50,646 bases of DNA, taken from positions 1 to 50,646 of the forward strand of contig JAILLA010000113.1 of assembly GCA_024693325.1 (NCBI GenBank). Direction: 5' to 3'. Below the pieces are notes generated by a model. It was not told the origin of the DNA. It made no database searches and was given only the letters and a program-made list of their open reading frames with translations. The translations under genes and the position numbers were made by a program. Source of the DNA: Solobacterium sp. (lineage in GTDB: Bacteria > Bacillota_I > Bacilli_A > Erysipelotrichales > Erysipelotrichaceae). Below, piece by piece: positions 1-50,646 of this stretch; within the stretch, counting starts at the first letter, position 1; the number at the start of each line of letters is the position of its first letter.

Positions 1-7
1 AACAAAA

Positions 8-40
8 CCAGGATATGCTGAAGACAAATCCTGGCCCCAA
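8..40 (-). terminator. Probable intrinsic terminator at window edge
   Basis: CCAGGAT at 8-14 pairs with ATCCTGG at 28-34. Read on the minus strand the stem is followed by TTTTGTT. No gene ending just upstream of it was identified within the window, so which transcript it serves is unknown. Confidence 0.4.
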
Positions 41-183
41 AAAACACTACAAGTTTCATTCCGGCAAAACTTGAAGTACACATATATGCGTTTAAATCAT
101 ACATCGATTTTCACGCCTTTTGGTAGTGCTTGCTTAGTTTCCGCTTCAAAAAATTATTATTTACGCGTTATAGAACTTTCCTA

Positions 184-220
184 GTCCATCAAAAACACCT
201 GCGGTCTATCTATGTCGACT
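184..220 (-). promoter_or_regulatory. Decayed copy of surface-gene promoter element
   Basis: Positions 203-220 read GGTCTATCTATGTCGACT. This matches the intact elements upstream of the three surface genes at 15 or more of 18 positions, but the outer CC has become CT. The hexamer 13 bp away (184-189, ATGGAC on the minus strand) no longer resembles TATACT. It is probably the relic of a promoter of another paralogue that lay to the left. It could be chance, but the spacing coincidence argues for homology. Confidence 0.4.
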
Positions 221-361
221 CGCTAACTTGGTAAGAAATCTTGTCAAACTTGTACTTGACTGTTCTGGCAATGTTTCCTCCAATGTAAATCTGTTAATTT
301 TCCCGATCGATATATTTCGAACCGGGATAATCCAAACAATTCGGAAAGGTCATTACCCAGA

Positions 362-395
362 AAAGGCAGTTCTGTTTTCACGCAGCACTGCCTTT
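362..395 (-). terminator. Intrinsic terminator of the 1752-aa surface gene
   Basis: AAAGGCAGT at 362-370 pairs with ACTGCCTTT at 387-395, giving a 9-bp stem 18 bp beyond the stop codon of the gene at 413-5671. The minus-strand run after the stem is TTTTC, so the U-tract is short. Confidence 0.6.
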
Positions 396-412
396 GTTGT
401 GATCATGAATGA

Positions 413-3400
413 TCAGAATAGCGTTGAGAAGAAACTCTTGATTCCATTCCAGTAATCGACGATACTTCTCTGCCCGATCTTGAAGGATACGGTCTTTGTG
501 CCGCCATATCCGTTGATTCCACGGAATGTGACCTTAGCTGTCCCCTTCTTCAGATTGTTGGTGTAGCCGTCAATGACAAAGTCTGTTCCAAGTTTAAGCG
601 GTGTTGTCTTGTTAATGGTCGCTGTGATATCAGCTTCTGTCAGTGTGACAAGTGAGCCTGTGTATTCCTTCTGTGTGATCTTGAACGTTGCTTTGCTGAT
701 ATCTTTTCCTGACTCAAGGATACGGTAGAAGGTTTCTGCTGTTCCTGTGTAGTTCCCTTTACCGGTTACTGTAACTAAGACAACTGTTCCAGCTTCTACA
801 ACTGCATGAAGCTCCTCACCATCTTCTGTTGTATAAGTAATGTTCTTATCGTAGTCTGTTCCTGCTTTCAGTGTCTTTCCATCAGTATCTTTCAGTACAG
901 GTGTACTTTTCCAGGCATTTGCTTTTGCAGAATATACCTTATCCTTTGCAGCAATACTAATGCCACTGATGTCTTTTGGCTGAATGAAGAACTGTCTCTT
1001 CACTGATGCGGTTCCTTTATAGTTGCCTTTAAATGTTATTTCCGCTGTTCCGTAAGTATTTGCTTTTGTGTTGTATTTATACTTCACTATATAATCAACA
1101 CCTTCTGTCATTCCTTCGATCTTTACCTGTGCTTTAGCTCCGCTCTTTTCATATACGGCCTCAGATACTGATATCTGGTTTTCATTTAGTTGCGCAGAAA
1201 CAGGTGCGATCGTATATGTGACCTTTTTCGTCCCGGTGAATCTGTTGATGCCCTTCAGTACTGCGCTTGCTTTCCCTGCGTTTACGTTGTTGGCATAATC
1301 ATCAACCACATAATCAACACCCTTCTGCAGTACTTCTCCGTCATAAAGAACTGCAAAGTTTTCATCCAGTTCGATCTCCTGACCTGTGTACTGATATACC
1401 GGAATGACTGTTTTGATCTTTTTGTCAGTCATTGATGTTCCGGTTATCTTGACAGATACAGTTCTCTTTCCATAATATTTGCCTTTGCCTTGTATAGTGA
1501 AAGTACAGGTTCCAATCTGATCGCAGTTCTTTGCGCTGTCCTCAATGATCTCGTATTCAACATCCTTCAGCAGCGTAGTATTCCCATCCTTAACTGTGAT
1601 TCTGCTGCCGAAATCAGTCATGAAATCTCCGGTAAGATCAGTATAACGGACTGACCCGGATGTCACTTTCAGTTTTGCAACAGAGGTCATTCCCTGTGCT
1701 GCCACATGCACCGTGACATCTCTTGTGCCCTGGAAGTTTCCTTTGCCATGGATCTTGATCGTGATATCTCCGGAATCCATCTGGTTCCATCCATTGTAAT
1801 CAACTGTGAAATCTGTCTTGTTCTTCAATTTCTTCCCGTTGAAATACACAACCGGAACAGGACTGATCGGTTTTGTGCCCGCTTGAGCAGACAGTTCATC
1901 TACTGTGATCTGTTCATCATTGATATCCAACGGTTCAATGGTGAAGTATATCGTCTTGGATCCTTTATAGTTGCCTTTGCTATTGGATTTAAGAATGATC
2001 TGAGGTGCTTTTTTTGCAATGAATTCAGAGTCATCTTCTGTCAGAGTATATGCTTTCGTATTGTTCTTATAGGTGATCGTGTAATCTGTTATAGGTGTCA
2101 ACAGGATACCGCTGTCATATATCTGGATTTCAGGTTTAAACGCTGAACCGGTATATGTATACGAATCTGCCAGTCCTTTTATATATACACCGTTTGGCAT
2201 TACTCTAACTATACAAACAGCGATATGATTCCCATCTTCCGTGGTCACTGTTATCTCTGCAGTTCCTTCTGAAATGCCTGTAACAACCCCTTCTTTATCG
2301 ACAGTTGCGATATCTTCATTGCTCGATACATATGTAACTGCTTTATTTGAAGCGTTTTCAGGTGTGAAAAGTATAATCAATGACCGTGTTTTTCCAATAA
2401 CAGTCTCCGTTGCTTCTTCTGCAAAAGCGACTTTCTCAATATGGTTATAGAAGACATCTATCGTCTTGGAAGCAGTAAATCCACCATCTTCTGATGTCGC
2501 TGTGATCGTAACAGAGCCTTCTCCAACTGCGGTAATGATTCCGTTTTCATCAACGACAGCAATCTTCTCATCACTGGATGACCATCCGAGTTTCTGGTTA
2601 GTTGTATTGGATGGTTCAAAAGTTATTTTAATAGTTCCATTTCTTCCAAACTCAAGTTCAGACACGGATTCTTCATCATTGACGGTAATACCTTCAGCAA
2701 ACACCGTATAAGACGTTACTGTACATGTATCTGTATATCCTCCGTCTTTCGTTTCTGCAGTTATGACTGCAGTTCCTTCTGATACTGCGGTAACTATACC
2801 GTTCTCATCTACAGTTACGACATCTTCATCACTGGATGACCATAATACGGTCTGATTGTACGCATCTTCAGGTTCTATGACTGCTGTAAGTTCATACTGA
2901 TCTCTTATGGCAATCGATATCTGATCATCCGATAAAGTAATTCCTTTGACTTTCACTACAACAGCAACTTCTATCGATGCACTATGATCACCGTCTTCTG
3001 TTGTTATCGTAATCGTTGCTGTCCCGTTGCTCAAGCCGGTAACCAATCCGTTTTCATCTACCGAAGCAACTTTATTATCGCTTGAACTCCATGTAACATT
3101 CTGATTCAACGCATCTTCCGGTTCTATTACATATTCCAATTGATATGTCTGACCCTTTTCAATCAGAATAGACTCTTCATCTTCCAATTCCAGCAAATAA
3201 ACATCAACGACTTTGATCGGTTCCCATTTTGCGTACAAAATCAGGTTATCCCTGGCTTTATCTTTATTGAAATTCCATTTTGTGGATTCCGTATACCTCG
3301 GACTGGTATACCATCCGGAAACATAGTATCCTTCAGGTCCGTCTACCTGAGGTTTTGCAAAAACAGAATCTTTTAATACTTCTATAATTTCAGTATCTCC

Positions 3401-5671
3401 TTCATCATTTAGGACGAGTGTTACTTCTGTGAAAAGACTGTCTGCGACCCATGTAACATAGGCAAAATTCTCACCAATCTCATCCCTTATTTCCTGTGTC
3501 CATAAGGTATTTTCTTCAGGATAATATGCGAATGCGTTTGAGTGATAATACACAAAATATTCATGCTTTGGCGGATCACCAAGAAAATAGACATCTGTAA
3601 GCGTCTGGCTGTCAAAGGCCTGTCTTCCTATCCATTCAACATTCCGTCCAATCACTACTTTTTCGTATTCGCCATAGTAGAATGCCAAAGCCTCGATTCT
3701 GGTAACTGTATCAGGAATTATGATTGTCTTAATGTTTCTCGCATATTGAAAGCTTCCTTCTCCAATCTCCTCTAAATATGGCGGCAATTGAATATCTGTA
3801 AGTCCAGAACAGCTGATAAAAGAATAGTTTTCAATTTTGGTTATACCTTCTGGAATAATCAGTTTTCCGATTAGTCTATAACAATAACGGAAAGCATATG
3901 CACCAATATATTCAAGACTCTGAGGCAGTTCTGCAGAATCAAATGATAAGTATGAGCTGCTATCAAATGCATAATCTCCGATATAAATCAGATGATCAGG
4001 AAGATGAAATGGATTATGTACATCTGTATATTGGGTACTGCAATGGGCAATCGAATGATCTCCGATGTATCTGATACTGTCAGGAAGAGATATTGTAACT
4101 ACGTTTGATAATCCCATAAATGCATAATCACCGATACTGGTAACACCATCTTTTACAATAACAGTCTCGATCTCATGCATATGATCTGCCCACGGAGCTC
4201 CTCCTTCAGATGAAAAATCATACATTTCACCTTTACCGCTGACAGTAAGAATTTTGTTCTGATATTTCCATGTCAGATTATCACCACAGGAATCTTCATA
4301 ATCTGCACCCTGTTCCTTCCAAATGATTGGTGTCCATCCATTTTCGCTGATCCTGTTCTTGGCATCATCAGTCCAGGTATCATCATCAGCCGGATAATAT
4401 ACAATCAATGGTTCACTGGAAAAAACATTAGAATTAGCAGCTGTTCCCGGTGCATTTCCTCTGAAAACGACTTTCTCCAAAACTGTATCACTAAATGCAG
4501 CAACTCCGATATATTTGACATTCTTGCCAATTATCAATGATTTGATATGCACTCCTCTAAAAGCCTCTGAATCAATTCGTTCTACTGAATCGGGAATGAT
4601 CAGTTGTTCTATCACAGGATCATCATCTAGTCCGAATCCTGCAAAACCTTCTACACCTATTCTTTTTAATGAAGATGGCAGTTCAATACCTGTAATCCAA
4701 CGGTTATATGAGAATGCACCGTGTTCTACCACAGTGATACCTTCTGGAATCACCAGTTTCCCTTTTAGCTGCAAGCAATTCGCAAAAGCCCATGAACCGA
4801 TATATGACAGTTCTGCCGGCAGAACAGCGCTCTTGAAAGGAAGCCACTGATCACAATAGAAAGCGTAGTCTCCAACATACTCCAGCTTTGAAGGCATATT
4901 AAAAGTATATGTTGCACTCTTATCTCGAAAACACAGATTAAACGCATATGATCCGATAGATAACAGATCATCGGGAAGTGTCACCTTAGTAAGTGCTGAG
5001 AAATTACTAAAAGCATAATCACCGATACTGGTAACTCCGCTTTTTACAATGACCGTTTTCAGAGTATCTTTATACTGTGCCCAAGGCGCTGTTCCCTCTG
5101 AAAAATCATCCATATCCCCATATCCACTGATCGTCAGTGTATTCTTGGAATAACTCCATGTCAGATTATCACCGCAGCTTGCAGTAATAATACTTTCTAC
5201 TTCACCTTCTTCTGCGGGTTCTCCTTCGTCTGTTATTTCTGTTTCTTCTGTTACAGAATCAGATAATTCATTTTCTTCATCAAAGTCATCCTCTATAACA
5301 GCTGATTCCTCAGGGATTAATTCCGTTTCCGTAATATCTTCAGCCGGTGTTCCTGTCTGCTGGGGAAAATCTTCTGCTATTTCGTTTTCTGCATCTCCAG
5401 TTTCATCTCCTGTAATAATTTCCTCAGACAATTGTTCCTTGGGTTCTTCAGGATTTTCATCATGGATTATCTCTTCGTCAGAAGGAACCTCAATCTGTTC
5501 TTCCTCAACGGTCTCCTGAACAATCTCTTCCGGCTGTTCTTCTGCCACTTCCAGAATCTCCGGCTCTTCTGTTTGCACCGGGTCTTCCGCCTGAGTCACA
5601 ATAAAAGAACTGTTGAAGCACATCAAAGCACTCAGCATCCATGAAATATACTTTTTTGTCATTTTCGGCAT
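413..5671 (-). CDS. Giant secreted surface protein: BspA-type LRR, Ig-like repeats
   Basis: This is a predicted exported, cell-surface protein of 1752 residues; its partner is unknown. Residues 1-28 form a signal peptide with cleavage likely after TQA, followed by an acidic Glu/Thr-rich stretch to about 160. Two BspA-type leucine-rich blocks follow (about 164-440 and 460-745), each opening with CGDNLTW and running through SIGDYAF-like units. Next come a Listeria/Bacteroides-type repeat (about 750-815), four Big_2-type Ig domains (about 818-1160, each with the WSSSD and VDENG signatures) and seven C-terminal repeats of the YTG...GTDY...NN type. The protein ends in a tail GQRSIVDYWNGIKSFF. There is no LPXTG motif, SLH domain or choline-binding repeat. 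The start is supported by GAGGAAG five bases upstream. The promoter is its own (extended -10 at 5743-5748). BspA LRR proteins are typically adhesins, so an adhesin role is inference. Confidence 0.85.
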   Translation of the reverse strand: MPKMTKKYISWMLSALMCFNSSFIVTQAEDPVQTEEPEILEVAEEQPEEIVQETVEEEQIEVPSDEEIIHDENPEEPKEQLSEEIITGDETGDAENEIAEDFPQQTGTPAEDITETELIPEESAVIEDDFDEENELSDSVTEETEITDEGEPAEEGEVESIITASCGDNLTWSYSKNTLTISGYGDMDDFSEGTAPWAQYKDTLKTVIVKSGVTSIGDYAFSNFSALTKVTLPDDLLSIGSYAFNLCFRDKSATYTFNMPSKLEYVGDYAFYCDQWLPFKSAVLPAELSYIGSWAFANCLQLKGKLVIPEGITVVEHGAFSYNRWITGIELPSSLKRIGVEGFAGFGLDDDPVIEQLIIPDSVERIDSEAFRGVHIKSLIIGKNVKYIGVAAFSDTVLEKVVFRGNAPGTAANSNVFSSEPLIVYYPADDDTWTDDAKNRISENGWTPIIWKEQGADYEDSCGDNLTWKYQNKILTVSGKGEMYDFSSEGGAPWADHMHEIETVIVKDGVTSIGDYAFMGLSNVVTISLPDSIRYIGDHSIAHCSTQYTDVHNPFHLPDHLIYIGDYAFDSSSYLSFDSAELPQSLEYIGAYAFRYCYRLIGKLIIPEGITKIENYSFISCSGLTDIQLPPYLEEIGEGSFQYARNIKTIIIPDTVTRIEALAFYYGEYEKVVIGRNVEWIGRQAFDSQTLTDVYFLGDPPKHEYFVYYHSNAFAYYPEENTLWTQEIRDEIGENFAYVTWVADSLFTEVTLVLNDEGDTEIIEVLKDSVFAKPQVDGPEGYYVSGWYTSPRYTESTKWNFNKDKARDNLILYAKWEPIKVVDVYLLELEDEESILIEKGQTYQLEYVIEPEDALNQNVTWSSSDNKVASVDENGLVTGLSNGTATITITTEDGDHSASIEVAVVVKVKGITLSDDQISIAIRDQYELTAVIEPEDAYNQTVLWSSSDEDVVTVDENGIVTAVSEGTAVITAETKDGGYTDTCTVTSYTVFAEGITVNDEESVSELEFGRNGTIKITFEPSNTTNQKLGWSSSDEKIAVVDENGIITAVGEGSVTITATSEDGGFTASKTIDVFYNHIEKVAFAEEATETVIGKTRSLIILFTPENASNKAVTYVSSNEDIATVDKEGVVTGISEGTAEITVTTEDGNHIAVCIVRVMPNGVYIKGLADSYTYTGSAFKPEIQIYDSGILLTPITDYTITYKNNTKAYTLTEDDSEFIAKKAPQIILKSNSKGNYKGSKTIYFTIEPLDINDEQITVDELSAQAGTKPISPVPVVYFNGKKLKNKTDFTVDYNGWNQMDSGDITIKIHGKGNFQGTRDVTVHVAAQGMTSVAKLKVTSGSVRYTDLTGDFMTDFGSRITVKDGNTTLLKDVEYEIIEDSAKNCDQIGTCTFTIQGKGKYYGKRTVSVKITGTSMTDKKIKTVIPVYQYTGQEIELDENFAVLYDGEVLQKGVDYVVDDYANNVNAGKASAVLKGINRFTGTKKVTYTIAPVSAQLNENQISVSEAVYEKSGAKAQVKIEGMTEGVDYIVKYKYNTKANTYGTAEITFKGNYKGTASVKRQFFIQPKDISGISIAAKDKVYSAKANAWKSTPVLKDTDGKTLKAGTDYDKNITYTTEDGEELHAVVEAGTVVLVTVTGKGNYTGTAETFYRILESGKDISKATFKITQKEYTGSLVTLTEADITATINKTTPLKLGTDFVIDGYTNNLKKGTAKVTFRGINGYGGTKTVSFKIGQRSIVDYWNGIKSFFSTLF

Positions 5672-5742
5672 AGTATCTTCCTCACTTAAACAACGATAAA
5701 ACCACGATTATCTGTCTTATCCATTTGTCAAATCCTGAGGAA

Positions 5743-5779
5743 AGTATAACAGTTTTTCGTCGGTCTATTCTTGTCGACC
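5743..5779 (-). promoter_or_regulatory. Promoter with 18-bp GGTC/GACC element, 1752-aa gene
   Basis: On the minus strand an extended -10 (TGT-TATACT, hexamer at 5743-5748) lies exactly 13 bp downstream of GGTCGACAAGAATAGACC (5762-5779). No good -35 is present at 17 bp, because the 18-bp inverted repeat covers that region. The same element, spacing and extended -10 precede the two paralogous genes, so a shared activator or repressor is inferred. The leader between promoter and start is also conserved with the 2649-aa gene. Confidence 0.7.
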
Positions 5780-5793
5780 TGATGCTTACAGAT

Positions 5794-5834
5794 AAAAACC
5801 GGGTTTTGTGCAGCATTTGCACTGTAACCCGGTT
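5794..5834 (-). terminator. Intrinsic terminator of the 2649-aa surface gene
   Basis: AACCGGGTT (5797-5805) pairs with AACCCGGTT (5826-5834), and the inner GTGCA/TGCAC extends the stem. On the minus strand it is followed by TTTTTA. Near-identical terminators follow the 1862-aa paralogue and the deletion scar near 23.9 kb. It sits only 15 bp from the 18-bp promoter element of the next gene. Confidence 0.85.
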
Positions 5835-5872
5835 CTTTCGATAATGATCAGTTTTCAATCAGTTGAAGATAC

Positions 5873-8800
5873 TCAGAACATGCGTGCGAAGAAGTCATTT
5901 ATACCCTTCCAGTAATCAGTAATGCTCCTCTGCCCGATCTTGAAGGATACTGTCTTTGTTCCTCCGTATCCGTTGATACCACGGAACGTGACCTTGGCAT
6001 TCCCCTTCTTGACATTGTTCGTATAGCCTACGATCTCATAGTCTGTTCCGAGTTGAAGCGGTGTTGTTTTATTGATGGTTGCTATGATGTCAGCTTCTGA
6101 CAGTGTTACTTCACTCCCGGTGTATTCTTTTGCCGTGATCTTGAACGTGGCTTTGCTGATATCTTTGCCTGTATTAAGGATACGGTATGTTGCGGATACT
6201 GTTCCTGTGTAGTTTCCTGTTCCTTTTACAGTCACTGTGATCTCAGTATCTGGCTGGGCATCTCCTCCTATGATATTTCCTGTATATTCATAAGTCTTCT
6301 CATAATCGGTTCCTGCCTTCAGTTTCTTTCCGTCGGTATCTGTCAGTACAGGTGTGCTCTGGTACTTCCCTTTCTTATAGACCAGGTCTTTAGCAGTAAT
6401 TGTGACGTCTTTGATATCTTTCTGCTTGATATAGAACTGCTTTATGGATGAAGGTGCTCCCTTATAGTTTCCTTTGTAGGTGACAGTCGCTGTTCCGTAT
6501 GTTCCTGCCTTGGTATTGTTCGTGTACTTAACAGTATAATCAACACCTTCCGTCATACCATTGATCAGGACTGCAGGTTTCGCTCCGCCCTTTGTATATA
6601 CAGCTTCCGCTACAGCGATCCTGTTATCCGCTACTCTGGATGTATCAGGTAAGATCTTATAATTCACCTTTCTTGTTCCGGTATATTTGTTGATTCCTTT
6701 CAGGGTAGCTGTTGCAGTTCCTGCATTGATATTCTTGGAATATCCTGTGATCTCATAGTCTGTTCCTTCTTCCAGCGGCATTCCATTATTCAGCAGTGCA
6801 AAGTCATTTCCGAGCTCAATTTCTTCTCCAGTATAAACATACACAGGCAGCTCTGCTCTGATCTTCTTGTCTGCCAGTGATGTTCCAGTAATCTTAACAG
6901 TTACTGTCTTCTGTCCGACATATCTTCCTTTCCCTTCAATGTTGAATGTGCAGGATCCGATCGAATCACAGTTGACTGCGCTGTCTTCCAGCACAGCATA
7001 TTCGATTCCTTTGACAAGTTCATCTTTTCCGTTCTTTACGGTGATTCTTCCGGCAAAGTCATTCATGAAGTCTCCGGTCAGATCAGAATAGCTGACCGGT
7101 TTTGTTGTTACCTTCAATTTGGATACTGACACAAAATCCTGCGGTGCAACTGAAACTGTTACATCTCTGGTTCCGCTGAAATTCTTAATGCCGGTTATCG
7201 TGACTGTATGTTTTCCTGCTGCTGTCCGGTCTCCAAAGTTATCGTATGAAACTGTGTAGTCTGTCTTGTTCTTCAGTTTCTTTCCGTTGAAGTATATGAC
7301 CGGTACCGGACTTAATGGCTTTCCTGTTGCCTGTACGGACAGTGCATCTACGATAATATCAGGATTCTCTTCACTGATATCTGCCGGATGAATCGTGAAA
7401 TAAACGGTCTGTGTATCTTTATAGTTGCCTTTCTTGTTTGATTTGATAATGACTGATGCTTCTCCTGCTTTGACATTGTTTTTATATGTCACAGTGTAAT
7501 CTGTCTTTTCTGTTAACAGCACACCTCTGTCATATACTTTTACTTCTGGCTTGAATGCCTGCCCCGTATATGTATAGTCCGGAAGTTTCTGCACACTGAT
7601 ACCCTCAGGATATCCTACCACCTTTACAGTGGCTGTTTTTTCACCGTCCTTAGTGGTGACAGTAATATACGCCTTCCCTCCTGCCAGGATCCTGACCAGT
7701 CCGTTCTCATCAACAGTCGCAACATCCTCATTATCAGATTTATATGTTACATCCTTGACTGTCGCATCTTCAGGCAGGATCAGCGTCTTCAGCTGGACAG
7801 TCTCCCCAGTAAGTCCTGATACTTCCTCTTCAGTAAATGCAATGCTTTCAATATGTGTGAAGAGAATATTGATCTCTTTGCTCGCAGTAAACCCGCCGTC
7901 TTCTGATGTTGCAGTAATCGTTACTTTTCCTTCTCCGACCGCTGTGACAACGCCATTCTCATCCACTGTCGCAATACTCTCATCACTGGATGTCCATGTC
8001 ACCTTCTGATTTGTTGTATTAGAAGGAGTGAAAGCAACTTCCAGTGTTTCAGAATTTCCGTACAGGATCTCTGTCACTTCTGAAGAGATAGTAATACTCT
8101 GGGCAGGGATGATCACATGGATTTCAATAGACGCAGAATATCCTCCATCTTTTGATGTGACTGTAATGGTCGCTGTTCCGTCTCCGACCGCAGTTACTTT
8201 ACCGTTCTCATCGACTGTCGCAACACTTTCATCACTTGATTCCCATGTGACTGTTTTCAGTGATGCGTTCTCTGGATCATAGATCAGTTCCAGTTCTTTT
8301 GACTCATGAATGATGATATCTGCTGATTCTTCTTTGAATGAGATTCCTGTCAGATGGGTAAACAGTACGTTGATCTCTTTGCTCGCAGTAAATCCACCGT
8401 CTTCGGAAGTTGCTGTGATAATGACTTTCCCTTCTCCAACAGCTGTCACAACTCCATTTTCATCCACTGTCGCAATACTCTCGTCACTGGATGTCCATGT
8501 TACCTTCTGGTTAGTTGTGTTGGAAGGTTTGAATGTCACTTCAAGTGTTTCAGACTCACCATATTCGATCTCACTGACTTCTGTCTGGATCTCGATCTTT
8601 TCTGCAGGCACAATGACGTTTACTGTGATCTCTGCTGTTAAGTTTCCATCTTCTGAAGTAGCTTTAATTACTGCTGATCCGCCATTAACTGCTGTCACTG
8701 TACCGTTCTCATCGACTGTCGCAACACTGTCATCACTTGATTCCCAGGTGACTGTTTTCAGCGATGCATTCTCAGGATCATAGATCAGCTCAAGTTCTTT

Positions 8801-11800
8801 TGACTCATGAATGATGATATCCGCTGATTCTTCTTTGAACGAGATTCCTGTCAGATGGGTAAACAGTATGCTGATCTCCTTGCTTGCAGTAAGACCACCT
8901 TCTGAAGTTGCAGTGATCGTCACTTTTCCCTCACCCACTGCTGTAACAACACCATTTTCATCTACTGTTGCGATACTCTCATCACTGGATGCCCATGTGA
9001 CCTTCTGATGCGTCGTATCAGACGGTGTGAATGTCACTTCAAGTGTTTCAGACTTACCATATTCGATCTCACTGACTTCTGTCAGGATCTCGATCTTTTC
9101 TGCAGGTATGACTACTGTTACTAAACACTCAGCCGATACGGTTCCAGCTGTAGCTGTAATGGTTGCTTCGCCTCCGGATACACCTGTTATCTTGCCTGTC
9201 TCATCGATCGAAACGATCGACGCATCACTGGATTTCCAGACAACGATGTCAGTTGTATTCGCAGGCGTGACTATTGCTGTAAGCTGAGCTGTTTCACCTT
9301 CATTTACTGTCAGTGATGAAGCATTCAATGTAATGGATGTTGCAGGCACATCTCTCGGTTCCAGATATCCTTGTGTGCTGTAAACACACATCTCATACTG
9401 GTTGACGACCTTGATATCAAGATATTCATTTTCAGGAACATTCTTGAGATCATCTTTTGTGAAATAGCGGTAGATCGAACCGGACAGGCCGGATCTGCTG
9501 GAAACAGTTATGCTCTTGAACAGCTGATTCGTTCCCTTCTGATACAGCCTGATCGTATACGGGAATACTGCCTCAGGTCCGAATCCGATTCCTAAGTAGA
9601 CATTGTAGCTCTTTCCCGTTGCATAGACAGTTGATCTTCCTGTTGATACATAATGTCCGTATTCACTCTCATAGTATTCAGGATACGTTCCGTCTGCCTG
9701 TCTGGCTTGCTGATAGTCTCTGGGACGTACTCCGTTTCTTGTTACCCTGAAATAGAGACCGACATATTCTGTGCTCAGACCGGAAATTGTCAGAGTTCTG
9801 CTACTATAACCCGTAATAGACCATCCGGTAACAGGTGTGCCCAGTGCATCAAATACTTCAAGTTTATACTTTTTGTCTGTCCAGAGTTCCTTGGCTGCGG
9901 CCGCACTGGCTGCGCTGTTGAGTTCAGGAGTATCCATGTTCAGATTAAACACTGTAGTATTGGTCGAATAGTTTGTCGAGAAACTGCCGTACATATACGT
10001 CATATAGAACGTATCAGTGATCAAAACTGTTATTGCAGTAGTGACATATGGCTGTTTATCATCTGTGAACGCAATATTGTACATACCATCTTCAGTGATC
10101 GGAGTTGTCAGTGTCCAGTTCTTAACTGAATAAGTATTATAGTTGATATTGTTTCTGACAGCTGTGCCTGCTGTGATGCTGTTTGATGTGCCATATACTG
10201 TTCCAGCCTGATCTGTAAGTTCAAATTTCATGCTGGCTGTATCCACAGCTGTTTCCGCAGGAATTCCAACAAAGATACTGTCGATCGAAGTCACCTGAGT
10301 GTTATACAGATATTTAGATAATTGTACATACGCATTGCCTGTATCGACTTCATCAGAAGGATATCTGACACTTACATTTGCTGTAGTACTGTATTCCGTT
10401 TCCCCATCTTTGGAGTAATACTTCAGATAATATGTCTTGCCGCTGACAGGTTTGAACACTTCTTCATTAAACTTCAGATTGAATGCTAAGATGCAGTCTT
10501 CAGTGATCGTAAATTCTTCTGTCTCACCGATACGGTTGACGTCTTTGCTTCTGTCACTGCTGTTGTTATACGCAATGACTTTTACGATCTTGTCAGGATT
10601 TGCAGCAGTTGCTTCAAACTGTTCACGTTTCCAGTTATACCAGGATTCATATACATCGTATTTATAACTATCACCGGCATAATAATATAAAGTACTGCCG
10701 CTAATGTTATTGATATATTCGTATCCGTCCTGAACCTCAAATTTGAATTCAAGATTTAATGAGTCTTCTTTCCAGCAGTCACCTGTCTTCTTCAGCTTAT
10801 ATACCGGTGTGCTGCCATCGTAATAGTGTGCTGCAGGGGTCGTTTCAGTTGCCTGCTTTCCCTGGTAATACAGTACTGGCCAGATCTTGTCGGGGTTGAT
10901 ATTCTTACCGCTAAGTTCAACGAAAATATAATCTCCCAGAGAATTATAATCAGAGTCCTGATAGATCGAATCCAGTATTGCAGGATCTTCAACTGAGTAA
11001 ACAACCAGACAGTCATTGATCATCAGTGTCCGATTATCTGATGTTGTCAGTCTGGCTGAATATGTGCCTGACTTTAAGCGTTTGATCAGATTGATACGGA
11101 GACTGCTGATATATGTATATGATGTTGCTTCAGAATAATATACAGAGCTCGGGAAATGATATCTTTCTTCATATCTGGTGCTTGATGTTCTTGTACTGAC
11201 AGTTTCAGTTTTTCCGCAGATAGCCCCGGATGCATTGATCAGTTCTGCCTTTGTGAATGCTGCTGAGCTGAACTCTTCCGGAAGATAAATATCGTATACA
11301 TATACATTTGTCGAATCGGAAGATACATAAGATACTTCAGTTTCTCTTGTGTCTTTTACAAACCTGATGTTCTTAACTGCTTCTTTGTATGTTGTGCCAA
11401 ATTCGTCTTTGATCGTGAATGATGCAGAATAGTCCTTATCATAATCAAACGTGGTTCCGAAGGCTGTCTCTGCATCTTCTTCCAGGAATACACGGTCGTT
11501 GTTATAACTGGTGTTGTTATAAGTGATATCTGTTGTTTTTCCGTCAATAGTCAATGTGAGCGTATAGCTTCTTCCACTCTTCATTCCGGCATAATAAACG
11601 GCTGCAGTCTTCTTATCTGAATGATCATAGAACTGATCCGGAATCATAAGTGAATCATTTCTCTGTTCCGTTTTGAAATTACTGATATAGTTCTCAATAT
11701 TCTCAACGGATGCAGGGAATTTATCCGTGGTTATCGTATCAGGATCAATCATGTTGTAATACACGGAAGGATATTTCAGACTTGTAAATCCGCTCAGATC

Positions 11801-13822
11801 AGGCATCACAGTCAGATCGTTATAATCCAGGTCAAGATTTGTAATACCTGTCATTTTCTGTATAGGACTGATATCGGTGATATCATGTCCTTCTGCAGAA
11901 AGATGGGTCAATACCTCAAATTTATCAACACCCTTCAGTGATTTCATCGGTTCTTTGAGGTATAAATTCATATAAGTGGAGCCGCTGTAATAAGAACTTG
12001 ACTGCGTCTGACTTAAACGTATAGTAAGATCCGTTATATTTTCAAAGTTTGCATTCGTTAAGCTGTCTTCCTCAGCCAGTTTGAAAAAACTGCGCAGTTC
12101 TTTATACAATGCCGGATCAAAATCACTTTCAGAATATGTAACCAGTTCTCTGGTTGTGAATGTCAGCGGTGCATCAGCACTTCCGTCACTTCTCAGTGTT
12201 ACATTAGTCCCATTTTGATAGTATTGATCGACTTTATAATATTCATATTCTGTATTTGGCTCGAGTTTTGTCAATTTAATACTCGCACTCGTTGGTTGAT
12301 TGCTGTAGGAAGAATAATAACCATATTGTGATTTATAATCGGTATCACCCTTCTTTCTGTAATAAACATACGGACTCAGCGAATCCCATGAATAATACGG
12401 GCTGAACTCAGCTTTGATGACTGCACTGTTAATTAATGCTTCTGCTGAAATGTTTGTGGTTATTTCTGAAGGATCTTTCGGGCTGAACGAAAGTGCTTCT
12501 GATTCAATATGTTTGAGTTCTCCTTCTCCTTCCGGTACTTTTACACCGATCTTTACTGAATATCCGGCTTCCCATTTATTAGGCACATCTGCATAATAGT
12601 ATTTTTCAGTGGAATTATAAGTAGTGTAATATGTTGTACTGCCTTCAGTACCATCCGGCTGAGTCACAAACAATCTGGTTTCAATGAGCTCTTCATTGTT
12701 CGGATTATCAAAATTAAAGGTTACACGGGATTTCACATAACCGTCCTGGACCTGAATATCCTTGATCGCAACAGCAGTCTGTTCAATTCCGGTAGCTGTT
12801 GTAAAGCTGAATTTACTTCCAAGCTGCACATAACTCCCGGAAGAATACAGATATATCTGCACATAATAAGCGGTATTTGGAGTCAGCACTGTATTGTTTT
12901 TTCCATCAACATGCCATTCGTATTCATATCTACCGCCGATAAGATTATAATCACTTTTGATTTTATAAAGTGTATTTGCATTGGATATGTCTGAATAAGT
13001 TACTGATTCCTTCTCAGTCAGCAGGGTATCAGTACTGTCTGTTGAATAGACAAAATACAGAGTGCTGATATATGAATTAACCGAAAACTTAATGACTGCG
13101 GAATATGCACCCGGCTCAACAGTGATCTCAGTTTCAATGTTATCTGCTGTGACTATTGATTTTTCAATCCATTCGGCAATCAGAGTCACAGACTCTGTCA
13201 CTTCAAATATAGTGAAATCAACTGGTTCTCCGCTTCCTTCCAGGAACCAGCCGACCAGTTCCAGTTCTTCATCAGCGAAAACTTCCGGTACTTCTGTTAA
13301 AAGTGTCCCTTCTTCGACAGTTACTGTGAGTGAAGTACTGCCGTCTTCGAAATGTCCGTCACCTGCGTCAAATGTAACTTCATACTGAGCTGCAGGTTCT
13401 TCTGTTTCTTCGGGTTCTGCTGTTTCTTCTGCAGGTGTTTCCGTAGTTTCGGGCTCAGCTGTTTCTTCTGCAGGCAGAGTTGTTTCTTCCTCAGTCTGTT
13501 CCTGTTCAGGCTCAGGTGTTTCCTCTGTCTCTTCAACAACAATCTCGTCAGATTCAACTGTTTCCTCAGGCAGTTCTTCCTGGTTTTCTTCGACTGTTAA
13601 TTCCTCCTCGGTAGTTTCAGGTGACTTTTCTTCCACTTCTATAGAAATCTCTTCTGCTGTTTCAGGCTGTTCACTCTGAGTTTGTTCTTCTTCCATTACC
13701 TCCAGGTTTTCCGGTTCTTCTGTTTGTACAGGTTCTTCCGCATGTGTCACAGTAAAAGAACTGTTGAAGCACATCAAAGCACTCAGTAACCATGAAATGT
13801 ACCTTTTTATCATTTTCGGCAT
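5873..13822 (-). CDS. Giant secreted surface protein with LRR and seven Big_2 domains
   Basis: This 2649-residue exported protein is the largest of three paralogues here. Residues 1-28 are a signal peptide nearly identical to that of the neighbouring 1752-aa protein. An acidic, Glu/Pro/Thr-rich stretch follows to about 145, then a Listeria/Bacteroides-like repeat (about 145-220) and beta-rich FN3-like segments (about 220-560). A short internalin-type LRR block (about 577-695, with NLDLDYNDL) leads into a long Tyr/Ser/Thr-rich beta region to about 1490. Seven Big_2-type domains span about 1491-2070, including a near-perfect tandem duplication with a 501-bp period. Seven C-terminal YTG/GTDY repeats end in GQRSITDYWKGINDFFARMF. 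No sortase motif is seen. Start and ribosome site (GAGGAAG) match those of the paralogue downstream. A surface adhesin or scaffold role is inferred from architecture only. Confidence 0.85.
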   Translation of the reverse strand: MPKMIKRYISWLLSALMCFNSSFTVTHAEEPVQTEEPENLEVMEEEQTQSEQPETAEEISIEVEEKSPETTEEELTVEENQEELPEETVESDEIVVEETEETPEPEQEQTEEETTLPAEETAEPETTETPAEETAEPEETEEPAAQYEVTFDAGDGHFEDGSTSLTVTVEEGTLLTEVPEVFADEELELVGWFLEGSGEPVDFTIFEVTESVTLIAEWIEKSIVTADNIETEITVEPGAYSAVIKFSVNSYISTLYFVYSTDSTDTLLTEKESVTYSDISNANTLYKIKSDYNLIGGRYEYEWHVDGKNNTVLTPNTAYYVQIYLYSSGSYVQLGSKFSFTTATGIEQTAVAIKDIQVQDGYVKSRVTFNFDNPNNEELIETRLFVTQPDGTEGSTTYYTTYNSTEKYYYADVPNKWEAGYSVKIGVKVPEGEGELKHIESEALSFSPKDPSEITTNISAEALINSAVIKAEFSPYYSWDSLSPYVYYRKKGDTDYKSQYGYYSSYSNQPTSASIKLTKLEPNTEYEYYKVDQYYQNGTNVTLRSDGSADAPLTFTTRELVTYSESDFDPALYKELRSFFKLAEEDSLTNANFENITDLTIRLSQTQSSSYYSGSTYMNLYLKEPMKSLKGVDKFEVLTHLSAEGHDITDISPIQKMTGITNLDLDYNDLTVMPDLSGFTSLKYPSVYYNMIDPDTITTDKFPASVENIENYISNFKTEQRNDSLMIPDQFYDHSDKKTAAVYYAGMKSGRSYTLTLTIDGKTTDITYNNTSYNNDRVFLEEDAETAFGTTFDYDKDYSASFTIKDEFGTTYKEAVKNIRFVKDTRETEVSYVSSDSTNVYVYDIYLPEEFSSAAFTKAELINASGAICGKTETVSTRTSSTRYEERYHFPSSVYYSEATSYTYISSLRINLIKRLKSGTYSARLTTSDNRTLMINDCLVVYSVEDPAILDSIYQDSDYNSLGDYIFVELSGKNINPDKIWPVLYYQGKQATETTPAAHYYDGSTPVYKLKKTGDCWKEDSLNLEFKFEVQDGYEYINNISGSTLYYYAGDSYKYDVYESWYNWKREQFEATAANPDKIVKVIAYNNSSDRSKDVNRIGETEEFTITEDCILAFNLKFNEEVFKPVSGKTYYLKYYSKDGETEYSTTANVSVRYPSDEVDTGNAYVQLSKYLYNTQVTSIDSIFVGIPAETAVDTASMKFELTDQAGTVYGTSNSITAGTAVRNNINYNTYSVKNWTLTTPITEDGMYNIAFTDDKQPYVTTAITVLITDTFYMTYMYGSFSTNYSTNTTVFNLNMDTPELNSAASAAAAKELWTDKKYKLEVFDALGTPVTGWSITGYSSRTLTISGLSTEYVGLYFRVTRNGVRPRDYQQARQADGTYPEYYESEYGHYVSTGRSTVYATGKSYNVYLGIGFGPEAVFPYTIRLYQKGTNQLFKSITVSSRSGLSGSIYRYFTKDDLKNVPENEYLDIKVVNQYEMCVYSTQGYLEPRDVPATSITLNASSLTVNEGETAQLTAIVTPANTTDIVVWKSSDASIVSIDETGKITGVSGGEATITATAGTVSAECLVTVVIPAEKIEILTEVSEIEYGKSETLEVTFTPSDTTHQKVTWASSDESIATVDENGVVTAVGEGKVTITATSEGGLTASKEISILFTHLTGISFKEESADIIIHESKELELIYDPENASLKTVTWESSDDSVATVDENGTVTAVNGGSAVIKATSEDGNLTAEITVNVIVPAEKIEIQTEVSEIEYGESETLEVTFKPSNTTNQKVTWTSSDESIATVDENGVVTAVGEGKVIITATSEDGGFTASKEINVLFTHLTGISFKEESADIIIHESKELELIYDPENASLKTVTWESSDESVATVDENGKVTAVGDGTATITVTSKDGGYSASIEIHVIIPAQSITISSEVTEILYGNSETLEVAFTPSNTTNQKVTWTSSDESIATVDENGVVTAVGEGKVTITATSEDGGFTASKEINILFTHIESIAFTEEEVSGLTGETVQLKTLILPEDATVKDVTYKSDNEDVATVDENGLVRILAGGKAYITVTTKDGEKTATVKVVGYPEGISVQKLPDYTYTGQAFKPEVKVYDRGVLLTEKTDYTVTYKNNVKAGEASVIIKSNKKGNYKDTQTVYFTIHPADISEENPDIIVDALSVQATGKPLSPVPVIYFNGKKLKNKTDYTVSYDNFGDRTAAGKHTVTITGIKNFSGTRDVTVSVAPQDFVSVSKLKVTTKPVSYSDLTGDFMNDFAGRITVKNGKDELVKGIEYAVLEDSAVNCDSIGSCTFNIEGKGRYVGQKTVTVKITGTSLADKKIRAELPVYVYTGEEIELGNDFALLNNGMPLEEGTDYEITGYSKNINAGTATATLKGINKYTGTRKVNYKILPDTSRVADNRIAVAEAVYTKGGAKPAVLINGMTEGVDYTVKYTNNTKAGTYGTATVTYKGNYKGAPSSIKQFYIKQKDIKDVTITAKDLVYKKGKYQSTPVLTDTDGKKLKAGTDYEKTYEYTGNIIGGDAQPDTEITVTVKGTGNYTGTVSATYRILNTGKDISKATFKITAKEYTGSEVTLSEADIIATINKTTPLQLGTDYEIVGYTNNVKKGNAKVTFRGINGYGGTKTVSFKIGQRSITDYWKGINDFFARMF
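8305..9030 (-). repeat. Tandem 501-bp intragenic repeat encoding Big_2 domain pairs
   Basis: Two nearly identical stretches begin near 8305 and 8806, for example the segment encoding ADIIIHESKELELIYDP, giving a period of 501 bp or 167 residues. Each unit encodes two Big_2-type domains of different subtype (an AEKIEI...YGESETLEV type and a LTGISFKEESAD type). A related third unit follows with more divergence. Such identity implies recent duplication and probable length variation between strains. Confidence 0.75.
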
Positions 13823-13893
13823 AGTATCTTCCTCACTTATTCAATGATAAAATCAGTATTATCTGTCTTATCTATTTGTCAAATCTCGAGGAA

Positions 13894-13930
13894 AGTATAG
13901 CAGGTTTTTAGAGGTCTATTTTTGTCGACC
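13894..13930 (-). promoter_or_regulatory. Promoter with 18-bp GGTC/GACC element, 2649-aa gene
   Basis: On the minus strand GGTCGACAAAAATAGACC (13913-13930) is followed after exactly 13 bp by TATACT (13894-13899), preceded by TGC as an extended -10. The downstream leader (about 13823-13890) closely resembles that of the 1752-aa gene. See the matching elements at 5762-5779 and 33140-33157. Confidence 0.7.
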
Positions 13931-14077
13931 TACCAATTATAGTTAAAAATGATTGTTTTTACATTTTTATCTGATTATCACATTATTTTTCTCAATAATT
14001 TGTCGTGTTTACACGAAAGATTTGCTTGCCAATATTGATTGTTTCGATATTAACTCCCAATGATTAAGCACATATAA

Positions 14078-14136
14078 TCTGTTTGTAATAATCCGAGAAA
14101 AATACAACAGTTTTGGATGGCCTATTTTGATCAGCC
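14078..14136 (-). promoter_or_regulatory. Degenerate duplicate of the surface-gene promoter
   Basis: Positions 14119-14136 read GGCCTATTTTGATCAGCC on the plus strand, a mutated version of the 18-bp element. The -10 equivalent at 14100-14105 (GTATTT on the minus strand) again lies 13 bp away, and the flanking leader sequence (TTTGT...CGAG.AAA) also aligns with the intact copy 200 bp downstream. It is probably a fossil promoter left by duplication or by loss of a paralogue. Confidence 0.55.
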
Positions 14137-14185
14137 AAGATGAACTTCTAATTGAACTTTTTTTGGTTTTATCTAAGCAAATCAA

Positions 14186-14219
14186 AAAAGTTTTAGTTAT
14201 TGTGATAACCAAAACTTTT
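14186..14219 (-). terminator. Strong, possibly bidirectional terminator after S9 peptidase
   Basis: AAAAGTTTTAGTTAT (14186-14200) pairs with ATAACCAAAACTTTT (14205-14219), a 15-bp stem with one mismatch and a 4-base loop. It is A/T-flanked on both sides. It ends the minus-strand transcript of the peptidase gene. Confidence 0.8.
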
Positions 14220-14334
14220 CATTTTTGAGCTTTTTGGGTGTGCGTTATATAAAAGTTTCCATCAATTGAATTGCAAAGAAACCGATCTAGTTGTACTGAA
14301 CGTAAGCTCTTTGCAGGTATGTGGTTATAACACT

Positions 14335-16242
14335 TTATTCTGCTGATCCTTTCAGCCACTGATCAAACCATGAGATCATTTCATTCAGGAACAGCATCTT
14401 GTGCTCAGGTGATCCGGCAGACAGAAGCGTATGCCATTCCCCTTCAAATGTCACCATTCTGGAAGGAACGTTAAAGTACTTCATTGCCCCGAACATCTGC
14501 AGTCCCTGATCAAGCGGACAGTTATGGTCTTCGATTCCGTGCAGGAACAGGATCGGTGTTTTTGCCTGGTCGGCATATTTCAGAGGACTGTGCTTCCATA
14601 CTTCGGAAGGATCATCCCAGCATGTCGTCTGAAGTTCATTGAAGTCAAAATTGATCCCCAGTTCACTGGTCATCGGATCATTAAAGAAATTGGAAATCGA
14701 AGCATTTGATACGATTGCCGCAAAGCGGTCTGTATGGCCTTCGATCCAGTTTGCCATGAAGCCTCCGTATGAACCACCGAACATACCTGTTCTTGTCCGG
14801 TCGATCATCTGGTATGCTTCCAGGACTTTGTCCGTAAACAGCATCAGATCTTCAAAGTCGATCTCTCCCCACTGTCCTCTGAGATCAGCGAATTTCTCAC
14901 CGAATCCTTCCGAACCATGCGGGTTGCAGGTAAATACAAAGTATCCCAGGGCATTGAACATCTGGATTTGGAATGTATACATCGGACCGTTGCAGGATCT
15001 CGGTCCGCCATGCACCATCAGCAGTCCGGGATACTGTTTTGTTTCATCATAGTCATGCGGTTTGAATACCCAGCCATGCACTGTATCCCCTCTTTGATCC
15101 ACAACATTGAGCGATTCTGCTTTGGATACAGTGTGTGACCTGAAAAATGCCTGATTCGGATCATACAGTTTCTTCATGCCTGTTTCATCGATCCTGTAAA
15201 GACAAAGTGCTTCATCTGCCACTGCAGCAGTTACATACAGGGTATTGCCAGCAAGGTCCATACCGGAAATATTGCCTTCAATATCCGCCAGGACATGCAT
15301 TCCCTCTCCATCGATCCTGACAACTTTCGTATGTGTTCCTTCCTGTACTCTCAGATACAGACCGGTTTCAGCCGCTATGAAGAACGGATCTCCTCCGGCT
15401 GTCATATCACAGTACAGCGTTTTACCGAATGCATAATGTTCCTCACAGGACAACAGCATTTCTCCGTTTTTCCAGATATCAGAAAGCTGATGATTGCCGT
15501 ATTTCTTCATATCACTGCCAAGCCAGAAGACATCATTGCCGTATGCCGCAACAGCATCGATCCTCTGCAGTTTGTCTTCCAGAATCACTCTGACTTTCTT
15601 TTCTTTGAAATCATATGCCCTGAGCTCTGCAGAAGGTCCCATAACCGTATCAAAGATCCTGCCGGAATAATACAGACAGTCTTCCGTCAGCGCACTGCCA
15701 GCCACATGTACTTCACCGGTCAGTTTCTCCATTTTCTTATCTTTCAGAAAATACAGGTAAAGACCGTTTCTCTTGCCGGAAATGTATCCTCTTCCATCTC
15801 CCCAGTAAGGGAATTCCTCCAGGATATGGATCCCTTTTCCTTTTGTCTCTTCTTCATGTCTGTCTTCTGTATGTGAAAGGATCCATTCTTTATCATTCCG
15901 GATATACTTCAGCGTATAGCCTTTTTCCAGTTCATATGTTTCTTTCAGTTTTCCGGTACTGACTTCATACCGGCATACCTTGGCAGTCTTTGCCCTGTAT
16001 GCCGGGGCATACTGGATCAGCACATCACAGCCTGAAGCTGCCATTGCCGTGATCTGTTTCCTGCGTTCCAGGATATCCGTTCTGCCTGTTTCAGTATCCA
16101 GAATGATGACATCACTGTTTGTCCTGTAGACTTTTCGATCGGAAACTGAGGTCAGAAATACAACATATCTGAGATCTTCTGTATGTACGGTATTAGTAAT
16201 TTTCTTTAGATGGAAATAGTCTTCGGGTCTGATCTGATTCAT
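14335..16242 (-). CDS. S9 family prolyl oligopeptidase / acylaminoacyl-peptidase-like
   Basis: A cytoplasmic serine peptidase of 635 residues that probably cleaves short peptides or blocked N-terminal residues. The N-terminal half has the look of a beta-propeller (repeated short beta-strand blocks), and the C-terminal 240 residues form an alpha/beta-hydrolase domain. The nucleophile serine lies in GGSYGGF (about 491), the acid in LHGIEDHNCPLD (about 570) and the histidine in EGEWHT (about 603). The open frame extends 22 codons further upstream, but the ATG at 16242 (MNQIRPEDYF) has GAGGAG at ideal distance and is the better start; no signal peptide remains. It is monocistronic, flanked by terminators. 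The substrate cannot be told from sequence. Confidence 0.85.
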   Translation of the reverse strand: MNQIRPEDYFHLKKITNTVHTEDLRYVVFLTSVSDRKVYRTNSDVIILDTETGRTDILERRKQITAMAASGCDVLIQYAPAYRAKTAKVCRYEVSTGKLKETYELEKGYTLKYIRNDKEWILSHTEDRHEEETKGKGIHILEEFPYWGDGRGYISGKRNGLYLYFLKDKKMEKLTGEVHVAGSALTEDCLYYSGRIFDTVMGPSAELRAYDFKEKKVRVILEDKLQRIDAVAAYGNDVFWLGSDMKKYGNHQLSDIWKNGEMLLSCEEHYAFGKTLYCDMTAGGDPFFIAAETGLYLRVQEGTHTKVVRIDGEGMHVLADIEGNISGMDLAGNTLYVTAAVADEALCLYRIDETGMKKLYDPNQAFFRSHTVSKAESLNVVDQRGDTVHGWVFKPHDYDETKQYPGLLMVHGGPRSCNGPMYTFQIQMFNALGYFVFTCNPHGSEGFGEKFADLRGQWGEIDFEDLMLFTDKVLEAYQMIDRTRTGMFGGSYGGFMANWIEGHTDRFAAIVSNASISNFFNDPMTSELGINFDFNELQTTCWDDPSEVWKHSPLKYADQAKTPILFLHGIEDHNCPLDQGLQMFGAMKYFNVPSRMVTFEGEWHTLLSAGSPEHKMLFLNEMISWFDQWLKGSAE

Positions 16243-16383
16243 AATAAACTCCTCACATATAAGCAATTGTACAGAAACAGATACGCATGAAAAGAGATAT
16301 GAGGTCATGCTGTTTGTTATTCTTCATAGCTATCTGATATATTCATGAAAACTTTTCAGGCGGACAATACATATCGCAGATCA

Positions 16384-16407
16384 GAAAAAGAGACCAAAAC
16401 GGTCTCT
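16384..16407 (-). terminator. Second hairpin terminator downstream of GDP-fucose operon
   Basis: AGAGACC (16389-16395) pairs with GGTCTCT (16401-16407) around a 5-base loop, and the minus-strand run after the stem is TTTTTC. It lies about 200 bp beyond the first terminator of the operon, with no gene between. Confidence 0.7.
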
Positions 16408-16598
16408 GCTGCAGGTGTGCATGCGATTGGTATACCCGGTTGATAACAACGTTATAAAGGCTTGCTTATGCGTTTTTCTGTTTTTGTATTGTTTCCGGCA
16501 AAGGATTTGTTATTCATTAACATGAATTTGCAGCGCAGATATTACACTGGGTATTTGATGAAACATTAATCATCATATTCATAAAAATCAGGCATACA

Positions 16599-16628
16599 AA
16601 AAACACAGCCGATAAATGACTGTGCTTT
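16599..16628 (-). terminator. Intrinsic terminator of the GDP-fucose operon
   Basis: CACAG (16604-16608) pairs with CTGTG (16620-16624), extended by A/T pairs. On the minus strand it is followed by TTTTTTGT, about 12 bp after the stop codon of the mutase gene. Confidence 0.7.
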
Positions 16629-16639
16629 TGTAAGTGTGC

Positions 16640-18328
16640 TTATTTGAAATATCCGTTCAGATATTCTGTGATGTCCTGTTCGATGATCGCTGCCTGTTCC
16701 CTGGTCGGTGCGGATACCGAGATGTATGTCTTAAGTTTCGGTTCTGTACCGGACGGTCTGACAACAACGGAACAATGATCTTTCAGGATGAACTTGAGTA
16801 CGTCTGATTTCGGAAGACCGTTCAGTCCTTCCAGATAGTCAAATGTATTCTGGATCCTTCTGCCTGCGATATGCGTCATATCCATGCGGAAGTTCTTCAT
16901 GATCTCCTGCATCCTGGCAAAACCTGCTGATCCTTCGAATTCATAGGAATGCAGTGTATTCAGACAGTATCCGTATTCCTGATAGATCTCATTCAGTTTC
17001 TCCAGCAGCGAGATGCCTCTTGTTCTGTAATATGCAAACATCTCACAGATCATGTATGCTGCATTCACAGCATCTTTATCCCTGACATAGATGCCTGTCA
17101 GATAACCATAGGATTCTTCAAATCCGCAGATATAGTCTGACTGTCTGCCCTGTGCTTCCAGTTTACCGATCACTTCACCGATGAATTTGAATCCTGTCAG
17201 TACATTGACTGTTTCCACGCCATAGTGTTCCGCGATGCGTTCTGCCAGGTCCATGGTAACGATCGTTTTGACAAAGACGGGGTGTTCCGGCATCGTCTTG
17301 TTTTTGATCCTCTGGGAACAGATGTAGTCCAGCAGTAATAATCCGACTTCATTGCCTGTTAACAGCTGGTAGTCATCACCGTTTCTCACGGCAATGCCGC
17401 ACCGATCACAATCCGGGTCTGTAGCCAATAACAGATCTGCATCGTACTTCTTGCAGTACTCCATACCCAGTTCCATAGCTTCCCGGATCTCAGGATTGGG
17501 ATACGGACATGTCGGGAAGTTCCCGTCAGGCTGTTCCTGTTCCCTGACAACGGTAATGTTCGTAAAGCCCGTTTCTTTCAGAGCACGGGTAACAGGCTTC
17601 AGTCCTGTTCCGTTCAGCGGTGAGTAAACGATTGCTACATTGCGGTCGATCTCGTCATTTTCTCCCAGTACACTCTCATGCTTCACGCATTCCGTGAATG
17701 ATGTATAGACATCTTCAGAGATGTATTCGATAAGTCCTGAAGAAAGACCTTCTCCAAAGCTGATCGTCTTCACATCCTTGAAGCAGTCCAGCTTCTCGAT
17801 CTCAGTCAGGATCTCTTTGGCTGCCTGTGTGGTGATCTGGCATCCGTCGCTTCCATATACCTTGTATCCGTTGTATTTGGCAGGATTGTGGCTGGCAGTC
17901 ACCATGATGCCTGCTGAGGCATGCAGATACCTGACGGCATAGGAAAGACACGGCGTCGGCATCAGCTGACTGTACAGGTATACATGGATCCCGTTTGCCG
18001 CAAAGACAGCAGAAGCTGTTTTTGCAAAAAGATCTGATTTGATCCTGGAGTCATAGGACACAGCGATAGAACGCTTTCCTTCCGGGAAATGACTGTTCAC
18101 GTAGTCTGACAATCCCTGTGATGCTTTGCCTACCGTACATACATTCATCCTGTTTGTACCGGCACCGATCACACCTCTGAGTCCGCCTGTTCCGAATGCC
18201 AGGTCCCTGTAGAAGGCGTCTTCGATCGCTGTTTCATTACCTGCCATTTCATTCAGCTGGATACTGATGTCTTCATCACTGAAGACATGTTCACACCATC
18301 TTTTATATTCATCCATCCATCTTGTCAT
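16640..18328 (-). CDS. Phosphomannomutase / phosphoglucomutase (alpha-D-phosphohexomutase)
   Basis: This enzyme interconverts hexose 6-phosphates and 1-phosphates; in this operon it most likely makes mannose-1-phosphate from mannose-6-phosphate. At 562 residues it matches the PgcA-type branch of the superfamily. The phosphoserine loop TASHNPAKYNGYK is near 144, the metal-binding DPDCDRCG near 304, the sugar-binding GFEESYGY near 402 and the phosphate-binding RPSGTEPK near 525, so all key sites are present. It is the last gene of a five-gene operon, 14 bp after manA. PgcA-type enzymes often act on glucose too, so it may also supply glucose-1-phosphate; the operon context favours mannose. Confidence 0.88.
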   Translation of the reverse strand: MTRWMDEYKRWCEHVFSDEDISIQLNEMAGNETAIEDAFYRDLAFGTGGLRGVIGAGTNRMNVCTVGKASQGLSDYVNSHFPEGKRSIAVSYDSRIKSDLFAKTASAVFAANGIHVYLYSQLMPTPCLSYAVRYLHASAGIMVTASHNPAKYNGYKVYGSDGCQITTQAAKEILTEIEKLDCFKDVKTISFGEGLSSGLIEYISEDVYTSFTECVKHESVLGENDEIDRNVAIVYSPLNGTGLKPVTRALKETGFTNITVVREQEQPDGNFPTCPYPNPEIREAMELGMEYCKKYDADLLLATDPDCDRCGIAVRNGDDYQLLTGNEVGLLLLDYICSQRIKNKTMPEHPVFVKTIVTMDLAERIAEHYGVETVNVLTGFKFIGEVIGKLEAQGRQSDYICGFEESYGYLTGIYVRDKDAVNAAYMICEMFAYYRTRGISLLEKLNEIYQEYGYCLNTLHSYEFEGSAGFARMQEIMKNFRMDMTHIAGRRIQNTFDYLEGLNGLPKSDVLKFILKDHCSVVVRPSGTEPKLKTYISVSAPTREQAAIIEQDITEYLNGYFK

Positions 18329-18342
18329 ACGTTTTCTCTTTT

Positions 18343-19344
18343 CTAGCAGCTGACTCTCAGGAACTGCGCTGTGCCATGGAGCTGTACGGGTACGGAGTCT
18401 GCCGGAATGAAGATGCAGTCTCCCTTGAAGAACGGGAGTATCTCATTCTCATACCTCAGCATCCCGCTTCCTTCCAGACACAACATGACCATAAAGCTCA
18501 GGCTGTCCGTCTGTACCGTTACCATTTCCCTGATCCGTTCCGTATTCAGCAGGATACGTTCTGTCTGGAAGTATTTGCAGCGGTACAGGAACTCGCTTGC
18601 CCATCCCCTTCGGTAATTCAGAAGACGCATCGGCTGTACCGGCTTTTCCGCCGCACTCAGGTCTGCTACAGCAAGTGCCTTTTCAACATGCAGCTCACGT
18701 TTATCCCCGTGCCTGTCGGTACGGTCATAGTCGTAGAGCCTGTATGTCAGGTTCGAGCTTTCCTGTACTTCCGCCAGCATAACACCTGCGCCGATCGCAT
18801 GGATCGTACCTGCTTTGATGTAGAAGACATCATTCTTATGGACAGGCACCTTCTGCATGTATTTGACGATACTGCCATCCTCGATGCCTGCTCGGAGTTC
18901 TTCCTTTGTCACGGTCCTGTTCAGGCCATAGATCAGTGTGCTGTCCTTCTTTGCGTCAAGGACATACCACATCTCATCTTTTCCAAGCTGACCGTTCTCG
19001 TATTCATGCGCATACAAGTCGTCAGGATGTACCTGTACGGAAAGATCCTGCTTGGCATCGATAAGCTTGATCAGGATCGGCAGTTCCCCTTCTGTATGGG
19101 GATGCGTACCGATGTACTCCGGATGTTCTTTCAGGACATCGCTCAGCAGCCTTCCTTCATAGATACCGGAAGATACGGTGCTTGGTCCGTCAGGATGCGT
19201 ACTGCATTCCCATGTCTCAGCCAGCGGCGTCATGTCGATGTTCTTTGCATAGTCATCGTTCAGACGTCTGCCGCCCCATAGATAGTCCTTGCCTGCAGGC
19301 TTCAGAAAAAACGGTATATTTGTTTTTCTGTTTTCTTCCTGCAT
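18343..19344 (-). CDS. manA: Mannose-6-phosphate isomerase, class I
   Basis: The enzyme converts fructose-6-phosphate to mannose-6-phosphate and commits sugar to GDP-mannose synthesis. The 333-residue length fits the short Firmicute type. KDYLWGGRRL opens the cupin core. Zinc ligands are expected in QVHPDD (about 104), DEMWYV (about 120) and GTIHAIG (about 180), followed by the family motif ESSNLTYRLYDYDR. The start is one base after the manC stop, and its GGAG ribosome site is embedded in the last codons of manC, so translational coupling is likely. A long plus-strand open frame lies antisense to it and is a shadow. Confidence 0.92.
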   Translation of the reverse strand: MQEENRKTNIPFFLKPAGKDYLWGGRRLNDDYAKNIDMTPLAETWECSTHPDGPSTVSSGIYEGRLLSDVLKEHPEYIGTHPHTEGELPILIKLIDAKQDLSVQVHPDDLYAHEYENGQLGKDEMWYVLDAKKDSTLIYGLNRTVTKEELRAGIEDGSIVKYMQKVPVHKNDVFYIKAGTIHAIGAGVMLAEVQESSNLTYRLYDYDRTDRHGDKRELHVEKALAVADLSAAEKPVQPMRLLNYRRGWASEFLYRCKYFQTERILLNTERIREMVTVQTDSLSFMVMLCLEGSGMLRYENEILPFFKGDCIFIPADSVPVQLHGTAQFLRVSC

Positions 19345-19345
19345 T

Positions 19346-20662
19346 CTAATACTCCAACGGGAACTTCTGTTTGTCTTCCCTGCTGATCTCCTTGCCTAAC
19401 TGTACTTCGATGAGCACCAGTTCCGTATCAGCGATCACGGTATGACGGCAGCCTGCCTGGATCGTAATAACGGATCCGGGTGCCACTGCTTCTTCCATAC
19501 CGTCTACGATCGTTTTGCCTGTTCCTGAAACAACAGTCCAGACTTCATTGCGGTGCTGGTGGCTGTGATAGTTCATACGGTGTCCGGGATTCAGTGTGAC
19601 CTTGACTGTCATGGATTCCCTGTCGACATCCAGTACACGGTAGGAACCCCATGACTTCTCGGCAAACATGATCTGCTGGTCAAACTTATCGACATACGGT
19701 TTGATATAGGAGCTCTGCTGTTTGTCCGTTACCAGGATCCCGTCCGGGCTTGCGGAAATGATGACATGTGAGAGGCCCATAGCCAAAACAGGCACATTGA
19801 GTTCATTGACGATATGTACGTCTTCACATCTGTCATTCATAACACCGTCACCGATGACAGGTTCTTCCATGGCTTCCGTGAGTGTATTCCATGTACCGAG
19901 GTCTTTCCATTCCCCATGGTATCTCATGACCTGGATACTGGGTTCTTTTTCTACCACAGCATAGTCAAAGCTGATCTTTGTCAGTGTGTCATATCTGCTG
20001 TAGAGGTCTTCATAGTCTGTGTAGTCCAGTAATGTTCTGGCAATGTCCAGAACATACTTGAGCTTGTATGCGAACACACCGCCGTTCCATAACGCACCCT
20101 GTGCGATATAGGACTCTGCTGTTTTCTCATCAGGCTTTTCCTTGAATGTCGAAACATAGGATACCTGTTCATCCGTTTTCGGAATGATATAGCCGTACTT
20201 GGCACTGGGGTATGTCGGTTCGATCCCCATCAGGACCAGGTTGGCTTCACCCTTTTCTGCCTGTGCATGGAGCTGTTTCAGTGCTTCAAAGTAGCTGTCT
20301 TCTACATATGGGTCTACCGGGCATACAACGACCGCTTCGTTTTCATCGATCCCTTTGACATCATGCAGGTAAGCAGTTGCCAGGGCAATTGCCGGGAATG
20401 TATCTCTTCTGGAGGGTTCAACAGATATACCGATGTCTTCACCTAACTGGTTATGGATCGCGGATACCTGGGAACGTGAAGTCGCTATGGTCACAGACGC
20501 GTCAGTATCAACGCTCTTGATCTGACGGTATACTCTCTGGACCATGGATTCATATGTACCGTCTTCCTTCTTGAAGATCTTGATAAACTGTTTGGAGCGG
20601 ATGTCATTGGACAGCGGCCATAAGCGTTTTCCGCTTCCGCCGGATAACAGAATGATATTCAT
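19346..20662 (-). CDS. manC: Mannose-1-phosphate guanylyltransferase
   Basis: The enzyme makes GDP-mannose from mannose-1-phosphate and GTP. The N-terminal nucleotidyltransferase domain begins with LLSGGSGKRLWPLS and carries FKEKPDEKTAESYI and GALWNGGVFAY near residues 170-200. The C-terminal domain (about 335-438) is a cupin (NYHSHQHRNEVW, VSGTGK) as in type II PMI-GMP proteins. At 438 residues it is a little shorter than the bifunctional enzymes, and a separate manA lies next door, so isomerase activity of the cupin is uncertain. The start is 6 bp after fcl, with AGAAAGG overlapping the fcl stop. Confidence 0.92.
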   Translation of the reverse strand: MNIILLSGGSGKRLWPLSNDIRSKQFIKIFKKEDGTYESMVQRVYRQIKSVDTDASVTIATSRSQVSAIHNQLGEDIGISVEPSRRDTFPAIALATAYLHDVKGIDENEAVVVCPVDPYVEDSYFEALKQLHAQAEKGEANLVLMGIEPTYPSAKYGYIIPKTDEQVSYVSTFKEKPDEKTAESYIAQGALWNGGVFAYKLKYVLDIARTLLDYTDYEDLYSRYDTLTKISFDYAVVEKEPSIQVMRYHGEWKDLGTWNTLTEAMEEPVIGDGVMNDRCEDVHIVNELNVPVLAMGLSHVIISASPDGILVTDKQQSSYIKPYVDKFDQQIMFAEKSWGSYRVLDVDRESMTVKVTLNPGHRMNYHSHQHRNEVWTVVSGTGKTIVDGMEEAVAPGSVITIQAGCRHTVIADTELVLIEVQLGKEISREDKQKFPLEY

Positions 20663-20668
20663 AATGCC

Positions 20669-21613
20669 TTACCTTTCTGCCCTCATGGGATTGTTCAGGA
20701 AGTCTTCGTATGCCAGACGGATACCGTCTTCCAGTTCTGTCTTGTATGTCCAGCCAAGTGCTGCTGCCTTGGATACATCCAGCAGCTTCCTGGGTGTTCC
20801 GTTCGGTTTGGAAGGATCCCAGAGGATCTCTCCTTCATAACCGACTACTTTGGCTACCAGTTCTGTCAGTTCTTTGATCGTCAGTTCTTTGCCTGTACCG
20901 GCATTGACTGTTTCATTGCCGCTGTAATTGTTCATCAGGAACACGCACAGGTTCGCAAGGTCATCCACATACAGGAATTCCCTTAACGGGGAACCGTCTC
21001 CCCAGCATGTTACACTTGCCTTTCCTTCCAGCTTCGCTTCATGGAAGCGTCTGATGAGTGCAGGCAGTACATGGCTGTGCTCGGGATGATAGTTGTCGTT
21101 AGGTCCGTACAGGTTTGTCGGCATGACGGAAATATAGTCTGTACCGTACTGTGTGTTCAGGTACTCGCAGTATTTCAGACCGCTGATCTTTGCCAGCGCG
21201 TATGCTTCATTGGTCTTTTCCAGTTCACTTGTCAGCAGGCAGTCTTCCTTCATAGGCTGAGGTGCCATACGCGGATAGATGCAGGAGCTTCCCAGGAATT
21301 CAAGCTTTTTACAGCCGTTCTGCCATGCGCTGTGGATGACATTCATCTCCAGGATCATGTTGTCATACATGAAGTCTGCTTTGGCTGTTGCGTTTCCCAT
21401 GATGCCGCCAACCTTGGCAGCAGCCAGGAATACATATTCCGGTTTCTCTTCCGCAAAGAACTTCTCAACAGGCTCCTGTCTTGTCAGATCCAGTTCCTTG
21501 TGTGTTCTGGTAATGATATTCGTATAACCCTGTCTCTGCAGTTCCCTGACAATGGCGGAACCTACCATGCCTCTGTGTCCCGCAACATAGATCTTAGCGT
21601 TCTTGTCCATCAT
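20669..21613 (-). CDS. fcl: GDP-L-fucose synthase
   Basis: This NADPH-dependent epimerase-reductase turns GDP-4-keto-6-deoxy-mannose into GDP-L-fucose. The 314-residue protein is an extended SDR: the nucleotide-binding [16 protein letters not shown] is near residue 10, the catalytic serine lies in FLGSSCIYP (about 107), and the YxxxK pair lies in [10 protein letters not shown] (about 136-140), followed by [20 protein letters not shown], typical of the family. It overlaps the gmd stop by 4 bp (ATGA), so the two are translationally coupled. It is the last committed step of the pathway encoded by this operon. Confidence 0.94.
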
Positions 21614-22662
21614 AATACGTCAGCCTCTTTCAGTGCTCTTTCTCTCTTTGCAAGCTTTCTGTCATGTTCAGCCATGATGCGCACCAGTTCTTCATAGCTT
21701 GTCTTCTGGGGGTTCCAGCCAAGCACGGTCTTTGCCTTGGTCGGGTCACCCCAGAGATTATCGACATCGGTCGGACGGAACCACTGCGGGTTGACGCATA
21801 CAAGCATCTTTCCTGTTTCTGCGTCATATCCCTTCTCATCCAGTCCTGTGCCTTCCCAGCGGATCGTAATGCCGTTGGCAGCGAATACTTTCTCGGTAAA
21901 GTCCCTGACTGTATGCTGGACGCCTGTCGCAATGACGAAGTCATCCGGAGTTTCCTGCTGCATGATCAGCCACATGCACTCTACATAATCTTTTGCATAG
22001 CCCCAGTCTCTCAGGCTGTCCATGTTGCCCAGTTCCAGGTGGTCCTGCAGACCTTCAGCGATCCTTCCGGCCGCAAGCGTGATCTTTCTTGTAACGAAGT
22101 TCTCACCTCTGCGTTCGGATTCATGGTTGAAGAGGATGCCGTTGACAGCAAACATACCGTACGCTTCACGGTATTCCTTTGTGATCCAGAATCCGTACTG
22201 TTTCGCTACGGCATACGGGGAATACGGATGGAACGGTGTTGTTTCCTTCTGAGGGATCTCTTCTACCTTTCCGTATAACTCCGATGTTGAAGCCTGATAG
22301 ACCTTTGTTTTCTTTGTCAGGTTCAGGATGCGCACTGCTTCGAGGATCCTCAGTACGCCCAGCGCATCGACATCACCGGAATATTCCGGCACATCAAATG
22401 ATACCTGTACATGGGACTGTGCAGCCAGGTTATAGATCTCATCAGGCTGTACCAGTCCGATGATGCGGATCAGTGATGAGGAGTCTGTCAGATCTCCGTC
22501 ATGCAGTCTGATCTTTCCCATCAGATGATCGATCCTGCCTGTATTGGAGATGGATGATCTTCTTGTAATACCGTGCACTTCATATCCTTTTTCCAGCAGG
22601 AATTCAGCGAGGTAGCTTCCGTCCTGTCCTGTAATTCCTGTGATCAATGCTGTTTTAGCCAT
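21610..22662 (-). CDS. gmd: GDP-mannose 4,6-dehydratase
   Basis: The enzyme dehydrates GDP-D-mannose to GDP-4-keto-6-deoxy-D-mannose using bound NADP. The 350-residue sequence starts with the Rossmann motif [20 protein letters not shown]. It carries the catalytic Thr and Glu in [16 protein letters not shown] (about 125-140) and Tyr/Lys in [13 protein letters not shown] (about 150-160). It is the first gene of the operon and has GGAGGT 9 bp upstream of the ATG at 22662. No glycosyltransferase accompanies the cluster in this window, so the fucose acceptor is unknown. Confidence 0.95.
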
Positions 22663-22991
22663 ACTTAAATACCTCCGTACTTTTATACAGATCTACATTA
22701 TCAGATTATGTATGACCATTACAGAAACAATCATGCGTATCAATCAAACAATCTTGACTTTCAAAAGATCAAGTTGGAAACGACATAAAATCCAACTATA
22801 ACAGTGTAATCATAGTGTTCTGAATCTCATGTTCCTTCTTCAAACAAAGAGCGCATAGAAATACTATATGATTCATTAGCATGTAATGTTCGGTTATATT
22901 ACACAAGTTCTGCTTCAAAATACTATTTTCAACCTCATAAAACTGACCATAGTAATATATGGTATAATATATCCATATTAAGGAGATTTTT
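22663..22991. other. Divergent intergenic region between gmd and antitoxin gene
   Basis: This region must hold the gmd promoter (minus strand) and the toxin-antitoxin promoter (plus strand). I see a 7-bp inverted repeat AGTTGGA/TCCAACT (22772-22778 and 22791-22797), which might be an operator or a weak hairpin. AT-rich hexamers such as CATAAT/GATAAT lie near 22697-22710 on the minus strand as gmd -10 candidates, without a convincing -35. A small minus-strand frame at 22796-23005 is not credible. Confidence 0.4.
22963..22985 (+). promoter_or_regulatory. Promoter/operator of the toxin-antitoxin pair
   Basis: A perfect -10 TATAAT lies within ATATGG-TATAATATAT-CCATAT, so the -10 sits in an inverted repeat (TATGG/CCATA). 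It is followed by AAGGAG about 7 bp before the antitoxin ATG. Phd/YefM-type antitoxins usually repress their own promoter by binding such palindromes, so this is a probable autoregulatory site. Confidence 0.6.
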
Positions 22992-23261
22992 ATGACCCAA
23001 ATCATCCCTATTAAGGATCTAAAAGAAAGTGCTAAGATTTCTGAGATGTGTCATTCAACCGATGAACCGATCTTTATAACAAAAAACGGATACGGCGACA
23101 TGGTGATCATGAGTATAGAAACATTTGAAAAATACAAGCGTCTACTGCAGCGTCAACGAATTTATCATGAACTTGCTTTAGCAGAAAAAGACGTCCAGGC
23201 CGGGAGAACTATGGACGCTTATGAATCATTGGATGAATTAAGCAAAAAATATGGCCTATAA
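22992..23261 (+). CDS. Phd/YefM-family antitoxin
   Basis: An 89-residue antitoxin that should bind and neutralise the toxin encoded next to it and repress the operon. The N-terminal half has the Phd/YefM fold signature: PIKDLKESAKISEMC, then PIFITKNGYGDMVIMSIETFEKY. The C-terminal residues (about 55-89) would be the toxin-binding tail. The gene overlaps the toxin gene by 11 bp, the usual coupling in type II systems. AAGGAG lies upstream of the start. It is on the plus strand, opposite to its neighbours, which suggests a mobile module. Confidence 0.88.
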   Translation: MTQIIPIKDLKESAKISEMCHSTDEPIFITKNGYGDMVIMSIETFEKYKRLLQRQRIYHELALAEKDVQAGRTMDAYESLDELSKKYGL

Positions 23262-23562
23262 AATCATTGTGACCGAACGCGCTGCTCAACAGATCGATGA
23301 TGTATTCAGTTATATTGCTGTTGTACTTGCCAATCCTAACGCAGCCAGATCTGTCAGGGATGAACTTCTCACCTCTTACAGGAAATTGGAAATGAATCCA
23401 TTCAGTGCACCTCCCTGTAATGATCTGCAACTTAAAGCCTTGGGATTCAGAAGGATGAAACTGAAAAAACACCAGTATATTTTGATATTTAAGGTCTGTG
23501 AGTCCGATGTAATCATATATGGCTTCTTTCATACTTTGGAAGATTATTCAGCAAAGTTATAA
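23251..23562 (+). CDS. RelE/ParE-family toxin
   Basis: A 103-residue toxin of the RelE/ParE superfamily. The sequence KIIVTERAAQQIDDVFSYI, the middle helix region and the C-terminal GFRRMKLKKHQYILIFKV...VIIYGFFHTLEDY fit the family core (basic residues near 70-80 and a C-terminal HTLEDY, common in this group). RelE members cut mRNA on the ribosome and ParE members target gyrase; sequence alone does not say which. It is translationally coupled to the antitoxin gene. Downstream is an inverted repeat (23777-23825) that could end the transcript. Confidence 0.87.
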   Translation: MAYKIIVTERAAQQIDDVFSYIAVVLANPNAARSVRDELLTSYRKLEMNPFSAPPCNDLQLKALGFRRMKLKKHQYILIFKVCESDVIIYGFFHTLEDYSAKL

Positions 23563-23699
23563 CTGACTGATCCAGATTTCATATTCACCGTATTCAAATC
23601 AATATTTTCATCTGGTCCATGCTGGATTGCTGTTTGCCGGGTCAAAGTGATGATCATTGTTTCAGGGATATGATTCAACTGCTCTTTTGTCAGTTTCAT
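23544..23699 (-). pseudogene. Possible IS66-type transposase remnant
   Basis: A minus-strand frame of 51 codons begins MKLTKEQLNHIPETMIITL, which resembles the start of IS66-family transposases (a LTKEQL-x-HIPE-like opening). It then loses all similarity and runs into the toxin 3' end. I treat it as a weak candidate for a decayed insertion-sequence fragment. It could also be chance, since nothing else of IS66 is visible. Confidence 0.25.
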
Positions 23700-23909
23700 T
23701 GTTTGCTTGGACGATCATTTTACATTTATCTATGCAGATTGTTTGGCAACACTTTCCATGCTGCACTGTTCTCTCAAAAAACCATGGAATTTTCAGAGTC
23801 ACGCCCTCGGTTAGTCCATGGTTTTATATTTACAAATCATCGATAAATCGATCAAAACGTTGATGATACTGCTATCTGAACTTCTCAAAAATATATTGTT
23901 TATTCGTTT

Positions 23910-23946
23910 AAAGAACCGGGTCATGTTCATGTAAACCCGGTTCTTT
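23910..23946 (-). terminator. Family-type terminator retained in the scar
   Basis: AAAGAACCGGGT (23910-23921) pairs perfectly with ACCCGGTTCTTT (23935-23946) over 12 bp. The ACCCGGTTCTTTCGAT edge is shared with the terminators after the 2649-aa and 1862-aa surface genes. Confidence 0.75.
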
Positions 23947-24020
23947 CGATCCTGATACAATTACTTGTTGTTTGAATAGTGATCAGAACATAGTATTCTT
24001 TTGACACCAAGTAAAGTATA
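23910..24020 (-). pseudogene. Deletion scar of a surface-protein paralogue
   Basis: On the minus strand this reads promoter, then last codons, then terminator, with the gene body missing. The extended -10 TGC-TATACT (24015-24020) and a leader fragment with CTTTTGACA (as upstream of the 1862-aa gene) run directly into ATG-TTC-TGA (about 23985-23993), the Met-Phe-stop that ends two of the giant proteins. After this comes the family terminator (AAAGAACCGGGT at 23910-23921 with its 12-bp partner at 23935-23946). The 18-bp operator expected at 24034-24051 is absent. It is best explained as an internal deletion of a fourth paralogue. Confidence 0.6.
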
Positions 24021-24067
24021 GCAAAAAACAAGCGCCAGATAACCTGCTGGATCATAACAGATTGATG

Positions 24068-24664
24068 TCAGTACTTTACTCCGAAGTAATCAAGATATGC
24101 CTTGAACCGATCCTGTGCAGCCAGGCAGGTGTCACGAAGATAACCTTTCTCGTTTCGCCATTCCTGCAGACCGCGGTAATAGTACATCTTCATATCATCT
24201 TCGATAATGAAAGGTACGATCCCGTTCCGAAGACACTCTTTAAAGAGGATCAGTCTACCTACGCGGCCATTACCATCCTGGAAAGGATGGATCGACTCAA
24301 ACCGGTAATGAAAATCCAGCAATTCATCAAAAGCAGCTGTTTCCAGTTTTTCGTAATCTGAAATCAGCTCTTTCATTTTCTTCGGAACCTCCTTTGGTGC
24401 GGCGGTTTCTCTGCCGCCAACCTCATTTGCCAGTTTCTTATAGTTACCAACCGCAAACCAGTCTTTCCTGCTGTCAGAGGTCCCTCCTTTCAAGAGATAA
24501 TGAAACTGTTTGATCATTGTTTCCGTAAGGGGTCGTTTCGCCTGATCGATCATCAAATCTATACAACGGAAATGATTCACAGTTTCCAGAATCTCATCCA
24601 CGTTCACAGAACCGTCCGGAGCATCGATCGTGTTTGTTTCAAAAATATAGCGGGTCTGCTCATC
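24068..24664 (-). pseudogene. fic: Fic-domain protein, 3' part of IS-split gene
   Basis: This is the catalytic part of a Fic (AMP-transferase type) protein; Fic enzymes usually modify protein hydroxyls with AMP. The first residues after the insertion are DEQTRYIFETNTI, and the catalytic loop HPFQDGNGRVGR is intact, including the histidine and the GNGR anion hole. Its N-terminus lies at 26908-27201, beyond an IS200/IS605 insertion. Joining 27201-26908 to 24664-24068 gives one uninterrupted 296-residue frame. A GTG at 24607 could start a 179-residue fragment, but there is no evident ribosome site or promoter in the element end. Such a fragment would lack the autoinhibitory helix. Confidence 0.85.
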
Positions 24665-24916
24665 TGACTGCTCCCGATGACTAAAGTCACGGGTTCTCAG
24701 GAATTATCTGCTTTTCCGGAGTTCATCACGGTCAGAAGTTCTGACCGTATGTTAGCTCAGGCACTGACAGGATCCCTGATCTGTTGCGGAGCTGCTTCGT
24801 ACGAAGGATGCTTCTCCAGCCCGGCCATTTATGACCTGCTGTGCATTTTCGCTTCCGCCTAACGGCTGCACAGTCAGTCAGCCGGATAGTTTTATGAGTT
24901 ATCAGCTCAGTATCTT
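24665..24916 (-). ncRNA. Probable omega (right-end) RNA of TnpB
   Basis: In this transposon family the right end, 3' of tnpB, is transcribed as the scaffold of the TnpB guide RNA, and the bases just outside the element form the guide. The 252 bp between the tnpB stop and the right junction have no open frame and are rich in hairpins. One is a perfect stem ACGGTCAGAA/TTCTGACCGT at 24728-24748, and the end hairpin lies at about 24672-24692. The guide here would be the fic sequence read from 24664 downwards (GATGAGCAGACC...). This assignment rests on position and structure only. Confidence 0.6.
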
Positions 24917-26371
24917 TCAGCTGATATACCAGCTGAGTTTTCCTGTTTCCTGAAGTCTCTTCAGTTCTTTCTTCTGAAGGACGATGTAGTGTTCAAAGTC
25001 TGCTGCGCAGGACTCATAATCAACTGTATCCGGTTTCTCAGAGTCTTTTGAAGAATAAGCAGTATGTCCGGTTATAAATGCAGAATAGAGATCCCGCTGT
25101 ACCATGATCCCTTCGATTTCAAAGGTTCGGACACTGAGATCCTTCTTCACTTTTTCTCCCGTCGCATGATTGATCTGGGATGCACATATCTTTGATGTGT
25201 CTGTATGTATCAGTTCTTTTCCAATGTAATGAAGCTTTCTGTCAAGAATTGCTTCAAACATTGACGGTGCGTGGTTTGCCAGAGCTTTGCCGAACCTCGA
25301 TTTTCTGTTATATCTTCCGTTCTTCTGATTGACGGATGTTTTCTTTGAACGTTTCTGCAGAGCTCTGTAGTTCATTGTTTCGCAAATAATGCACGTGCTT
25401 CTTTCGAGCATTTCATTAGCGAGTTTTTCGTGGGATTCCTTCAGGGAGGCTGCACGTTTTCTGTACAGCTCTCTTCTTTTCGCCCGAAGTTTTCTGTACC
25501 GTCCGGAATACTTCCACTTCAGTTTCCCTCTGAGGATCGATCCGTCATCTTTATAGTTTGACGGATTAGATGCTCTTCTGCTTCGATCCATTGCGCGGCT
25601 GATTCTTCGTATTTCCGCATCTGTTTCCGGTATTTCAGGTGCCAGCGCATGGAGTTGAACATGTTCCGATGACACTTCCGCCACAGTTGAGACTCCGATA
25701 TCCAGCCCGGTGACCGTTTCTTCAGATCCGTATTCATGTTTCTTCGGAGGAATGCCTCGTAAAACAAGCTGGACAAAATATCTAGTTTTCCCTCGTATGG
25801 TTTTTCTTGTCAGACGGACATATTTCAGTCTGCTGCTGCGGAGCGCTTCTTCCGCATAGGCATCTCCCGGTTTTACAGTCACTTCATATTTGTGCTTTCT
25901 TCCGATATACAGCAGACCGTTACGGTAATTCAGTGCAGAATTCTTTGATTTTCCTTCCACCGATGTATCATCATAAACACTGTGGTGCCTAACTCTGTCT
26001 GCTTCATGGAAGCGTATCTTCTCCACTGCCCGGAACGCTTTTGTTGCCTGTTTCTGACATTCGTCTATCCCGACAGTGTCTGAAAAATGATGCTTCATCT
26101 CCGCCGCCTTTTCGTGAAACTGATATTCTGTATAACCGTATTCGATCTGTTTCTGATGAATCTTTTTGTTTCTCCCCGGAACAGACTTGTTTTTCACAAG
26201 CATCTGATATTCCGGGTCCATCTGAAGTCTGTGCAGTCTTTTCAGCGCAGTATCAAGACAGCCGTTATAGATCTGATCCAGTATACGGAAATACTTTTCA
26301 ATAAACTCGCAGTCCTTGATATCAGCTTCCAGAGTAAGAACAAAGGATCTGGTCGTCTCATATCTATGCAT
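24917..26371 (-). CDS. tnpB: TnpB, RNA-guided RuvC-type nuclease of IS200/IS605
   Basis: TnpB proteins are guide-RNA-directed DNA nucleases that help the element persist. The 484-residue protein has the three RuvC motifs: GLDIGVST (Asp, about 223), IICETMNYRAL (Glu, about 330) and VQRDLYSAF (Asp, about 425). Between the last two, where most TnpBs have a CxxC...CxxC zinc ribbon, this one reads TSKICASQINHATGEKVKKDL with a single cysteine, so the metal site is lost. The start overlaps tnpA by 8 bp, with GAGGAG just upstream. The C-terminal extension after RuvC III (about 60 residues) is unusually acidic for the family. Confidence 0.9.
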   Translation of the reverse strand: MHRYETTRSFVLTLEADIKDCEFIEKYFRILDQIYNGCLDTALKRLHRLQMDPEYQMLVKNKSVPGRNKKIHQKQIEYGYTEYQFHEKAAEMKHHFSDTVGIDECQKQATKAFRAVEKIRFHEADRVRHHSVYDDTSVEGKSKNSALNYRNGLLYIGRKHKYEVTVKPGDAYAEEALRSSRLKYVRLTRKTIRGKTRYFVQLVLRGIPPKKHEYGSEETVTGLDIGVSTVAEVSSEHVQLHALAPEIPETDAEIRRISRAMDRSRRASNPSNYKDDGSILRGKLKWKYSGRYRKLRAKRRELYRKRAASLKESHEKLANEMLERSTCIICETMNYRALQKRSKKTSVNQKNGRYNRKSRFGKALANHAPSMFEAILDRKLHYIGKELIHTDTSKICASQINHATGEKVKKDLSVRTFEIEGIMVQRDLYSAFITGHTAYSSKDSEKPDTVDYESCAADFEHYIVLQKKELKRLQETGKLSWYIS

Positions 26372-26765
26372 GTTTCTGCTCCTCGATATAGCGGCGGATG
26401 GTATCTTCAGAAATATGACCGATGGTGCAGCAGAAGTAGCTTCTTGTCCACAGGGAAGGAATTCTGCTCTTCAGCCAGGGAAACTCTTCCCTCAGCAGCC
26501 TTGACGACTTACCTTTCAGAGCTTTGATGAACTGATGAAGAGGAACTCTCGGGTCAAGATCAACGAACAGATGAACATGATCAGGCATAACTTCCATTGC
26601 TTTAATCTCAGCTTCGAATTCAGAAGCGACAGAAAAAAGAATTTCTTTGAGACGTACATCCACGCCGTCCACAAGTACAGGCCTTCTGTATTTCGGGCAG
26701 AAAACAATATGAAACTGGTTCTTATAAACCAATCCTTTTTTGTGCGTATAGTTATCTTTGATCAT
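26364..26765 (-). CDS. tnpA: TnpA, Y1 HUH transposase of IS200 type
   Basis: This single-strand transposase excises and inserts the element through hairpin recognition. The 133-residue protein has the HUH motif in PDHVHLFVDL and the nucleophilic tyrosine in ISEDTIRRYIEEQ near its end; WTRSYFCCTIG precedes it as in IS200-type enzymes. The open frame begins at a TTG at 26774, but the ATG at 26765 (MIKDNYTHKK) is better spaced from AGGA. A TATAAT in TGTTATAATAATAG lies just upstream. Both catalytic motifs are intact, so the element may still be active. Confidence 0.92.
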   Translation of the reverse strand: MIKDNYTHKKGLVYKNQFHIVFCPKYRRPVLVDGVDVRLKEILFSVASEFEAEIKAMEVMPDHVHLFVDLDPRVPLHQFIKALKGKSSRLLREEFPWLKSRIPSLWTRSYFCCTIGHISEDTIRRYIEEQKHA

Positions 26766-26865
26766 AGTGCTCAATTCCTACTATTATTATAACATATTTG
26801 GTATTAGATATCTATGATATATCTAATGTAGGCCCTATGGCTGTACAAATAATAAATGGCGATTC

Positions 26866-26886
26866 CTCCCGATCACTGAAGTGACG
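26866..26886 (-). repeat. Left-end hairpin of the IS200/IS605 element
   Basis: An imperfect palindrome with arms CCCG.CACTT and AGTGATCGGG, nested in outer GGCGA/TCGCC pairing. It is the counterpart of the hairpin at about 24672-24692 near the other end. TnpA of this family recognises such subterminal hairpins as single-stranded DNA. Confidence 0.75.
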
Positions 26887-26907
26887 GGCTTCCTCGCCTA
26901 GCCATTG

Positions 26908-27201
26908 TGATAACCGGCTGCCTTCGATGTGATTGGAATTGTATGTAAGTTCAATTTGTACCTTATGATAGATGCCTCCGGATATTCCGTTTTCCTTTTC
27001 AAAAACCAGCCTTCCAAGAAGATCCTCGGGAATTTGGCGCTGTCTCGGTTTTCTTTCCGGCTTCTCTGCGGCATCTGGAATATTCCAGGTCTTCCCGGTA
27101 ATAAAGGCACCTGGTACACGTCCGTCAGCACAGTACTGACGGACGACCCGCTCTGAGATTCCCCACTTTTTGCTTGCTTCTTTTACTGAAATGAAACCCA
27201 T
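26908..27201 (-). pseudogene. fic: HTH-Fic protein, 5' part of IS-split gene
   Basis: This part encodes the first 98 residues of the Fic protein. Residues 5-45 (SVKEASKKWGISERVVRQYC...GRVPGAFITGKTWNIP) form a MerR/excisionase-like DNA-binding domain. After a basic linker comes IYHKVQIELTYNSNHIEGSRLS, the N-terminal Fic helix. SNHIEG in it fits the [S/T]xxxE[G/N] autoinhibitory motif known from Fic proteins, whose Glu blocks ATP binding. The frame now continues 31 codons into the element and stops at 26812. The catalytic half is at 24068-24664. The start ATG at 27201 has a G-rich GGTGG site upstream. Confidence 0.85.
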
Positions 27202-27243
27202 CCACCCACCACCTATCTGTTCTCTGCAGATTCAATATACTCC

Positions 27244-27304
27244 TTTATCGGCTGTTTATCTGCTATTAAAGCGCTGATTATCCGTATTATATTCAGCCGA
27301 TAAA
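27244..27304 (-). promoter_or_regulatory. Probable fic promoter within an 11-bp inverted repeat
   Basis: TTTATCGGCTG (27244-27254) and CAGCCGATAAA (27294-27304) are perfect inverted copies 39 bp apart. A TATAAT reads on the minus strand immediately inside the upstream arm (about 27287-27292). The arrangement suggests two half-sites for a regulator, possibly the DNA-binding domain of the Fic protein itself. No clear -35 is seen. Confidence 0.4.
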
Positions 27305-27355
27305 AGATTCAGGCATCACTTTTGATATTTTTGCATATTCATAGCCGGTAAGAAA

Positions 27356-27394
27356 AACCAGGTTTAAATGCAGAATTTGCATTGTAACCCGGTT
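27356..27394 (-). terminator. Intrinsic terminator of the 1862-aa surface gene
   Basis: AACCAGGTT pairs with AACCCGGTT, with an inner ATGCA/TGCAT stem, followed on the minus strand by TTTTTC. It is homologous to the terminators at 5794-5834 and 23910-23946. Confidence 0.8.
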
Positions 27395-27434
27395 CTTTTG
27401 ATAATGATCAATTCTCAAGCAGTTCTGTTGACGC

Positions 27435-30400
27435 TCAGAACATGCGCGCGAAGAAGTTTTTAACGCCCTGCCAGTAATCACTGATACTTCTCTGCCCAAT
27501 TTTGAATGTTACGGTCTTTGTTCCTCCGTATTCACCTTTGCCCTGGAACGTTACTTTCGCTGTTCCTTTATTGATGTTGTTCGTGTAGCTTACGATCTCA
27601 TAGTCTCTTCCAAGTACCAGATCCTGTTCTTTCATTCCGAGCTTGATGCTTGTTATGTCATCTTCTGTGAGCGTTACAGCTGATTCGGTGTATTCCTTGT
27701 TTGCAATCTTGAAGGTCATCTTTGAGATGTCCTTACCTGTATCAAGAATATGGTAGTACGTTTCTGCTGTTCCGGTGTAATTCCCTTTGCCTGTAACTGT
27801 GACCTTAACGACTGTTCCAGCTTCAACAACTGCAGGGAGTTCCTCACCATCTACTGTTGTATAGATAATCGTCTTCTCATAGTCTGTTCCGACCTTCAGT
27901 GCTTTACCATCTGTATCCTTCAGTACAGGTGCACTCTTCCATGCATTTGCTTTTGTGGAATATACCTTGTCTTTGGCTGTGATCGTTACTGCACTGAGCG
28001 GTTTCGGATCGATAAAGAAGTCTTTTATAACTGATCCTTTGAAGTTTCCTTTGAAAGTGACAGTTACTGTCGGCCATCTGCTTACAAATTCATCAGTTAC
28101 TTTCTTATTGTTTGCATACTTCAGTGTGTAGTCTGTTCCAGCTTTCAGTTCCTTATCATTCCAGAATACATGTACTTCAGGAATTGCTCCGCCTTTACTG
28201 TAGACAGTGTCTTTGACATCAAATGTGAATTCGTCTTTATGTTCTTCATACAGACGCGGTGTGATCTTGAATGTCTTCTTGACTGTTCCGGTGTAAATTC
28301 CTTTACCGGTTGCTGTGACTGTTGCTGTTCCGGCATTCACATTCTTTGTGTATGTGACGGTGTAATCATCCTCTGTAATAATTCCTTCATATGCAGGTTT
28401 CGAACCGATCGATGCATTAAGCTTTTCATTACCGTCATATTCTTCAGATGCTGCTGTGATCGTGATTGCCTTACTTAATGCGATTGTCTTTTCCTTGACT
28501 GTTTCTTCTGCTATCGTCAGAGGGATCTCTTTCTCTCCGGTAAAGTTCTTTTCATTGCCTGTTATGACGATCTTATATGTACCTGCATCCTTAGGTCCTG
28601 TCTTCTTGTCCAAAGGATTGTTTTCACTGTCATAGTACGTCAGTGTATATTCCTTGGAACTCAGTACTTTACCATTGAAGGTAATGACAGGAACAGGTCT
28701 CTGAACTTTATTGTTGGCCTTTAATGCAATGCTTTCTTCGGTATATACCTGCTCTGAATCATTCAGATCAATCTGATCAATTGAGAACGGGACATATGTC
28801 TTTCCGGAATAGTTTCCCTTTCCTGTGATCAGGATATAAGGTGTCTTATCTCCCTTTGCAGGAATGAAGGATGATCTGTCTCCTTCATAGGAATAAGCAT
28901 TGGTGTTGTTTTTGTAGGTGACTGTGTAGTCTTTTCCTGCTGTCAGAAGCTTTCCGGAATCATATACTGCAGGGACAGGTTTGATGGCTGTACCGGTATA
29001 AGCGTAAGAATCATTGAGATCTCTTACATAAATATTCTTTGGTGCAACCGTTACAGTACACTCTGCTGTTTTATTGCCGTCTTTTGTTGTAACAGTGATC
29101 ACTGCTGTTCCTTCTGAGATACCGATAATATTTCCATCCGGATCAACAGTCACAACTTCTTCATTATCAGAAGTGAATGTCACTTCTTTGTTGGATGCGT
29201 TCTCAGGTTCAAAATGAAGACGAAGTGTGCGTGTATCCCCTTTAGCCAGAACTGTATTTTCTTCTGTGAAAGCAACATGCTCAATGTGATGGTATACGAC
29301 TGTGATCTCTTTTGAAACAGAGAAACCGCCATCTATAGCAGTTGCTGTAATGATTACCGTACCTTCTCCAACTGCAGTGATGCTACCGTTCTCATCTACA
29401 ACAGCAACCGTCTCATCACTTGATGACCATAATAGCTTCTGATTTGTTGTGTCAGCCGGTTCAAACGTGATCTGAATCGTTCCTGTTTTGCCATAATCGA
29501 TCTCTGATACAGACCCTTCTTCATTTACCGAGATACTTTCCGCATGTACAGCATATACAGTAACTGTACACTGAGCGGTATATCCTCTGTCCTCTGTTTT
29601 GACTGTTATGACTGCCGTTCCTTCCGTCAGTGCAGTCACTAATCCGTTCTGGTCTACCGTGGCAACAGTTTCATCGCTTGATGACCATGTCACGTTCTTG
29701 TTTTCCGCATTATCCGGTTTTATTTCAGCATCCAGGTCAATTGTTGTACCGACACACAGATTGGCTGCTTCTTCGGAAATAGTGACGGAAGTGACACGAA
29801 CAGGCTGCGGTCCGACATTCAGTGCCCCTATATAGCCTGCATCAGTAATGTGCTGATTGATGCCTTCAGCCCGGATCACAAACCTGTATACAGTATCTGC
29901 TGAAAGACCGCTGAGATCTTCTTCTGTAAAGAAATAATTACTGTCTTCATCCAGTTCAGACTGACTGCTGATCGTAATCGTTTTGACCGGAACAGACTGA
30001 CCATACGGGTAGATCTCAAGTACAACAGGATATCCTTCTGTACCATGGATATATAACCCATAACAGAAGTTCTCTGTCTTATTATTGGAAATCAGATGGA
30101 AATTGAATCCTGATCCATCGTCCGTGGAGAATGAGTACAATATTCCATGTTCCGGATCAGATTCCTCTCCGAAATGCTCGTAATAATCCATATTCGTCGC
30201 AGGATGGAGTGCATTTCTGCCATCTTTCGTCACTCTGGCATAGATCCTGTTTAAGGATGTATCCAGACCTTTGATATAGAACTTCCATTCATTGGACGCA
30301 CTGATACGTTCATATTTTTCTACTGTCCAGCCGGTCTGCTCATTCCAGTTTTCACCAAAGAAGCGGAGCGCGTAACCGTTGTCCTCCCATACATCTGCTA

Positions 30401-33023
30401 TATTTTCCTCACTGTACGGACTTAGGGTAACGGAACTAAGCGTGAACACATAATCACTGTCCGAATCTGCTGTTTTCACCAGTGACTGGGATTCTTCATA
30501 GAATGTATCATCTTCTTCAACAACAGTTACCTGATATCTTCCGACAGTTCCGTCCGGTGCTTTCAGACGAACTGTGTATACGTCGGCAGACAGCAGTTCC
30601 TGAAGTTCCAGGGTACCGGTATAAACACATGGTTCCCCACCATCTGCGGAGATCTTCTTCCATGAAGCTGTCACACCATACACTGTACCTGTACTCAGAT
30701 TCTGGATGTCAACGGTATAGTCATCCGGAACTGCTGTCTGATCACTCAGACACAGCAATGCGTCCAGTACCGTTTCATTGGTGTATACTGCTTCCCTGAT
30801 CGAAAGAGATACATTAGTATCTTCGTAATTGTATTTCAGCAGATCAAGACTGCAGTTAGCTGTCCTGCTTGTTCCGTTGACTGTGAATGTGGCTGTCAGA
30901 TACAGCTGAACTGTGTTTTCCACAGGCTCATAAATATTGCCTTCTGTATCTTTCAGGACCATATACGCCATATGATCTTCATCAACGGTACCTGTTCCCT
31001 GAGCGACGACTGCAGACCCAAAGAGCTTTTTCAGATTAATACTGATGCTCGTCCCGGCTGGGATATTGGAGCTGGTGCTGAATTCAAATCTTTGCTTTTT
31101 GTAGTTGTAGGCTCCCGAAGTGATCTTGTATGAATTCGGATACAGATAGAATGAATCATAATCAAACGGAAGTGCCTGTGCATGCATATCCCTGAGGTCC
31201 CGGTAAGCGATCTCTTTTGGATTCAGCAGCCGGATCTTTCCTTCAATCGTACTGTCTGTATGATCCCAGACAGATCCTGTCTTCTTTAGGACAAAGATCA
31301 CCTTTCCGCCTGTACCATAATCATCGACCGTAATCGTATTTACCGGTTCCGGATCCGTCACAGGTGTTTCACCTACATACAGGATCGGGATAATGTCTTC
31401 GGAATACATGTTCGACATCTCCATCTGGATATGAACATACGGACCATAGTTATCGTAATCATCAACCAGGTCTGTATAGTTTACCAGCGGACCTTCATCT
31501 GCCGCATAGGAAATGATCTTCTTTTCCAGAACATATGTGATATCCCTGACAGTAACGACAACATCATATTCTCCCGCAGGAATGCCCTGGAAGACAGTGA
31601 AGCCGACCATTGTTGTCTGCGTGTTTGAAATGTTGTATCCGTCATAATTCAGATCCGGATAATACCCGCCGTAATTCTCCAGATACGCATTGAAATCACC
31701 GACTCCCTGAAGAACATTGCCTGCCTGATCCCGGATCATCACATTGATCTCATCAAGTTCATAGCTTCCAAGAATCTGGAAAATGAAATTGCTGTATGTT
31801 TCCGTGCTGGCCAGTTCTTCCGTATTCATCAGGACGATCTTGTCTGTGTAGTGAATAGTGATGTCCTTTTTCATTTCACTGCCATATTTATCGTACACAC
31901 GGAGAGTGAAGCTGTAATCATTGCCGGGTTCCAGTCCGAAGTCATATTCCGTGCTGTTCAGATCTTCAAACCGGAACTGTTTGATATACATCGTCAATGC
32001 TGTGTCTGACTTTAATACTGCTGTTTTTTCACCGTAAGTCAGTTCCGCATACACATCACGGTTTGTCTTCCACTGACATCCCAGGAGGAAAGAAGGCTTT
32101 CCGTCAATGAAGTAATACTGTGACTCTGTCGTGATATCCTGTTTCCGCTGCATGCGCAGAGCGGAACTGATGAAGTACGTATTTGAAGCCACTGCAGGAG
32201 GCAGCTTGTCTGTCGTCAGTTTTTGTTCAGTCAGGAAGTTATAGTTTAACTGCAGTGACGTGATACTCGTCCCTGAAAGATCAGGAATGTCAGCCAGATC
32301 GTTATAGTTGACATTCAGCGTTCCAAGTTTTGTCAATCCAAGTACAGCATCGATATTCGTCAGATTATGACCTGTTAAATCCAGATATGTGAGGTTTCGC
32401 AGATACTGGATCCCTTCGACAGATGTAAGTGCTTTATTCAGATACCTGAAACCGAAATAAGCGGATGTTACAGTATCCAGCTTTTCCTGTGTCAGCTGTC
32501 CGTTTACACCGTATTCTCTGAGCAGATACTGATACAGCTGGGGATCACCAAAATCAGCTTCGGTATAAATAACTGTTTCGCCATCCTGTACTTCCGCTTC
32601 TTCAGCTTCCTGTTCCAATGCCTCCTCAACTTCAGGATCTTCTTCCGATTCTGTCTGAAGTCCTTCAGGAGCTTCCGTTTCTGAGATCTCTTCCTGTTCC
32701 GGTAATTCAGAGACTTCTTCCTCGTTATATTCAGTTCCTTCATCGATATTCTGATTCGCAGTTACGTTTTCCTGTTCCTCATTCTGCAGATCCACGGAAT
32801 TCTCTTCATCTGTCTGTTCGGTTTCTTCAAGGATGTTCTCATCCTCAGAGGCAGTTTCTTCTTCAGGAATGATCCCTTCCGTTATTTCTGTTTCTTCTGT
32901 CATCATTGTGTTCTCTGGCTCAGAAACCATTTCTTCTTCCGCCCGGATAACACTGAACGAGCTGCTGAAGCATAACAAAATACTAAACGCCCACGAAATA
33001 ACACAATTCTTCTTATCTGACAT
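27435..33023 (-). CDS. Giant secreted surface protein with LRR and Big_2 domains
   Basis: This is the third paralogue, 1862 residues. A signal peptide (1-28, ending VIRA) precedes a Glu-rich stretch to about 150. A short internalin-type LRR block follows (about 165-270, with LTYLDLTGHNLTNID and LNVNYNDL), then a long beta-rich region to about 1070 that is recognisably related to that of the 2649-aa protein (for example TGW followed by ISGL/IKGL and RVTxxGR). Three Big_2-type domains span about 1075-1328. Six C-terminal YTG/GTDY repeats end in GQRSISDYWQGVKNFFARMF. There is no LPXTG motif. The ribosome site GAGGGAGAG precedes the ATG. A surface adhesin or scaffold role is inferred. Confidence 0.85.
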   Translation of the reverse strand: MSDKKNCVISWAFSILLCFSSSFSVIRAEEEMVSEPENTMMTEETEITEGIIPEEETASEDENILEETEQTDEENSVDLQNEEQENVTANQNIDEGTEYNEEEVSELPEQEEISETEAPEGLQTESEEDPEVEEALEQEAEEAEVQDGETVIYTEADFGDPQLYQYLLREYGVNGQLTQEKLDTVTSAYFGFRYLNKALTSVEGIQYLRNLTYLDLTGHNLTNIDAVLGLTKLGTLNVNYNDLADIPDLSGTSITSLQLNYNFLTEQKLTTDKLPPAVASNTYFISSALRMQRKQDITTESQYYFIDGKPSFLLGCQWKTNRDVYAELTYGEKTAVLKSDTALTMYIKQFRFEDLNSTEYDFGLEPGNDYSFTLRVYDKYGSEMKKDITIHYTDKIVLMNTEELASTETYSNFIFQILGSYELDEINVMIRDQAGNVLQGVGDFNAYLENYGGYYPDLNYDGYNISNTQTTMVGFTVFQGIPAGEYDVVVTVRDITYVLEKKIISYAADEGPLVNYTDLVDDYDNYGPYVHIQMEMSNMYSEDIIPILYVGETPVTDPEPVNTITVDDYGTGGKVIFVLKKTGSVWDHTDSTIEGKIRLLNPKEIAYRDLRDMHAQALPFDYDSFYLYPNSYKITSGAYNYKKQRFEFSTSSNIPAGTSISINLKKLFGSAVVAQGTGTVDEDHMAYMVLKDTEGNIYEPVENTVQLYLTATFTVNGTSRTANCSLDLLKYNYEDTNVSLSIREAVYTNETVLDALLCLSDQTAVPDDYTVDIQNLSTGTVYGVTASWKKISADGGEPCVYTGTLELQELLSADVYTVRLKAPDGTVGRYQVTVVEEDDTFYEESQSLVKTADSDSDYVFTLSSVTLSPYSEENIADVWEDNGYALRFFGENWNEQTGWTVEKYERISASNEWKFYIKGLDTSLNRIYARVTKDGRNALHPATNMDYYEHFGEESDPEHGILYSFSTDDGSGFNFHLISNNKTENFCYGLYIHGTEGYPVVLEIYPYGQSVPVKTITISSQSELDEDSNYFFTEEDLSGLSADTVYRFVIRAEGINQHITDAGYIGALNVGPQPVRVTSVTISEEAANLCVGTTIDLDAEIKPDNAENKNVTWSSSDETVATVDQNGLVTALTEGTAVITVKTEDRGYTAQCTVTVYAVHAESISVNEEGSVSEIDYGKTGTIQITFEPADTTNQKLLWSSSDETVAVVDENGSITAVGEGTVIITATAIDGGFSVSKEITVVYHHIEHVAFTEENTVLAKGDTRTLRLHFEPENASNKEVTFTSDNEEVVTVDPDGNIIGISEGTAVITVTTKDGNKTAECTVTVAPKNIYVRDLNDSYAYTGTAIKPVPAVYDSGKLLTAGKDYTVTYKNNTNAYSYEGDRSSFIPAKGDKTPYILITGKGNYSGKTYVPFSIDQIDLNDSEQVYTEESIALKANNKVQRPVPVITFNGKVLSSKEYTLTYYDSENNPLDKKTGPKDAGTYKIVITGNEKNFTGEKEIPLTIAEETVKEKTIALSKAITITAASEEYDGNEKLNASIGSKPAYEGIITEDDYTVTYTKNVNAGTATVTATGKGIYTGTVKKTFKITPRLYEEHKDEFTFDVKDTVYSKGGAIPEVHVFWNDKELKAGTDYTLKYANNKKVTDEFVSRWPTVTVTFKGNFKGSVIKDFFIDPKPLSAVTITAKDKVYSTKANAWKSAPVLKDTDGKALKVGTDYEKTIIYTTVDGEELPAVVEAGTVVKVTVTGKGNYTGTAETYYHILDTGKDISKMTFKIANKEYTESAVTLTEDDITSIKLGMKEQDLVLGRDYEIVSYTNNINKGTAKVTFQGKGEYGGTKTVTFKIGQRSISDYWQGVKNFFARMF

Positions 33024-33120
33024 AACTCTCCCTCACTGTCTTTTTGATTGTTATCATTCCCTCACCTGCTTGATACTTAATTGATCGATCAGTTTGAATC
33101 TTTTGACATATTCTCAGCAA

Positions 33121-33157
33121 AGTATATCAGTTTTCAGAAGGTCTATTTTTGTCGACC
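33121..33157 (-). promoter_or_regulatory. Promoter with 18-bp GGTC/GACC element, 1862-aa gene
   Basis: On the minus strand GGTCGACAAAAATAGACC (33140-33157), identical to the copy at 13913-13930, lies 13 bp before TATACT (33121-33126), which is preceded by TGA as an extended -10. The leader below it differs from those of the other two genes, so the conservation of element and spacing is selective. Confidence 0.7.
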
Positions 33158-33245
33158 TGTATGTATGGATCATGTGTTTTGCTGTCCGGTTCAGTACTAT
33201 TGCCTGTATCGTGAAAAACTTTCATTGGACCGGTCAGCACAGAGA

Positions 33246-33284
33246 AAAAGCAGATGTATCAGTACAAACTGATCGATCTGCTTT
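33246..33284 (-). terminator. Intrinsic terminator of the dehydratase gene
   Basis: AAAGCAGAT...ATCAGT pairs with ACTGAT...ATCTGCTTT around a 4-base loop. On the minus strand it is followed by TTTTTCTC. It is about 80 bp beyond the stop codon at 33363. Confidence 0.8.
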
Positions 33285-33362
33285 CTGCTCTTATATGCTG
33301 ATAAATGATCCGGTTTTGTGCCTAAACACGATCAGAATGCTTTGCTATAAACCATCGTGCTA

Positions 33363-34553
33363 TTAGAAGTGAACGATCTCAGCCTTCCTGATGGCCTCAG
33401 GTGAAATATCCTGTCCGATACCCGGAAGCTCCGGAACAGTGAAATAACCATTGACCGGCTGATAGTCGTAGATACACTCTGCGATCGTTCCGCTGGTCGT
33501 GTTGGCGATGTGATGCTCATGGATGATAAAGTTCGGAACAGCAGCTTCCAGATGCAGTGCGATTGCAACACTGATCGGACTGGAGCAGACATGCATCTGC
33601 ACGCCGACATCAAACATATGTGCCAGATCACAGATCTTCTTTGCTTCGGTAATACCGCCGCAGTTACCGATATCCGGCTGGATCAGTGACAGACTGTGGT
33701 TCTCCAGGAACGGAAGGAATCCCCATCTGGTATACGTTCTTTCTCCTGTAGCCAGCGGGATCGTTGTGTTTTCCGCGATCTTCCGCATTACTCCGGGATT
33801 CAGCGGGGTGCAGCCTTCTTCCAGGAACATGATGTCATAAGGCTCAGCCATTTTGGCAAACTGGATAGCTGTATTTGCATCGGTCATCGCATGGTTCTCA
33901 ATGAGAATATCCATATCCGGGCCGACTGCTTCACGAACTGCCTTCAGTCTTTCCTCTGCCGTTTTCATCGTTTCCCGGCTGAGGTGACCGGTCGTGTCCA
34001 GATGAGAGAGGATCTTTCCCTTACGGTCAAACCGCAGGAAATTGATCTTGATTGCGGTATATCCCTGTGCTTTTGCCTTCAGAGCAGCTTCGGCATATTG
34101 TGAAGGTTCGGAAAGTGCATCTGCAGGATTGAACGAATCAACACCCCAGCCGAACTGCAGCTGGCTTGCGTAAACTCTCAGTTTATCCCGCTGTTTTCCG
34201 CCCAGAAGCTGATACAGCGGCATGTTGGCGGCTTTTCCCTTGATATCCCAAAGCGCGGTATCTACCGCACTGATCGCAGACATCATGATTGCTCCGTTTC
34301 CCTGTGCCCAGAAAGAAGTCTTGAAAAGCTTCTCCCAGATCACTTCATGTGCCAGCGGATCCATACCTTTGATCATCGGGGCGAAGTCTTTCAACACCTC
34401 AAACGCGCCGCGTGAGCCGCTTCCGATCGCCACTCCGGCTTCACCGATTCCATAGATCCCTTCATCTGTAAAGATCTTCACGATGATCGGTCTTGACCCT
34501 CCGCAGCCCATGTCTTTCTCAAGAGCCATTACATCAACATTGGTGATTTTCAT
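33363..34553 (-). CDS. Enolase-superfamily sugar-acid dehydratase (galactonate dehydratase-like)
   Basis: This 396-residue mandelate racemase/muconate lactonizing-type enzyme probably dehydrates a sugar acid to a 2-keto-3-deoxy acid. The N-terminal capping domain is at 1-115. In the barrel, AIKINF gives a catalytic-type lysine near 170. Metal ligands are expected in ILIENHAMTD (about 219), MFLEEG (about 244) and ATGERTYTRWG (about 270). QPDIGNCGG (about 295) and GVQMHVCSSPISVAIALHLEA (His about 321) follow. The GERTYTRWG and PISVAIALHLEA signatures resemble D-galactonate dehydratases, but substrates in this superfamily cannot be read from sequence reliably. It stands alone, with its own terminator. 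Confidence 0.8.
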   Translation of the reverse strand: MKITNVDVMALEKDMGCGGSRPIIVKIFTDEGIYGIGEAGVAIGSGSRGAFEVLKDFAPMIKGMDPLAHEVIWEKLFKTSFWAQGNGAIMMSAISAVDTALWDIKGKAANMPLYQLLGGKQRDKLRVYASQLQFGWGVDSFNPADALSEPSQYAEAALKAKAQGYTAIKINFLRFDRKGKILSHLDTTGHLSRETMKTAEERLKAVREAVGPDMDILIENHAMTDANTAIQFAKMAEPYDIMFLEEGCTPLNPGVMRKIAENTTIPLATGERTYTRWGFLPFLENHSLSLIQPDIGNCGGITEAKKICDLAHMFDVGVQMHVCSSPISVAIALHLEAAVPNFIIHEHHIANTTSGTIAECIYDYQPVNGYFTVPELPGIGQDISPEAIRKAEIVHF

Positions 34554-35083
34554 TGCGAGTTCCTCCTCAAATTATAAAAAAGCCCGTATTCTTCCAAACA
34601 GTTCTCCGTAAAGCAATGAGAAGTCCATGATGACAGGATATATGATCTTCAGCCATGAACGCCCAAAACAACCTCTTTACTGCCAATGAACGCCCCCGGT
34701 TTATATTCATTAAAATTTACGTATCAGCAGTTTTTGGCAATTATTCTTTTCCGGATCTTTATTTGAAACATCTACACCATTATCTTAGCATTATTTTGGT
34801 CATATGGAATTACAGGTGTCTCAGGATGCAAAGATCGTTCGAAAATAATCGGTCGTTTCAGTTCATTGACATTTTCAAAAGACATGTGAACCGATTGAAC
34901 GCAAACAGTATAGGAAGCCTGTCTTGGAATTCTGCGGCGAAGATCTGTTCAACATCATTACCTGTATTCACTTACCCGACACTGTCTTTACCGCTCCTAC
35001 ACAGCAAAAAGCCCCGGATCCATACTGTTTCCATGTAAGTTCCAAGGGCTTTTTCCGGTTTGCTCAATGCATGATGACCCGGA
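34554..35083. other. Gene-free stretch upstream of the dehydratase
   Basis: The 530 bp contain the terminator of the zinc-ribbon cluster (35006-35054) and presumably the dehydratase promoter. I see a repeated GCC(A)ATGAACGCCC at about 34654-34664 and 34684-34695, a possible direct-repeat operator on the minus strand (GGGCGTTCAT). I also see AT-rich hexamers, but no promoter I would defend. The plus-strand frame at 34655-35038 has no recognisable features. Confidence 0.45.
35006..35054 (-). terminator. Intrinsic terminator of the zinc-ribbon cluster
   Basis: AAAAAGCCC (35006-35014) pairs with GGGCTTTTT (35046-35054). The loop is long (31 bases) but has further internal pairing. It is 30 bp beyond the stop of the 1120-aa gene, and the run after the stem is TTTTTG on the minus strand. 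Confidence 0.7.
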
Positions 35084-38000
35084 TCATTTCCAGTAGTAGC
35101 TGACGTTCACTGTCTTCTCCAGATTGTTGACACGTTCTGCCTGGCGCTCCAGTACGGATGTGTCATCTGTCATGTCGTTTCTCGGGTCAAAGTCCGGCTC
35201 GTCGTATCTTCTTGCTTTCCAGAGATCTTCCAGCCATCCGAACATTGCGTCATAAACGATGCCGAATACATTCTCAAAATTCTCGATGTAATTGATCTCA
35301 ATACAGTAACCGAACATCTTGATGATCAGGTACGCGCCATCCAGTTTCGCTGAGATATCCAGTGTTTCCTGCACATCCTTGTATGCTTTTTCCACATCGA
35401 TACCTGTGAGTTTCTTGAATCCGCGGGCAAGCAGACGGGCTGTTGCTGACGAACGGTCGATCGCAGCTCCGGCTAGAACTTCATGTGTCTGTGTACCAAG
35501 CGCATCGTTTTCATCCAGTGTTCCGCCGAACATATAGTTCAGCAGCTGGGCGATCGCGATGTCTGCTGCCGAAGCAGCCTTATCGACGATACCTTCGATC
35601 TCTTTCTCCGCGCCTTCCATGTATTTGGCCTTCAGCGCTTCCTTGGCCGCCTTACCGGCTGCGTTTGCTCCATCTGTCAGCGTGCCGCTGGCTTTATAGG
35701 AACCGCGTACATACTGCATAAAGACATTGATACCGGCTGTGTCCGCTTTTGACTGATAGCCTTTCCTCAGCTGGTCAGAAAGCAGGTTTCCGGCATATTT
35801 GCCGCATGGTTCAAGTACCTTCTTGCCCAGTTCTTTGATCTTGTCACCGAGGAACGCCTTGAACTTGGTCAAGGTCAGGTCGCCTAATGCGGCCATAAGT
35901 GATTTGAAGATATCACCCTTGTCATCACCTTCTCCATAGAAGTAATGCTTGGAGAAGCTCATCATCAGATACAGTGAGACGAACTGTCCGAGCACTCTTG
36001 GAGTCATCGGAATCTCACCTGTCAGCACTGCGCCGAGTGTTTCGTTGCAGCTGTTGACCAGCGTCTTCATGAACGCGAATTCTTCAATGTCTCCGCCTTC
36101 CGTCAGGTCGACCCATGACCAGCGGGCAACATACTGTCCAAGGTATTCCGCCAGCGCGTTTTTAAACGGGTTGGCAAATGCCGCGATCACATCTGACGGC
36201 GCAGTCGGCCAGTACAGTTTGATCGCTGCTTCGGTCGCCTTGTCGCCGATCGCGACCAGGGATGACGCAACAACGATATACCTCGTCATGACCTTGTCGA
36301 TCGAAGCGTATTCTTCACTCTGTGCTTCGTAGAACAACTTGCCTGCAAGCAGGACCTGGTATGTCAGATGTTCAATGTCTGCGCCTGACATATTGGGAGC
36401 GTTTCTCACCATATTCCTGAGATCGGGATCACTTCCGAGTCCGAAGATCTGAACTGCTCTTCTGAGTTTTTTCAGTGCTTCTTCCTTTCTGGCAAGGCTG
36501 GGCAGATCGGGTTTGATACCGATCATTCGGAACGGAAGCTTCGCTTCTTCTTTGTGTCCTTCCCCTTCATACAGCAGTTTCAGGTAAGCGTAATAAGGCT
36601 CTATGACGACAGGCAGCGTATTGTACGCATAAATGGAAATGCCTGCTCCCCCGTATACTTTCCAGGGGAAATGCTCTTTAAATGTATTTCCGTATTTCCC
36701 GTCATCCAGGAATCCTGTGTAATTCATGCCGGGGTTCTTTTCAACTACTGCCTCTTCCCCGTTCATGTAACATACATATACATTGAACATTGCAGGCGGT
36801 ATCTTTGCGCTTCCGACCGCGTTTTCATCCGGTATGGTATTCATTTCGATGCAGCCGTCTTTCTCGTCTTCCATCGGTACCGAGATACCGTCAGGCCAGA
36901 TGTTGATCGTAAACTCATTTTCTGTATGCGTTTTGTCCGCAAAGTCTGCGCGTATCATAACATCCTGGCGTCTTCTGTCCGCAAAGATGTCAGCGGTCTT
37001 TTTGATCTTCCTCGTACGGTTGGTGATCTCCGCCCAATACGTATAGGAATACTCATTGTCCTTGACAGCATTGATTGCAAAACCGGTGGTATTGCTGAAG
37101 GTGATATTCTCAGGTTCCTCCAGGGCACCGGCCAGCAGGAAACGCAGCCTTGTCTTTCCGCCCATACCGGCGATCACATCCGTTTCATTCAGATCCGCAT
37201 TGATGACCCATGCGCTTCCGTCTTCCTTCATCTGCGGGAAGACGATCTTCACATCTCCGCCCAGCCGGAAGATCACATTTCTGATGAACTCACCGCCTTC
37301 GCCGACATAGCGGAACGATACCGTCCCCTCTGTCTTCAGCGATTCCGGATCTGCTGTCACAGAAGCGTATTTATACTTGCCGCTCATCCCTGCGTCACGG
37401 ACATTCAGTGTATCGTTTTCCGAATACACCTGGATATTCTTTGTCAGGTCGTTCCGTGGTTTCTCCCCGTCCTCCGTGATCTCTGCGATCCTTGCGCCGA
37501 CACGTACCGGTTTCCCGTCCTTACGGATCACATCACCGAAGTCCTTGTATACATACATTTTGTAGCGGGAAGCGTACTTCTTCTTTTTCTTCTCTTTCTT
37601 ATCACCGGAGTCATCCTTCTTCGTTCCTCCGGAAGCGATCGCAGCGCCTGCGGCTGCAGCCCCGCCGACGCTGATGATGATCGATCCGGGAAGATCCGGG
37701 TCATCAAACTCATCGACGATATCGGAAACGATATGGGTTCCGGAGTCTTCGCCGGACTGCTCTGAAGCAGCACCGGTGGAAGTCTGGCTGGTCTTGCCGA
37801 CGGTAAAGTAGAAATCATAACTCACATGTGTATCATCCAGATCATCATTTTTGTAGATCTGTACCCTGACTCTCCGGACCCCCTCTGCAACAGTGTATTC
37901 ATTGTGTGCTGTCCAGGATTTAGAAGCGTCTGTATTAGGCCAGTCATCCGAATATAGTTTATTGATCGTCCATCCCGTATCCGAACTGAATGCCATATCC

Positions 38001-38446
38001 CAGTTCACTCCCGGCAGATCTACCATCGTATCCGTCATCATGATCCATGTATTCAGTTCACCGTTGTTGCCGTGTTCCGTTGCGGAAACACGAATCGTGT
38101 CTCCCACATTGATGTGACCGCGGTATTCACGGATGTCCACATTGACCCAGTCTTCTTTATTTGAAGCCTGATCACTCTGTTTTACCAATCTGAGATCCCA
38201 GGGCTGTGCAAACCAGCCATCCACTGTCCAGTCCATAGACCCTCTGTGCTCACCGTGAGAAGGAATTCCATCCACATACACAAATGTTTCCCCGTACGCA
38301 ATACTGTCAGATATGGACTGGTACTGCCGCTCTCCTTCCGCATGCGCGGTCACTGCTGCAAGCGGCATTGCCATCGTACACAGTAAAAGAACTGCGGCTG
38401 CGAGCGCATGAAGATATCTTTGTATATTCTCTCTTATATGCTTCAT
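35084..38446 (-). CDS. Large membrane protein of unknown function, zinc-ribbon cluster
   Basis: I do not recognise a named family. The 1120-residue protein has a signal peptide (to about 36, ending VTAHA) and an exported beta-rich domain (about 40-215) with Trp-rich stretches such as DWTVDGWFAQPWDL. A Ser/Asp linker, one Gly/Ala-rich transmembrane segment (about 250-275) and a lysine-rich stop (KKEKKKKK) follow. That would place the remaining 830 residues, starting YKMYVYKDFGDVIRKDGKPV, in the cytoplasm. This part has a beta-rich half (to about 570) and a helical, Ala/Gly-containing half. The frame opens at a GTG (38461), but the ATG at 38446 has AAAGGAGGG directly upstream. It is the last gene of a five-gene minus-strand cluster whose other members mostly carry zinc ribbons. 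Confidence 0.8.
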   Translation of the reverse strand: MKHIRENIQRYLHALAAAVLLLCTMAMPLAAVTAHAEGERQYQSISDSIAYGETFVYVDGIPSHGEHRGSMDWTVDGWFAQPWDLRLVKQSDQASNKEDWVNVDIREYRGHINVGDTIRVSATEHGNNGELNTWIMMTDTMVDLPGVNWDMAFSSDTGWTINKLYSDDWPNTDASKSWTAHNEYTVAEGVRRVRVQIYKNDDLDDTHVSYDFYFTVGKTSQTSTGAASEQSGEDSGTHIVSDIVDEFDDPDLPGSIIISVGGAAAAGAAIASGGTKKDDSGDKKEKKKKKYASRYKMYVYKDFGDVIRKDGKPVRVGARIAEITEDGEKPRNDLTKNIQVYSENDTLNVRDAGMSGKYKYASVTADPESLKTEGTVSFRYVGEGGEFIRNVIFRLGGDVKIVFPQMKEDGSAWVINADLNETDVIAGMGGKTRLRFLLAGALEEPENITFSNTTGFAINAVKDNEYSYTYWAEITNRTRKIKKTADIFADRRRQDVMIRADFADKTHTENEFTINIWPDGISVPMEDEKDGCIEMNTIPDENAVGSAKIPPAMFNVYVCYMNGEEAVVEKNPGMNYTGFLDDGKYGNTFKEHFPWKVYGGAGISIYAYNTLPVVIEPYYAYLKLLYEGEGHKEEAKLPFRMIGIKPDLPSLARKEEALKKLRRAVQIFGLGSDPDLRNMVRNAPNMSGADIEHLTYQVLLAGKLFYEAQSEEYASIDKVMTRYIVVASSLVAIGDKATEAAIKLYWPTAPSDVIAAFANPFKNALAEYLGQYVARWSWVDLTEGGDIEEFAFMKTLVNSCNETLGAVLTGEIPMTPRVLGQFVSLYLMMSFSKHYFYGEGDDKGDIFKSLMAALGDLTLTKFKAFLGDKIKELGKKVLEPCGKYAGNLLSDQLRKGYQSKADTAGINVFMQYVRGSYKASGTLTDGANAAGKAAKEALKAKYMEGAEKEIEGIVDKAASAADIAIAQLLNYMFGGTLDENDALGTQTHEVLAGAAIDRSSATARLLARGFKKLTGIDVEKAYKDVQETLDISAKLDGAYLIIKMFGYCIEINYIENFENVFGIVYDAMFGWLEDLWKARRYDEPDFDPRNDMTDDTSVLERQAERVNNLEKTVNVSYYWK

Positions 38447-38457
38447 ATGCCCTCCTT

Positions 38458-39522
38458 TCACAGCCCCATTGCCATGACGGCAGTCATAAGTGCAAATCCA
38501 ATCGAAATACCGGACAGCAGGCTCTTCACCTTGCCGGTCTGAACGATACGTTCTCCGTTCATTTTCCCGGAAGTAAGTGATCCTGCCAGTTCATACAGAT
38601 TTCCGTCTTTCCTGCCGATCGCCTGCAGGCTCAACAACGCGCCGGAGATCCCTGCCATGGAAGAAGCGGAGGCATTGTCAATGCCGGTAAAGCCAAGACA
38701 GCAGGCAGCTCCGATGATCAGCCCGAACAGGAAACCAAACAGGCTTCCTTTTCCTTCATTCTGAAACAGGGAACCGATCCCTTTGAATGTATTGCTGATC
38801 CCTCCGGAAAACAGTGTCGACAGGAATACTGCCGTACATCCTTTTCCAAAGATCCCGCCTTTGGCACAGGTGATCCAGGACAGCGCTTTAACGACCTCAG
38901 ACCCGGAGTCCTTCAGTATCGCCAGTACAGTCCAGAGTCCTGCCATCAGCAGTGAATACAGCAATACCTTCGGTTTCACAAGCATGCCAAATAAACCACT
39001 TACATAAGATCCCAGGTAACGCAGGATCCCTGTGAGAGGTGAATCTGCTGAAGCAGCTGATAATACAGGTGATGTACTGAGTTCCGTGATCCCCGAGATC
39101 ACAGGACCCATATCACCGAAATCCATTTCTCCCGCGGCAGTGGACGCAGCCATTCTGAAAGCACCCTGCAGTTTCTGAACAGAAGCAGGTCTGACCTGAC
39201 GGACAGGCTTACTGCCCTGCAGTGGACTTCCGCAGAACAGGCAGAACTTTGCGCCTTTGTCTGCTTGCTTCCCGCAGGACGGGCAGATGATTTCTTCCGG
39301 TTCCGGTGCTTTAGGCTTCTTACCGGTCAGCGGTGTTCCGCAGCCCATGCAGAACTTCGCACCTGCGTCTGCCTTTCTTCCGCACACAGGACAAATGACT
39401 CCCTGTGTTTCAGGTCTGGTTTTTTCCAGAGCAGGAAGCTCTGTTCCGCAATAAAGGCAGAACTTTGAGTCTCCGCTGACTTCTTTGCCGCATGAGGGAC
39501 ATGTTCTTTTACGTACAGCCAT
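38458..39522 (-). CDS. Membrane protein with three N-terminal zinc ribbons
   Basis: A 354-residue protein. Three CxxC...CxxC zinc ribbons occupy residues 8-32, 43-65 and 79-101 (CPSCGKEVSGDSKFCLYCG and two near copies). Then comes a linker and a hydrophobic region (about 185-354) with roughly five membrane segments, including LLYSLLMAGLWTVLAIL and LLSGISIGFALMTAVMAMGL at the very C-terminus. The ribbons should be cytoplasmic, possibly for protein or nucleic-acid contact. The start has AAGGAG. The stop is 11 bp before the ATG of the 1120-aa gene. The function is unknown. Confidence 0.82.
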   Translation of the reverse strand: MAVRKRTCPSCGKEVSGDSKFCLYCGTELPALEKTRPETQGVICPVCGRKADAGAKFCMGCGTPLTGKKPKAPEPEEIICPSCGKQADKGAKFCLFCGSPLQGSKPVRQVRPASVQKLQGAFRMAASTAAGEMDFGDMGPVISGITELSTSPVLSAASADSPLTGILRYLGSYVSGLFGMLVKPKVLLYSLLMAGLWTVLAILKDSGSEVVKALSWITCAKGGIFGKGCTAVFLSTLFSGGISNTFKGIGSLFQNEGKGSLFGFLFGLIIGAACCLGFTGIDNASASSMAGISGALLSLQAIGRKDGNLYELAGSLTSGKMNGERIVQTGKVKSLLSGISIGFALMTAVMAMGL

Positions 39523-39532
39523 AGGCTTCTCC

Positions 39533-40432
39533 TTACGGTCTTACCAGCAGGACATCGCCGAACATGCCGCTTTCCCTGACAACGATGTTGCCAAGTACAT
39601 AGTCCCTGCCTTCATAGGAATAATACGGTCCCAGACCGATCGCAATCCCTCCGTCAGACAGATCGATGTATTCCGGATCCCATGTACCGCTGAACGGTTC
39701 ATAACCGACTTCCTCTTCCGTTTCCGGCATCACATCATTTCCATAACGGATGTACTGGGGATGCAGGATCAGCTGGGCACCCTGCTCAGAGAAGGATACT
39801 TCCGCAGTACCGATCTCATCGATCCGCTCTTCCCCGGGGATCGTCCGGTTGAATGTCATGCAGTATTTCCATTCACCGCCGATATATCCAGCTTCACGCA
39901 GGACAGCACCCTTGGGGATCCCGTTATTGTATACATCGTCTTCATAGAACAGAAAGTCATCAAACCAGACATTCGTCAGATCACCTAATCCCTGCGGGAT
40001 ATCCTCAACCACCGGTGTCTGTACTTCGGGGACTGCCGGTACCGGTGTGCTTTCTGTATGTGTCTGTTGTTCCACAGGTGTTTGGTTTCCTGAAGACGTC
40101 TGGTTTCCTGTAGGTTTTACAGTAGAGGGCTTCTCCGTACCGGAACCTGTATTGTTGTTCACAGTCTGCTGGGCAGGAGGATCTGCAGGAGGTGTACGGT
40201 GGAATATTGACTCCAGCCCTCCGATCAGCAGCAGGAATATCCCTGCCACAACATTCAGGATAAAAAACCATTTCACGATCTTCCAAAGAACCGAAAAGTT
40301 CTTCTTTTCCGGTGTCTTTGCGGGTGAAGAAAACTGTGGTGTGTTCATTAAGGGAATCTTTGTTCCGCAGTTATCGCAGAATTCCGCATAATCCGGTAAT
40401 TTCTTACCGCAGTTGGGACAATATACAGCCAT
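39533..40432 (-). CDS. Zinc-ribbon protein with one TM and an outer domain
   Basis: A 299-residue protein. The N-terminal zinc ribbon (YCPNCGKKLPDYAEFCDNCG, residues 4-23) is followed by a transmembrane segment (about 48-75, VKWFFILNVVAGIFLLLIGGL), a Pro/Thr/Gln/Asn-rich linker (about 80-145) and a C-terminal domain of 150 residues that ends in GNIVVRESGMFGDVLLV. The order fits a cytoplasmic ribbon and an exported beta-rich domain. AAAGGAGG precedes the start. The gap to the next gene is 10 bp, indicating an operon. The function is unknown. Confidence 0.82.
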   Translation of the reverse strand: MAVYCPNCGKKLPDYAEFCDNCGTKIPLMNTPQFSSPAKTPEKKNFSVLWKIVKWFFILNVVAGIFLLLIGGLESIFHRTPPADPPAQQTVNNNTGSGTEKPSTVKPTGNQTSSGNQTPVEQQTHTESTPVPAVPEVQTPVVEDIPQGLGDLTNVWFDDFLFYEDDVYNNGIPKGAVLREAGYIGGEWKYCMTFNRTIPGEERIDEIGTAEVSFSEQGAQLILHPQYIRYGNDVMPETEEEVGYEPFSGTWDPEYIDLSDGGIAIGLGPYYSYEGRDYVLGNIVVRESGMFGDVLLVRP

Positions 40433-40452
40433 ATTTCTGATTCCTCCTTTGT

Positions 40453-40962
40453 TTATTTCTGAAGTTCAAAGACGACTCCGACAGGAGTATCGTCTTTATA
40501 GAAGACCGTCGGGATCTTTTCCGGCGTTACTGTCTGCAGACTGACCTGGACAGTACCGCTCTCTGTAACAGTCCCGATCCTGATCACAACGGAATCGTCA
40601 CCGACTGTAATACGCAGTTCATGTGCCGCGTCATATCGGATATCAAAGCTTCCGTGCGGCGGCAGGTTTCCGCTGAGGAATGTATAGGTCCCCTCCTGTC
40701 TGCCTTCCGGCAGGCCGCTCATTTCCGCCAGTTCCGGTCCAAAGTCAATGATGACTGTTGTATCATCACCGTTGAATTCCATGGATCCGTATTCCGACAC
40801 AAACAGTCCGTTATGGGGATCGGGTACCGGTGTATCAGGTACTGGCGGATAATTGCCCCCATCCCTGGGACCGTGCGGGAAGAACATGTAAAAGCAGACT
40901 GCGCATACCAGCAGTGCCGCTAAGATCAGTAATATCCGTTTCATATACTTCATATCGTTCAC
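40453..40962 (-). CDS. Small membrane-anchored protein of the zinc-ribbon cluster
   Basis: A 169-residue protein. One N-terminal transmembrane segment (about 9-27) precedes a Pro-rich linker (PPVPDTPVPDP) and a beta-rich exported domain (NGLFVSEYGSMEFNGDDTTVIIDFG...). There is no zinc ribbon and no good lipobox. The frame starts at GTG (40962); the in-frame ATG at 40953 is an equally possible start. It lies 20 bp upstream of the next gene and 45 bp after the previous one in the same operon. The domain is unknown, and it may share the exported-domain role of its neighbour. Confidence 0.72.
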   Translation of the reverse strand: MNDMKYMKRILLILAALLVCAVCFYMFFPHGPRDGGNYPPVPDTPVPDPHNGLFVSEYGSMEFNGDDTTVIIDFGPELAEMSGLPEGRQEGTYTFLSGNLPPHGSFDIRYDAAHELRITVGDDSVVIRIGTVTESGTVQVSLQTVTPEKIPTVFYKDDTPVGVVFELQK

Positions 40963-41007
40963 CGTTTACAGTTATATCTGTTGATTCTTTCATTCTGCTT
41001 CTGAAAA

Positions 41008-41706
41008 CTACTTTTTCATGACCTGTGCCTGAGGACAGCGGGCAGTAATATAGTCCAGTACAAAGTCATAGTGCTCCGGATCGGTATAGACCTGGTTCCG
41101 GATCAGATTTCCATACAACTGGAACAGGCACTTTGATGAGTCTGCCTTGATCTTTCTGACATTGGAGAACCGTGAATACAGGGACGTTCCTGTTGCGGAA
41201 AGAACACCTGCTCCTGCGACAGTACGGTTTCCTGTTTTCGCTCCGGCAAGGATCGTCAGCGCTTCCAGAGCTTTTGCCTTGTCGGTCTTGATCTGTGTAT
41301 GGTCAATTCCTTCTTCATCCATTTCAAACAGCACGGTATATTTCCCGTTGTTTGCCTTTGTAACGATCCAGTAAGCCGGAAGTGACAGTACCATAAGAAT
41401 CGCAAGTACAATGATCCCGGTCGTAAAAGCTCCGGTCACACCATCCAGTCCATCTCCGGACAGCAGGTTGATCACCAGCATGAGCACAATGATGATTGCC
41501 GCACTAATGCCAAGAACCCTCCAGACTTCAAACAGGAGGAAGAAGCTCTTCATCATCGGAAGCTCATATACCCAGCGGTATACACCTTCACTGTCTTCAG
41601 CCGGTCTTTCTTCCGGCATATCTTGGTTCAGCGCATGACCGCACTGATTGCAGAAAACAGCGTTATCCGGAAGCTCAGCTCCGCAGACAGGACATTTTAC
41701 CGTCAT
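41008..41706 (-). CDS. Zinc-ribbon membrane protein, first gene of cluster
   Basis: A 232-residue protein with an N-terminal zinc ribbon (CPVCGAELPDNAVFCNQCG, residues 5-23), two membrane segments (about 62-84 and 97-117) and a C-terminal soluble region (about 120-232) that should be cytoplasmic. It leads the minus-strand cluster and has GGGAGGG just upstream of its start. It is divergent from the double-HTH gene across a 171-bp region. The function is unknown. Confidence 0.82.
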   Translation of the reverse strand: MTVKCPVCGAELPDNAVFCNQCGHALNQDMPEERPAEDSEGVYRWVYELPMMKSFFLLFEVWRVLGISAAIIIVLMLVINLLSGDGLDGVTGAFTTGIIVLAILMVLSLPAYWIVTKANNGKYTVLFEMDEEGIDHTQIKTDKAKALEALTILAGAKTGNRTVAGAGVLSATGTSLYSRFSNVRKIKADSSKCLFQLYGNLIRNQVYTDPEHYDFVLDYITARCPQAQVMKK

Positions 41707-41784
41707 ATGTACCCTCCCTGACCCACGATTAAAATGTGATTGCGGTCACTTTCATTTTAGACATACATGAACATGTTTCTTTTC

Positions 41785-41834
41785 GTGCCACATACTATGT
41801 CAATGACTGTTATGCGGCACATATCTGTTATACT
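41785..41834 (+). promoter_or_regulatory. Divergent promoter region with inverted repeat
   Basis: GTGCCACATA (41785-41794) and TATGCGGCAC (41811-41820) are inverted copies with one mismatch, separated by 16 bp, just upstream of a TATACT at 41829-41834 on the plus strand. AGGAG at about 41864-41868 serves the downstream ATG at 41878. This is a plausible operator for the double-HTH protein and could control both directions. Confidence 0.5.
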
Positions 41835-41877
41835 GAAAATGACAGAAACAAAAGCTGTCGGATAGGAGTGTTTTCTC

Positions 41878-43587
41878 ATGTTTGCCAATCAGCTGACCCT
41901 GCTGCTGGATACTCTGGAGGTATCCGGATCTGATCTTGCCGGTTATGCACAAATGGACAGAACAGCCATCAGCCGTATGAAGAACGGATCCAGACAGCCG
42001 AAACATAACGGAACATCTGTTAAGAAACTGATCCATGGGATCATCAGTTACTGCTCAGAAAACAGGAAAACAGATACTCTGCTGGAACTGACCGGTACAG
42101 AGGATCTTTCTGAAGAGGAACTGTCACAGGCATTGCTGGAGTGGCTGTATGAAGACAGCAGTGCTGATGACCGGAATACTGCTTCCCCTGCCGAGCGTGT
42201 ATCAACCCAGTCTTTCGGTACACATTTAAACGCTGTCATGAACCTGGCAGGCATATCCAATATCAGGCTCAGTCAGCTCGTATACGCTGACGCGTCTCTC
42301 ATCAGCCGTTACCGCCGTTCCCAGCGCCGGCCAAAAAGCGGCTCTGACATGGCAATGCGCATCTGCAGAGTCCTGTGGGAACGTATCGAAAAAGCAGACC
42401 GCATCCCGGAATTATGCGATCTGATGATGTGTAATGAAGCAGATGAACAGTCATTCTATGCATGGCTGTTTGAAAGCAGTCCCCAGGCTCAGACAGAAGA
42501 TATCACAGCTGAAAAGCTGATCTCCCTGATGAATACGGCAGTGGCTGTACCGCAGGCAGTCAGGCAGGAAATGCCTGTACTGCCGGAAAGTGAGATCAAA
42601 GAGATCTACCACGGAACAGCCGGACTGCGCAATGCGGTATTGAGGTTTCTGAAGGATGCTGTTCAACAGCATGTACAGCAGATGTTTCTGTATTCAGATG
42701 AAAACATGGACTGGCTGAGCGGTGACCCTGGCTTCTTCCGCATGTGGGCTGCCCTGATGCATGCCTGTGCTGTCAATCATACAGAGATCACCATCATTCA
42801 CCACGTCAACCGGAATATGAAGGAGCTGAATGACGCTGTGGCAGGATGGCTGCCGTTATACCTTTCCGGAATGATCTCTTCCTACTTCTGCAGAAGAGAC
42901 GAGCGTTTCCAGTTCACCAATACCATGTTTCTGATTCCGGGTAAGGCCTGTATCCGTGCTTCCCATGTACGGGGATTGGAAGCAGACGGCGTCTACCATT
43001 ACCATACTGACAGTGAATCTTTGGACCAGTTTGAAAAAGAATACCGGTCCCTGATCCGTCAGGCATCTCCCCTGTTTGCGATCCTGCCGGGCATGCATCT
43101 GCCGGAAGGAAACGATCAGGTGATCATACGGAATACCCTTCCGCTTGGAACCATGTCTGAAGATACTGTACGCAGTTTTGACCATGAAGGTCTGTATCGG
43201 GCATGGGAAACGATACGGTACCGCTTTGATGAAACAGATCATGGTCCGATCAGGGAATTCATTCCCCTATCAGAGCCCGGAAATGCAGTTTCTACAGAAC
43301 CAATACCCGGCATTCCTCAGTTTGTCTACACGGAAGAACAGTACCAACAGCATATCCGGGATATCCGGAACTTAGGTGCAGAGCATGACAGCTACCACCC
43401 TGTTTTCCTGAAGCACCGGACATTTGACAATGTACAGATCTTCATTACGGATACAAAAGTATCTGTCATCCGCATGTATCCTTCCCTGATCACATTTGAG
43501 ACAGCTCACCCGCAGATGTGCCGGGCATTCCTGGACTATGCGGACCGCCTTCAGCAATCCTCCTTAAATAAAGAAACAGAATCGTAA
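41878..43587 (+). CDS. Double-HTH putative regulator, divergent to zinc-ribbon cluster
   Basis: A 569-residue protein. Two segments look like Cro/C1-type helix-turn-helix domains: residues about 5-42 (LAGYAQMDRTAISRMKNGSRQPK) are followed by a second at about 112-153 (LSQLVYADASLISRYRRSQRRPK), where I give each motif only in part: SDLAGYAQMDRTAISRM and RLSQLVYADASLISRYR. The remaining 340 residues are soluble, with no transmembrane segment or known sensor domain recognised. It is the only large plus-strand gene in the window. It is divergent from the zinc-ribbon operon, suggesting that it controls it. It ends in a strong terminator. Confidence 0.72.
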   Translation: MFANQLTLLLDTLEVSGSDLAGYAQMDRTAISRMKNGSRQPKHNGTSVKKLIHGIISYCSENRKTDTLLELTGTEDLSEEELSQALLEWLYEDSSADDRNTASPAERVSTQSFGTHLNAVMNLAGISNIRLSQLVYADASLISRYRRSQRRPKSGSDMAMRICRVLWERIEKADRIPELCDLMMCNEADEQSFYAWLFESSPQAQTEDITAEKLISLMNTAVAVPQAVRQEMPVLPESEIKEIYHGTAGLRNAVLRFLKDAVQQHVQQMFLYSDENMDWLSGDPGFFRMWAALMHACAVNHTEITIIHHVNRNMKELNDAVAGWLPLYLSGMISSYFCRRDERFQFTNTMFLIPGKACIRASHVRGLEADGVYHYHTDSESLDQFEKEYRSLIRQASPLFAILPGMHLPEGNDQVIIRNTLPLGTMSEDTVRSFDHEGLYRAWETIRYRFDETDHGPIREFIPLSEPGNAVSTEPIPGIPQFVYTEEQYQQHIRDIRNLGAEHDSYHPVFLKHRTFDNVQIFITDTKVSVIRMYPSLITFETAHPQMCRAFLDYADRLQQSSLNKETES

Positions 43588-43589
43588 AA

Positions 43590-43630
43590 ACAGAGCAGAT
43601 GTGTCAGCACTTGACACGTCTGCTCTGTAT
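43590..43630 (+). terminator. Intrinsic terminator after the double-HTH gene
   Basis: ACAGAGCAGATGTGTCA pairs with TGACACGTCTGCTCTGT over 17 bp with one G-T pair and a short loop, just after the stop at 43587. The following run is weakly T-rich (ATTGTGTTTT). Confidence 0.8.
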
Positions 43631-43705
43631 TGTGTTTTCTGCACATAAATGAATTCTCAAACTGACCTCATTGTTTCTCACAGCAAGAATGGTACGTAAA
43701 ATTTT

Positions 43706-43726
43706 TGCGGCATCCGCATTTTTTTC
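43706..43726. terminator. Short terminator between convergent genes
   Basis: TGCGG (43706-43710) pairs with CCGCA (43714-43718), followed by seven T on the plus strand; AAAATTTTT flanks the other side. It can terminate the plus-strand transcript and perhaps the minus-strand flavodoxin transcript. Confidence 0.6.
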
Positions 43727-43754
43727 AGTTCATGCCGGTGCATATCCCTTTGGA

Positions 43755-44234
43755 TCAGAACTCTTTTCTTTCCTGCAGAAGCCCGTCGGCCCATGCGTTC
43801 AGTGAATCACTGTCACGGAACACATCTGCTCCAATGATCTCAGCTTCACCGATATACGGTTTCAGCTTCTGAGCGGTCTTACCGATATCACTGCCGCCGG
43901 ATGTTGCAAACAGTGCGATCTTCTTTCCTGTCAGGTCATATTCTTTCAGGAACGAAGTGATGATCAGCGGTGCCCCGTAATACCAGATCGGGAAACCGAG
44001 GAAGATCAGATCATAAGTATCCATGTCCCTGACAACGGATACAATGGATACATCCTTCTTCGTGATCATTTCGCGGTTGCATCTGGCAAGCGGATTCATA
44101 TAGTTCAGATCGGCATCGGAATACGGAACCTTCGGTACGATTTCAAACAATTCTGAACCGGTATGTTCTGCCAGTGATCTGGCTAATGCTTCGGTCGTAC
44201 CGGATGCGCTGAAATATGCAGTCAGTGTTTTCAT
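43755..44234 (-). CDS. Flavodoxin
   Basis: This is a small FMN-binding electron-transfer protein of 159 residues. YFSASGTTEALARSLAE gives the phosphate-binding loop, GFPIWYYGAPLII stacks on the flavin, and ATSGGSDIGKT completes the site. The open frame extends 15 codons further up, but the ATG at 44234 (MKTLTAYFSASG) has GAAGGAG upstream and starts at the first beta strand. It follows the AraC-type regulator gene by 44 bp, so they probably share a transcript. Members of this gut-type flavodoxin group often pair with AraC regulators; the redox partner is unknown. Confidence 0.9.
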   Translation of the reverse strand: MKTLTAYFSASGTTEALARSLAEHTGSELFEIVPKVPYSDADLNYMNPLARCNREMITKKDVSIVSVVRDMDTYDLIFLGFPIWYYGAPLIITSFLKEYDLTGKKIALFATSGGSDIGKTAQKLKPYIGEAEIIGADVFRDSDSLNAWADGLLQERKEF

Positions 44235-44278
44235 GATAGTCGTTCTCCTTCTCAGTAGTGTAATGGTTTTTTCTGACA

Positions 44279-45169
44279 TTACCAGAGTTCCCTGTATTCC
44301 CGGGGACTCATGTTTTCGATCTTGCGGAAGATTCTTGCAAAGTATGTGGAACTGTTGAAGCCGCAGGCATATGCGATCTCTTCGATCGTCATATCTGTGA
44401 ACCTCAGTTTTGTCTTAGCGTTGGTGATCCTGTTCTGGATGACATAATCGATCGGACTGGTGCCGTATGTATCCTTGAACAATCTGGATAAGTATGTCTT
44501 CTCCAGGAAGAAATGTTCCGAAAGTTCATCCAGCGTGATCTTCTCAGAAGAGTGCAGGTCCAGATATGCTTTGACTGCAGAGATGTCTGAACGGTCTTTA
44601 CTGTTGGTTACACTGACCGGATCCCAGGCATCCTTCATCAGATATGTCAGCATCTCCGATAACAGCGTATTGATCTCCATGTCCCTGACATAGGAATCAG
44701 ACATCGCTGTGTCATAGATCTCTTTTAATATTGAACAGTACTGGTCAAATGTCTGTTCCGGATGGAATGCAGGTCTTCCCCCTCGTTCCAGATACTTGTT
44801 GTAGATCACAGGCATGGATGGTCCCATAAAGTGTACCCATCTGATGGTCCAGAGATCATCTGATGTACTGTGAGAATAATTCTGACGGCAGTCGATCATG
44901 ACACAGTCACCTTTACCTAATTCATACTGTTTTCCGCCATACATGAGACTTCCTTTTCCATGCTCTACCGCAAAAAACAGATAGCTTTCCAGACCGCTTC
45001 GTTCACTTGTATGTGCCTTTAAAGCAGTCAGTACACCTGTTTCCTGCAGAGACAATAAAGAAGTCCTGGCAAACGGATTGGCAGTATAAAGACATCTCTT
45101 AGAATCTACAACTGCCTGATCCGAAGAGAAGATCGGTGTATCGGTTTTGTTTATCATGTCCTGATTCAC
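44279..45169 (-). CDS. AraC-family transcriptional regulator
   Basis: A 296-residue regulator. The N-terminal half (about 20-150) is a cupin-like sensor domain (VEHGKGSLMYGGKQYELGKGDCVMID, a pattern of sugar-sensing AraC proteins, given here in part as GGKQYELGKGDCVMID). The C-terminal 100 residues form the double HTH: ITLDELSEHFFLEKTYLSRL, then YGTSPIDYV and MTIEEIAYACGFNSSTYFAR, ending MSPREYR. The frame begins at GTG (45169), and an ATG lies at 45157. A TGC-TAAAAT extended -10 (45176-45181) ends only six bases before the GTG, so translation is either leaderless from GTG or starts at the ATG. It heads a pair with the flavodoxin gene. Confidence 0.9.
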   Translation of the reverse strand: MNQDMINKTDTPIFSSDQAVVDSKRCLYTANPFARTSLLSLQETGVLTALKAHTSERSGLESYLFFAVEHGKGSLMYGGKQYELGKGDCVMIDCRQNYSHSTSDDLWTIRWVHFMGPSMPVIYNKYLERGGRPAFHPEQTFDQYCSILKEIYDTAMSDSYVRDMEINTLLSEMLTYLMKDAWDPVSVTNSKDRSDISAVKAYLDLHSSEKITLDELSEHFFLEKTYLSRLFKDTYGTSPIDYVIQNRITNAKTKLRFTDMTIEEIAYACGFNSSTYFARIFRKIENMSPREYRELW

Positions 45170-45247
45170 AGGATTATTTTAGCATACAACGAAGACGAAC
45201 TGTCCGCAGAACAGTACAGGTAAGCAGAAAGCCCGGACATCAGAAAA

Positions 45248-45273
45248 CCGGATGATCGGCAATGATCACCCGG
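45248..45273 (-). terminator. Intrinsic terminator of the TetR/hydrolase operon
   Basis: CCGGATGATC (45248-45257) pairs with GATCACCCGG (45264-45273) with one mismatch, followed on the minus strand by TTTTC, about 60 bp after the TetR stop codon. Confidence 0.7.
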
Positions 45274-45332
45274 CTGTTTCCACGGTACTGCATTGATACA
45301 TAATACCTTTATTTGACTTATGCTGCTTCCTG

Positions 45333-45890
45333 TTACCCTTCCAGCGTATCCTTGAGCAGACTGAGCAGTACATCTTTCTTTTCCGCATTGCTCATGTGCG
45401 CAAAGCTTTTGGAATGGATTGCGGCAGAAATGTCCGCGGTGACCCTTCCTGCTGCGATATCCAGCGGATACTTTCCCTGATAACCGAATTTGACCAGTAA
45501 TATCTGTACGGCAGGGATCAGGGCTGCCACTGTCCGTTCGTGCAGGGCAAGACGTACGGTCCAGTGCATGTTCTTCTCAATACGGCTGTATCGTTCCATG
45601 GCGGATTCATAGCTGTCCAGAAAGGAAGACACCATTTCTTCCGGTGCAGTAACCTGTTCCGTCATCTTCTCAAAGTCTGCCTGATACATGCGGAAGAAAC
45701 GGTCGGCAACCACATCAAAGAGTTCTTCCTTGGACTTAAAGTAGTGATAGAACATCCCTACTTCCCCGCCGACTTTCTCCAGGATCATTCTTACCGAGGT
45801 CTTCTCAAATCCCTCGGTGAAAAACAGCTGTTCCGCAGCTGTTATGATCTCTTCCCGTTTTCCGCCTTCCAGTACAGGTTTTCTAGCCAT
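45333..45890 (-). CDS. TetR-family regulator
   Basis: A 185-residue repressor. The N-terminal HTH spans about 10-56 (IITAAEQLFFTEGFEKTSV, then GEVGMFYHYFKSKEELF). The C-terminal domain binds an unknown ligand. Its start overlaps the end of the alpha/beta-hydrolase gene by 8 bp, so both are translated from one mRNA. The palindromes at 47051-47133 upstream of the hydrolase gene are the likely operators, making the operon autoregulated. Confidence 0.88.
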   Translation of the reverse strand: MARKPVLEGGKREEIITAAEQLFFTEGFEKTSVRMILEKVGGEVGMFYHYFKSKEELFDVVADRFFRMYQADFEKMTEQVTAPEEMVSSFLDSYESAMERYSRIEKNMHWTVRLALHERTVAALIPAVQILLVKFGYQGKYPLDIAAGRVTADISAAIHSKSFAHMSNAEKKDVLLSLLKDTLEG

Positions 45891-47034
45891 TGGTCTTAGA
45901 TTCGATCCATCCTTCTATGGTATCCAGCGCCAGCTTCAGGTTGCCGATCTGGCAGTGATGATCCGCATGTTCCTCTTCTGTAAACAGGCGTCCGGTCACA
46001 CTCCTGGCATTGGTCAGGGCTTTCAGCTGATCTTCATAATATATTGTATACAGATCTCCTGTACCCGCAAGTACGAGTACATCCTGTGTCAGCATGGGTG
46101 ATATTTCCCTGGTGTTGTACTGCTTGATGCAGTTGAAGTATTCATACGGCGTATGTACGTTCTCGTAGATCGCGTATCCCTGTCCCAGCAGCCAGTGCGT
46201 AAAGATATTCTCGTTCAGTTTTTTCTCCAGCCATTTCCACAGGATATTGCGGGGATGTGCCGTCAGGTAGTCAAAGAGACGCGCTGTCTTCTTCCCCATC
46301 TTATGTGTGATCGATCCGTAGAAGTCATAGATCATATCAAACATGACGACTCTCTGGATCCGTTTGTCGTATACAGCGGCTCTTGGCGCAAGATAACCGC
46401 CTAGAGAAATACCGATCAGGGTAACATCCTGAAGACCGAAGTGATCCAGTACAGCAGAGGTGCAGTGTTCCCACTCCGGCGTCATCTTGATGCCGCAGCG
46501 CATCAGCACTTCTCCCTGACCCGGTCCTTCAAAGAAGTATGTTTCGTATCCCTGTTCACCAAAGTACAGCAGAACATCCAGGAATTCCTGAACGATGCTG
46601 TCATATCCCCCATGCAGAACGATGATACTGCGGGGATTCTCCGGCTTGATGTAATATACCGGAAGATATCCGTTCCCGTAAGGGATACGTTCATACTTCA
46701 TCTGTTCAAAGGAACTGTAGTACGCATCATAGAGAGACATACACTTCTCATACAGGATCGACTTCAGTGATCCTCCGTTCCCATCCTTCGCGTCACTCAT
46801 GGTGTAGAACTGAGCGGCACGGTAACACACTGCCGCCTTTTTGAGTTCACCCTTCTCATCTGCCTGTCTACCGGCTTCCGTGAATAAAGAGATCCATGTC
46901 TCAAAGTCCACGGCTTTCTTTCCAATCTCCATGAGCTCGTCATAATCCAGAGCTCCCATGGAGTAAAACCTGTTCAGCTGGAAATTCATACCCACATTCG
47001 TACTGAATTCATAAAATCCGACATTAAAATGCAT
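45883..47034 (-). CDS. Alpha/beta-hydrolase
   Basis: A 383-residue hydrolase of unknown substrate. A helical N-terminal region (to about 125) precedes the alpha/beta domain. SIIVLHGGYDS gives the oxyanion strand, GISLGGY the serine nucleophile (about 209), VLAGTGDLYT the acid (about 335) and EEEHADHHCQIG the histidine (about 360). The layout resembles large single-domain hydrolases of the FrsA/2,6-dihydropseudooxynicotine-hydrolase type. The frame opens at 47040, but the ATG at 47034 (MHFNVGFYEF) is 8 bp from AAAGGA, whereas 47040 is only 2 bp away. It is cotranscribed with the TetR gene. Confidence 0.85.
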   Translation of the reverse strand: MHFNVGFYEFSTNVGMNFQLNRFYSMGALDYDELMEIGKKAVDFETWISLFTEAGRQADEKGELKKAAVCYRAAQFYTMSDAKDGNGGSLKSILYEKCMSLYDAYYSSFEQMKYERIPYGNGYLPVYYIKPENPRSIIVLHGGYDSIVQEFLDVLLYFGEQGYETYFFEGPGQGEVLMRCGIKMTPEWEHCTSAVLDHFGLQDVTLIGISLGGYLAPRAAVYDKRIQRVVMFDMIYDFYGSITHKMGKKTARLFDYLTAHPRNILWKWLEKKLNENIFTHWLLGQGYAIYENVHTPYEYFNCIKQYNTREISPMLTQDVLVLAGTGDLYTIYYEDQLKALTNARSVTGRLFTEEEHADHHCQIGNLKLALDTIEGWIESKTNG

Positions 47035-47050
47035 GATCATGATCCTTTCT

Positions 47051-47133
47051 AATTAACAGAATACTGTTCTGTTAATTATCATAGAACACTATCATGCATC
47101 ACGCAAGATAAACCAAATACTGTTCTGTTAATT
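47051..47133 (-). promoter_or_regulatory. Promoter flanked by two TetR-type operators
   Basis: A promoter TTGCGT-N17-TATGAT (-35 at 47101-47106, -10 at 47078-47083, minus strand) drives the hydrolase-TetR operon. Just downstream of the -10 lies an inverted repeat AATTAACAGAA/TTCTGTTAATT (47051-47077). Upstream of the -35, AATACTGTTCTGTTAATT recurs exactly (47060-47077 and 47116-47133), although the second copy has lost its left arm. Two operators flanking a promoter fit repression by the TetR protein encoded last in the operon. Confidence 0.75.
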
Positions 47134-47149
47134 GTGTATAAAACAATGT

Positions 47150-48532
47150 TCAGTACTGCAGATCCCCGTTCATCAGGTTGATGATATGTTTGAATTTCCC
47201 GCTATGGGGATGCTGTCGGGGAGGATCATCCGACAATGATATCGTCACATGAGATACTCCCTGTGTACTGAGATAGTCCTTCAGACGTTCCGAAGCAGCC
47301 GCAAAGACTTCAGTCCTGTCAATGCCTTCCTTCTCCTCCATACGCAGTACAAGATGATTTTCCGAATATACCAGTACCTGGAAGCGTCTCAGGTCATGAA
47401 TTTCTTTCAATACTGCGTATACAGACAGAGGTGCAACTTTGATCGTCTTCCCGTCTTCCGTAAAGGTCAGTACATCATCTGTGCGTCCTTCCAGTTCCAG
47501 CCAGGGAGACGGATTCCCGCAGGCACATGGTTCATGGTGCATGATCACCCGGTCCGTGACCTCATAACGGATATACGGCTGTGTGTAATTGTACAGATTG
47601 GTCAGATAGATCTTATCTGACTGCACTCCGTCCGGAACAGGGTTTCCCTGTGCATCCACAGGTTCCACGATCAGCCAGTCATCGTTGATATGAAAGTGAT
47701 GGTGGATGCACTCACAGGCTACGGTACCTCCTTCCGTGCAGGAGTAGGATGTCTGTACATAACAGTGAAAGGTCTCCGCAAGCTTTGCACGCAGTTCTTC
47801 GGACAGGTATTCACCGCCTGTCATGATCAGTACCGGAGAGATCTTCAGTCTTCCTTCTTTTGCTTCATCTATCAGCAATTCCAAATGCGACGGATATCCC
47901 CCGAGCATGGCCGGCTGGAATTCATTGAGCTGTTTGACGATCTGCGGTATGGGGTATAAGGCACTGGATATCGCAAGCTGTTTCTTCTTCCAGGGCATAC
48001 TGCGCAGTCTTGTGCGGATACTGCTGTTTCCCAGATAGAAGCCCTCATCCGCAAATACACCGATGCTTTTACCGCCGCGTTTTATAAATGCAAGGAGATC
48101 TTCTCTGCGGGCAAAGCTGCGTACTGCACTGATGCCTCCCATGATGTTGTTGGCAGTCTTATCAACAACAGTCACCAGCGGGTTTCCGGTGGAACCGGAA
48201 GTCGTGAATACCAGGTATCTGCCGTTCAGCCAGACACCGATATTCTTCTTGTCTTCCATGAAGCGTTCAACGTCCTCAAGTTTCAGTTCCCTGTCGCATA
48301 CCCAGTCATTCCAGTTGTCCATCAGTGTTCTTTTGTCTGTAGACGGAAGATCGCTCAGCTGAAAAGATTCCGGTGCATCCTGATACAGTTTCTGATAGTA
48401 CGGGCTGTTTTCTCTGGCATAGCGTACGATCTCCTGCAGTCTCTTTGTCTGCAGAGCCTGACGCTGCTGTGCATTCATCTTTCCGTAATCACGGCAGAGT
48501 TTCATCGCTTTGAATATTCCTGTTCTATTCAT
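47150..48532 (-). CDS. PaaK-like adenylate-forming ligase (CoA ligase family)
   Basis: This 460-residue enzyme of the phenylacetate-CoA ligase/coenzyme F390 synthetase-like group activates a carboxylic acid as its AMP ester. The ATP-binding P-loop FTTSGSTGNPLV is near 112, and SYSCTEGGTVACEC, then YIRYEVTDRV and LEGRTDDVL, mark the rest of the active site. The N-terminal 30 residues are basic. The frame opens at 48550, but the ATG at 48532 (MNRTGIFKAMK) has AGGAGG at 6 bp. It overlaps the TetR gene by 8 bp. The acid substrate is unknown, and a cell-wall or fatty-acid route is possible. Confidence 0.82.
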   Translation of the reverse strand: MNRTGIFKAMKLCRDYGKMNAQQRQALQTKRLQEIVRYARENSPYYQKLYQDAPESFQLSDLPSTDKRTLMDNWNDWVCDRELKLEDVERFMEDKKNIGVWLNGRYLVFTTSGSTGNPLVTVVDKTANNIMGGISAVRSFARREDLLAFIKRGGKSIGVFADEGFYLGNSSIRTRLRSMPWKKKQLAISSALYPIPQIVKQLNEFQPAMLGGYPSHLELLIDEAKEGRLKISPVLIMTGGEYLSEELRAKLAETFHCYVQTSYSCTEGGTVACECIHHHFHINDDWLIVEPVDAQGNPVPDGVQSDKIYLTNLYNYTQPYIRYEVTDRVIMHHEPCACGNPSPWLELEGRTDDVLTFTEDGKTIKVAPLSVYAVLKEIHDLRRFQVLVYSENHLVLRMEEKEGIDRTEVFAAASERLKDYLSTQGVSHVTISLSDDPPRQHPHSGKFKHIINLMNGDLQY

Positions 48533-49169
48533 GACCTTCCTCCTTTTCACAGATCCCGTACAGCATCAGATCCAGATAGTCTTTCATCTGTGTTCTGATC
48601 CTTTCACTGTTCTCAAAGAACTGATCAGGATCCTGCTGGTACTGCAGCAGGTAACGGTTCATGACCGCATTAATGTAGATCTGCAGTCCTTCTGCCGTAA
48701 TAGCCTCCTTGTTTTTCAGATGTAATTTGTTCATGGCATTTCTGAGCATCTTTTCAGACTCAGACCGTATCACAACCGCATACCCTGCCATGATCTCTGC
48801 TTTCTCCTTTGCAATCTCAGAAGACGCATCACGAGAAGACATGTTTACCATATGCATCTCATCTCTGTATTCCATGCATAGTCTGATCTTATGGTTCATT
48901 TCTTCAAACAGGATCTCATAGAAATCATTCCCGGTGACCTCTTCGGTTTTACCGGTAAGGCGTTCCATGGATTTTTCCAGGCAGAACAGATAGAATTTCT
49001 TTTTTGATCCGAAATAGTGGAACAGGATCCCTTTTGAGATCTGACACTGCTCAGTGATCGTATCTGTACTGGTATCCCGGAAGGATTTCAGTGAGAATTC
49101 CCGGATCCCGGCAGAAAGGATCTTCTCCTGTTTATCCGCCGGCAGTTTTTCAAATGTTCTGAGTGACAT
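48525..49169 (-). CDS. TetR-family regulator
   Basis: A 214-residue regulator. The HTH is at about 10-55 (ILSAGIREFSLKSFRDTSTD, then QISKGILFHYFGSKKKFY). The open frame starts 39 codons further upstream, but the ATG at 49169 (MSLRTFEKLP) has GGAGG at 5 bp and is the natural start. It is followed by, and overlaps, the PaaK-like ligase gene. A perfect 22-bp palindrome over its -35 (49223-49244) is the probable operator, so autoregulation is likely. Confidence 0.88.
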   Translation of the reverse strand: MSLRTFEKLPADKQEKILSAGIREFSLKSFRDTSTDTITEQCQISKGILFHYFGSKKKFYLFCLEKSMERLTGKTEEVTGNDFYEILFEEMNHKIRLCMEYRDEMHMVNMSSRDASSEIAKEKAEIMAGYAVVIRSESEKMLRNAMNKLHLKNKEAITAEGLQIYINAVMNRYLLQYQQDPDQFFENSERIRTQMKDYLDLMLYGICEKEEGHE

Positions 49170-49212
49170 GGTACCTCCAAGTATCAAGTAACTGTCAATG
49201 CTTTCTGTTTCC

Positions 49213-49244
49213 AGTATGTCAGATATTGACTGGCCAGTCAATAT
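49213..49244 (-). promoter_or_regulatory. Promoter overlapped by a perfect 22-bp palindrome
   Basis: The minus-strand promoter is TTGACT (49236-49241), 17 bp, CATACT (49213-49218). The perfect palindrome spans 49223-49244, with core TTGACTGGCCAGTCAA. It covers the -35 and half the spacer. Such TGAC-N-GTCA palindromes are typical TetR-family operators, so binding by the TetR protein encoded next is likely. Confidence 0.8.
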
Positions 49245-49262
49245 TATCCAGAGAACAAGAAA

Positions 49263-49297
49263 GCCCCATATCCTGCTGTTCAGCACGGGTATGGGGC
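49263..49297 (-). terminator. Intrinsic terminator of nagB
   Basis: GCCCCATA (49263-49270) pairs with TATGGGGC (49290-49297), followed on the minus strand by TTTCTTG, 20 bp after the nagB stop codon. Confidence 0.75.
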
Positions 49298-49316
49298 GAT
49301 ATGTTCTTGTATTAGC

Positions 49317-50108
49317 TTAGAGTCTTTCAGCCTTTTCAATATCCAGGAAATACTTGTAGGTATCTACCATCAGTTCCCCGCAGGCTGCTTCATCGCATGC
49401 GATGATCGCTGCCGGGTGCAGCTGCAGCGCACTGCATGTCCACTTCTGGGATACTCCGCCTTCGACTGTAGCAGCCAAGGCTCTTGCCTTGTTGTGGCCG
49501 GAGATCAGTACCAGGACTTCCTTGGAGTCTGTGACTGTTCCGATACCTACTGACAGCGCATGTGTCGGTACCTTTGAAGGATCATTGTCGAAGAACCTGG
49601 AGTTGACGATGATCGTGTCTGTTGTCAGGGCTCTCACGCCTGTTCTGCTCGACAGGGATGTGTACGGCTCATTGAATGCAAGATGTCCGTCTACTCCGAT
49701 GCCTCCCATGAACAGGTCGATCCCTCCATACGATGCGATCTTTTCTTCGTATCTTGCGCATTCACCTTCCGGATCATCTGTCATTCCGTTCAGGATGTTG
49801 ATGTTCGCAGGATCCATGTCTGTCAGGTGGTTGAACAGATTGTCGTGCATGAAGTACCAGTAGCTCTGGTCATGTTCATGCGGCAGTCCGATGTATTCGT
49901 CCATGTTGAATGTGACGACGTTTTTGAATGACAGTTCTCCTGCCTGATTCATTCTCACCAGTTCCTTGTATACGCCGATCGGTGAGCTTCCCGTAGGAAG
50001 TCCCAGTACGAACGGTCTGCCTTCCTTGTGGTTCCTGATCTTATTGGCAATATAATCTGCTGCCCATTTGCACATCTTGGCATAGTTGTCCTGGATTACG
50101 ACTCTCAT
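49317..50108 (-). CDS. nagB: Glucosamine-6-phosphate deaminase
   Basis: The enzyme converts glucosamine-6-phosphate to fructose-6-phosphate and ammonia. The 263-residue sequence has LGLPTGSSPIGVY (substrate-phosphate loop), FNMDEYIGLP (catalytic Asp, about 70), GGIGVDGHLAFNEP (His, about 140, and Glu) and VLVLISGHNKARAL. The N-terminal residue region and length fit the Gram-positive NagB. It lies 18 bp downstream of glmM, so amino-sugar recycling and UDP-GlcNAc synthesis share a transcript. Ribosome site GGAGGAAAA. Confidence 0.94.
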   Translation of the reverse strand: MRVVIQDNYAKMCKWAADYIANKIRNHKEGRPFVLGLPTGSSPIGVYKELVRMNQAGELSFKNVVTFNMDEYIGLPHEHDQSYWYFMHDNLFNHLTDMDPANINILNGMTDDPEGECARYEEKIASYGGIDLFMGGIGVDGHLAFNEPYTSLSSRTGVRALTTDTIIVNSRFFDNDPSKVPTHALSVGIGTVTDSKEVLVLISGHNKARALAATVEGGVSQKWTCSALQLHPAAIIACDEAACGELMVDTYKYFLDIEKAERL

Positions 50109-50126
50109 GTTCTGTTTTCCTCCTGC

Positions 50127-50646
50127 TTATGCTGTATGTCCTTTTGCTTTGATCACTTCAATGACTGAGTCAACGTATTTCTCACAGATCTCATCTGTAT
50201 CCGCTTCTACCATGACTCTGATCACAGGCTCTGTTCCGCTTTCTCTTACCAGGATCCTTCCGTTGTCTCCCAGTTCTTCTGCGACCTTCTTCACTGCTGC
50301 CTGTACGTCAGGATCATTCTGTGCCTCGGGCTTGCTCTTGACGCGCACGTTCTTCAGTACCTGCGGATAGAACACCACAGGTGCTGCCAGTTCGCTCATC
50401 GGCTTTTCCTTCGCAAGCATGACTTCCATCAGCTTCAGCGATGTCAGGATACCGTCTCCTGTCGTCGCGTACTTTGTGAAGATGATGTGGCCGCTCTGCT
50501 CTCCTCCGATACGGTGGCCGTTCTCTACCATGTTCTCGTAAACATACTTGTCTCCGACCTTTGTCTTCTCGTATCCGATTCCCACTTTATCCAGTGCCTT
50601 GTACAGACCGAAGTTGCTCATGACTGTCGTGACGACTGTATTGTTC
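50127..50646 (-). CDS. glmM: Phosphoglucosamine mutase, C-terminal part (truncated by window)
   Basis: This enzyme makes glucosamine-1-phosphate from glucosamine-6-phosphate for UDP-GlcNAc. Only the last 172 residues or so are in the window; the gene continues beyond the right edge. The sequence NTVVTTVMSNFGLYKAL leads in, and GGEQSGHIIF (sugar-binding loop) and VRESGTEPVIRVMVEA (phosphate-binding loop) are diagnostic of GlmM. It precedes nagB in the same operon, and the two enzymes act on the same substrate. Confidence 0.93.
   Translation of the reverse strand, partial: NNTVVTTVMSNFGLYKALDKVGIGYEKTKVGDKYVYENMVENGHRIGGEQSGHIIFTKYATTGDGILTSLKLMEVMLAKEKPMSELAAPVVFYPQVLKNVRVKSKPEAQNDPDVQAAVKKVAEELGDNGRILVRESGTEPVIRVMVEADTDEICEKYVDSVIEVIKAKGHTA

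Follow-up and report, generated by a model that had tools for sequence, protein, structure and literature searches.

Six adjacent genes of a Solobacterium sp. genome may form a regulated cell-envelope sensing or recognition module, an interpretation that we hold at somewhat less than even chances. Sensing fits best because the largest protein appears to combine an exposed, changing domain with one membrane span and a more conserved interior, and because the regulator has a TrmB-like sensor. The genes lie in a stretch of 50,646 nucleotides (the window) from a genome of 3.6 Mb in 128 contigs (G000), and all six are intact. Five are on the minus strand: gene A (35084-38461; 1125 aa from a GTG, 1120 aa from an inner ATG), gene B (38458-39522; 354 aa, a multi-span membrane domain preceded in this list by none of the others and three zinc ribbons), gene C (39533-40432; 299 aa, a zinc ribbon, one span and a C-terminal domain that would lie outside), gene D (40453-40962; 169 aa, probably a membrane-anchored outer protein) and gene E (41008-41706; 232 aa, a zinc ribbon, two hydrophobic segments and a conserved C-terminal domain that would lie inside). 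Gene R (plus strand, 41878-43587; 569 aa, with a pair of Xre-type HTHs joined to a phospholipase-D-like sensor) diverges from E across 171 nt. An earlier note made from the sequence had described five tightly spaced minus-strand genes for three zinc-ribbon membrane proteins, one small anchored protein and one very large single-span protein, and this description held: genes A and B share 4 nt, the gaps are 10 (B-C), 20 (C-D) and 45 nt (D-E), and Pfam places three ribbon stretches in B, as well as the ribbons of C and E, above its cut-off. In a simple scan, hydrophobic segments were found in A (at 16 and 257), B (184, 257 and 332), C (47), D (4) and E (54 and 86), and none in R. Immediately 3' of R, a strong 18-pair hairpin with a T-rich tail (43590-43628) is a likely terminator; a promoter scan gave 8 sites versus 10.5 in shuffles. 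Elsewhere in the window, three very large proteins with Big_2 repeats (413-5671, which also has LRR_5 repeats, 5873-13822 and 27435-33023) are probably surface proteins, and 24917-26371 weakly resembles an OrfB_IS605 transposase (E 5e-4, which does not reach the cut-off).

The architecture of A carries most of the argument. From its N-terminus, the protein consists of a signal peptide, an outer beta domain (aa 44-236; 37754..38332, minus strand), one membrane span (about aa 257-280; 37622..37693, minus strand) that is Gly/Ala-rich with acidic residues before and Lys-rich sequence after it, three Ig-like domains (aa 300-650; 36512..37564, minus strand) and a helical tail seen in a low-confidence model (aa 651-1095; 35177..36511, minus strand). 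The first Ig-like domain (aa 300-408) is the signature of the family. Lys and Arg were richer on the inner than on the outer side of the span in 36 of 38 A-type proteins, the window protein included, when equal flanks of 20 residues were compared (32 of 38 with 15-residue flanks and 37 of 38 with 30-residue flanks), which agrees with the large inner part proposed in the earlier note. Ig-like domains are usually found outside cells; those of A were placed inside on the basis of this flanking charge, and a cysteine test of the same placement was weakly supportive. Structure prediction, which the earlier note had suggested for this protein, allowed the domain plan to be read, but the model was poor (mean pLDDT 63.5, pTM 0.34). 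By fold, the Ig-like domains resembled many Ig-like chains, those of S-layer proteins and adhesins included, in a PDB match listing that mainly spans aa 249-651 and hardly samples the outer domain and the helical tail.

Comparison of relatives showed where A changes. Among close relatives, the outer domain had the lowest conservation of all parts except the signal peptide, which was at least as variable (P0001, P0003 and P0010). Among distant relatives (P0014 onward), conservation was high only in the span and the first Ig-like domain and mostly 10-27% in the rest (18-46% in the signal peptide). The dN/dS ratio of the outer domain was 0.23 in one pair, 0.14 in a second (barely above the 0.13 of the span) and saturated in the remaining three; with values below 1 or saturated, positive selection is not demonstrated. 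In comparison with sister species, dS also varied between the parts of A, which points to recombination. That the outer domain outpaces the inner part in change suggests that A reads something at the cell surface. Three types of tail occur in the family, i.e. the helical type of the window, a short Gly-rich type and one of about 900 residues. A belongs to no Pfam, NCBIfam or PADLOC family. Its homologue on the Solobacterium sp. MAG contig JAFRJJ010000067.1 is 93% identical; this contig is G030:C38 and was counted once.

The divergent gene R encodes the putative regulator, and those of its close relatives that carry an organism name come from Solobacterium. Its two HTHs were recognized by fold (residues 1-96 and 106-203, Xre/Cro-like), and Pfam detected neither in R itself; HTH families (HTH_3, HTH_31 and HTH_26) matched up to 13 of 32 aligned R members. 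Thus, the double-HTH protein of the earlier note is upheld by fold, and by Pfam in relatives. The sensor is a phospholipase-D-like domain nearest by fold to TrmBL2/TrmB, with many other chains of the PLD superfamily matching almost equally and a polyphosphate kinase at the top of the Foldseek ranking. Catalytic phospholipase D carries an HxKx4D motif at its active site. In the R relatives, the residue two positions past the conserved H308 is V, I, L, F or C and never K (32 of 32), and HxKx4D is present in three of the 32, only elsewhere in the chain. Across the second half of the PLD-like region (43101-43500), we observed a divergence dip in comparison with sister species (81.0 and 85.5%).

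Between E and R lies a nested inverted repeat, GTGCC-N9-GTCAATGAC-N8-GGCAC (41785-41820, no strand), which we predict from conservation to be the R operator. At up to three mismatches, the pattern has one match in the window versus 0.01 expected. Since it was derived from this region, its conservation beside other R genes is the real test: GTGCC-N9-GTCAWTGAC-N8/9-GGCAC adjoins R in all eight genomes whose R is at least 37% identical, although three of them have a changed or displaced right arm. The repeat reported earlier is real. The exact half-site was absent beside R homologues of 31-33% identity (G069, G024:C8 and G057). In one genome (G068), the left half also precedes another zinc-ribbon gene. 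Across 70 genomes, the half-site GTGCCN9GTCAWTGA had 66 matches (11 of them R-linked) versus 4 for the reversed control. We examined 49 of the 66 in context (45 plus 4 from earlier loci); among the 45, all but the R-linked ones and G068:C35 fell within open frames of at least 147 codons, and the half-site alone was rejected as a regulon predictor because its matches lie mostly within open frames. A weight matrix applied to the fetched loci gave 101 raw matches, duplicated loci included, versus 15 for the reversed control; its top rows (27 or more) were R-linked or G068:C35, and the next row was a coding site.

The distribution of the genes bears on whether they form a set at all. Among 272 genomes of the family, full-length close A was found in the window genome and four other genomes of the genus, and a distant A in G198. 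The profile of the A core matched 9 of 272 genomes of the family, 9 of 315 from the order and 2 of 392 sampled across the phylum, and in the family of G477 it matched 1 of 8; these four samples overlap, and the window genome is counted in three of them. The earlier note had proposed a search for co-occurrence and regarded homologues scattered without co-localization as an argument against a system. The genes proved syntenic in related species, with all six together in three of the four other genus genomes with full-length A, but the set is modular and its parts also occur elsewhere. The order of the window is kept in G030 and G032, the latter with an extra zinc-ribbon gene between D and C, and is R E B A D C in G019; the flanks differ between G032 and G019. 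In G016, the contig opens in the last part of an extra gene of the G032 type (75% identical over 179 residues), shortly upstream of C, and in its assembly (91% complete) R and D were not found and E gave ribbon-like matches only, which leaves an assembly gap or true absence as explanations for the missing R-E-D part. Within the 70 genus genomes, the window included, R was matched in 30, C in 42, D in 15 and E in 46, many weak matches being to the HTH or ribbon only. Pieces without B-A were R-E-D-C in G068 and R-E-D in G070 (on short contigs), E-D in G051, E-C in G062 and at a second locus of G032 (C78), and C-D in G037. As pieces of E-D-C lie away from B-A, the cassette is modular, with an R-E-D-C and a B-A module under one predicted switch, which, given R-E-D-C without B-A and the result for G016, need not act together. 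Conversely, the A-core genes of G198, G034, G025 and G247:C78 had no neighbour recognized as a homologue of R, D or E; the flanks in G034 and G025 had ribbon-only matches to C.

B appeared to be tied more closely to A. Of 272 family genomes, six matched its membrane domain (E<=0.001), namely the five of the genus that have full-length A, and G247, which is the only carrier outside these five and also encodes an A-core protein. In G477, from another family, the A homologue overlaps a B-like zinc-ribbon gene by 4 nt (hhalign probability 99.8, E 4.4e-28; tblastn 1.8e-16). A B-A fusion in G247 is probable, not certain; the claim rests on L088_9, in which a B-like membrane part is joined in one frame to an apparent outer domain, and its statistics are moderate (search E 9.3e-6 and 7.4e-5 for two pieces, the frames being split by an N-run; hhalign probability 57, E 1.1e-4). 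The same stretch includes C-, D- and E-like genes, the C-like match covering the ribbon region. A second protein of G247, L027_10, has the A core (E 3.8e-13) downstream of an N-terminal membrane part and matches L088_9 across 245 residues (E 0.007); against L027 alone, the B profile gave no significant match (hhalign E 0.067, versus 0.18-0.57 for the controls). In G198, a partly masked gene ahead of A weakly matches the end of B. No B match was found in G034 or G025, and in G034 the gene preceding the A-core gene encodes a membrane protein (L025_13) not recognized as B.

The emphasis of the earlier note on zinc ribbons proved misleading, as 7 of 13 aligned E proteins had no Pfam Zn_Ribbon_1 match (6 of 13 had one), their cysteines being lost or the segment gone. 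Some D relatives have a lipobox-like cysteine and look like lipoproteins, and an 803-aa protein of G024 has a lipobox-like signal at its start in place of the ribbon and span that anchor an 891-aa protein of G032, to which it is 45.5% identical over residues 59-797. These observations imply that ribbon plus span acts as a replaceable anchor. As profiles, the alignments of E and C matched nothing in the PDB, and that of D gave weak, implausible matches only. Two further zinc-ribbon proteins (L084 9784-12942 and L122 3143-6193) are 50% identical and share an HExxH-like stretch; the former follows E-C and has weak similarity to the DUF5700 peptidase, and the latter has the predicted half-site upstream. 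A ribbon membrane protein of G032 (L009 13989-15722) has the RNA 2'-phosphotransferase KptA as its C-terminal part (E 6.9e-43), by either gene fusion or assembly join.

Searches of known families agreed with the earlier view that this make-up is undescribed. Above cut-offs, Pfam recognized only generic zinc ribbons in the six proteins, and NCBIfam gave no match for the set. PADLOC-DB 2.0.0 gave no convincing match for the six proteins (best E 0.0057, over one HTH of R, followed by 0.2 for B). With PHROGs, all matches were weak or of the ribbon type. No ligand, enzyme or output domain was identified in the set, and no housekeeping complex, which the earlier note had named as counter-evidence, was matched. 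We found no paper on this gene set in the literature searched, which omits most subscription journals. Mobile-element and polymorphic-toxin readings of A were rejected: A had no match in plasmids or phages, and its core profile had no confirmed match in viral contigs, although the flanks differ between species; as for a toxin, Pfam gave nothing meaningful for three of six long-tailed relatives examined, and a profile of all six matched no PDB sequence.

We propose that R would be a one-component regulator in which the two HTHs of each subunit read the GTGCC and GTCA half-sites, and that its PLD-like domain, lacking the catalytic motif, might bind a signal that changes DNA binding; conservation supports the operator site, and binding and ligand are conjectural. 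Once expressed, B and A could form a membrane pair, with the variable domain of A outside, a single crossing, and the conserved Ig-like scaffold and exchangeable tail inside, an architecture derived from sequence and the model. Outside contact might then be passed inward via A. C, D and E would be accessory envelope proteins, with the domains of C and D outside and that of E inside, and the zinc ribbons would be replaceable structural or docking tags. The earlier note had left open sensing, assembly or defence; sensing fits best, and defence gained no positive evidence.

A complex that builds or stabilizes the cell wall or surface layer, with no signalling, seems rather unlikely to us. It would be in line with the fold of the Ig-like domains, with the zinc-ribbon protein of G068 bearing an operator half-site, with the weak similarity of the G032 relative beside E-C to a putative peptidase family, and with a likeness to the zinc membrane proteins of Lactococcus lactis llmg_0524-0525-0526, as described in the portion of PMC4628341 consulted. 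We consider it improbable that A is a receptor-effector that senses a phage or competitor outside and whose exchangeable tail damages the cell or the rival: the different inner tails of a modular family, the mosaic divergence and variable outer domain, and the patchy distribution with different flanks would suit such a role, but the set had no convincing PADLOC match, no match in phages or plasmids, and no toxin or nuclease domain in A or its long-tailed relatives (three by Pfam, six as a PDB-searched profile). That independently acquired membrane genes share a promoter region by chance is very improbable, as the set is kept across species at 64-66% A identity despite changed gene order, B is tied to A and the half-site recurs upstream of another zinc-ribbon gene, even though E, D and C families occur at many other places, some E proteins have lost the ribbon, and G016 has A-B-C with R and D not found.

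Returning to the sensing module, a bolder version, which we regard as doubtful, is that the A family is a new class of transmembrane receptor with a swappable outer domain, a conserved span, a cytosolic Ig-like stalk and exchangeable tails, which would work with the multi-span B and, in this genus, be transcribed under a double-HTH/PLD-like sensor via a palindrome-within-palindrome operator. If A is a receptor, a single-span, Ig-scaffolded design would be added to bacterial membrane signalling architectures. Gut Firmicutes commonly encode zinc-ribbon membrane proteins, most of which, to our knowledge, have no assigned role; the predicted operator, the B-A pair and the receptor-like plan offer a concrete entry point to them.

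Finally, we compared the set with known systems. TrmB and TrmBL2 regulators contain a single TrmB-type winged HTH. R resembles these archaeal proteins in joining a PLD-like sensor fold to DNA-binding domains, and differs in its two Xre-type HTHs, its second domain half and its bacterial host. RmrA (PADLOC PDLC03948) accounts for the weak match to one HTH of R (residues 110-154), the rest of R and the other genes being without match. TcaA, in the part of PMC4628341 consulted, has a zinc ribbon, one membrane segment and a long outer chain. Only C shares a Pfam ribbon with one hydrophobic segment, its outer placement being presumed, and this is likeness rather than membership: against a cut-off of 550 bits, the TcaA model (NF053815) scored 18.5 for C, 16.2 for B and 12.8 for E, over stretches (C 5-69, B 6-35 and E 4-35) that comprise the ribbon, plus the anchor in C. 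The consulted part of the same paper describes Llmg_0524-0525-0526 of L. lactis as a zinc-binding membrane-protein operon affecting cell wall integrity, with altered lysozyme resistance (PMC4628341). Compared by description, its membrane proteins, which carry an N-terminal CX2CX10CX2C zinc motif, resemble those of our set, whereas it has three genes, and a large A, a multi-ribbon B and a divergent HTH/PLD-like regulator are undescribed in that part. By analogy, this operon would be the closest characterized look-alike of the gene set, and the parallel is partial.
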